Below are positions 1 through 32,814 of a stretch of 32,814 bases of DNA, in pieces. The position numbers and the translations under genes are program-made. Position 1 is the stretch's first letter, and every line of letters starts with the position of its first letter. This DNA comes from an uncultured Actinomycetes bacterium. GTDB taxonomy: Bacteria; Actinomycetota; Geothermincolia; Geothermincolales; RBG-13-55-18. Under the pieces are notes generated by a model. The model was not told where the DNA came from. It ran no database searches and saw only the letters and a list, made by a program, of their open reading frames with translations. The DNA is taken from contig CAKZMC010000152.1 of the NCBI GenBank assembly GCA_937128055.1, positions 1 through 32,814 of the forward strand, given 5' to 3'.

Positions 1-1
1 C

Positions 2-127
2 AATCCCATGGGACTCTTCCCCAACGCCGAATCAGCCAACCGCATCTTCTATGGGATCACCGATTACATGAACGAGAACTGGAGGGGAAGTCATCTCAAA
101 GAAATTTCAGCAGAATCTTTGACATGA
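2..127 (+). CDS. IS256-family (Mutator) transposase, C-terminal end, cut by the window edge
   Basis: An open frame runs from base 2 to a TGA at 125-127 and encodes 41 residues. It begins NPMGLFPNAESANRI and ends in a tryptophan-containing stretch closing with SAESLT. The pattern 'MG-FPN--SA-R', then 'NE-W', then 'ES' near the stop resembles the conserved tail of IS256/Mutator-type DDE transposases, where a run like MGVFPNE precedes the last helix. Only this tail is visible, so I cannot say whether the element is intact. If it is, its right terminal inverted repeat should lie in the AT-rich stretch between 128 and about 170. The call rests on my recognition of a short motif and could be wrong. 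Confidence 0.5.
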   Translation, partial: NPMGLFPNAESANRIFYGITDYMNENWRGSHLKEISAESLT

Positions 128-187
128 CCGGTGGAGACAGGCGGAAAAGCATATAAAACAACCTAAGACTGTCATAATATTATATAG

Positions 188-216
188 TTGTATGTCATAA
201 TGACATATAGTATTAT
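188..216 (+). promoter_or_regulatory. AT-rich promoter of the DUF4143 ATPase, probably leaderless
   Basis: TTGTAT (188-193) and TATTAT (211-216) are separated by exactly 17 bases. Transcription would then begin at about 222-224, which is the ATG at 223. No good Shine-Dalgarno site is present, only AAGG two bases before the ATG, so a leaderless transcript is likely. The region is far more AT-rich than anything else nearby. The element calls are by eye. Confidence 0.45.
191..207. promoter_or_regulatory. Perfect 17-bp palindrome, likely operator in the DUF4143 promoter
   Basis: TATGTCA-TAA-TGACATA is a perfect inverted repeat with 7-bp arms and a 3-bp centre. It covers part of the -35 box and the spacer of the predicted promoter, a typical repressor position. 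The half-site GTCAT recurs at 171-175 (within GTCATAAT) and at 220-227 (GTCATGAC, itself a palindrome overlapping the start codon). This gives three related sites in 57 bases. No DNA-binding regulator is encoded next to it, so the binding protein is unknown. Confidence 0.45.
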
Positions 217-222
217 AAGGTC

Positions 223-1443
223 ATGACAGATTATCGTCGGCGCGAGATCGCCAAGTTGGTGGGCAGAGCTCTTGCTCAATCGCCCGTTACCGTGGTGACC
301 GGAATGCGGCAGGTGGGCAAGAGCACAATGTTGCTAAATGAAAATGCATTGAGGCATAGAGAATATATAGACCTGGATGATTTCGCCCTCTTGGAAGAGG
401 CGAAACTAAATCCGGAAGCATTGCTTGGCCGCGGTTACTACCTTACTCTTGACGAGGCGCAACGTTGCCCGGAACTCATGCTGGAGATAAAGCAAAGAGT
501 GGATAAAGAGCGGAAGCCGGGAAGGTTCCTCTTATCCGGTTCGGCCAATTTTGCGCTACTGAAGCAGGTTGCCGAAAGCCTTGCCGGAAGGGCGATTTCT
601 TTTACCCTCCAGCCAATGACCAGGCGTGAGATCGGGGGTACAATCGGCAGGGAACCGTTCTTGGTGCGGATGTTTTCCGGAAAGCCACCAGGCACTATAA
701 AGGTAATGCCGTCGCCGGTGAAAGACAACGATGTACTTCTTGGCGGCATGCCTTCGGTATGCCTCGCCGGAGATATCGATAGGACGCTCTGGTTCACCGG
801 TTTCGAGCAGACCTATCTTGAGAGAGACGTAAGGGACATCGCCAAGGTCGATAACATCCTGGGGTTGCGCAGGCTCTTGCAACTGGCTGCCCTGCGGACG
901 GCGCAGACCCTAAACATAAGCAACCTGGCGAGCGACGCCCACCTCAGTGTATTGACCACGGAAAAATACCTGGGGGTGTTGGAGGCTTCCTTCATCATCC
1001 GCCTATTGCCGCCTTTTCTCGGGAACAGAGCCAGCAGGCTTATAAAATCGCCCAAGGTTTATTTCACGGACTCGGGTGTCGCTTCATATCTCTGCGGCGT
1101 GGAAAGGATGCGCGAAGACCCTATGCGAGGCGCGCTCTATGAAACCTACGTGTTGCAGAATCTCATGGGGGTAGTCGGTGCACACCTCCTCTCCGGGAGA
1201 GTCTATTTCTGGAAAGTGCAGGGAAGGCATGAGGTGGATTTCGTGATCGAACATGGAAGAAAAACGGTAGCCATTGAAGTGAAGGCTTCCTCTCGCTGGG
1301 GGCCAGGAGATCTTTCCTCGCTCAAGGCCTTTCTCTCTGCGACGACGGGATGTCAAGCGGCGATCCTGGCTTATAATGGTGAGGAGGTGGTTTCCTTAGG
1401 GGAAAGATTGTGGGCCATACCCATCGGCATTTTACTGTCCTGA
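223..1443 (+). CDS. AAA-type ATPase with DUF4143 domain
   Basis: This 406-residue protein belongs to the widespread family pairing an N-terminal AAA_14 ATPase with a C-terminal DUF4143 nuclease-like domain. The Walker A motif is GMRQVGKST (about residues 27-35). The Walker B-like segment is YLTLDEAQ (about 73-80), and LLSGSAN follows as sensor 1. The C-terminal half carries EVDFVI followed by AIEVKAS, the D...ExK arrangement of PD-(D/E)xK folds. Members are often encoded near mobile DNA and have no settled function. This one follows a transposase tail, has clearly lower GC than its neighbours, and sits alone and convergent to the next gene, so recent acquisition is likely. The start is the ATG at 223; a leaderless transcript would explain the missing ribosome-binding site. 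Confidence 0.9.
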   Translation: MTDYRRREIAKLVGRALAQSPVTVVTGMRQVGKSTMLLNENALRHREYIDLDDFALLEEAKLNPEALLGRGYYLTLDEAQRCPELMLEIKQRVDKERKPGRFLLSGSANFALLKQVAESLAGRAISFTLQPMTRREIGGTIGREPFLVRMFSGKPPGTIKVMPSPVKDNDVLLGGMPSVCLAGDIDRTLWFTGFEQTYLERDVRDIAKVDNILGLRRLLQLAALRTAQTLNISNLASDAHLSVLTTEKYLGVLEASFIIRLLPPFLGNRASRLIKSPKVYFTDSGVASYLCGVERMREDPMRGALYETYVLQNLMGVVGAHLLSGRVYFWKVQGRHEVDFVIEHGRKTVAIEVKASSRWGPGDLSSLKAFLSATTGCQAAILAYNGEEVVSLGERLWAIPIGILLS

Positions 1444-1563
1444 CGACCTAGCCCCTTCTCAGGCTTATGCGGATTGCATGCCGGCCACTTTGCGGCGCTT
1501 GCGCACGAGATTTTTTATGGGAGGGTGGTGCGTGGGGGGAGCGTGGTGGCATGTGCCCAAGGT

Positions 1564-2817
1564 TCACCTCAGCGACTCGAGGAACGCCTCCAGGCGCGTG
1601 GAGACCTGGCCTTCCTGGTATTCGCGGTCGTCGACGCAGTCCCCGTCGATGATGAGCGTGGGCACCCCCACCCGCTGCAGGGCCTTCTTCACCAGGGGCG
1701 CCCCCCCGCAGCTCTGGCGGCATCCCCAGTGGTTGTAGTGGATGGCGCCGTCCACGCGGTACTCCTCCGCCAGGCGCACCAGGTGCGAAGCCCTCCTCTC
1801 CACGGGGCCCACCAGGAAATGGCCGCCCACCTTGGCGGCCAGGGAGCCCAAGGGGTCACGCGGGTCCATGGCCTCCCAGGTGGCGTGGGTATATTCCTCG
1901 CATACCAGGCGGGCGCCGTGCTCTCTCAGCAGATGGAAGATCGCCTGGGAGTACCAGGGCTTGAGATGCATCCACATGATGCGGAGCGAGCTGTCCCCCC
2001 GGCTGCCCCTCTCGCGCAGCTCCTCGGCGAGGAGGCGGTAGAACTCCTCCCCCGCCGGCGAGCCCATGCAGCCGGCGAGCACGCTCACGTTGCCCATGGC
2101 TTCGTCGCCGTCGAGGGTGCAGTCGTCCCGTTTGCGCATTTCCTCCACCCGCCGCAGGTGGCCCAGTGCCCGGTTGGAGAGCTCCACCGCCTCGGAGAGC
2201 CCCTCCATCATCTCCCTCTCCGTCCGTCCGCACAAGCCGGCCATGGTGCGCGCCGCCTCCGCCATCTGGCCGGCTAAGAGGTTCATTCCGTCCTCCCTGC
2301 CCGGAAGGGGCACGTCGAGGACGAACTGCGGGGCGCCGTAGAGGTCGGACGCGAAGCCGAAGGAGAGAGGGGCGGAATCGCAGGGATAGTTGACGGCAAG
2401 GAGGAGGTCGGGTTCGGGAAGGAAGCCTTCCATGGCGCACCCGAGCATGCAGCGGTGGTAGGAGCAGGCGTCGGACGGGAACTCCTCCTCGGCCGCGTGG
2501 TCTATGAAGCGGGGGGCCAGCCCCGCGGATGCCACCACGGCCGCGGCCATCTCAGGGTAGAAGGGTATGCATCCTGTGCCGAGGACAAGTTCGCTGGGGA
2601 CCAGCAGGTTGCACCACACCACGGGCGCGCGCCGCAGGTAGGCGTCACGGGTGGCGCGGATGAAGTAGGCGAGGGAGACGCGGTCCGCTTTCCAGTGTGG
2701 CCGGTTGAGGGGGGAGAGGGCCAGCCCTTCCACCGTCTTCCAGAAGAGGCGCGAGCGGAAGGTGGCCGGCGAGAGCCTGTCCAGGTAGCGCTCCTTGATC
2801 TGCTCGAGAAGCTCCAT
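1564..2817 (-). CDS. 2-hydroxyacyl-CoA dehydratase / benzoyl-CoA reductase-type subunit (HgdB/BcrB-like)
   Basis: This 417-residue protein matches the 2-hydroxyglutaryl-CoA dehydratase D-component family, whose members hold a [4Fe-4S] or double-cubane cluster and do low-potential electron chemistry on acyl-CoAs or small substrates. Cysteines lie where cluster ligands are expected: C83 in GTGCIPF, C118/C123/C127 in one cluster, C146 in NYPCD, and late GCRQSCGG followed by DGDCVD. The GCRQSCGG...DGDCVDDR block is typical of the HgdB-like branch that also includes double-cubane proteins. The ATG follows GAGGTG six bases upstream. It lies downstream of a paralogue (61-base gap), so the two are probably co-transcribed and may form a heterodimer. 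No ATPase activator is seen in the window, so the substrate cannot be named. Confidence 0.85.
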   Translation of the reverse strand: MELLEQIKERYLDRLSPATFRSRLFWKTVEGLALSPLNRPHWKADRVSLAYFIRATRDAYLRRAPVVWCNLLVPSELVLGTGCIPFYPEMAAAVVASAGLAPRFIDHAAEEEFPSDACSYHRCMLGCAMEGFLPEPDLLLAVNYPCDSAPLSFGFASDLYGAPQFVLDVPLPGREDGMNLLAGQMAEAARTMAGLCGRTEREMMEGLSEAVELSNRALGHLRRVEEMRKRDDCTLDGDEAMGNVSVLAGCMGSPAGEEFYRLLAEELRERGSRGDSSLRIMWMHLKPWYSQAIFHLLREHGARLVCEEYTHATWEAMDPRDPLGSLAAKVGGHFLVGPVERRASHLVRLAEEYRVDGAIHYNHWGCRQSCGGAPLVKKALQRVGVPTLIIDGDCVDDREYQEGQVSTRLEAFLESLR

Positions 2818-2878
2818 GTCCTCACCTCATGACCGTGCCCGCGTGCCGCGCCGCAAGCATGACGGAACGGCGCACTTA

Positions 2879-3892
2879 TCAGGAAATCATTTCCAGGAAA
2901 GCCTCCACGCGCGTAAGCACCTGCCCGGCGTGCCCATCGGCGTAATCGCTCTCCAGCCGCAGGACGGGGATGCCCTCCCGCCGCAGCCTCTCCCGCGTGC
3001 GCGGAAAGTCGTACAGGTAGGAGTCGCAGAACTTGAGAGAGGCGTACACGACCGCACTCGCGCCCGCCTGGCGAGCGTTCTCCGCCAGGATGCGGCAGCG
3101 CCTCTCCGCGTCGAGCATGCGCGCGCAGGGGGGGCGCTCGAGATAGGCGGCGGCCAGCCCACCGATGATTTCCTCCACGCTTTCCCCTTCCGCCAGGGTG
3201 GAGGCCGCGAAGGCGCGGTCTCCGTTGCAGAGGTCGGCCCAGACCACCCGCGCCCCCGCCTTCTCCAGGAGGGAGACCATGCCCGCGGGGTTGAGGAGGT
3301 TCCCGGTGAGCAGGACGGGGATCTCGCGGCCCGCTTTCGCCACCGGGTGAGCGCACGCCGCCGCCCCGCCGCCCTCGGCGCTCCCCGGCGGGGACTGGAA
3401 ACTCTGCGCCAGGCGCAGCCGCGCCGCGCCGCTCGCCTCTCCCGCCAGGCGCAGGTAGCTGCGGCGCAGCTCTTCCCTTTCCCGGCAGGCGGCAGCGAGG
3501 TCGTCGCGGGTTATCTCCCTCCCCCGGAAAGTGCGTAGGGCCGCGAGCAGTTGCCGGTATTCCCCCGCCAGGACGCGCTCCCCTGCCTTCCCCGCGTTGC
3601 GAGGCAGGTCGAGCAGGAAGACGAAGTCCTCAGGGAAGAGTTCCTTCCAGGCGTCGTAGAGTCGGCGCATGCCATCGCAGGAGTTGACGAAGACGGCGTG
3701 ATGGGGCCCACTCCCCTGCATGGCCTGCGCCAGGCAGGCCCGCACGTAGGGGCATATGGCGGGGTGCAGCAGGGCGTCGGCATCGTCGATGCGGCTTGGG
3801 TCCCCGAAATAGCGCACGGGTTCCAGGCCCGCGGCCAGCAGCAGCTCGACGGGGGCATAGGCGCAGAACCAGGCTATGCGGTCATCTCCCAT
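2879..3892 (-). CDS. Second 2-hydroxyacyl-CoA dehydratase-type subunit
   Basis: This 337-residue protein is from the same family as the downstream gene but belongs to a different branch. It opens with WFCAYAPVELLLAAG, the usual N-terminal 'C-Y-P-E' region, then has C47 and C53 (AICPYVRAC), C72 in NSCDGMRRL, and near the end KFCDSYLYDFP, which resembles the FCD...DYP motif of HgdB and benzoyl-CoA reductase subunits. The final line RVEAFLEM is also shared with the neighbour. It is somewhat shorter than typical subunits of about 380-430 residues. Start: ATG at 3892, with AGGGTAG about 8 bases upstream. It is first in a two-gene minus-strand unit. The pair resembles the two dissimilar subunits of a dehydratase or reductase, but the enzyme activity is unassigned. 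Confidence 0.82.
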   Translation of the reverse strand: MGDDRIAWFCAYAPVELLLAAGLEPVRYFGDPSRIDDADALLHPAICPYVRACLAQAMQGSGPHHAVFVNSCDGMRRLYDAWKELFPEDFVFLLDLPRNAGKAGERVLAGEYRQLLAALRTFRGREITRDDLAAACREREELRRSYLRLAGEASGAARLRLAQSFQSPPGSAEGGGAAACAHPVAKAGREIPVLLTGNLLNPAGMVSLLEKAGARVVWADLCNGDRAFAASTLAEGESVEEIIGGLAAAYLERPPCARMLDAERRCRILAENARQAGASAVVYASLKFCDSYLYDFPRTRERLRREGIPVLRLESDYADGHAGQVLTRVEAFLEMIS

Positions 3893-4219
3893 GGCTGGCT
3901 ACCCTGACTTTCCGCCCTTCCCGGGCATCCTCCTCTCCCGTCTCCGGCGCGAGCTCGCGTGGCCGCGGCCCCGGCTGCAGGGTCCCGCCGGCGGCACGCT
4001 TCGCGTTCAAGGATAGCACGGTCGCGGCGCGTGCATGGTTGCCCGCGCTTCCACCGGTAAGAATCTTCACGTTGCGGGTATATTATATAAGGCGCTCTCC
4101 CCGCTTGCTCGGCCTCCCTGCGGGCCGCGGAGGAGAAGGGGGTCGGGACAGTGCTAACGCCGGTCGCCGCGGGACGATGGCGGGCAGGAGAGAGTTCTCG
4201 GGAAGGAAAGGAGGAGACC
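3893..4219. other. Intergenic region between divergent HgdB-like and rubredoxin genes
   Basis: These 327 bases separate two divergent units. The only AT-rich island is TATATTATATAA at 4079-4090. Read on plus it offers TATATT or TATAAG as a -10 for rubredoxin; read on minus it contains TATAAT (4087-4082) as a -10 for the HgdB-like pair, giving a leader of about 180 bases. I see no convincing -35 for either. The rest is GC-rich with no gene-like frame. Confidence 0.4.
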
Positions 4220-4378
4220 ATGGACAAATACGAGTGCACCGTCTGCGGGTATATCTACGATCCCGACAAGGGGGATCCCGAGGGAGGGATCGAGCCGGGG
4301 ACTCCCTTCGAGGAGCTGCCGGACGACTGGGTATGCCCCCAGTGCGGGGCGGACAAGGATCTGTTCGAGAAGGTCTGA
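4220..4378 (+). CDS. Rubredoxin
   Basis: A 52-residue one-electron carrier with a single Fe held by four cysteines: C6 and C9 in CTVCGY, C39 and C42 in CPQCGA. It has the usual YDP...G....[12 protein letters not shown] core, and its length is normal for a free-standing rubredoxin. The ATG at 4220 is preceded by AAAGGAGGAG, a strong ribosome-binding site; an in-frame GTG at 4151 would add an unrelated leader and is not preferred. The FprA-type flavoprotein 231 bases downstream is the classic redox partner, so rubredoxin probably delivers electrons to it for O2 or NO reduction in the cytoplasm. Confidence 0.96.
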
Positions 4379-4609
4379 GGCTGCCGGCGGGAGAGACGGG
4401 AACGCTGGCGACAAGGGAGAGGGAAGGGGGGGGATAAGCGCTTATAAACGGAGATACGAGCGATGAGCGGAGAAACCCCGCTCCGCCGCGGCGCGGAAAC
4501 GTGCTCCGCGGATCTTCCCGCCGTGGCGGGCGACGGCGCGGGATCACATATGCGAGAAGCAGAGGATGACGTCACCTGACCGAGAGATGGAAAGAGACGG
4601 GAGGGTCAC

Positions 4610-5794
4610 ATGCTGCCGGTGAAAATAGCGGAAGGGGTGCACTGGGTGGGCGCCCTCGACCCGCAGCTGCGCGTCTTCGACATCATCATGAAAGCGGACC
4701 ACGGCACCACCTACAACGCGTACCTCTTGACCGGGGGGGACAAGGTAGCGGTGCTGGATACGGTCAAGGCGCCCCATTACGAGGAATTCATCGCGAACAT
4801 ACGTTCCCTGGTGGATCCCCAGGATATCGCTTACGTGGTGGTCAATCACACCGAGCCGGACCATTCCGGTTCCCTGGCCCGCCTGCTCGCGGAGGCCCCC
4901 GGAGCACGCGTGGTATGCGACCGACAGTGCCGCAACTTCGTGAAGAACATCCTCAACCGGGATGTGGACCCCCTGCTGGTGCAGGACGGAGACGCTTTGG
5001 ACCTGGGCAAGGGGGTGGAGCTTTCCTTCGTCCACGCCCCCTTCCTGCACTGGCCGGACACCATGTTCACCTACCATAAAAAGGAAGGGGTTCTCTTCAC
5101 CTGCGATTTCCTGGGCGCGCACTACTGCGACGACCGCATCTTCGACGACCTGGTGGACGACTATTCACATGCCTTCGAGTACTATTACCAGGTCATCTTC
5201 CGCCCCTTCAAGAAATACGTGCTGGAAGCCATAGACAAGATACAGGGCCTGGACATCAGGATCATCGCCCCCAGTCACGGCCCCGTCCTGCGCACCGACC
5301 CCCTGGCCTACGTGGAGAGATACAGGGAGTGGAGTTCGCGGCCGGCTCCCGGCGTTGCCAAGCTGCTCCTGGTGTTCTATGCCAGCGCCTACGGCAACAC
5401 CGCCATGCTGGCGGAGAAGATCGCCGAGGGAGCCCGCGCGGAGGGGGCGAAGGTGGCGGTCATGGACGTCGCCGCCACGGAGCTGGGGCTGATGATAGAC
5501 CGCATCGAGGCGGCGGACGGCATCGCCGTGGGATCGGCGACCATCAACGCGGACGCGGTGGAGCCGGTATGGTATCTCCTCTCCCACCTGGCCACGCTCA
5601 ACCTCAGGGGCAAGGTGGGGGCGTCCTTCGGGTCCTACGGCTGGAGCGGCGAGGCGCCCAAGCTCATCGCCGAGCGCCTGAAGGGGCTGAAGTTCAAGGT
5701 GAGCGAGGAGCCCCTGCGGGTCAACCTGGTGCCCACGGAGGAAGACCTGGGGCAGGCCGTCGAGTTCGGGAGGCGCATCGCCCGCTCGCTGTGA
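4610..5794 (+). CDS. fprA: A-type flavoprotein (FprA; rubredoxin:oxygen/NO oxidoreductase)
   Basis: A 394-residue flavodiiron protein that reduces O2 to water or NO to N2O using electrons from rubredoxin. The N-terminal metallo-beta-lactamase-like half has the diiron motif HTEPDH (H80, E82, D84, H85), a further His in FLHWPDT, Asp in CDFLGAH and His in APSHGP, so all iron ligands appear present. The C-terminal flavodoxin domain starts near residue 250 (FYASAYGNTAMLA) and has GSATINAD and FGSYGWSGE loops for FMN. No rubredoxin or flavin reductase domain is fused; the separate upstream rubredoxin fills that role. The ATG at 4610 follows GGGAGG. Usual family role: oxygen and nitrosative stress defence in anaerobes. 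Confidence 0.95.
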   Translation: MLPVKIAEGVHWVGALDPQLRVFDIIMKADHGTTYNAYLLTGGDKVAVLDTVKAPHYEEFIANIRSLVDPQDIAYVVVNHTEPDHSGSLARLLAEAPGARVVCDRQCRNFVKNILNRDVDPLLVQDGDALDLGKGVELSFVHAPFLHWPDTMFTYHKKEGVLFTCDFLGAHYCDDRIFDDLVDDYSHAFEYYYQVIFRPFKKYVLEAIDKIQGLDIRIIAPSHGPVLRTDPLAYVERYREWSSRPAPGVAKLLLVFYASAYGNTAMLAEKIAEGARAEGAKVAVMDVAATELGLMIDRIEAADGIAVGSATINADAVEPVWYLLSHLATLNLRGKVGASFGSYGWSGEAPKLIAERLKGLKFKVSEEPLRVNLVPTEEDLGQAVEFGRRIARSL

Positions 5795-5830
5795 ACCGCC
5801 GCTCCGCCAGCGCGCCGGCCAGCCGGCCGC

Positions 5831-6166
5831 TCACGAGCCGTGCACGGAGCAGATGACCCGGTCGCCGGAGAGGGTGTAAGTCCCGCCGGAGGGGCATGTC
5901 GGCACGCTGTCCAGGTATTCCGGCACCAGTTGCTGTATGGAGGTCGGGGCCTTTCCTTCCATACTCTTGTACTGCTGGACGGCGGAGGTGATTACCCTGC
6001 GGTTGGCGGCGCAGGCCGCGGTTTCCGCCTGGCCTACCGGCCCGGTGATGCCCGTCCCGCCGGACGTCCCCCCCTCGCCCTCCGGCGCGCTCGCTTCGCC
6101 ACCGCACCCCGAAACGAACAGGGCGACAAGCAGGGCAAGCATAATAAGGATGGCGGCCTTTCTCAT
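5831..6166 (-). CDS. Small lipoprotein with a pseudopilin-like C-terminal domain
   Basis: About 111 residues. The N-terminus is a short basic start, a hydrophobic helix and a lipobox FVSGC with the acylated Cys at residue 21, followed by a Gly/Glu/Ser-rich linker. The C-terminal 60 residues run CAANRRVI...Y...P.S...L.P.YL..VP.CPSGG.Y.L......CSVHG. To my eye this matches the globular tail of ComGC/type II pseudopilins, including the final CS.HG. A pilin head on a lipid anchor is unusual, since pilins normally keep a prepilin leader. The ATG at 6166 is chosen because GGGGAG lies six bases upstream; a TTG at 6184 is possible but less well placed. The gene is convergent with fprA. Function unknown. 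Confidence 0.7.
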   Translation of the reverse strand: MRKAAILIMLALLVALFVSGCGGEASAPEGEGGTSGGTGITGPVGQAETAACAANRRVITSAVQQYKSMEGKAPTSIQQLVPEYLDSVPTCPSGGTYTLSGDRVICSVHGS

Positions 6167-6278
6167 GCTCTCCCCTTTCTCCAACGCTTCCGGCCTGCAG
6201 GTATTCTATCGACCGCGTTGCAGGCGACCTTGATTTGCGGATCGGCGGTGCGGAGGTGGCCCTTGGGAGGGGCACGCC

Positions 6279-6593
6279 CTATGCCAGGCCGGTCTCCTTG
6301 TCGCGGATGGCCCGGATGATCATCTTCTTGGCGACGTGATTTATGATACTGGGGGGATTTTCCAGCACGGAAGCCCTCCATTCGTCCAGGGGGCTGTTCG
6401 CCTCCTTGAAGGCCTCGTAAAGGGCGTCCTGCAGCACGGGGAAATTGGGTTCGATGTAGATCTCGTAGATATACTTCTGGGGCCCCGAGAGCTCTTCCAC
6501 GTCCTTGGCGAGCACTTCCTGAAATTCCTGCTTGATGCGCTTGCCTCGCTTCCGCACGTAATACTCGTTCAGCACCTTCAGAAAGTCCACCAT
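6279..6593 (-). CDS. Small helical protein of unknown function
   Basis: A 104-residue, charged, apparently all-helical cytosolic protein with no cysteine, signal peptide or membrane segment. It begins MVDFLKVLNEYYVRKRGKR and contains a PQKYIYEIYIEPNFPVLQDALYEAF stretch, then ends in a basic/acidic helix. I do not recognise the family. The ATG at 6593 has a GGCGGAG-like site upstream. The composition looks like a real gene (strong amphipathic periodicity, ordinary codon use). It lies between the pilin-like lipoprotein and the tRNA terminator on the same strand; the gap to the lipoprotein is 112 bases. Confidence 0.65.
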   Translation of the reverse strand: MVDFLKVLNEYYVRKRGKRIKQEFQEVLAKDVEELSGPQKYIYEIYIEPNFPVLQDALYEAFKEANSPLDEWRASVLENPPSIINHVAKKMIIRAIRDKETGLA

Positions 6594-6987
6594 TTCTCCG
6601 CCCTTCTCGGACTGGCCCTCGCTCTGCCATCCATGATATCTTTCTCCCCTGCAAAATCAAGGAGGCGCGCGCTTGTTGGTGATTTCTTGCAGCCGCTATT
6701 GCCATCGGTAAGACCCGCGGGCGGCTTTAGCGCCGTTGGGAGAAGATGGGAGCCCACGCGCATGGACGGCGCGCAGCCTCGCTCGCGCGCCTTGCGGGTG
6801 GGGCGCACCGGCTCTCTTTCCCGGCGAAAGGGCGTCTTCTTCCCGGGGATGGGCTTCGAGCGAGAGCGAGCGGGCGGCCACCCACGGGTCCTCTCCTTGC
6901 GATACCCGTCCCGTGGATTCGGGGGCGGGGGAGCGCCGTAAGCCCGTCCCACGGCACAGGCCGTGCTCACGGGCAGGGATATTGATG
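6594..6987. other. Intergenic region without a supported gene
   Basis: About 390 bases of GC-rich DNA between the small helical gene and the tRNA terminator. Frames across it give Arg/Pro/Gly-rich products without start signals or family likeness. I see no tRNA, terminator or clear promoter in it. Confidence 0.4.
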
Positions 6988-6989
6988 CA

Positions 6990-7013
6990 TAAAATGCCCT
7001 CCGCGGAGGGCAT
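6990..7013 (-). terminator. Rho-independent terminator of tRNA-Ala
   Basis: A perfect 20-base palindrome (6994-7013, arms ATGCCCTCCG / CGGAGGGCAT) is followed on the minus strand by TTTTA. It begins 10 bases after the CCA end of the tRNA, as expected for a tRNA terminator. Confidence 0.85.
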
Positions 7014-7023
7014 GGGGCTGTCC

Positions 7024-7098
7024 TGGTGGAGCCGATGGGATTTGAACCCACGACCTCTGCCGTGCGAAGGCAGCGCTCTCCCGCTGAGCTACGGCCCC
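7024..7098 (-). tRNA. tRNA-Ala (anticodon CGC)
   Basis: The reverse complement folds into a complete 75-base cloverleaf. The acceptor stem is GGGGCCG/CGGCTCC with the G3-U70 pair that marks alanine tRNAs. The D arm is GCTC/GAGC, the anticodon stem is CTGCC/GGCAG with loop TTCGCAC (anticodon CGC, reading GCG), and the T arm is GTGGG-TTCAAAT-CCCAT. A CCA end is encoded. A possible -10 TAGAAT lies at 7117-7112 on the minus strand, with no clear -35. A perfect hairpin terminator follows. Confidence 0.97.
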
Positions 7099-7393
7099 TC
7101 GAGACGTGATAATTCTATCAGACTCGCCGCCTCCCCGCACCGGCACCGCGCGCCTGGCTGCCGTTCCCACATCCAGGTTGCCGCGCATGATCGGTGCTTG
7201 CCTCGAGGGAAAAGGAGAGGCGTTCTATGCCGCTCGTCGCGGGAAAGGGTAGGATATGATTGGGAGGAGGAAGCGGGGGAGGCGCATTTGCCCGGCGGTT
7301 GGGGGGGCGGGGGGCAAGGGAAGCGGCGCGGCGGCCCGAGGAAAGGCGGCCCGGGGAATGGCGGGAAAGACCGGTAGGGACGGAAAGGCGGAG

Positions 7394-8251
7394 ATGTTGC
7401 GGGGTGCGGCGAGAGCGGTTGGCCTGCGCGACCGTTTGCCGGCGTTGCTCGTCCTCTCCTGCCTGCTGGCGGCATCCCTTGCCTGCGCTTCCTGCGGGGA
7501 AAAGGGGTCCGATCTTCCCGGGGGAGGGACAAACGGCGGGGCGGCCTCGCATGGGGAGGAGACGCCCGGGGAGAGGTTTTCCTTCCTGGTGTGCGGGGAC
7601 ACCCATGCCCGCACCGATCTCCTGGCGAAGATCGTGGCCCAGGCGAGGGAGGGCGAGTTCCTGGTCATCGTGGGGGATATTGCCACCGGCAAGGGCGTGG
7701 ATGAGATGCGGGGTATGAAGGATTTCCTGGACGGTACTGGGATTCCTTACCACGTCATACCGGGGGACAACGACATGCCCCGCGGGGACACCTCCGCCTT
7801 CCGCGCGGTTTTCGGGCCGGATTACTATTCCCTCGACGTGCACGGGTGGCACCTGGTCTTTCTCAACAACGCGGTGATCGGCGTGGGGTGTCCGCCGGAG
7901 GAACTCGCCTGGCTGCGCGAGGACCTCGCCGCTGCGGCGGGGAAGCCGGTGATAGCCTTCGCGCACGTCCCGCCGGGAGCGCCCGTGGACATGGCCAGGA
8001 GCGGCTTCGTGGAGGAGGAATCGGAGAGCAACCGGGAGATGAAGGAGATGCTGGCCGCCGCCGGGGCGCCGGTGATCTATTGCGGGCATATCCACGCCTA
8101 CATGCTCTACAGCTCTGGCCCGCCGCGGGTGGTGGTCACCGGCGGAGCGGGGGCCAAGCCACACCTCTCGGAGGAGAGCGGCGGCTTCCACCACTTCCTG
8201 CGCGTGACCGTCTCCGGAGGCGAGGTCAGCGAGGAAGTGATTCCCCTCTGA
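7394..8251 (+). CDS. Exported calcineurin-like metallophosphoesterase
   Basis: Encodes about 285 residues from the ATG at 7394. The five family blocks are present in order: GDTHAR, GDIATG, GDNDM (GDND in place of the usual GNHD), FAHVPPG and GHIHAYM, so a dinuclear metal site is likely intact. The N-terminus has arginines, a hydrophobic run ALLVLSCLLAASLAC and an ASC, so it is a signal peptide or lipoprotein anchor; the lipobox is imperfect. The catalytic domain should face outside the membrane. The start at 7394 is favoured because AAAGGCGGAG precedes it and the signal peptide then begins at once. An ATG at 7256 in the same frame would add 46 Arg/Gly-rich residues that look non-coding. Substrate unknown. 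Confidence 0.85.
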   Translation: MLRGAARAVGLRDRLPALLVLSCLLAASLACASCGEKGSDLPGGGTNGGAASHGEETPGERFSFLVCGDTHARTDLLAKIVAQAREGEFLVIVGDIATGKGVDEMRGMKDFLDGTGIPYHVIPGDNDMPRGDTSAFRAVFGPDYYSLDVHGWHLVFLNNAVIGVGCPPEELAWLREDLAAAAGKPVIAFAHVPPGAPVDMARSGFVEEESESNREMKEMLAAAGAPVIYCGHIHAYMLYSSGPPRVVVTGGAGAKPHLSEESGGFHHFLRVTVSGGEVSEEVIPL

Positions 8252-8352
8252 GGCACATCGCCGCGCCGGCGCCACTGCGCGTTGTCTCGGGCATCTCGTG
8301 TGGCCCCTGTGCCTTTCCGCCCACGGGCGGCGAAAGGGGGCCGGTTGCCGCC

Positions 8353-9018
8353 TCAACGGAGAAAGGGCAACGCGTCTTTCACCGTATAGCGGCCGGTGTC
8401 CCCTTCCTTGATCCGCTCCAGCTCGAAGAGCAAGAGTTTTTCGACGAAGCTCCGGGGCATCCTATCCAAGCCCTCCAGGCCCATGTCCCGCGCATCCTCG
8501 AAGCGGCCGCACCGCCTGAGTATATCGGTGACCAGGAGCTCGCTCTCCCCCGCGCTCTTACAGGGTTTCTTCCGCTTCTTTATCGCCTGAATGAAGAGGT
8601 CCGCCGCTTTCCCGCGGCATTCCGCGGCCACCTTTTCCTTCCCCTCGTCGTCCAGCACCCATGCGGCATGGAGGGCCGCCCATCCTGCCTCGAGGAGGTC
8701 GCCGGCGTTTTCCGCCAGCAGCGACCAGCAGAGGAAGTCTCTCGCCAGGGCGGGGTAAGAGCGCTTGGCCCGTATCTTCCGGTAGCGTTCCTCCCCGAGG
8801 AGGGTCTCGGCGCCCTCGATCGCCTCTTCGATGGAGGGGGCGCAGTAACCACAGCTCCGACATCTTTGCACCCACGTGTGCATGGTCGAGCGCTGCATCT
8901 CCGGGGGCCTCAGGTCGAGGTCGGAATGGCCCATGGCATTAGTGGAGATGAGCACCTGTTGGGTGCTCTCCTTCTCGCATATGGCGCATGTCAGATCCTC
9001 GGGCATGATGATGGTCAT
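8353..9018 (-). CDS. DUF2225-like zinc-ribbon protein
   Basis: A 221-residue cytosolic protein. The N-terminus has two cysteine pairs, CAIC (about 11-14) and CRSCGYC (about 53-59), likely one zinc site. The rest is helical and repeat-like (ALARDFLCWSLLAEN, AGWAALHAAWVLDD, RGKAADLFIQAI, LLVTDILRRCGRFEDA), consistent with TPR-like helices. This layout matches DUF2225 proteins, whose function is not established. Two starts are possible, ATG at 9018 or ATG at 9006; neither has a strong ribosome-binding site (GAGGCGAG is some 8 bases before the first). It lies downstream of the TM2 gene on the same strand, separated by a perfect hairpin. Confidence 0.75.
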   Translation of the reverse strand: MTIIMPEDLTCAICEKESTQQVLISTNAMGHSDLDLRPPEMQRSTMHTWVQRCRSCGYCAPSIEEAIEGAETLLGEERYRKIRAKRSYPALARDFLCWSLLAENAGDLLEAGWAALHAAWVLDDEGKEKVAAECRGKAADLFIQAIKKRKKPCKSAGESELLVTDILRRCGRFEDARDMGLEGLDRMPRSFVEKLLLFELERIKEGDTGRYTVKDALPFLR

Positions 9019-9050
9019 GCTGCGCTCGCCTCACCCGCGGGGACCATGAT

Positions 9051-9070
9051 CGCCTCCCTTGCGGGAGGCG
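9051..9070 (-). other. Perfect GC-rich hairpin between the TM2 and DUF2225 genes
   Basis: CGCCTCCC-TTGC-GGGAGGCG is a perfect 8-bp stem with a 4-base loop, about 33 bases upstream of the DUF2225 start. No T-run follows on the minus strand, so it is not a standard terminator; it may be a processing or attenuation site. Confidence 0.4.
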
Positions 9071-9154
9071 GGAAGACGCACATGCGAGAATTGTTACTGC
9101 GTTCATTGCATGAGCGCTCGCCTTTTAGGAGACGAAGGCGTTCTATAAGGCGTA

Positions 9155-10405
9155 TCATTGCTGCACCACCTCTATGTATTTCGCTTTCACCAGCGGGAGG
9201 GTGATGTGCCAGCCGGCGGTCGAGGTGTAGGAGTACGACCCCCCTATCTCCCCCCATACCTTGATGATGGAATCCTCGTAGGCGGGGACGTTGCCCTCGT
9301 ACACCACGTAGATGGTATCCTCCCAGAACCCGCAACTGTTCCTGGTCACGTTGAGGCGTATGTCGGTCTGCAGCGCTCCCTCCATGATCTGCACCACCTC
9401 GCCCGTGGCGTAATACTTGCGGCCCTTGAGGGCGTCGGGGTTCTTTTCCAGCACGCGGAACTCCACGGGCTGGCACTGCGCCTTGTACTGCGCCGGGTCT
9501 ATCTGGTAAGTGACGGTCAGCGACCTCTCGGCCCTGCGCCCCTCCTTCTCGCTGGCCACGGTGAGGAGGTTGGGACCCTCGAGAAGGGTCACCTCGGCCC
9601 TGAAACCGCCTTGCGCGTCCGCCAGTACCGTGATGGGGGAGGCGACCGCACCCGAGACGGTGACGGAGGCCCCCGCCTCGGTTCTGCCCTCGATGGCGAA
9701 GGCGGGCGCGTTCACCGTCTGCTGCCCGGGCGTGGTGATGGTGAGCGGCAGGGGGACCTCCTCCACCACCGTTTCCCGGGCTTCCGGGGATTGCACTGCT
9801 TTGCCGCCGCCGGAACCCCTTCCGCTCAGGATCGCGATGATCAGGGTGAGCGCTATCACCGCGACCCCGAGCGCCAAGACGAGCTTCTTCCACCACGGAC
9901 CCAGGGGAGAGGAGGCGGCGGGGGGGATACCGCCCAGAGGCGGTCCCGCCGGCTGCCCGCCGATCTCGCCGGGCGGGGGAGAGGAAAGGGGATTGGCGCC
10001 GCCGGGACGGGAATCCGGCTGCGCAGGCGCGTTCGCGACCGTCCCTGGCGCGGCGCCTCCCGCCACCCCCTGAGTCTCTCCCCTGGGCGCCGGGGATCCC
10101 GGGGATCCTGGACTGCGCGCCATGGTTGCGCCGTCAGGGGGAGGGCCCGGATAAGCATGCGGCTGCCCCGAGATTAGGATGCCGGGCGTCTCTCCGGCTG
10201 ATCTTGTGGCCAGGTTGCGCCGGTAGGCGTGGGAGTTGTACTCCTGCACCATGCCTGGGATGCGGAAAAGATCAGCAAGCCACACGATGCCGAAGTAGCC
10301 GAAGGTGAGCACGTAGACGGGGGATATCTTCCCCAGGTACCAGCGGTGCCCGAAGAGAGTGAACCACAGCAGGTAAGCCACCCATGCCTCTTTCTCGCCC
10401 TTCAT
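9155..10405 (-). CDS. TM2-domain membrane protein with extracellular Ig-like and C-terminal beta domains
   Basis: About 416 residues from the ATG at 10405 (an ATG at 10411 is nearly as good; GGGGTG lies just upstream of both). Residues 1-55 form a TM2 domain, with two helices around AYLLWFTLFGHRWYLG and YFGIVWLADLFRIPGMV. About 110 residues of Pro/Gly/Ala-rich linker follow, then a single helix (LVLALGVAVIALTLIIAIL). The outer part has an Ig-like fold segment (TITTPGQQTVNAPAFAIEGRTEAGA... to SLTVTYQID) and a final domain with two cysteines (QCQPVEF, NSCGFWED) that may form a disulfide. An in-frame extension upstream to 10648 looks non-coding. A cell-envelope role is likely; no specific function is known to me. 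Confidence 0.75.
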   Translation of the reverse strand: MKGEKEAWVAYLLWFTLFGHRWYLGKISPVYVLTFGYFGIVWLADLFRIPGMVQEYNSHAYRRNLATRSAGETPGILISGQPHAYPGPPPDGATMARSPGSPGSPAPRGETQGVAGGAAPGTVANAPAQPDSRPGGANPLSSPPPGEIGGQPAGPPLGGIPPAASSPLGPWWKKLVLALGVAVIALTLIIAILSGRGSGGGKAVQSPEARETVVEEVPLPLTITTPGQQTVNAPAFAIEGRTEAGASVTVSGAVASPITVLADAQGGFRAEVTLLEGPNLLTVASEKEGRRAERSLTVTYQIDPAQYKAQCQPVEFRVLEKNPDALKGRKYYATGEVVQIMEGALQTDIRLNVTRNSCGFWEDTIYVVYEGNVPAYEDSIIKVWGEIGGSYSYTSTAGWHITLPLVKAKYIEVVQQ

Positions 10406-10753
10406 GCCCATCACCCCAAATATTTTTTCGCTCGTTGTCGCCGCCCGCCGGTCCGGTTCTTTCGGTCCCGGAACCAGGCGCCCGGTGTTGCGGAGCGCCC
10501 GTTTTTTGCCTCGCCTTTCGGTATGTGTCGCCTTATGGCATGTGCCGCGTGATTGAGGATAAGACCGAGGCGGTGACAGGTGTATGGCAGTTTTGTTGAG
10601 GTAATTTTGGCTTTTACAGCCGCTTTTTCGCCTTGCGCCTGCCACCATTATGGCAGTCTGCCGTACCGGGACCGCGGGCCAGGGCGTGCGGCAACGCTCG
10701 GCTGCGCATGCACAGGGTAAGCGGCAGTATGTCGCGGAAGCCGGGGCGGGAGG
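10406..10753. other. Intergenic region between the WYL regulator and the TM2 gene
   Basis: 348 bases, both flanking genes on the minus strand. It holds a short perfect hairpin, CTGCCA-ccatta-TGGCAG (10639-10656), which could mark the end of the WYL transcript but lacks a T-run. The 150 bases before the TM2 gene are less GC-rich and should contain its promoter, which I cannot place with confidence. Confidence 0.35.
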
Positions 10754-11713
10754 CTAGCGATAAAGCTGCACGATCCCTTTCGCGCGTTCCAGGACCATCT
10801 CCCGCAGCTCTGGGGGCTGGAGGACCTCAGCCTCTCCCCCGAAGGCCATAATCCACGAGCAGATCTCGGTGAGCCCACTCACGCGGAAGGACAGCACGGC
10901 GCTACCGTCGTCACGTTCCGCACAGCGCTGGCTGAAATGCCAGAGGCATTCCTTCACGTAAAGCGCCGCCTGGGGGCTGAAGAGCACCTTGACCTCCTGG
11001 AGCGCGTCGCCCCGCATCACCTGCCACGCCTCGCCCATGTACTCCTGGATGCTGAAGTCCTCAGGCGGCTGGAAGGCCTTCTCGAGCAGGGTCGCCTCCT
11101 GGATGCGGTCCACCTTGAATATCTTGATCTCCCCGCGCAGGTGGCAGAAGCCCACCAGGTACCAGGCGTTGCTGCGGAAAAGGAAGCCGTAGGGGTCCAC
11201 TTCTCGCGTGGTGACCTCGTCGCGGGAGAGCGAATGGTAGGTTATCTGCACGGTGCGGTTCTCGTCCACCCCGTCCTCCAGCGTCTCCAGGGTGTGCATG
11301 CGTTTGCCGTAGTCCACGGTGGGCTCCCATGCCGGGCTGAAATGGGTCGACTCGCGGGTGACGGAGTCTCTCAGGCCCGAGGGGATGACGGCGTAGATCT
11401 TTTCCATGGCGCTCTCCACCCCTCGCTGGAAGGGGGTTCCCTTCTGGCGGGAGAGGATCTCCGCGCCCATGGCCAGCGAGAGCACCTCGTTGAGGTCGAG
11501 CTGCACCGGGGGCAGGAAAAAGCCCTCGCTCACCCGGTAGCCCTTATCGTGGTATATGGGAATGCCGGCCAGCCTGAGGAGGTTGATGTCGCGATAGACG
11601 GTGCGGAGCGATACCTCGCAGCGCTCCGCCAGCTCGGCAGCTCCTATGCCGGGCCTGCCCTCTATGAGGGTGAAGATCTTGAGCGTGCGCCACAGGCGGC
11701 TTGCCCTCTCCAA
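10754..11713 (-). CDS. WYL-domain transcriptional regulator (YafY-like)
   Basis: A 319-residue regulator. Residues 1-65 form a winged helix-turn-helix of the HTH_11/DeoR-like type (AAELAERCEVSLRTVYRDINLLRLAGIPI). The middle carries the WYL domain (FLFRSNAWYLVGFCHLRGEIKIFKVDRI), thought to bind small ligands or nucleic acids, and a WCX-type C-terminal domain ends the protein. The TTG at 11713 is chosen as start: GAAGGGGGAC lies 5 bases upstream and a good extended -10 lies at 11744-11749, so an upstream in-frame ATG at 11818 would precede the promoter. Targets are unknown; the gene stands alone, and WYL regulators often control themselves or nearby genes. Confidence 0.9.
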   Translation of the reverse strand: MERASRLWRTLKIFTLIEGRPGIGAAELAERCEVSLRTVYRDINLLRLAGIPIYHDKGYRVSEGFFLPPVQLDLNEVLSLAMGAEILSRQKGTPFQRGVESAMEKIYAVIPSGLRDSVTRESTHFSPAWEPTVDYGKRMHTLETLEDGVDENRTVQITYHSLSRDEVTTREVDPYGFLFRSNAWYLVGFCHLRGEIKIFKVDRIQEATLLEKAFQPPEDFSIQEYMGEAWQVMRGDALQEVKVLFSPQAALYVKECLWHFSQRCAERDDGSAVLSFRVSGLTEICSWIMAFGGEAEVLQPPELREMVLERAKGIVQLYR

Positions 11714-11743
11714 GCGTCCCCCTTCCCTCGTCCCACGGAACCG

Positions 11744-11752
11744 ATTATAGCA
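11744..11752 (-). promoter_or_regulatory. Extended -10 promoter of the WYL regulator
   Basis: On the minus strand TGCTATAAT gives a consensus -10 with the extended TG. No convincing -35 is present. Transcription would start at about 11737, leaving a leader of about 24 bases that contains the Shine-Dalgarno site of the TTG start. Confidence 0.6.
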
Positions 11753-12015
11753 AAGATAAAGAGCGAAGTAGGGAGGGGGGACGGGCGCCTTGATGCGGTG
11801 GCGGTGGGGGGTAAGCATGGGAAGCGCCGGGGGATAGGGGGCGTCCGGTCGCAGCGGTGCGTGAGCGCTTCCCGGCTTCCGCCTGCCGGCCCGGCCCCTC
11901 CGGACCTAAACTCCTTCGGCCGTGCCCGTGAAGAGCGCCGTCTTTTCGTGCCGGGCACCAGGCGGGCCGCGGCCCCTGTGCCGGGGACCGAACGCGCTCC
12001 GACCCCCTTGCATGT
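11753..12015. other. GC-rich intergenic stretch upstream of the WYL promoter
   Basis: I see no gene, repeat or regulatory motif here that I can support. Confidence 0.3.
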
Positions 12016-12132
12016 CCCCTAAAAGGGGGAAGACCCCGTTGGGGGGGACGGGGTCTTGCGTCTGGCAGCTAGTCTTGCTTGCACCCTTTGAGGGAAATTG
12101 CCGGTAAACTCATGGGGGATACCCTAGCTACC
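12016..12132 (-). ncRNA. Candidate structured RNA with a C-rich hairpin loop
   Basis: On the minus strand the segment begins GGTAGCTAG (12132-12124), which pairs with CTAGCTGCC (12072-12064) over 8 of 9 positions and encloses a small hairpin CCCTCAAAGGG. Next comes a perfect 10-bp hairpin AAGACCCCGT/ACGGGGTCTT (12057-12030) whose loop on this strand is CCCCCCCA, then a CCCCT-ttt-AGGGG hairpin (12028-12016). A second C-run (CCCCC) lies inside the first domain. Hairpins with loops of six or more cytosines are the hallmark of the actinobacterial 6C RNA; whether this belongs to it is uncertain, as the first C-run has only five. No open frame spans the region. Confidence 0.35.
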
Positions 12133-12165
12133 ATAATTTTTATCGGGAAAAGGCACCCGCCACTT

Positions 12166-12189
12166 TAGGGCCATTTTCATGCGGCCCTA
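12166..12189 (-). terminator. Hairpin just after the LytTR response regulator gene
   Basis: TAGGGCC (12166-12172) and GGCCCTA (12183-12189) form a perfect 7-bp stem with a 10-base loop, starting 11 bases past the stop of the LytTR gene. A T-run is lacking, so terminator function is only probable. Confidence 0.4.
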
Positions 12190-12199
12190 CCCGGCCCGC

Positions 12200-12967
12200 T
12201 CAGAACCTCAGGAGTTCCCGCAGCGCGGTGGTTTGGCGCCGGGAGACCGGGACCCGGCTCTCCTTCTCGTCCTTGAGGGTGACGATGAGGGCGTTGCGCG
12301 AGAGCCTGACGATCTGGTTGACCCTCTTGAGGTTGACGATATAGCTGCGGTGGGTGCGGAAGAAGGTCTTGCCGTCCAGCATCCTCTCCAGCTCGGAAAG
12401 GCTGTAGGTGGTCAGGTAGGACTCGTTGTAGGTGTGCAGGTTGGCGTACTCGTGCTTGGTGTCGATGAAGTAGATATCCTCCATGGGGATGAGCTTGATG
12501 GCGTCACCCTTCTGCACGGGCACCTGCTCCAGCCGCGGCGTTTCCCTGGCCCCCTGCGCCGGGGCGCGGCGCGCCCTGCCCACGCGGTCCAGGATGACCT
12601 TCACCCTGGCGGCGAGCTCCAGGGGGCTGAAGGGCTTGGGCACGTAGTCGTCGGCGCCTCCCCGCAGGCCTATGACCTTTGACTGCTCGTCGTCGATGGC
12701 GGTGAGCATGATCACCGGTATGTCCCGCGTCTTCTCCTCGGACTTGAGCTGCATGAGCACCTGCCAGCCGTCTATCTTGGGCATCATGACGTCGAGGATG
12801 ATGAGGTCGGGATCGGTCTCGTCCACCATCTTCAAGCCCTCCTCGCCGTCGGAGGCGAGAAAGACGTCGTAGTTGTCCAGCTTGAGGTTGAGCTCGACGA
12901 CGTTGGAGATGGCCGGGTCGTCCTCGATGAGCAGGATGCGGTACTTCTCCTCCTCTTCGGCCGTCAT
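12200..12967 (-). CDS. Response regulator with LytTR DNA-binding domain
   Basis: About 255 residues. The N-terminal receiver domain has the acidic pair IEDD, phospho-acceptor D59 (LIILDVMMPKIDG), T/S in MLTA and K in YVPKPFSP. A charged linker (about 120-150) leads to a LytTR domain (IPMEDIYFIDTKHEYANLHT ... FFRTHRSYIVNLKRV), which binds direct-repeat promoter sites. The ATG at 12967 has GGAGGTG just upstream; the in-frame GTG at 12973 lies inside that site and is unlikely. The receiver looks more like the PhoB/DivK type than the AlgR-type receiver usual with LytTR, an uncommon pairing. It lies 149 bases downstream of the GGDEF-type regulator on the same strand and is probably a second output of the same kinase. 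Confidence 0.9.
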   Translation of the reverse strand: MTAEEEEKYRILLIEDDPAISNVVELNLKLDNYDVFLASDGEEGLKMVDETDPDLIILDVMMPKIDGWQVLMQLKSEEKTRDIPVIMLTAIDDEQSKVIGLRGGADDYVPKPFSPLELAARVKVILDRVGRARRAPAQGARETPRLEQVPVQKGDAIKLIPMEDIYFIDTKHEYANLHTYNESYLTTYSLSELERMLDGKTFFRTHRSYIVNLKRVNQIVRLSRNALIVTLKDEKESRVPVSRRQTTALRELLRF

Positions 12968-13116
12968 TTTCACCTCCGGTTCCCCGCGCGAGCGGTCTTG
13001 ACGCCTCTTACGTGCGTGGCTAATAGAGATTTCGTCATCGTCCAGCGCCTCCTTAACAGGGAACCGCCGACCTTCGCGGCCGTGCGCGGCGCGGCGCGGG
13101 CGGCCTGGGGAGGCGG

Positions 13117-14061
13117 CTACTTCGTACGGCGGTCGACGAAATAGGTGCTACCGGGGATGGATTTGGCGTAGCTCAGGGTCTCCTTGGCGATTTCCCCCAC
13201 CTCCCAGTGGGTGGTGATCCTGCGCTTCTGGTTGCTGGCCACCCCGATGCTCAGGGTCATGATGGGGATGTAGTTGTCCCGGCCCAGCCTGTCCACCAGT
13301 ATTGAATAGCCGCGCTTGAGGTCGTCCTCCCGGTAAAAGGAGGGGACTCTCTCCTCGAAGTCGGAGATGATGCGTTCCGCGACGGCGGTGGCTTTCTCCG
13401 GCGTGGTGATGATCACGAAATCGTCCCCGCCGCCGTGGCCGATGAAGTCGTCGTAATTGCCCAGCGCGCGCACCGTCTCGTCCACCACGGAGGCCAGTTC
13501 CCTGATGACCTCGTCCCCCTTCGGGAAACCGTAGATCTCGTTGTAGGACTTGAAGTTGTCTATGTCTATGTAAAGGGTGGCGAACTTGAGGTTCTTGGCG
13601 ATGCGCCGTTTCGTCTCCGCCTCGATGGAAATATTTCCCGGGAGGCCGGTCAGGGGGCTCACGTCGCGTTTCTGCTTGGCGCGGATCAGGTTCACGATGA
13701 TGCGCGCCACCAGGTCGGAGAAGTCGAAGGGCTTGGTGATGAAATCATCCGCCCCCGCCTCGATGCTCGCCACCTTGTCGTGGGGCTGTGTCTTGGCGGA
13801 GAGCATGACCACCGGGACCTGGTTGGTCCTGCCGTCTTCCTTGAGCCGCCGGCACACCTCCAGCCCGTCCATCTCCGGCATCATGATGTCGCACAGGATG
13901 AGGTCGGGCTTGACCTCCTGCGCCAGCCGCAGGGCTTCCTCCCCCTCCTGGGCGGTGAAGACCTCGTACCCCTCCACCTCCAGGTTGAAACGGATGATGT
14001 CCAGGATGTTCTTCTCGTCGTCCACCACCAGGATTCTGGTCGGGGCGTCCATCTTTTCCAT
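13117..14061 (-). CDS. Response regulator with degenerate GGDEF domain
   Basis: A 314-residue PleD-like protein. Its receiver domain has VVDDE, phospho-acceptor D58 (LILCDIMMPEMDG), MLSAK and K110 in ITKPFDF. The C-terminal half is a GGDEF fold (DVSPLTGLPGN, then LYIDIDNFKSYNEIYG, where the metal-binding Asp is kept). The signature is GHGGGDDF: GGDDF replaces GGDEF, so the conserved glutamate is an aspartate, and no RxxD inhibitory site is present five residues ahead. It may therefore be a weak cyclase, use another nucleotide, or act only as a c-di-GMP/GTP sensor. The ATG at 14061 follows GGGGAG. Only 11 bases separate it from the histidine kinase gene upstream, so it is the kinase's most likely partner. 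Confidence 0.9.
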   Translation of the reverse strand: MEKMDAPTRILVVDDEKNILDIIRFNLEVEGYEVFTAQEGEEALRLAQEVKPDLILCDIMMPEMDGLEVCRRLKEDGRTNQVPVVMLSAKTQPHDKVASIEAGADDFITKPFDFSDLVARIIVNLIRAKQKRDVSPLTGLPGNISIEAETKRRIAKNLKFATLYIDIDNFKSYNEIYGFPKGDEVIRELASVVDETVRALGNYDDFIGHGGGDDFVIITTPEKATAVAERIISDFEERVPSFYREDDLKRGYSILVDRLGRDNYIPIMTLSIGVASNQKRRITTHWEVGEIAKETLSYAKSIPGSTYFVDRRTK

Positions 14062-14072
14062 GGCGTCTCCCC

Positions 14073-17060
14073 TCAGTCCTCCTCCCTCTCCTCCGCCCTC
14101 TCCGCGGCCGGCGCGCGGGCCTCGCCGCCCCCCGGCCTTCTCGGCGGGAAAGCGAGGGGCAGCGTGAAGTGGAAGGTGCTTCCCCTGCCGAAATCGCTTT
14201 CCACCCAGATGCTCCCGCCGTGCGCCTCCACGATGCTCTTGCTCAGGTAAAGGCCCAGGCCGGTCCCGTACACCTCACGGGTGGCGCGGTTGTCCACGCG
14301 GTGGAATTTCTCGAAGATATGGGGAATGTGCTCGACGGGTATCCCCACCCCCTGGTCGCTGACGCTGCACTTGATGAGGTGGCGCTGCATCTCCAGGGAG
14401 ATGACGATCTTTCCCCCCTCCGGCGAATATTTCACCGCGTTGTCCACCAGGTTTACGAAGACCTGCTCGATCTTGTCGGGGTCGGCGTGCACCGTCATGC
14501 TCTCGTGGGGCGCCCTCATCTGGATGACGTGGTTGGAGGTCTGGGAACGCAGCTTCTCCACCACGATCTCGGCCAGCCGCAGCAGGTCGAACTCGCGCTT
14601 CTTGAGCTCCATGCGCCCCGAGTCTATGCGGGACATGTCCAGGAGATCGGAGATGAGGCGCGTCAGGCGGTCGGTCTCCTCCTCAATGACCTTCAGGAAC
14701 TGCTGCCGTGTCTGCTCGTTGAAGTCGACGTCGCCGCGCCGCAGGGTGGCCGTGTAGGCCTTGATGGAGGTCAGGGGGGTGCGCAGCTCGTGGGAGACGG
14801 TGGACACGAAATCGGACTTGGCCTGCTCCAGTTCCCGCAGGGTGGTCACATCGCGGATGACGGCTATGATCCCCAGGCGGTTTCCGGGTTCCACCTCGAT
14901 GAGGGAGGTCTCCACCTCCAGGGTCCTCCTGTCCGGGGCGGGGAGGTATATCTCCTCCGCCATCTCCGCGCCCGCGTTGAGGCTCTTGAGGAAGATGTTG
15001 GCGAGGGCGGGGACGTGTATGACCTCCTTCACGTGGCGGAGGTTGATGTAGGGGAAAGGCGGGAGATTGAGGATCTTCTCGGCCGCCGAGTTGACCAGGA
15101 TCACCCGCGCCTCGTTGTTCACCGCGATCACCCCGTCGTTGATGGAATAGAGCATGGCCTCCGTGCGGCGCTGGTCCTCGGTTATCAACCGGTAGAGGTT
15201 GGCGTTCTCCAGAGCGATGGCCGCCTGGTTGACGAAGAGGCTGAGAAGGCGCACGTCATCCTCGCTGAAGGCGCGCTTGTCGTGGGGCATGGCCAGCTCG
15301 AGCACCCCTTTAGTCACGCCCTGCCAGGTTATGGGGATGGCGATGTAGGAGATGGGCCCCGCGAGGCCCTCTCCCCACGGCCCCGCCTTGGCGGGGCGGA
15401 TCTCCGCGAGTCGCAGCGGCTCGCCTTTTGCGGCCGCCTGTCCGGCGCAGTACTCACCGGGGCGGAAAGAAAGCCCGAGGGAGGCGCTCTCCAGGCCGTT
15501 GAGGGCCTTCACCCGGTAGGACTCGTCATCCTCGCGCAGGGAGAGCACCCCTATTTCCGCCTCCACCAGGCTCACCGCCTTGTTGAGCAGGAAGTCCACC
15601 AGGTTGCCGATGTCCTGCTCGTGCACCAGGGAGCGTCCCACCTCGTAGAGGGCGGTCTGCTCCTCCACGCGGCGGGCGATGAGCAGCAGGAGGTCGTCCC
15701 GGATCTCGTCGACCTTCACCCTCTCCGTGATGTCGTCGAGGATGAGCACGGACCCGCTGGAGGGCTCGAAACCGGCTCGTATGGGCGAGATGCGCAGGGA
15801 TAATATGCGTTCCGGGTTGCTGCGCAGGCGCACCTCGAAGCTGCCGGTGGCGGCGCTCTCGTAGCCGATTCTCGCGTCCTCCATGGACTGCCGCAGGGAT
15901 TCGTGGTCGATGGGGGAGGACTCCAGTATTTCCTGCAGGGTGGATTCGCCGGGAAGGATCTCCAGGCCGAGGAGGTCGCGCGCCGCCTGGTTGGCCAGGA
16001 TCACCTTGCCTGCCTGGTCGGTCACCAGCAGGCCGCTGCTCATGCTGCTCACGATGACCTCGCTGCGCGAGAGGACCATCTGGTAGAGCTCCGAGCGGGC
16101 AATGGCCGAGGCCGCCAGGTTGGAGAGGGTGGCCAGCATCTGGAGGTCCTGCGGGTGGAAGGCCTGGGGCCTGGCGGCGGCCAGGCAGAGCACCCCCATC
16201 AACTCCCCGCCCATGAGGATGGGCGCGGCTATGGTGGACTGAGCCTCCTCGAAGGCCGGTCCGCGGCCTCCCTCGCCGCTCTCCTGCCGGGAACGGTCGA
16301 GGAGGACGGGCTTCCTCTCCAGGGCCACGCGCCCTATGAAACCCTCGCCCACGGCTATCTCGCTCCCCACTTCCAGGCCCTGCTCAGGGAGGGTGAAGTC
16401 CTGCAGCTTCAGCTTCCCGGTGTTGTGGTCCAGCAGCCAGATGGACCCCAGGTCGGCGTGGATGAGGTCCGCTATGGCGACCAGGAGATAATGCAGGGTC
16501 TCGCCGAGGTCCACCTTCTCCATGAGCTCGGAGCTGAGGCTGTAGAGCGCCTCTATCCGCTCCGTGCGCCCGTGCTCCCGGCGGTCGATCTCGGCCAGGA
16601 TGGAAAGGAAGACGGAGGCCCCCATGAGCACGAGGACGTTCACCAGGAGCGGGGCGCCGTCCGCCCCCAGGGATATCCCCGCCAGGAAGCAGGCCAGCGC
16701 GTAGGCGCCGCCGGCTGCGGCGGCGAGAAGCAGGGCGACGGTCCAGCTGTAATAGAAGGACGAGGTGGCGACGAGCAGGAAGAGGAGGGGGAAGAAGGGG
16801 CTCGCCGCGCCGTGCGTCGCGTAGACCAGGTAGCAGCAGAGGGCGACGTCGGCCGCCAACAGGAAGAGGCCGGGCTTCCATGCCCGGTCCCCGGTACCCC
16901 GCCGCCGCAGGAGGTGGTAGGCCAATCCCAGCGCGGCGAGGGAGGCGGTGACCGCCGCCCAGGCAACATAGTTTACGCTCTCTCCCGTGTAAAGGGGGTA
17001 GAGCCCGACGATGAGGAATGCCATCCAGTGGGACAGCGCCATGAACCTCGTCGACTTCAT
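14073..17060 (-). CDS. Membrane sensor histidine kinase with GAF-PAS-GAF-PAS sensing region
   Basis: About 995 residues from the ATG at 17060 (AAAAGGAGAGG just upstream; a GTG at 17078 lacks such a site). Five or six membrane helices fill residues 1-160, then come GAF (about 170-325), PAS (about 335-450), GAF (about 470-625) and PAS (about 635-745). The HisKA H-box is SHELRTPLTS with phospho-acceptor His at 757. The HATPase domain follows with the N-box NLVDNAVKYSPEGG, G1 DQGVGIP and G2 GTGLGLYL. The tail is a Pro/Glu/Arg-rich extension. The many GAF/PAS modules suggest that several intracellular signals are integrated. It heads a minus-strand cluster with two response regulators. Confidence 0.95.
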   Translation of the reverse strand: MKSTRFMALSHWMAFLIVGLYPLYTGESVNYVAWAAVTASLAALGLAYHLLRRRGTGDRAWKPGLFLLAADVALCCYLVYATHGAASPFFPLLFLLVATSSFYYSWTVALLLAAAAGGAYALACFLAGISLGADGAPLLVNVLVLMGASVFLSILAEIDRREHGRTERIEALYSLSSELMEKVDLGETLHYLLVAIADLIHADLGSIWLLDHNTGKLKLQDFTLPEQGLEVGSEIAVGEGFIGRVALERKPVLLDRSRQESGEGGRGPAFEEAQSTIAAPILMGGELMGVLCLAAARPQAFHPQDLQMLATLSNLAASAIARSELYQMVLSRSEVIVSSMSSGLLVTDQAGKVILANQAARDLLGLEILPGESTLQEILESSPIDHESLRQSMEDARIGYESAATGSFEVRLRSNPERILSLRISPIRAGFEPSSGSVLILDDITERVKVDEIRDDLLLLIARRVEEQTALYEVGRSLVHEQDIGNLVDFLLNKAVSLVEAEIGVLSLREDDESYRVKALNGLESASLGLSFRPGEYCAGQAAAKGEPLRLAEIRPAKAGPWGEGLAGPISYIAIPITWQGVTKGVLELAMPHDKRAFSEDDVRLLSLFVNQAAIALENANLYRLITEDQRRTEAMLYSINDGVIAVNNEARVILVNSAAEKILNLPPFPYINLRHVKEVIHVPALANIFLKSLNAGAEMAEEIYLPAPDRRTLEVETSLIEVEPGNRLGIIAVIRDVTTLRELEQAKSDFVSTVSHELRTPLTSIKAYTATLRRGDVDFNEQTRQQFLKVIEEETDRLTRLISDLLDMSRIDSGRMELKKREFDLLRLAEIVVEKLRSQTSNHVIQMRAPHESMTVHADPDKIEQVFVNLVDNAVKYSPEGGKIVISLEMQRHLIKCSVSDQGVGIPVEHIPHIFEKFHRVDNRATREVYGTGLGLYLSKSIVEAHGGSIWVESDFGRGSTFHFTLPLAFPPRRPGGGEARAPAAERAEEREED

Positions 17061-17196
17061 GAGCCTCTCCTTTTCCACCCATTAGAATATCGATTATATG
17101 CATGCGGTCCTTGAACGCCTGCGCTTGCTCCTCGAACCCCGTCCGGCGCCACGCTCCCCGCGCGCAACTGCTATCATAGGCTGGAGAGGAGGAAGC

Positions 17197-18288
17197 ATGG
17201 CCTTGCAGGTGGGAATCATAGGATTGCCCAACGCGGGGAAATCGACCATCTTCAACGCCCTCACCCGCGCAGGAGCGGCGGTTGCCGGCTACCCCTTCAC
17301 CACCGTGGACCCCAACCACGGCGTGGCGCTCGTGCCCGACCCCCGGCTGGAGGCTGTTTCCAGGGCCGCCGGCTGCGAGAAGACCGTGCCGGCCGACCTC
17401 AGGTTGGTGGACATCGCGGGGCTGGTGGAAGGGGCGCACCGCGGCGAGGGCTTGGGCAACCAGTTCCTCGCCCACATAAGGGAGGTGGACGCCGTGGCCC
17501 ACGCCGTGCGCTGCTTCTCCTCCCCGGACGTGGCCCACGTGCGCGCCGAGCTCGACCCGCGCACGGACATCGACGTGGTCAACGCCGAGCTGATGCTGGC
17601 GGACCTGGCGACCGTGGAGCGGCGCAAGGAGAGGATAGCCAAGGCGGCCCGCAGCAGGGACCGCGAGAAGGCCAGGGAGATGGAAGTGCTGTCGCGCGTG
17701 GAAGAGGGCCTGAACCGGGAGGTCCCCGTGCGCCGGCAAGAACTCGGCGCGGAAGACGAGGAGCTGTTGTCCGGCCTCTTCCTGCTCACCGCCAAGCCGG
17801 TCATCTACGTGGCCAACCTGGGGGAGGAACAGCTGGGCGCGGACGGCGCCCTACTGGAGGCAGTGCGGGAAAAGGCGGAAGAGGAGAAGGCGGAGTGGGT
17901 GGCCTTCTGCGCCAAGCTGGAGGCGGAGATCGAGGAGCTGGACCCGGATGAGGTCAGGGAATTCCTGGAAGCCTACGGCATAGAACGGCTTGGATTGGAA
18001 GAATTTGCTAAAAGATGCTACGCGCTGCTGGGCCTCGTCACCTTCTTCACCACGGAGTCCGGGGAATGCCGGGCCTGGCCCCTGCGGGAGGGGAGCACCG
18101 CCGTGCAGGCGGCGGGCAAGATCCACACGGACATGGAGCGGGGGTTCATTCGCGCCGAGGTCATCGGGTGGGAGGAGTTCACCTCCTACGGTTCCTTTCA
18201 CGCCGCGCGCGAGAAGGGGGCCGTGCGCATCGAGGGCCGTGATTACCTGGTGCGCGACGGCGACGTCATCCTCTTCCGCTTCTCCTGA
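17197..18288 (+). CDS. ychF: Ribosome-associated Obg-like ATPase YchF
   Basis: A 363-residue member of the universally conserved OLA1/YchF family, which binds ATP rather than GTP and associates with ribosomes and stress responses. The P-loop is GLPNAGKST (residues 9-17), switch motif YPFTTVDPN, and G3 VDIAGLVEGAHRGEGLGNQFL. The base-recognition motif is NLGEE in place of NKxD, which fits ATP preference. A coiled-coil region (about 130-200) and the TGS domain at the C-terminus complete the usual architecture, ending RDYLVRDGDVILFRFS. The ATG at 17197 has GAGAGGAGG upstream; an earlier in-frame ATG at 17098 has none. It is divergent from the kinase gene across about 136 bases that must hold both promoters. 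Confidence 0.97.
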   Translation: MALQVGIIGLPNAGKSTIFNALTRAGAAVAGYPFTTVDPNHGVALVPDPRLEAVSRAAGCEKTVPADLRLVDIAGLVEGAHRGEGLGNQFLAHIREVDAVAHAVRCFSSPDVAHVRAELDPRTDIDVVNAELMLADLATVERRKERIAKAARSRDREKAREMEVLSRVEEGLNREVPVRRQELGAEDEELLSGLFLLTAKPVIYVANLGEEQLGADGALLEAVREKAEEEKAEWVAFCAKLEAEIEELDPDEVREFLEAYGIERLGLEEFAKRCYALLGLVTFFTTESGECRAWPLREGSTAVQAAGKIHTDMERGFIRAEVIGWEEFTSYGSFHAAREKGAVRIEGRDYLVRDGDVILFRFS

Positions 18289-18317
18289 CGCGTCGCCGGG
18301 GCTGCCGCCCCGCCTCC

Positions 18318-19274
18318 CTACACCTCGGACTTCTTCAGGAGGTGGCTGATCACCTGAGAGGCGCCGGAATGCGGGTCTATTTCCCGCGTCTCCACCAGCT
18401 TCCGCACCAGCTCCACCATCTCCGGGTCCTCGTGCAGGGCGCGCTCCACCGTTCTCTCCACGCGCCGGTTGATGATCTCCTGGAGCTCGGCCAGGATGCG
18501 CTCCCGCGCCTTCTTCTCCAGCAGCCCCTTTTCCTGCAGGTAAAGATGGTGTTCGAGGATGGCGTCGGCCAGTTCGTCCACCCCCTGGCCGGTGGTGGCG
18601 ACGGTGCGGATGACGGGGGGCACGCGGTCCTCGCCCCGCTGGGACATGTCCAGCATCATGGTGATCTCGGCGAAGGTCCTGCCGGCGTCCTCGCGGTCGG
18701 CCTTGTTGACCACGAAGATGTCCCCGATCTCCATGATGCCCGCCTTGAGGGCCTGGATCTCGTCCCCGCCGCCGGGCATGCTCACCACCACCGAGGTGTG
18801 GGCCAGCTTGACGATATCCACCTCCACCTGCCCCGCGCCCACCGTCTCGATGATGACCATGTCCTTGCCGAAGGCATCCAGGATGTTCACCGCGTCGTTG
18901 GTGGCCACGCTGACGCCCCCCAGTGAACCGCGCGTCCCCATGGAGCGTATGAAGACCTCGGGGTCGGTTGCCAGGTCCTGCATGCGTACGCGGTCTCCCA
19001 GGACCGCGCCGCCGGTGAAGGGACTGGTGGGATCGATGGCGATGATGCCCACGCTCTTGCCCCTGGCGCGCAGCTCCTTGGTCAGGGAGTTGACCAGGGT
19101 GCTCTTGCCGCTGCCCGGCGGCCCCGTGATGCCAACGATATGCGCCCTGCCGGTATGTTCGTGCAGGCGCCGGATGGGGTCCTTCGCCGCGGGATCCCCG
19201 TTTTCCACCAGGGTGATGAGCCTCGCCACGGCCCGGCGGTCACCTTCCAGGAGACGGGAGAGAAGATCGTCCAT
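18318..19274 (-). CDS. meaB: Methylmalonyl-CoA mutase-associated GTPase MeaB
   Basis: A 318-residue G3E-family GTPase that protects and reloads adenosylcobalamin-dependent acyl-CoA mutases. It has the P-loop GPPGSGKST (51-59), the IDPTSPFTGGAVLGDRVRM switch region, ETVGAGQVEVD, the base motif VVNKADRE and the C-terminal dimerisation helices. Length is typical (about 320). The ATG at 19274 follows AAAGGAGG. No mutase subunit, epimerase or carboxylase is visible in the window, so its client must be encoded elsewhere. The gene points toward ychF (convergent, 29 bases between stops). Confidence 0.95.
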   Translation of the reverse strand: MDDLLSRLLEGDRRAVARLITLVENGDPAAKDPIRRLHEHTGRAHIVGITGPPGSGKSTLVNSLTKELRARGKSVGIIAIDPTSPFTGGAVLGDRVRMQDLATDPEVFIRSMGTRGSLGGVSVATNDAVNILDAFGKDMVIIETVGAGQVEVDIVKLAHTSVVVSMPGGGDEIQALKAGIMEIGDIFVVNKADREDAGRTFAEITMMLDMSQRGEDRVPPVIRTVATTGQGVDELADAILEHHLYLQEKGLLEKKARERILAELQEIINRRVERTVERALHEDPEMVELVRKLVETREIDPHSGASQVISHLLKKSEV

Positions 19275-19342
19275 GTTGCCTCCTTTACAGCTTTCCCGCC
19301 TATATTCTTCACGTTTGGCCGCAAGCTGTCAAAGGGGCGCAT

Positions 19343-19595
19343 GGCAACACTTGGGGGCCAGGCCTCGTTTGTTGTCTTTTTGGGATGTACCCGGGGGGTG
19401 AAGGCATCATGGCGAGGTGCGCCGCCCTGCCCTTTACCGCCATCCCGAGGAGGCACGCGGCGCCCCAATAACGTCATCGCGAGCGAAAGCGAAGCGATCT
19501 CGTCAGGATGGAGGGTTTCTCCGTGTGAGATTGCTTCGTTGCTCCGCTCCTCGCAATGACGTTTCCCGGGGGGTTCTCGCAATGGCGTTTTTCGG
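19343..19595 (+). repeat. Dispersed intergenic repeat, copy A, with long imperfect hairpin
   Basis: This block matches 28700-28996 in the opposite orientation. Two stretches are identical: 27 bases (19403-19429 with 28894-28868) and 33 bases (19471-19503 with 28828-28796). It contains an imperfect inverted repeat at 19472-19561, starting CGTCATcGCGAG and ending CTCGCaATGACG. Translations of such repeats give the well-known spurious 'HCEERSNEAI' peptide. It has no coding capacity that I accept. It resembles a MITE- or REP-like element whose mover is encoded elsewhere. Confidence 0.8.
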
Positions 19596-19664
19596 TGTCA
19601 ATGCTTTGGGCCCAGGCCTAATGCGTTCCCTCTTATGGAGGCGGGGTCTGAGTTTCGCGGTGCG

Positions 19665-19700
19665 GTCGTGCCGGAGACGGCCGTCGTGCCGGAGACGGCG
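19665..19700. repeat. 18-bp tandem duplication
   Basis: Two head-to-tail copies of an 18-base unit beginning GTCGTGCCGGAGACGG differ only in the last base. They lie in the gap upstream of the DUF192 gene. Each unit contains a small palindrome (GCCG...CGGC). Confidence 0.7.
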
Positions 19701-19813
19701 CATGGTAAGGGGGAAAGCGAGGGGTGGGAAGAAGAGCGGTGGGCGGGAGCGCAAGGCTTGCTGGCGTGGCGGTGGGCGTGGGATTTCCCGCCCGCCTGTT
19801 GTATGCTTCCTCC

Positions 19814-20179
19814 ATGCGTTACGTGAAGGTAATTGACGCTGCGCGGCGTGTTGCCGTGGCGGATAGGGTGGGAGTGGCGGAGACGCCATCCTCGCGAAGG
19901 CGGGGCCTCCTGGGAACGGACGCGCTTGCCGAGGGAGAGGGGCTCCTCCTCGTGCCCTGCCGCCAGGTGCACACCTTCGGCATGCGCTATCCCGTAGACG
20001 TGGTCTTCCTGGATGGATCACACCGGGTGGTCCGCGTGGCGGGGTCGCTCAAGCCCTGGAGGTTGAGCCCCGTGGTGTGGCGCGCGCGGGCGGTGCTCGA
20101 GCTCCCCGCGGGGAGGACCGAGAGGACGGGGATCACGGAGGGGAATCTCCTGGAGGTCATATCCCTGCCCGAGGGGTGA
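19814..20179 (+). CDS. DUF192 family protein
   Basis: A 121-residue protein matching DUF192, a small beta-barrel family of unknown function. Family blocks are the SRRRGLLG segment (about 35-42), a VHTFGMRYPVDVVFLD core (about 61-76), a KPWR step, and ARAVLELPAG..ERTGI near the end. No signal peptide is seen, although many homologues have one. The ATG at 19814 is preferred because the upstream in-frame sequence is Arg/Gly-rich and unlike the family. There is no clear ribosome-binding site, so a short or leaderless transcript is possible. It precedes fdhD on the same strand by 72 bases. Confidence 0.88.
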   Translation: MRYVKVIDAARRVAVADRVGVAETPSSRRRGLLGTDALAEGEGLLLVPCRQVHTFGMRYPVDVVFLDGSHRVVRVAGSLKPWRLSPVVWRARAVLELPAGRTERTGITEGNLLEVISLPEG

Positions 20180-20251
20180 GGCGGCGCGCGGCCCGGGCAT
20201 GCGCGATCACGCGCGCGCCTTTGTTGTCGTTGTCTGCCCCGAACCTTTATC

Positions 20252-21085
20252 ATGGAATGCATGATCTCTTGGAGGATAACCAGGTTTTTCAGGCAAGGCG
20301 GGTCGGAGGAGAGCGACGACCGCGTGGCCGTCGAGTCTCCCCTGGAAATTATTGTTAACGACATGCCCCTGGTGGCCCTCATGCGCCTCCCCGGCATGGA
20401 CAAGGAGCTGGCGGTGGGTTTCTGCCTCACCGAGAGGATCATCGATGGCATGGAACAGGTAAAGCTTCTCAGGCACTGCGGGCAGCGTGAGGCTGCGGCG
20501 GGCAGGGGAGAGGAGGCCGGCGAGGACGAGCTGGACCGCGGCAACGTGGTGGAGCTGGAGGTGGATAACCCCCGGGGAAGGGAGCGCTTTGCGCCCGCCT
20601 ACGTGGTGCGCACGGGATGCGGGGGCGCGGACCTCTCCGCGCTGGAGGATTTCGACGAGGGCTGCGTGGCCTCGCGCCTGCAGGTTCCCCTGCGAGTGGT
20701 CCTGGAGCTGGGGGAGAAGCTGGCCGCAGGGCAGGAGGTCTTCCGCGCCACCGGCGGCACGCACGGGGCGGGAATCTTCGACGCCAGGGGGGTAGCGCTG
20801 GTGGTGGCGGAGGACGTGGGCCGGCACAACGCCCTGGACAAGGCGGTGGGCTGGTGCGCCCTGCACGGCGTGACGCTCGAGGACAAGCTGCTCATGCTCT
20901 CGGGGCGCGTGAGCTACGAGATGTCCCTCAAGGCCGTGAGGGTGGGCACCCCCGTGGTCGTCTCGCTGGCGGCTCCCACCTCGCTGGGGTTGCGCGTCGC
21001 GGAGCGCGCGGGCCTCACCGTGGTGGGCTTCTGCGACGGCCGGAGGTGCAACGTCTATACCCACGGCTGGAGGATCGTGCCGTGA
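20252..21085 (+). CDS. fdhD: Formate dehydrogenase accessory sulfurtransferase FdhD
   Basis: A 277-residue protein that passes sulfur from cysteine desulfurase to the molybdenum/tungsten-bis-MGD cofactor of formate dehydrogenase. Family blocks are VAVESPLEIIVND, DKELAVGFCLTERII, GGTHGAGIF and EDVGRHNALDKAVGW, then LSGRVSYEM. The catalytic loop reads RTGCGGADLS: the first cysteine (C123) is present, but the second cysteine of the usual CxxC is replaced by alanine. The start is not certain: ATG at 20252 or 20261, neither with a strong ribosome-binding site; a GTG at 20324 has GGAGGAGAG upstream but would truncate the N-terminus. It is followed by mobA, so the pair supports a molybdoenzyme whose structural gene is not in the window. 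Confidence 0.92.
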   Translation: MECMISWRITRFFRQGGSEESDDRVAVESPLEIIVNDMPLVALMRLPGMDKELAVGFCLTERIIDGMEQVKLLRHCGQREAAAGRGEEAGEDELDRGNVVELEVDNPRGRERFAPAYVVRTGCGGADLSALEDFDEGCVASRLQVPLRVVLELGEKLAAGQEVFRATGGTHGAGIFDARGVALVVAEDVGRHNALDKAVGWCALHGVTLEDKLLMLSGRVSYEMSLKAVRVGTPVVVSLAAPTSLGLRVAERAGLTVVGFCDGRRCNVYTHGWRIVP

Positions 21086-21137
21086 CGCTGAGGAAAAGCG
21101 CCCCCAAGGCGGAGAACACGCGGTGAGGAAGGACGGC

Positions 21138-21761
21138 ATGGAAGGGAACGGGGGCGCTGGCTTCACGGAAGGCGACTTCACCGCGGCCGTTCTCGCGGGG
21201 GGAAAGGGAAAGCGGCTCGGCATGGGCAAGACATCGCTCTCCATAGGCGGGGAGCCGGTGCTCTCGCGCATCATCGCCGTCCTCGCAGGCATCTTCCCCC
21301 ACATCCTCCTGGTGGGGCAGGAGAGGAACCACGGGCTCGCGGAATTCACCGGCGCCAGGGTGCGCGCCGTCCACGACCTGCTTCCGGGGAAGGGCCCTTT
21401 GGGCGGCATCTACACTGCCCTGGAATATTCTACCACCTCCTACGTGTTCGTCATGGCCTGCGACATGCCCTATCCTCGACCCGAGCTCATCCGGCGGCTG
21501 CTGGAGCGAGCTTACGGCTGGGAAGCGGTGGTGCCCAGGCGCGGCGAGTACATCGAGCCGCTCTTCGCGGTGTACGCGCGGGAGACGCGGGGAAGGATGG
21601 AGCGCAGGCTGCGCGAGGGACGCCTCAAGATACACGAGCTCATCGACGAGCTGCGCGTGCTCTACCTGGAGGAGGAGGAGATCGCGTCCCTGGACCCCGC
21701 CTTCCGCTCCTTCTTCAACATCAACACCCCCCAGGACCTGGAAAACGCCGCCGACCCCTGA
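21138..21761 (+). CDS. mobA: Molybdenum cofactor guanylyltransferase MobA
   Basis: A 207-residue nucleotidyltransferase that joins GMP to molybdopterin to make the guanine dinucleotide cofactor. It has the nucleotide loop LAGGKGKRLGMGKTSL, the segment DLLPGKGPLGGIYTAL, the metal-binding ACDMPYPRPELI, and the C-terminal FFNINTPQDLENA, all typical. In the canonical loop a Ser/Arg-Met appears where this protein has KRLG, a common variant. The ATG at 21138 is preceded by AGGAAGG; a GTG at 21123 would add five residues. It follows fdhD by 52 bases and the two are probably co-transcribed. MobB, MoeA and formate dehydrogenase are not seen nearby. Confidence 0.9.
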   Translation: MEGNGGAGFTEGDFTAAVLAGGKGKRLGMGKTSLSIGGEPVLSRIIAVLAGIFPHILLVGQERNHGLAEFTGARVRAVHDLLPGKGPLGGIYTALEYSTTSYVFVMACDMPYPRPELIRRLLERAYGWEAVVPRRGEYIEPLFAVYARETRGRMERRLREGRLKIHELIDELRVLYLEEEEIASLDPAFRSFFNINTPQDLENAADP

Positions 21762-21967
21762 AATCGCCTCCCTTTCACGTGGCGGAAGGGAAAAGGCCCG
21801 CGGGAAGCCGCTCCTCTTCCTTGTCTCGAACGTGCGCGGGGAAGACGGCCGCCGAGCGGGATCCCACGCCGCAAGGAAGGCCGCACGCGATGGTGGCTCC
21901 CCGCCTGGGGGCGGCACCTGCATCTCGCGGCGCGCGGCCTCTGGCGCGGAGGGCGTGCCCCCGCCGC

Positions 21968-22531
21968 TCATGACCAGAAGAGGCTGGCTATCCCGAAGGC
22001 GATGAAGATGACACCGGATACGCGCCGCATCCACGGCGCCGGGATGACCCTGGCCAGGCTCGCTCCCACCAGGGCGCCGAGGCAGGAGGTCGCCCAGAGG
22101 GCCAGGGTGCCGCCCAGCCATACGAAAAAGGGGTAGGAATACCTGGCGGTGAGCGCGAGGAGGGAGAGCTGGGTCTTGTCCCCCAGCTCCATGAGGGAGA
22201 CCAGGAGGAAGACGGAGAGGAAGGGATTGCGCGCCCGCGCCTCCTCGCCTTCCTCCCCGTCCTCTTGCCGCCTCAAGAGGGTGATAAGCCCGAAGAGGAT
22301 GAAGAGTGCCGCCACCCCGTACTTGATGACCGCTTCCGGCAGGAACTCGTAGAGCGCGGCGCCCACCGAAACCGCCAGCGCGTTGAGGAGGGCGAAGGCG
22401 GCGGCGGCCGCGAGGAAGACCGTCCGGAAGGAATGGCGTCCAGCCAGCGCCAGGATGGCCAGCTGCGTCTTGTCCCCCAGCTCCGCCACGAAGAGAAGTC
22501 CGAAGGCGGCCAGGAAGGCTTTCCACCACAT
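21968..22531 (-). CDS. GDT1/TMEM165 (UPF0016) family cation exporter
   Basis: A 187-residue integral membrane protein with six predicted helices in two homologous halves. Each half carries the family signature ELGDKTQ (about residues 17-23 and 113-119), whose acidic residues bind Mn2+ or Ca2+. A charged cytoplasmic loop (QEDGEEGEEARAR) joins the halves. Bacterial homologues such as MneA export manganese. The ATG at 22531 has no Shine-Dalgarno site; TTAACA eight bases upstream could serve as a -10 for a leaderless transcript. I looked for a yybP-ykoY manganese riboswitch upstream and do not see one. The gene is convergent with mobA. Confidence 0.92.
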   Translation of the reverse strand: MWWKAFLAAFGLLFVAELGDKTQLAILALAGRHSFRTVFLAAAAAFALLNALAVSVGAALYEFLPEAVIKYGVAALFILFGLITLLRRQEDGEEGEEARARNPFLSVFLLVSLMELGDKTQLSLLALTARYSYPFFVWLGGTLALWATSCLGALVGASLARVIPAPWMRRVSGVIFIAFGIASLFWS

Positions 22532-22630
22532 GGGTCCATGTTAACACGAGCGGCGCGAGAGCCGGCCGCGGGAGGGTGAGAGCGGCTTCCCGGGGAAACG
22601 GATGCCTGGGCGCAAAGGCGGTTCGCCCGC

Positions 22631-23398
22631 CTACCTCGCGACGTGCGTTTCAAGGAAGCCCTTGATCCTCGAGGCGTATCCGTCCCCGGCCACCAGGGAG
22701 ACGTCGTTGTGCCCCGCACCCGGCACCAGGAATAGCTCCTTGGGCTCCGGGGCGGCGCGGAAGAGCTCCTGGCCCTCCTCCACGGGGATGAGCTCGTCGC
22801 GGTCGCCGTGGATGACCAGCACCGGGCAGCGGGCGCGCCCGATCTTCTCCAGGGAACGGTATTCCTCTCCCAGGGCTGCGCCGCGAGGGAGGAAGGGGAA
22901 GAGCCTGCGCGCCACGCTGGCCAGGGAGGTGAAGGTGGACTCGAGCACCAGGGCCGCGAGCTCCCGCTCCTGCGCGATCTCGCAGGCCACCGCGCCCCCC
23001 AGGGACTTGCCGAAGACGACGGTATCCTCCCCGGCGACGCCCCTCTCGCGCAGCCACGCGAGCGCCGCCTCGCCGTCGAGGTAGAGGCCGGCCTCGTGCG
23101 GCTCGCCCCCGCTCTTGCCGTAGCCGTGGTAGTCGATGAGCAGCATGCGGCAGCCCAGGGGCTCCAGCTCCCGGCGCACCAGCGACCAGCTGTAGGCCTC
23201 CTGCGCGTTGCCGTGCAGGAAGAGAATCACCGGCGCCCCCTCCGGCTCCCCCCACCACAGGCCGTGGATGCGCACCCCGTCCCGGCACCTCATCCACACC
23301 TCCTCCGCCGCTCCCGCCCAGCGCGGCGGCGGCATGTCCGGCGGCAGCGGGTCAGGGTAGTAGAGGAACTTGCGCGCCAGGCTCTCCAGTCCCTTCAT
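22631..23398 (-). CDS. Alpha/beta hydrolase (BEM46-like)
   Basis: A 255-residue serine hydrolase of the alpha/beta fold, closest in layout to the BEM46/YhfR group. The oxyanion segment is FLHGNAQ (60-66), the nucleophile elbow GKSLGG with S132, acid residue in GDRDELIP (about 203), and histidine in GAGHND (about 234). The short basic N-terminus (MKGLESLARKFLYYPDP) lacks a strong membrane helix, unlike many BEM46 proteins that are anchored. The ATG at 23398 follows GGAGAGGGAGGT. It may be co-transcribed with the GDT1 gene 99 bases downstream. Substrate unknown. Confidence 0.88.
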   Translation of the reverse strand: MKGLESLARKFLYYPDPLPPDMPPPRWAGAAEEVWMRCRDGVRIHGLWWGEPEGAPVILFLHGNAQEAYSWSLVRRELEPLGCRMLLIDYHGYGKSGGEPHEAGLYLDGEAALAWLRERGVAGEDTVVFGKSLGGAVACEIAQERELAALVLESTFTSLASVARRLFPFLPRGAALGEEYRSLEKIGRARCPVLVIHGDRDELIPVEEGQELFRAAPEPKELFLVPGAGHNDVSLVAGDGYASRIKGFLETHVAR

Positions 23399-23618
23399 AC
23401 CTCCCTCTCCTTATCTCCGCTTCGGTAAGAACCTCCTGCCTCCAACCAGTCTATCAAACCCGGGGATATCCGGCGCTACGGCGGGGTCAGGGCGTGTCCC
23501 GCTTGCCCGGCTACCCCCTGGCCGGCCGGGCATGACTTGCCGGGGACGTGCCGTAATCGCATAAGGTCAGGGTAGCCCCGCGACCGAGAGGTCGCCCGGC
23601 AGGTCGGGAGCGTCTCAC

Positions 23619-23819
23619 GTGAGAGGCTATGAGGGTACGGAGAAGGTGAACCTACCGCCCCACTGCCGCCTGCTCCATGACGCCGCGGAGAAGGAGGCGG
23701 GGGGATGGAGGGAAGCGGTGATCTCGGGCGGGGATCACCTTAAGCGGGTGCTGGACGAGCACGGCGAGCCGGAATTCGAATGCCTGCGGGAGGAGATGGA
23801 CCCCGGGAAAGAAGGGTGA
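23619..23819 (+). CDS. Small hypothetical protein, uncertain
   Basis: A frame of 66 codons from GTG at 23619 to TGA at 23817-23819 encodes a hydrophilic peptide (for example PPHCRLLHDAAEKEAGGWREAV). GGGAG lies about 8 bases upstream. An internal GTG at 23646 is an alternative. The composition is plausible for a protein and unlike the Arg-rich shadow frames, but I know no family. It ends immediately before the inverted-repeat element at 23829, so it may be the remnant of a longer gene cut by that insertion. Confidence 0.35.
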   Translation: MRGYEGTEKVNLPPHCRLLHDAAEKEAGGWREAVISGGDHLKRVLDEHGEPEFECLREEMDPGKEG

Positions 23820-23828
23820 GACATGAAT

Positions 23829-24443
23829 AGGGGTCAAACCGCGTTTATGTCTGGACATGGATAGGGGGCAGACCCCGTCTATGTCCTTACCGCTTCAATG
23901 AGGAGGGCCTGTTGTTTTCCTCCGCGACGTCCAAATTGCTCAGAGGAGAAGTAGCCGATAAAACGGTTAGGCGTGGGTTCATTCCGTAGGGTCGTGAAAG
24001 TCGCGGCATATTGCGTGCCAGCTTGCAGCCGAGGATATTGTTAAAGGTGTACTTGCCGGGATATCCGGTCATGGAATGACCTTCGGCCAAGGGGGTGGAA
24101 ACGCTTGTCGGGCGAGAGAAAACGCACCACTCTGTTCGCCAACCTAGCCCTTCTCTCGCGCCCTCGGCGCATGTTGCCCTACGCGCCTTCGGCGCTCTTC
24201 GCCCTGGCTAGGAGGGGAAGAGATGGGTCACGGAGCGACGAGGGCGGCGAGAGGTTCCCGGGGGAAGATCCCGGTGTGCAATACGGCGCGTGCGAGGAGT
24301 CGGGCGGATCCCTGGATATGTCCGAGGCCCGATGCGTAAGCATCACGTCGGCACAGGAAGCACGGGAATCGGTCCGGCCATGAAATGGGAAAAGGCCACA
24401 CCCCCGCCCTATCGTTTCCGGACATGAACGCGGTTTGACCCCT
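23829..24443. mobile_element. Short element bounded by 39-bp inverted repeats, without transposase
   Basis: The ends 23829-23867 and 24405-24443 are imperfect inverted repeats. Both contain AGGGGTCAAACCGCGTT without mismatch, then a mostly matching ATGTCyGGA...ATAGGG tail. Further GGGTCAGACAT/GGCAGACCCC pieces lie at the borders. Motifs of the GGGGTCAGACCCC kind often flank IS200-like Y1 transposase (RAYT) genes, but I see no such protein here. Inside is a branched structure: CCTAGCC (24143-24149) pairs with GGCTAGG (24206-24212) and encloses two hairpins, GCGCC-ctc-GGCGC and GCGCC-ttc-GGCGC. The element looks non-autonomous or decayed. Confidence 0.6.
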
Positions 24444-24476
24444 GAATATGTCTGACCCCCGGATATGTCCGGCGCT

Positions 24477-26126
<1,650 letters not shown>

Positions 26127-26338
26127 TGTTTACCACTCCCTCCTAGCTTCACGCGGTTTCCAGCCACCCGGGTTCCCGTGGCGCTCTCCGGCACCCTTCT
26201 CGCCCTTTCCGCCCGCTTGCTGGCTTCTTGCGCACCGGCGGCCGGGAAAGCACAAGGATCTTCAAGGTCATGCCGAATTAATTCCAGCGCATCCTTGCAG
26301 GAACAAGTCTTTCCCAGCGAACCTCCCTAGGTCATCCA
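26127..26338 (-). other. Long 5' leader of the acyl-CoA ligase mRNA
   Basis: About 210 bases between the predicted transcription start and the ATG. I see no strong hairpin, riboswitch consensus or small gene in it. Confidence 0.35.
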
Positions 26339-26344
26339 CTTGTT

Positions 26345-26374
26345 AATATAGATGCTTGCTGTGCTTGCTGTCAA
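26345..26374 (-). promoter_or_regulatory. Consensus-like promoter of the acyl-CoA ligase
   Basis: On the minus strand TTGACA (26374-26369) and TATATT (26350-26345) are 18 bases apart, the best sigma-70-type promoter in the window. Between them GCAAGC-aca-GCAAGC forms a direct repeat that could be an operator. Predicted start of transcription is about 26338. Confidence 0.7.
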
Positions 26375-26506
26375 TTTTTCCATGCTCGTGGGCGGATTTT
26401 TTGCCTTCGACGACTGCCGACGGACGCAGGTTGCTCGCCTTGCGCGTCTTGCGCAGACAGGCACGGCATCCTCTCAAGGGTCGGGTTCGGAGAATGGCGG
26501 TTCTCG

Positions 26507-27730
26507 TTATGCCGTGTAAAGGTGGAAACCTCGCCCGCTCTTGCGGCCCAGGAGCCCCGCCGCCACCATGCGCTTGAGCAGGGGAGGGGAGAGGAACTTG
26601 GGGTCGCCGGTTTCCTCGTGGAGCCGGCGCGACAGCTCGAGCACCGTGTCCAGCCCGAGGTTATCCGCTATCTCCAGCTGTCCCAGGGGGAGGTTGAAGC
26701 CCAGGCGGGAGGCCTTGTCCACGTCCTCCGGGGTGGCCACGCCCGCCTCCACCAGGGAGACGGCCTCAAGGATGGCGGGGAGCAGCAGGCGGTTGAGGAT
26801 GGTTTCCCGTCGCTTGCTACGCGCCTCCTCCGTCTCGTCCGCGCCCCGGACGGGAGGGAAGTAGCTCTCGCGCTTCCCGCTCGCGTAATCGTAGAAGCCG
26901 CGGCCACCCTTACGGCCCAGGAGCCCCGCCGCCACCATGCGCTTGAGAAGGGGAGGGGGGAGGAACTTGGGGTCGCGGGTGTCCTCGTAGATGGCCATGG
27001 CGGCGCGGCAGCCCACGTCCAGCCCCGCGTTGTCGATGATCTGCATGGGCCCCACCCCTGCCTCGTAGCCGCCGGTGGCGCGGTCAATGTCCTCCGGAGT
27101 GGCCAGCCCCTCCTCGATCATGCGCACCGCCTCGATGTTGGTGGGGATGTTAACGCGGTTGGCCACGAAGCCGGCATGGTCCTTGTAAACGAGGACGGTC
27201 TCCTTGCCCAGGCTGCGCGCCCAGGCGTCGGCCGCGCGCATGGTCTCCTCGGAGGTCAGCACCCCACGGATGATCTCCACCAGGCGCATGAGGGGGACGG
27301 GCCCGAAGAAGTGCACGCCCGCCACCCGCTCCGGCCGTGAGGTGGCGGAGGCCAGGGATGAGATGGGGATGGCGGAGGTGTTGGTGCAGAGGACGGTACG
27401 GGAGGGGCAGATGCGGTCCAGGCGGGAGAAGGCCTCCTTTTTCAACTCCGGGTCCTCGGGCACCGCCTCGATGACCAGGTCCGCCTCGCAGGCGTCCTCC
27501 ATCTCGGTGGTGGTGGCGATGTTGGCGAAGGCCGCGTCATACTGTTCCCCGCTCACCTTTCCCTTGGCGAGGAGCCTGCCCAGGGAGCTCTCGATGGCCT
27601 CCATGCCCGCCTGCAGGCGCTCCTCGCTCACGTCGCACATGGTGACCCGGTAACCGGCGCAGGCGGACACCTGGGCGATGCCGTTGCCCATGTATCCCGC
27701 CCCCAGCACGAAGACCTTTTCCGGGAACAC
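26507..27730 (-). CDS. 3-hydroxyacyl-CoA dehydrogenase with duplicated C-terminal domain
   Basis: A 407-residue NAD-dependent enzyme that oxidises 3-hydroxyacyl-CoA to 3-ketoacyl-CoA. The Rossmann motif is LGAGYMGNGIA (9-19), with EAVPED, NTSAIPIS and the catalytic His region GVHFFGPVPLMRLVEII. The C-terminal 3HCDH domain occurs twice in tandem; each copy ends with (G/R)DPKFL.PPLLKRMVAAGLLGRK.GRGF. The matching DNA (26544-26607 and 26913-26976) is identical at 62 of 64 bases although the rest of the two domains has diverged. GTG at 27730 is the start, with AAGGAGGT seven bases upstream. It lies 380 bases upstream of the acyl-CoA ligase gene on the same strand, but that gene has its own promoter. 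Confidence 0.95.
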   Translation of the reverse strand: MFPEKVFVLGAGYMGNGIAQVSACAGYRVTMCDVSEERLQAGMEAIESSLGRLLAKGKVSGEQYDAAFANIATTTEMEDACEADLVIEAVPEDPELKKEAFSRLDRICPSRTVLCTNTSAIPISSLASATSRPERVAGVHFFGPVPLMRLVEIIRGVLTSEETMRAADAWARSLGKETVLVYKDHAGFVANRVNIPTNIEAVRMIEEGLATPEDIDRATGGYEAGVGPMQIIDNAGLDVGCRAAMAIYEDTRDPKFLPPPLLKRMVAAGLLGRKGGRGFYDYASGKRESYFPPVRGADETEEARSKRRETILNRLLLPAILEAVSLVEAGVATPEDVDKASRLGFNLPLGQLEIADNLGLDTVLELSRRLHEETGDPKFLSPPLLKRMVAAGLLGRKSGRGFHLYTA

Positions 27731-27837
27731 TTGAAGACCTCCTTGGACATGGCCGCTCGACGCCTCCTCGCGCGGCCCGCCGACAGGTTAAGTAAAGGAT
27801 AAAACGGGGGAGGGGTCAATTACCGCGGGCCGGACGC

Positions 27838-27865
27838 TCGACGCACGGCCCGTATTCCTTATAAT
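27838..27865 (+). promoter_or_regulatory. Promoter of the MBL hydrolase gene
   Basis: TCGACG (27838-27843) and TATAAT (27860-27865) are separated by 16 bases. The -10 is consensus and the -35 matches 4 of 6. Transcription would begin near 27872, just before a tandem repeat. The opposite strand reads TATAAG here and may also serve the divergent dehydrogenase gene. Confidence 0.5.
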
Positions 27866-27873
27866 TGTTACGG

Positions 27874-27907
27874 CGGTTTGTGGGAGCGGACGGCTTGTGG
27901 GAGCGGA
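27874..27907. repeat. 17-bp tandem repeat in the MBL leader
   Basis: Two adjacent copies of CGGTTTGTGGGAGCGGA / CGGCTTGTGGGAGCGGA differ at one base. They lie in the predicted 5' leader of the MBL gene, close to the transcription start, so they could be a binding site. Confidence 0.7.
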
Positions 27908-27945
27908 CGCGGCGGCGGACGCTGCAAGGGTAAGGAGGTGACGGG

Positions 27946-28659
27946 ATGGGCACGGGCGAGATAATAACCATCGGGACGGCCACCGCCAACTGCTACCTGG
28001 TGCTGGGGGAGATTCCCTACCTGGTGGACACCAACGTGCCGAAGGCGAGGCGCAGGATCATGGCGGCTCTTTCCGGGCACGGTCTCTCCGCCGGCGACCT
28101 CAGGTACATACTCATCACCCATTACCACTACGATCACACGGGATGCCTGGCGGAGCTGAAAAGGCTTTCCGGCGCCCGCGTGGCGGCGGGGGAGAAGGAC
28201 GCGGCGGTGATTTGCGGCGAAAGCCCGCAGCGGGGCCCCGGTGATATATCCCCCGCCGGGCGCATGTTGCGCAAGGTCCCGGCCTCCTTCCTGGAGAAGT
28301 ACCATCACTTCGACGCCTGCGAGGTTGATATGGCCCTGCGAGAGGGAGACGCCATCGAGGAGCTGGGGCTCGAGGTGCTGGAGTTGCCCGGCCACACGGA
28401 GGGCGGGGTGGCCTTCTATCAGCGCGAGAGGAAGCTGGCCTTCATCGGTGACCTGGTATCCAATTTTTTCCATCGACCCGGGCCGCCTTTCCTCTCCTTC
28501 AGCTACGACAAGGGTGCCATCCTGCAATCCATGCGGCGGCTGGGCGACCTGGACCTGGATTATGCCTATCCCGGGCACGGTTCGGTCATCGGGCCGGGCG
28601 CCGCGGAGAAGATACGCGCCCTGGCCGCGAAGCTCGCTTCCCGCTGGGGATTGGCCTGA
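27946..28659 (+). CDS. MBL-fold metallo-hydrolase
   Basis: A 237-residue metallo-beta-lactamase-fold hydrolase. The metal motif is HYHYDH (H59, H61, D63, H64), with further ligands in LPGHTEGG, GDLVSNF and YPGHGSVIG, so both metal sites appear complete. The layout resembles glyoxalase II and other thioester or phospho-ester hydrolases; the exact substrate is unknown. It has no signal peptide. The ATG at 27946 follows AAGGAGGTGACGGG, an ideal ribosome-binding site. It is divergent from the 3-hydroxyacyl-CoA dehydrogenase, so a thioesterase-like role on acyl-CoA intermediates is possible but only inferred from position. Confidence 0.9.
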   Translation: MGTGEIITIGTATANCYLVLGEIPYLVDTNVPKARRRIMAALSGHGLSAGDLRYILITHYHYDHTGCLAELKRLSGARVAAGEKDAAVICGESPQRGPGDISPAGRMLRKVPASFLEKYHHFDACEVDMALREGDAIEELGLEVLELPGHTEGGVAFYQRERKLAFIGDLVSNFFHRPGPPFLSFSYDKGAILQSMRRLGDLDLDYAYPGHGSVIGPGAAEKIRALAAKLASRWGLA

Positions 28660-28699
28660 ATCCCGGCGAGATCGCCACGTCGGCGCCGCGCCCCTCTCG

Positions 28700-28996
28700 C
28701 GATGACGTTACTGGGGCGCTCCCTCATGCGTCATTGCGAGGAACACCCGGAAAACGTCATTGCGAGGAGCCCCCGGAAAAAAACCCTTCATCCCAACGAG
28801 ATCGCTTCGCTTTCGCTCGCGATGACGTTGTTGAGGCGCCGCGCGCCTCCTCGCGGACGGCAAAGGACAGGGCGGCGCACCTCGCCATGATGCCTCTACC
28901 CCCGGGCACATCCCAAAAAGGCAACAAATGAGGCATGACCCCCATGTGTTGACCCAAGAAGGCAACAGATGAGGCCTGAACCCCACGTGTTGACCC
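28700..28996 (-). repeat. Dispersed intergenic repeat, copy B, with added tandem units
   Basis: This is the inverted partner of the block at 19343-19595. It carries the hairpin arms CGTCATTGCGAGG (from 28755) and CTCGCGATGACG (to 28827). Compared with copy A it has two internal duplications: two units of about 27 bases beginning GTCATTGCGAGGA (28731 and 28756), and two units of about 39 bases starting AGGCAACAAATGAGGC / AGGCAACAGATGAGGC (28919 and 28959), the latter ending in GTGTTGACCC. It fills the whole gap between the MBL gene and the DUF35 operon, so it lies just beyond the ends of convergent genes. Confidence 0.8.
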
Positions 28997-29026
28997 CCAG
29001 GCGTTGACCGCGGGCCCTTTATTCCT

Positions 29027-29527
29027 CTATTTGATGATTTCGAAGTGGGAGACGTCGTGGATGCTGCCGGTGCGCTCCTCCGCCCACACGGCGCGCAAGC
29101 GCGACCCCACCACGAGGTTCTTCTCGTCGTACTCGTTACAGTAATGCATCATGCGCGTGCTGGCGCCGTCCAGGTTCACCCAGATGGAGGTGAAGGGCAC
29201 CTGCATCATGCCGCCGTGGTTGGGGTCGATGTAGGGGAAGCGCACGATGGTGAACCCCTCCAGCGTACCCTCCGGCCCCACTTCCACCCACTCGTCCATC
29301 TCCAGGAAGCAGCGCCCGCAGACCTGGCGGGGCAGCATGTAGACCGCGCCGCACTGGCTGCACTTGGTGGCCAGGAAGCGCTGCTCCTTGAGCCCGGCCA
29401 GGAACTTGCTCCAGCAGTAGCCGAGGTGCCAGTGGAAATCGTACTCCAGGTGGCCGGACTCGAGGGTCAGGAGCTCATAGCCCTCAGGGGTATGGGTCCG
29501 CTTGCGCTTGTCCTCGTAAAGCCCCAT
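29027..29527 (-). CDS. DUF35 zinc-ribbon/OB-fold protein
   Basis: About 166 residues. An N-terminal helical stretch is followed by a zinc ribbon (CSQCG ... CGRCF) and an OB-fold domain (GTLEGFTIVRFPYIDPNHGGMMQVPFTSIWVNLDG to the C-terminus). DUF35 proteins bind CoA-type substrates and form complexes with thiolase-like proteins, as in archaeal acetoacetyl-CoA thiolase and the ChsH2/Ltp2 steroid aldolase. The ATG at 29527 has GAAGGGTGA upstream and is chosen over a GTG at 29545. It is the last gene of the four-gene minus-strand operon and follows the thiolase-like gene by 27 bases, which points to a tight partnership. Confidence 0.9.
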   Translation of the reverse strand: MGLYEDKRKRTHTPEGYELLTLESGHLEYDFHWHLGYCWSKFLAGLKEQRFLATKCSQCGAVYMLPRQVCGRCFLEMDEWVEVGPEGTLEGFTIVRFPYIDPNHGGMMQVPFTSIWVNLDGASTRMMHYCNEYDEKNLVVGSRLRAVWAEERTGSIHDVSHFEIIK

Positions 29528-29554
29528 GATATTCACCCTTCTCACCTCCTCCGC

Positions 29555-30709
29555 TCAGGGCAGGTCCGCGCCCAGGATCATCACGTCCGACCAGCTGCAG
29601 CCGCCGAAGCCGGTTGCCAGGGCCTTTCTCACGTTTTCCACCTGGCGTGCTCCCGCCCTGCCCATGATCTGCCACGCGGCCTCTCCCACGCGGATGAGGC
29701 CGGTGGCCCCTATGGGATTGGTGGAGATCACGCCCCCCGAGGGGTTGATGGGCAGCTCGCCGTCCATCTGGAAGGTCCCCTTGCGCACCAGCTTGGGGGC
29801 CTCTCCGTGCTCGCAGAACCACAGCGAATCCATCCATTTCACCCCGCAGGTTGAGGCGGGGAGGTAGAGCTCCGCCACGTCGAACTCCTTGAGCGGGTTG
29901 GTGATTCCTGCCAGCTTGTAGGCCTCGGCGGAAGCGCGCTCCAGGGTGGGCATGAAGGTCCACTCCAGGTCCCCGAAGTGCGTGTAGTCGTGGCGCACCA
30001 CCGAGGCGTGCACCCAGGCGGGTTTGGCACAGAGCCTCTTGGCCTTCTCCTCCACTGCGAAGATGACCGCGCAGGCGCCGTCGGAGCGCGGGCACATGTC
30101 CAGGAACTTGATGGGATAGGATAGCATGGGGGACTTGAGCACGTCCTCCACCGTCACCTGCTGACGGGAATGGGCGTAGGGGTTGTTGAGGGCGTTGTTG
30201 CGGTCCCGCGCCGCCACGATGGCCGCGTCCTCCTCGGTGGCCCCGTAGGCCTTCATGTACATGGAGTACTCGGTGGCCAGGGGCCCTATGGCGCCGGCGA
30301 AGAAGTCCCTTTCCAGGGCAGGGTTGGAGCAGGTGGCGATGGCCGCCTGCGTGTCCGACTCCGAGTTCTTCTCCCAGCCCACCGCCAGCACCACGTCGAA
30401 GAGGCCGCTGGCGCAGTGGTAGTAACCACAGGCGCCCACCGTGGTGCCGGTGGTGCCGCCGGTGGTCACCTTGAAGACCGGCTTCATGCAGGCGCCCAGC
30501 CCGTCCACCGCCCACATGTCCACGTAGTTGATGTTCTCGAAGTGGTCCATGTTGCCGATGACCATGGCGTCGATGTCGGCGATGGTCAGCGCGGCGTCAT
30601 CCAGGGCTCGGGTGACGGCCTCGGCGATGATCTCCACGCCGGAGGCGTCCAGGCGCTTGGCGGCGTGGTGGGTCTGTCCTACCCCGATGATTCCTACTCT
30701 TTTACCCAT
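29555..30709 (-). CDS. Thiolase-like protein (lipid-transfer/Ltp type), second of two
   Basis: A 384-residue thiolase-superfamily protein. It starts GKRVGIIGVGQTHH and has EAVTRALDDAALTIADIDAMVIG, a middle RSDGACAVIFAVEEKAKRL, then LPINPSGGVISTNPIGATGL. The usual nucleophile loop (C-G-S-G, near residue 85-90) reads VTTGGTTGTTVGACG: no cysteine at the expected place, with C further on. The catalytic His motif GHP.G is replaced by TNPIG. The late GFGGCSWSD has a cysteine roughly where the second catalytic cysteine is found. The active site is therefore not a standard thiolase site. The ATG at 30709 is followed directly by the motif MGKRVGI. It is 14 bases from the preceding paralogue and likely forms a heteromer with it. 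Confidence 0.88.
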   Translation of the reverse strand: MGKRVGIIGVGQTHHAAKRLDASGVEIIAEAVTRALDDAALTIADIDAMVIGNMDHFENINYVDMWAVDGLGACMKPVFKVTTGGTTGTTVGACGYYHCASGLFDVVLAVGWEKNSESDTQAAIATCSNPALERDFFAGAIGPLATEYSMYMKAYGATEEDAAIVAARDRNNALNNPYAHSRQQVTVEDVLKSPMLSYPIKFLDMCPRSDGACAVIFAVEEKAKRLCAKPAWVHASVVRHDYTHFGDLEWTFMPTLERASAEAYKLAGITNPLKEFDVAELYLPASTCGVKWMDSLWFCEHGEAPKLVRKGTFQMDGELPINPSGGVISTNPIGATGLIRVGEAAWQIMGRAGARQVENVRKALATGFGGCSWSDVMILGADLP

Positions 30710-30723
30710 GGCGCATCACCTCC

Positions 30724-31866
30724 TCATCTGCCCAGGATCCACACGCAGTGGGACTGGCCGCACATGCCGTTGACGCCGTGGGCCAGGGCCGTCTTCACCT
30801 CGCCTGCCTGGTGCTCGCCGGCCTCTCCCCTTATCTGCAGGGCGCATTCCGCCAGCTCCGCCAGGCCGGCCACCTGCACGGCGTGGGCGGAGAGCCTGCC
30901 GCCGGAGGGGTTGACCGGGAGCCTGCCCTCGAAGTCGAACCAGCCGCGCTCCAGGTACTCGCAACCCCTGCCGTCCTCGCAGACCCCCAGCCCCTCGAGC
31001 CATAGCGGCTCCATGTAGGAAAAGGCGTCGTAGACCTCGGCCACGTCGATCTCCCTAAGGGGATCGTTAATGCCGGCCATGGCGTAGGCCCGCCTGGCGG
31101 CGTCCTTGAGGGCACGGGTGTCCGCCAGGTCGCGGTCCCCCAGGTGGTGGGCGTCGGAGCAGTGCCCCACGCCCAGCAGCCAGACGCGTTTCTTATGCGT
31201 GGAAAGCTTCTTCGCCTGCCTCTCCGCCGCCAGCACGAGCGCCGCCGCCCCGTCGCTCACCGGGGAGCAATCGAGGAGCTTCAGCGGGTCGGCTAACTTG
31301 CGGGAGTTCATCACGTCCTCCACCGTGATCTCCATGGGGAAGAGGGCTAGGGGGTTGCGCATGGCGTTCCCGTGGTTCTTCACCGACACCAGGGCGAACT
31401 GCTCCTCCTTGAGGGCGTACCTCGTCATGTAACGCCGCGCCTGCAGGGCGGCGGAGGAAACGGCGTCGATCCCCAGTCTCCTCTCTACCAGGGGGTCGAA
31501 GGCGCAGTTGGTGATGCCGTTCATGTTGCTCTCCGTGCCCTTGTGGTGGGCGCAGACGAGGGTCACGCCGAAGCTCCCGGAGAGGATGCGCATCATCCCG
31601 TAGAGGGCGCCGAAGGTGCCGTCCCCCTCCACGGTGGTGATGTCCTTGCCGAAGGCCCCGGAGGCGTCGGAGATGGCCATGCTGGAGATGGTGCGCCCGT
31701 CCCAGAAGTCGCTGGAGACGGAGACCACGTTGTCCACCTCGTCCCTGGTGATGCCGGCGTCCTCCAGAGCCCTCCTGGTGACGTCGTAGACGAGCTCCGC
31801 GAAGGTCTCCGGCTTGTTCTGCTCGTACTTGGTCTGGGCCACGCCGATGATGGCGACTCTTTCCAT
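30724..31866 (-). CDS. Thiolase-like protein (lipid-transfer/Ltp type), first of two
   Basis: About 380 residues, paralogous to the next gene. It begins MERVAIIGVAQTKYEQ and has a middle VSDGAAALVLAAERQAKKL. It then has DVAEVYDAFSYMEPLW, with the tyrosine-rich block typical of Ltp proteins, and LPVNPSGGRLSAHAVQVAGL, where a histidine is present. The nucleophile loop reads VEGDGTFGALYGMM, without cysteine. Steroid aldolases such as Ltp2 also lack the cysteine and act as retro-aldolases with DUF35 partners, so a C-C lyase or acyl-transfer role is possible. The ATG at 31866 follows GGGGTGAT; a GTG at 31875 would add three residues. It lies 19 bases from the DUF35 gene upstream. Confidence 0.88.
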   Translation of the reverse strand: MERVAIIGVAQTKYEQNKPETFAELVYDVTRRALEDAGITRDEVDNVVSVSSDFWDGRTISSMAISDASGAFGKDITTVEGDGTFGALYGMMRILSGSFGVTLVCAHHKGTESNMNGITNCAFDPLVERRLGIDAVSSAALQARRYMTRYALKEEQFALVSVKNHGNAMRNPLALFPMEITVEDVMNSRKLADPLKLLDCSPVSDGAAALVLAAERQAKKLSTHKKRVWLLGVGHCSDAHHLGDRDLADTRALKDAARRAYAMAGINDPLREIDVAEVYDAFSYMEPLWLEGLGVCEDGRGCEYLERGWFDFEGRLPVNPSGGRLSAHAVQVAGLAELAECALQIRGEAGEHQAGEVKTALAHGVNGMCGQSHCVWILGR

Positions 31867-31885
31867 ATCAATCACCCCGCTTCCC

Positions 31886-32350
31886 TCATGCCAGGGGCCG
31901 GAAATGCCTGATGTCGAGGATGTTCCCCTCGCGCTCGTCCTCCAGCACGGCCTCCACGCGCATGCCCACCTTCACCTTCTCCGGCTCGACGTCGCCGATG
32001 AAGTGGAGCAGGCAGGTGTCGGCGCCGTCCATGCGCACCAGGCCGTAGACGAAGGGAGCCTGGCGGGGGTGCAGCGCGGGCTCGCTGTAGCGCACCACCG
32101 TGTAGCTCTCCACCGTGCCGGTGCCCGGTAGCTCCACCCAGTCATGGGGTTCCCCGTAGCAGTGGATGCACTTGGCCTTGGGGGGGACGAATACCGCGCC
32201 ACAGGAGGGACAGCGGTTGGCCCAGATCTTGCCGTTATCGCGCAGCTCGCAGTAGAAACGGCTCAGGGTGCTGCCCACCGTCCAGGAGTAGGGGACGCTT
32301 ATCTTCCCCTCGTGTACCAGGACCTGCACGTCCTTTTTCCAGTCGCCCAT
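31886..32350 (-). CDS. DUF35 zinc-ribbon/OB-fold protein, first gene of the thiolase-like operon
   Basis: About 154 residues with the same layout as the last gene of the operon: helical N-terminus, zinc ribbon (CPSCG ... CIHCYGE) and an OB-fold (GTGTVESYTVVRYSEPALHPRQAPFVYGLVRMDGADTCLLHFI...). The two DUF35 proteins differ clearly, so each probably pairs with one thiolase-like subunit. The ATG at 32350 follows GGGAGGTGA; an in-frame ATG at 32407 would add 19 polar residues and lacks such a site. The gene order DUF35 - thiolase-like - thiolase-like - DUF35 is symmetric, and all gaps are 14 to 27 bases, so the four are almost surely one operon. Confidence 0.9.
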   Translation of the reverse strand: MGDWKKDVQVLVHEGKISVPYSWTVGSTLSRFYCELRDNGKIWANRCPSCGAVFVPPKAKCIHCYGEPHDWVELPGTGTVESYTVVRYSEPALHPRQAPFVYGLVRMDGADTCLLHFIGDVEPEKVKVGMRVEAVLEDEREGNILDIRHFRPLA

Positions 32351-32781
32351 ATCCTCACCTCCCTCACGCGTAACGGGCTGCCTTGATTGTTTCTCCGTTT
32401 CGGACATGCATCACCCCCTCCCATGGCCCGCGCCTCGCCATGCGGGCATCCACCCGGCTAACGGTTCGGTGCCGGGCGCTCCGCCGGGCCTCGCGGTCGC
32501 GTGGACTCCGTTCCCGCGCGAGGCGTCCTCCGTTTTCCCGTGAAAGCGGAAGCTCCATCCGTTACACGTGCGCGCAAGATTTACGTGAGAGCCGGAGCGC
32601 CCGCCATACTGCCTGCCGCGTGCCGGTGCCGCATGCCGGTAAGGGCCTTTCGCAATGTATTAAGCAAGCGTTAACATTCTAATACTTTTCGCCCCTGCCG
32701 TCACCCGTGAGAGGATAAGCCGCGGCGGGCAGCGCCTCGACGTCTCTCGGGGGAGGGCTTCGCGCACGAGGGAGCGCCGTA
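32351..32781. other. Intergenic region upstream of the DUF35/thiolase operon
   Basis: 430 bases. The only AT-rich island is at 32655-32690. Read on minus it holds TAATAC (32667-32662) as a possible -10 without a good -35, which would give a leader of about 300 bases. The rest is GC-rich; frames across it are Arg-rich and without start signals. Confidence 0.3.
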
Positions 32782-32814
32782 TATGAAAAGGGTAAGGCCT
32801 CTTCCATGTCTGAC
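32782..32814 (+). CDS. Possible start of a gene cut by the window end
   Basis: An ATG at 32782 opens a frame to the edge (MKRVRPLPCL...). GAGGGAG lies about 9 bases upstream, a plausible ribosome-binding site. Eleven codons are too few to judge, so this is only a lead. Confidence 0.2.

Follow-up and report, generated by a model that had tools for sequence, protein, structure and literature searches.

What reaction could be carried out by an operon that places two thiolase-like proteins, neither with a nucleophilic cysteine, between two DUF35 proteins? The question is raised by four minus-strand open reading frames in a 32,814-nucleotide contig from an uncultured Actinomycetes bacterium, referred to here as the window. 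The genes follow the order D1 (DUF35), ThlA, ThlB and D2 (DUF35), separated by 10 bp (D1–ThlA), 14 bp (ThlA–ThlB) and 9 bp (ThlB–D2) (Table 1). Pfam assigns OB_ChsH2_C and zf-ChsH2 domains to the outer genes and Thiolase_N and Thiolase_C_1 domains to the inner genes, in agreement with the operon described in the initial annotation. The boundary at 32350 given there falls on an ATG inside the longest D1 frame, which begins at 32407; this internal ATG is preceded by a good ribosome site (GGGAGGTGAGGAT-ATG) and, judging from the sequence, is probably the true start.

Table 1. Features of the quartet and its neighbours in the window
Feature	Coordinates	Strand	Evidence
D1, DUF35 protein (zinc ribbon + OB fold), first quartet gene, 173 aa	31886..32407	-	PF01796 (E 6.9e-19), PF12172
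ThlA, Ltp4-like thiolase-like subunit, 383 aa	30724..31875	-	PF22691/PF00108, conservation, tree, AF2
ThlB, Ltp3-like thiolase-like subunit, 384 aa	29555..30709	-	PF22691/PF00108, PRK08313, conservation, AF2
D2, DUF35 protein, last quartet gene, 172 aa	29027..29545	-	PF01796 (E 3e-10), PF12172
Hydrolase of metallo-beta-lactamase fold, lying between the dehydrogenase and the quartet but encoded opposite to both	27946..28659	+	PF00753
NAD-type 3-hydroxyacyl-CoA dehydrogenase	26507..27730	-	PF02737/PF00725
Acyl-CoA synthetase (AMP-binding)	24477..26126	-	PF00501/PF13193

Multiple alignment with cysteine-bearing thiolases of the same genome, which set the nucleophile position, places Gly86 of ThlA and Gly85 of ThlB in the cysteine column, confirming the absence of a nucleophile previously read from motifs that were quoted correctly. 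The histidine of HDxF is replaced by tyrosine in both proteins, and the GHP histidine is asparagine in ThlB and histidine or asparagine in ThlA. Thus the thiolase site is incomplete in both subunits, as proposed initially, and by these residues the pair are neither thiolases nor SCP2 thiolases. What they retain instead is distinctive. ThlA carries Asp85, YDAF and a C-G-Q-S-H-C loop (NG-x-C-G-Q-S-H-C), and ThlB carries a TTGGTTG loop (T-x-G-x-x-G) that includes Gly85, a Y-L-P-A motif (Tyr282-x-Pro284) and Asn331. Conservation was counted over 75 ThlA and 91 ThlB rows: Tyr282 and Asn331 of ThlB are each present in 91/91, and ThlA keeps Asp85 in 74/75 and Gln374 in 75/75, with Tyr282 in just 60/75. 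The SAHAVQ motif noted earlier in ThlA is there, but its His331 is His in 51 and Asn in 19 of the 75 homologues and is therefore not a conserved catalytic residue, which rules out a retained catalytic histidine. The only strictly kept cysteine of ThlB, Cys206, belongs to the usual C-P-x-S-D-G stretch and was rejected as a substitute nucleophile. AF2 models have pLDDT values of 91.3 for ThlA, which adopts a thiolase fold, and 87.4 for ThlB.

The loss of the cysteine is not local decay or chance, because it is common to three paralogous quartets in the window's genome and to homologues at database loci from many bacterial phyla and Asgard-type archaea. All four genes occur in order at 54 of the 60 database loci with room for them, so that two distinct cysteine-less subunits of thiolase fold and a DUF35 protein for each are kept as a unit. 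The DUF35 genes are separate in every one of the 64 complete quartets as well as in the window, CxxC..CxxC is present in D1 and in D2 across 64/64, and the pairwise distances of ThlA, ThlB, D1 and D2 correlate (r 0.82–0.89). The CoA ligase, dehydrogenase and MBL hydrolase remarked on in the initial annotation also recur as neighbours within the family. Dehydrogenase homologues (66–78% identical) lie beside the quartet or ThlB-D2 in L047–L050, L054, L067 and L068; synthetase homologues (78–90%) lie near one or the other in L045–L050, L067 and L068; and hydrolase homologues (66–73%) are found at the equivalent position in L047, L054 and L067. The window neighbours also include an alpha/beta hydrolase.

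Ltp2 and Bbs proteins had been named for comparison, but tree, residues and gene order all lie closer to Ltp3 and Ltp4. ThlA groups with the Ltp4 proteins of Tsukamurella, Streptomyces and Nonomuraea (support 100/100); ThlB is nearest the Ltp3 branch, in a weakly supported ThlB/Ltp3 group (85/37) with long-branch rows inside; and both stand apart from Ltp2, SCP2, AACT and BbsB. Among NCBIfam models ThlB matches PRK08313 best, scoring 378 bits where the cut-off is 514. At a Mycobacterium-like locus (L145), genes for a double DUF35 protein, Ltp4 and Ltp3 adjoin EchA19 and Rv3520c-family genes, both above cut-off; ThlB is 39% identical to this Ltp3, ThlA is 27% identical to this Ltp4, and alignments of D1 and D2 cover both halves of the double protein. 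By sequence comparison, the closest known relatives of the quartet are Ltp4 and Ltp3 with Rv3521. The ltp3/ltp4 genes were reportedly studied by Wilbrink in 2012, and neither biochemistry nor a structure of Ltp3-Ltp4 was found in the literature looked at. Later papers cite the pair as an aldol-lyase of heteromeric type that acts on C24-branched sterols, and as presented there the role rests on genetics, the pair being required for cleavage of branched plant-sterol side chains (PMC6678751, PMC6593523, PMC7807495). Because Ltp3 and Ltp4 are genetically characterised, the quartet does have kin, in part, in a characterised thiolase family, a placement that the initial annotation had held would count against its reading.

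It is fairly probable that the quartet is one heteromeric aldol (C-C) lyase of the Ltp3-Ltp4 kind, acting on a hindered 3-hydroxyacyl-CoA. Of the heteromeric C-C lyase or ligase proposed initially, lyase activity is the part best supported, and the heteromer is a prediction. ThlA and ThlB would form a heterodimer of thiolase fold with one DUF35 protein per thiolase-like subunit (D1-A-B-D2), catalysing a retro-aldol C-C cleavage that may be reversible. The substrate would be a hindered, probably beta-branched 3-hydroxyacyl-CoA, of a type that ordinary beta-oxidation and a cysteine thiolase cannot handle. In Ltp2 and Sal, DUF35-bound aldolases of thiolase fold, a tyrosine at the HDxF position is the catalytic base and a glycine backbone contacts the substrate hydroxyl (PMC12329534). 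Tyr282 of ThlB aligns with Ltp2 Tyr294 and Sal Tyr302 and would act as the base together with Asn331; Asp85 and the C372-G-Q374 loop of ThlA may supply partner or oxyanion-hole residues. The neighbouring 3-hydroxyacyl-CoA dehydrogenase, for its part, would suit a 3-keto substrate instead, which runs against a lyase.

A variant of this lyase reading is possible, in which ThlB alone performs an Ltp2-like aldol cleavage and ThlA is structural or gates the substrate. The invariant Tyr282 and Asn331 are found in ThlB only, ThlB genes without a ThlA partner (L061–L064 and L066) keep the same residues, and inert partners have a precedent in PhlA of PhlABC (PMC2954200); however, ThlA retains the near-invariant Asp85 and Gln374, and its distances vary in step with the ThlB distances. 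It is unlikely that the quartet is instead a thiolase or Claisen-type acyltransferase whose nucleophile has moved to Cys372 of ThlA. This residue lies in a C-terminal loop, flanked by the final two strands in the AF2 model, near the position of the second catalytic cysteine of classical thiolases; Cys372 is kept in 73/75 and Cys377 in 69/75 ThlA rows, and the neighbouring dehydrogenase would supply 3-ketoacyl-CoA. Yet Ltp4 of Tsukamurella and of the mycobacterium-like locus has alanine there, the thiolase base histidine (GHP) is asparagine in ThlB and often in ThlA, and a separate classical thiolase adjoins the quartet at many loci.

Aldol reactions are reversible, and PhlC and MucABC appear among the matches, as might be expected of a synthetic enzyme that forms a branched acyl-CoA by aldol or Claisen condensation in the manner of PhlABC and MucABC. 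We consider this quite improbable, as those catalysts keep their cysteine (9skm is named as a C88S mutant) and the neighbours of the quartet, including CoA ligases, acyl-CoA dehydrogenases, BKACE and a TetR/FadR-type regulator, have a catabolic look. The classical catalytic residues are gone, and acyl-CoA delivery was the first role proposed for DUF35 (PMC2954200), but a non-catalytic role, carrying acyl-CoA or acting as a scaffold for the dehydrogenase and ligase nearby, is very improbable, since strict conservation of the catalytic-loop residues over many phyla argues for chemistry.

Loci elsewhere give some indication of where a lyase might act. In L105, L106, L108, L072 and L074 the quartet is accompanied by acyl-CoA dehydrogenase, biotin carboxylase, carboxyltransferase, hydratase and BKACE genes, a set partly present at L070, L081 and L083 and one within which a lyase step is expected. 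No HMG-CoA lyase scored over cut-off in four of the first five genomes, the L108 genome carrying one, and an HMG-CoA-lyase-like step would fit the quartet where such genes surround it in some Bacillota and Chloroflexota. A carboxylation-linked substrate was rejected for the window's organism, because no carboxyltransferase was detected in its genome; of 29 relatives, 18 likewise gave none, many being draft genomes. Tentatively, the quartet may represent an undescribed anaerobe-wide heteromeric aldol lyase, its site shared by both subunits, that replaces HMG-CoA-lyase-type enzymes in degrading beta-branched acyl-CoAs such as isoprenoid ones. In some hosts this step would come after biotin-dependent carboxylation, with BKACE acting next, and a fused-DUF35 version would serve phytosterol side chains in aerobic actinomycetes.

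As a widespread, unfused version of the Ltp3-Ltp4 type with strict residue signatures, the quartet is a tractable enzyme for testing the claim of aldol cleavage by Ltp3-Ltp4. Should the activity be confirmed, many anaerobe and archaeal genes annotated as 'acetyl-CoA acetyltransferase' or 'thiolase' would be lyases, and the pathways reconstructed for branched acids and hydrocarbons in these organisms would change.

Several known systems resemble the quartet in part. Ltp2-ChsH2 and Sal-Shy likewise combine a thiolase fold lacking the nucleophile cysteine, a tyrosine at the HDxF position and DUF35, but are homodimeric aldolases from one gene on a separate branch. Their YDHF with Tyr344, or YDCY with Cys304, occurs in neither subunit; ThlA has YDAF with H/N331 and ThlB Y-L-P-A with N331, which together with the branching rules out Ltp2 or Sal identity. 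The benzoylsuccinyl-CoA thiolase BbsAB also joins a thiolase to DUF35, but it has one thiolase, keeps its cysteine (VQSACSAG), HDAF and GHP, and groups with SCP2 thiolases; the absent cysteine and NCBIfam equivalog scores of 146 and 126 bits against a cut-off of 750 exclude it here. SCP2 and archaeal AACT families are excluded by residues, score cut-offs or tree. PhlABC and MucABC have two thiolase-superfamily proteins, one inert, and a DUF35 protein, but are synthetic, with a cysteine-bearing catalytic subunit and one DUF35 gene; PhlABC was ruled out, as the quartet has two DUF35 genes, no cysteine-bearing PhlC counterpart and only weak matches. Among the nearest solved folds, 6esq and 6et9 share a DUF35 bridge but join a canonical cysteine thiolase to HMG-CoA synthase. 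The window's genome has a system of this kind too, separately on C90.

The Ltp3-Ltp4-Rv3521 system (PRK08313/PRK07937) differs in its setting, as quartet hosts are anaerobe-rich and no sterol catabolism cluster lies beside the quartet, including among its neighbours in the window. ThlA is also longer, at 383 aa vs about 355 for Ltp4. The quartet has two separate zinc-bearing DUF35 genes, whereas Rv3521 is one fused double DUF35, which at L145 has lost the zinc cysteines kept in D1 and D2. Both systems nevertheless have two DUF35 domains and two adjoining cysteine-less thiolase-like proteins, A before B; Ltp3 shares T-x-G-x-x-G, Tyr-x-Pro and Asn with ThlB, and Ltp4 shares the signature Asp and Gln with ThlA.

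The quartet, in which the thiolase-like genes ThlA and ThlB lie between genes for the DUF35 proteins D1 and D2, encodes a real, conserved Cys-less enzyme of the thiolase fold. The initial annotation had suggested a heteromeric C-C lyase or ligase; the Cys-less pair is found conserved, with D1-ThlA-ThlB-D2 in order at 54 of the 60 loci with room, and is predicted to be an aldol lyase, probably heteromeric. Pfam assignments are consistent with the DUF35 and thiolase-like calls, and no NCBIfam model scores over its cut-off among the quartet proteins, the best for ThlB being PRK08313 (378 of 514 bits). In alignment with the Cys-bearing thiolases of the same genome, Gly occupies the nucleophile Cys position in both subunits, bearing out the earlier reading that each lacks this residue; Tyr replaces the HDxF His in each, and at the GHP motif ThlA retains the His and ThlB has Asn. 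Conservation was scored over 75 rows for ThlA and 91 for ThlB, with the window's own protein entering twice, as reference and as row. In ThlA, Gln374 (75/75), Asp85 and Gly86 (74/75 each) and Cys372 (73/75) are the most constant sites, with Tyr282 (60/75) and His331 (51/75; Asn in 19/75) less so, and in ThlB Thr83, Gly85, Gly88, Tyr282, Asn331 and Arg340 are each present in 91/91 rows and Pro284 in 89/91. Because the conserved residues differ, sequence conservation indicates that the subunits are specialised in different ways and that neither has degenerated. AlphaFold2 predicts a thiolase fold for each with confidence (pLDDT 91.3 for ThlA, 87.4 for ThlB); the structures most similar to these models are those of archaeal and SCP2 thiolases, and Ltp2 and Sal rank lower in the list. 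In Ltp2 and Sal, DUF35-bound steroid aldolases of the same fold, the base is a Tyr at the HDxF place and the hydroxyl is contacted by Gly (PMC12329534). By position relative to this Tyr, ThlB Tyr282 is the likely catalytic base; ThlB Asn331 would lie near the site of Tyr344 (Ltp2, where the alignment is gapped) or Gln352 (Sal), and ThlA may supply Asp85 and Gln374 to complete a shared site, or a second one.

Coordinates of the quartet and of other features in the window and in compared loci (L-numbers)
Locus	Positions	Feature	Remarks
Window	29027-32407, minus strand	D1 (DUF35), ThlA, ThlB, D2 (DUF35), in that order	Gaps of 10, 14 and 9 bp
Window	1564-3892	2-hydroxyglutaryl-CoA dehydratase D-component genes	Two in tandem
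Window	4610-5794	ODP/flavodoxin protein	
L010 (own genome, C153)	2666-3889	Single Cys>Gly thiolase-like protein	One DUF35 gene adjoins
L013 (own genome, C18)	1775-2965	Single Cys>Gly thiolase-like protein	One DUF35 gene adjoins
L012 (own genome, C60)	11809-14454	881 aa fusion: phytoene-desaturase-like flavoprotein, ferredoxin reductase, 2Fe-2S domain	Adjoins second quartet
L061, L063, L066	10001-11155 (each)	Stand-alone ThlB	
L062	6931-8127	Stand-alone ThlB	
L064	871-2025	Stand-alone ThlB	
L106	546-16727	Compact operon-like run around quartet	Syntrophomonadaceae/Bacillota MAG
L108	8-15072	Compact operon-like run around quartet	Syntrophomonadaceae/Bacillota MAG
L145	8468-9508	Double DUF35	Mycobacterium-like genome

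The window's contig, C152, belongs to a 2.7 Mb Actinomycetota genome that carries two further quartets, on C60 and C47; in the close Candidatus Solincola and Geothermincola genomes, ThlB identity is 88–94%. ThlB-like matches (E<=1e-40) occur in 40 of 59 relatives, including all 30 genomes of the same class. A scan of GTDB species contigs found 242 relatives, and the best 80 of these are from Actinomycetota, Chloroflexota, Thermodesulfobacteriota, Myxococcota-labelled genomes, Bacillota, Asgard-type archaea, Candidatus Methanolliviera, Poribacteria, Spirochaetota and Elusimicrobiota. Across 64 complete quartets, the four zinc cysteines are present in all D1 and D2 proteins, and pairwise distances for D1, ThlA, ThlB and D2 show correlations of 0.82–0.89, versus <=0.32 in permutations, a correlation that owes part to shared descent. 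The stand-alone ThlB proteins are ~80% identical to the window's and retain its active-site residues; neither ThlA nor DUF35 was detected adjoining them. Phytoene-desaturase-like genes also lie near quartets in L085, L104, L111, L113 and L117.

Within the window's family, CoA ligase, 3-hydroxyacyl-CoA dehydrogenase and MBL hydrolase are repeated quartet neighbours. A catabolic-type set, called as mechanical ORFs, lies beside the quartet in Bacillota (L105, L106, L108) and Chloroflexota (L072, L074; partly L070, L081, L083), and includes acyl-CoA dehydrogenase, biotin carboxylase, carboxyltransferase, enoyl-CoA hydratase and BKACE. Such a set would carboxylate a beta-branched enoyl-CoA and then hydrate it, would need a lyase, and would use the beta-keto acid last; the quartet fits the role of the absent lyase. 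No HMG-CoA lyase scored over cut-off in four of the five genomes of L105, L106, L108, L072 and L074, which are incomplete MAGs. The L106 and L108 runs, which look like a complete branched-acyl-CoA pathway, start with TetR (L106 only), acyl-CoA dehydrogenase, CoA ligase and MaoC, and continue after the quartet with acyl-CoA dehydrogenase, biotin carboxylase, carboxyltransferase, enoyl-CoA hydratase, BKACE and CoA ligase. Carboxyltransferase (PF01039), present in 12 of 14 controls, was not found in the window's genome (99% complete), and the substrate there must therefore arise by another route. The window's genome is thus without a recognisable acetyl-CoA carboxylase carboxyltransferase. PF01039 was likewise not found in 18 of 29 relatives, many of them drafts.

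A tree of thiolase-like proteins (LG+C20, 49 rows), the comparison proposed at the outset, places ThlA and ThlB apart from Ltp2, SCP2 thiolases, the archaeal thiolase AACT and the benzoylsuccinyl-CoA thiolase protein BbsB. ThlA groups with Ltp4 (support 100/100) and Ltp3 is nearest to ThlB, support for the whole B group being weak (85/37); one A row, from Haloterrigena, forms a long branch among the B rows. The A and B sub-branches match, and the C47-type and L110q2 pairs are closest to Ltp4 and Ltp3. Relatives carried on plasmids of Streptomyces, Tsukamurella and Nonomuraea start with a single double DUF35 protein (two OB_ChsH2_C stretches), followed by thiolase-like proteins of 339–359 aa and then 384–390 aa; NCBIfam assigns these two to PRK07937 and PRK08313, with scores above cut-off in Streptomyces and Tsukamurella. 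In a mycobacterium-like genome, a double DUF35 and two thiolase-like genes adjoin EchA19 and Rv3520c family genes, an arrangement that matches the order of Rv3516-Rv3526, with Rv3521, ltp4 and ltp3. This double DUF35 has lost its zinc-ribbon cysteines, whereas all quartet DUF35s retain theirs. A passage of PMC6678751 describes Ltp3-Ltp4 as a heteromeric aldol-lyase that cleaves C24-C25 after side-chain carboxylation and hydration, passages of PMC6593523 and PMC7807495 call both proteins aldol lyases, and in all three the source cited for this role is Wilbrink 2012. The quartet is a new branch of the Ltp3-Ltp4 kind, with unfused DUF35s and mostly anaerobic hosts, whereas the plasmid-borne and mycobacterium-like relatives carry one double DUF35.
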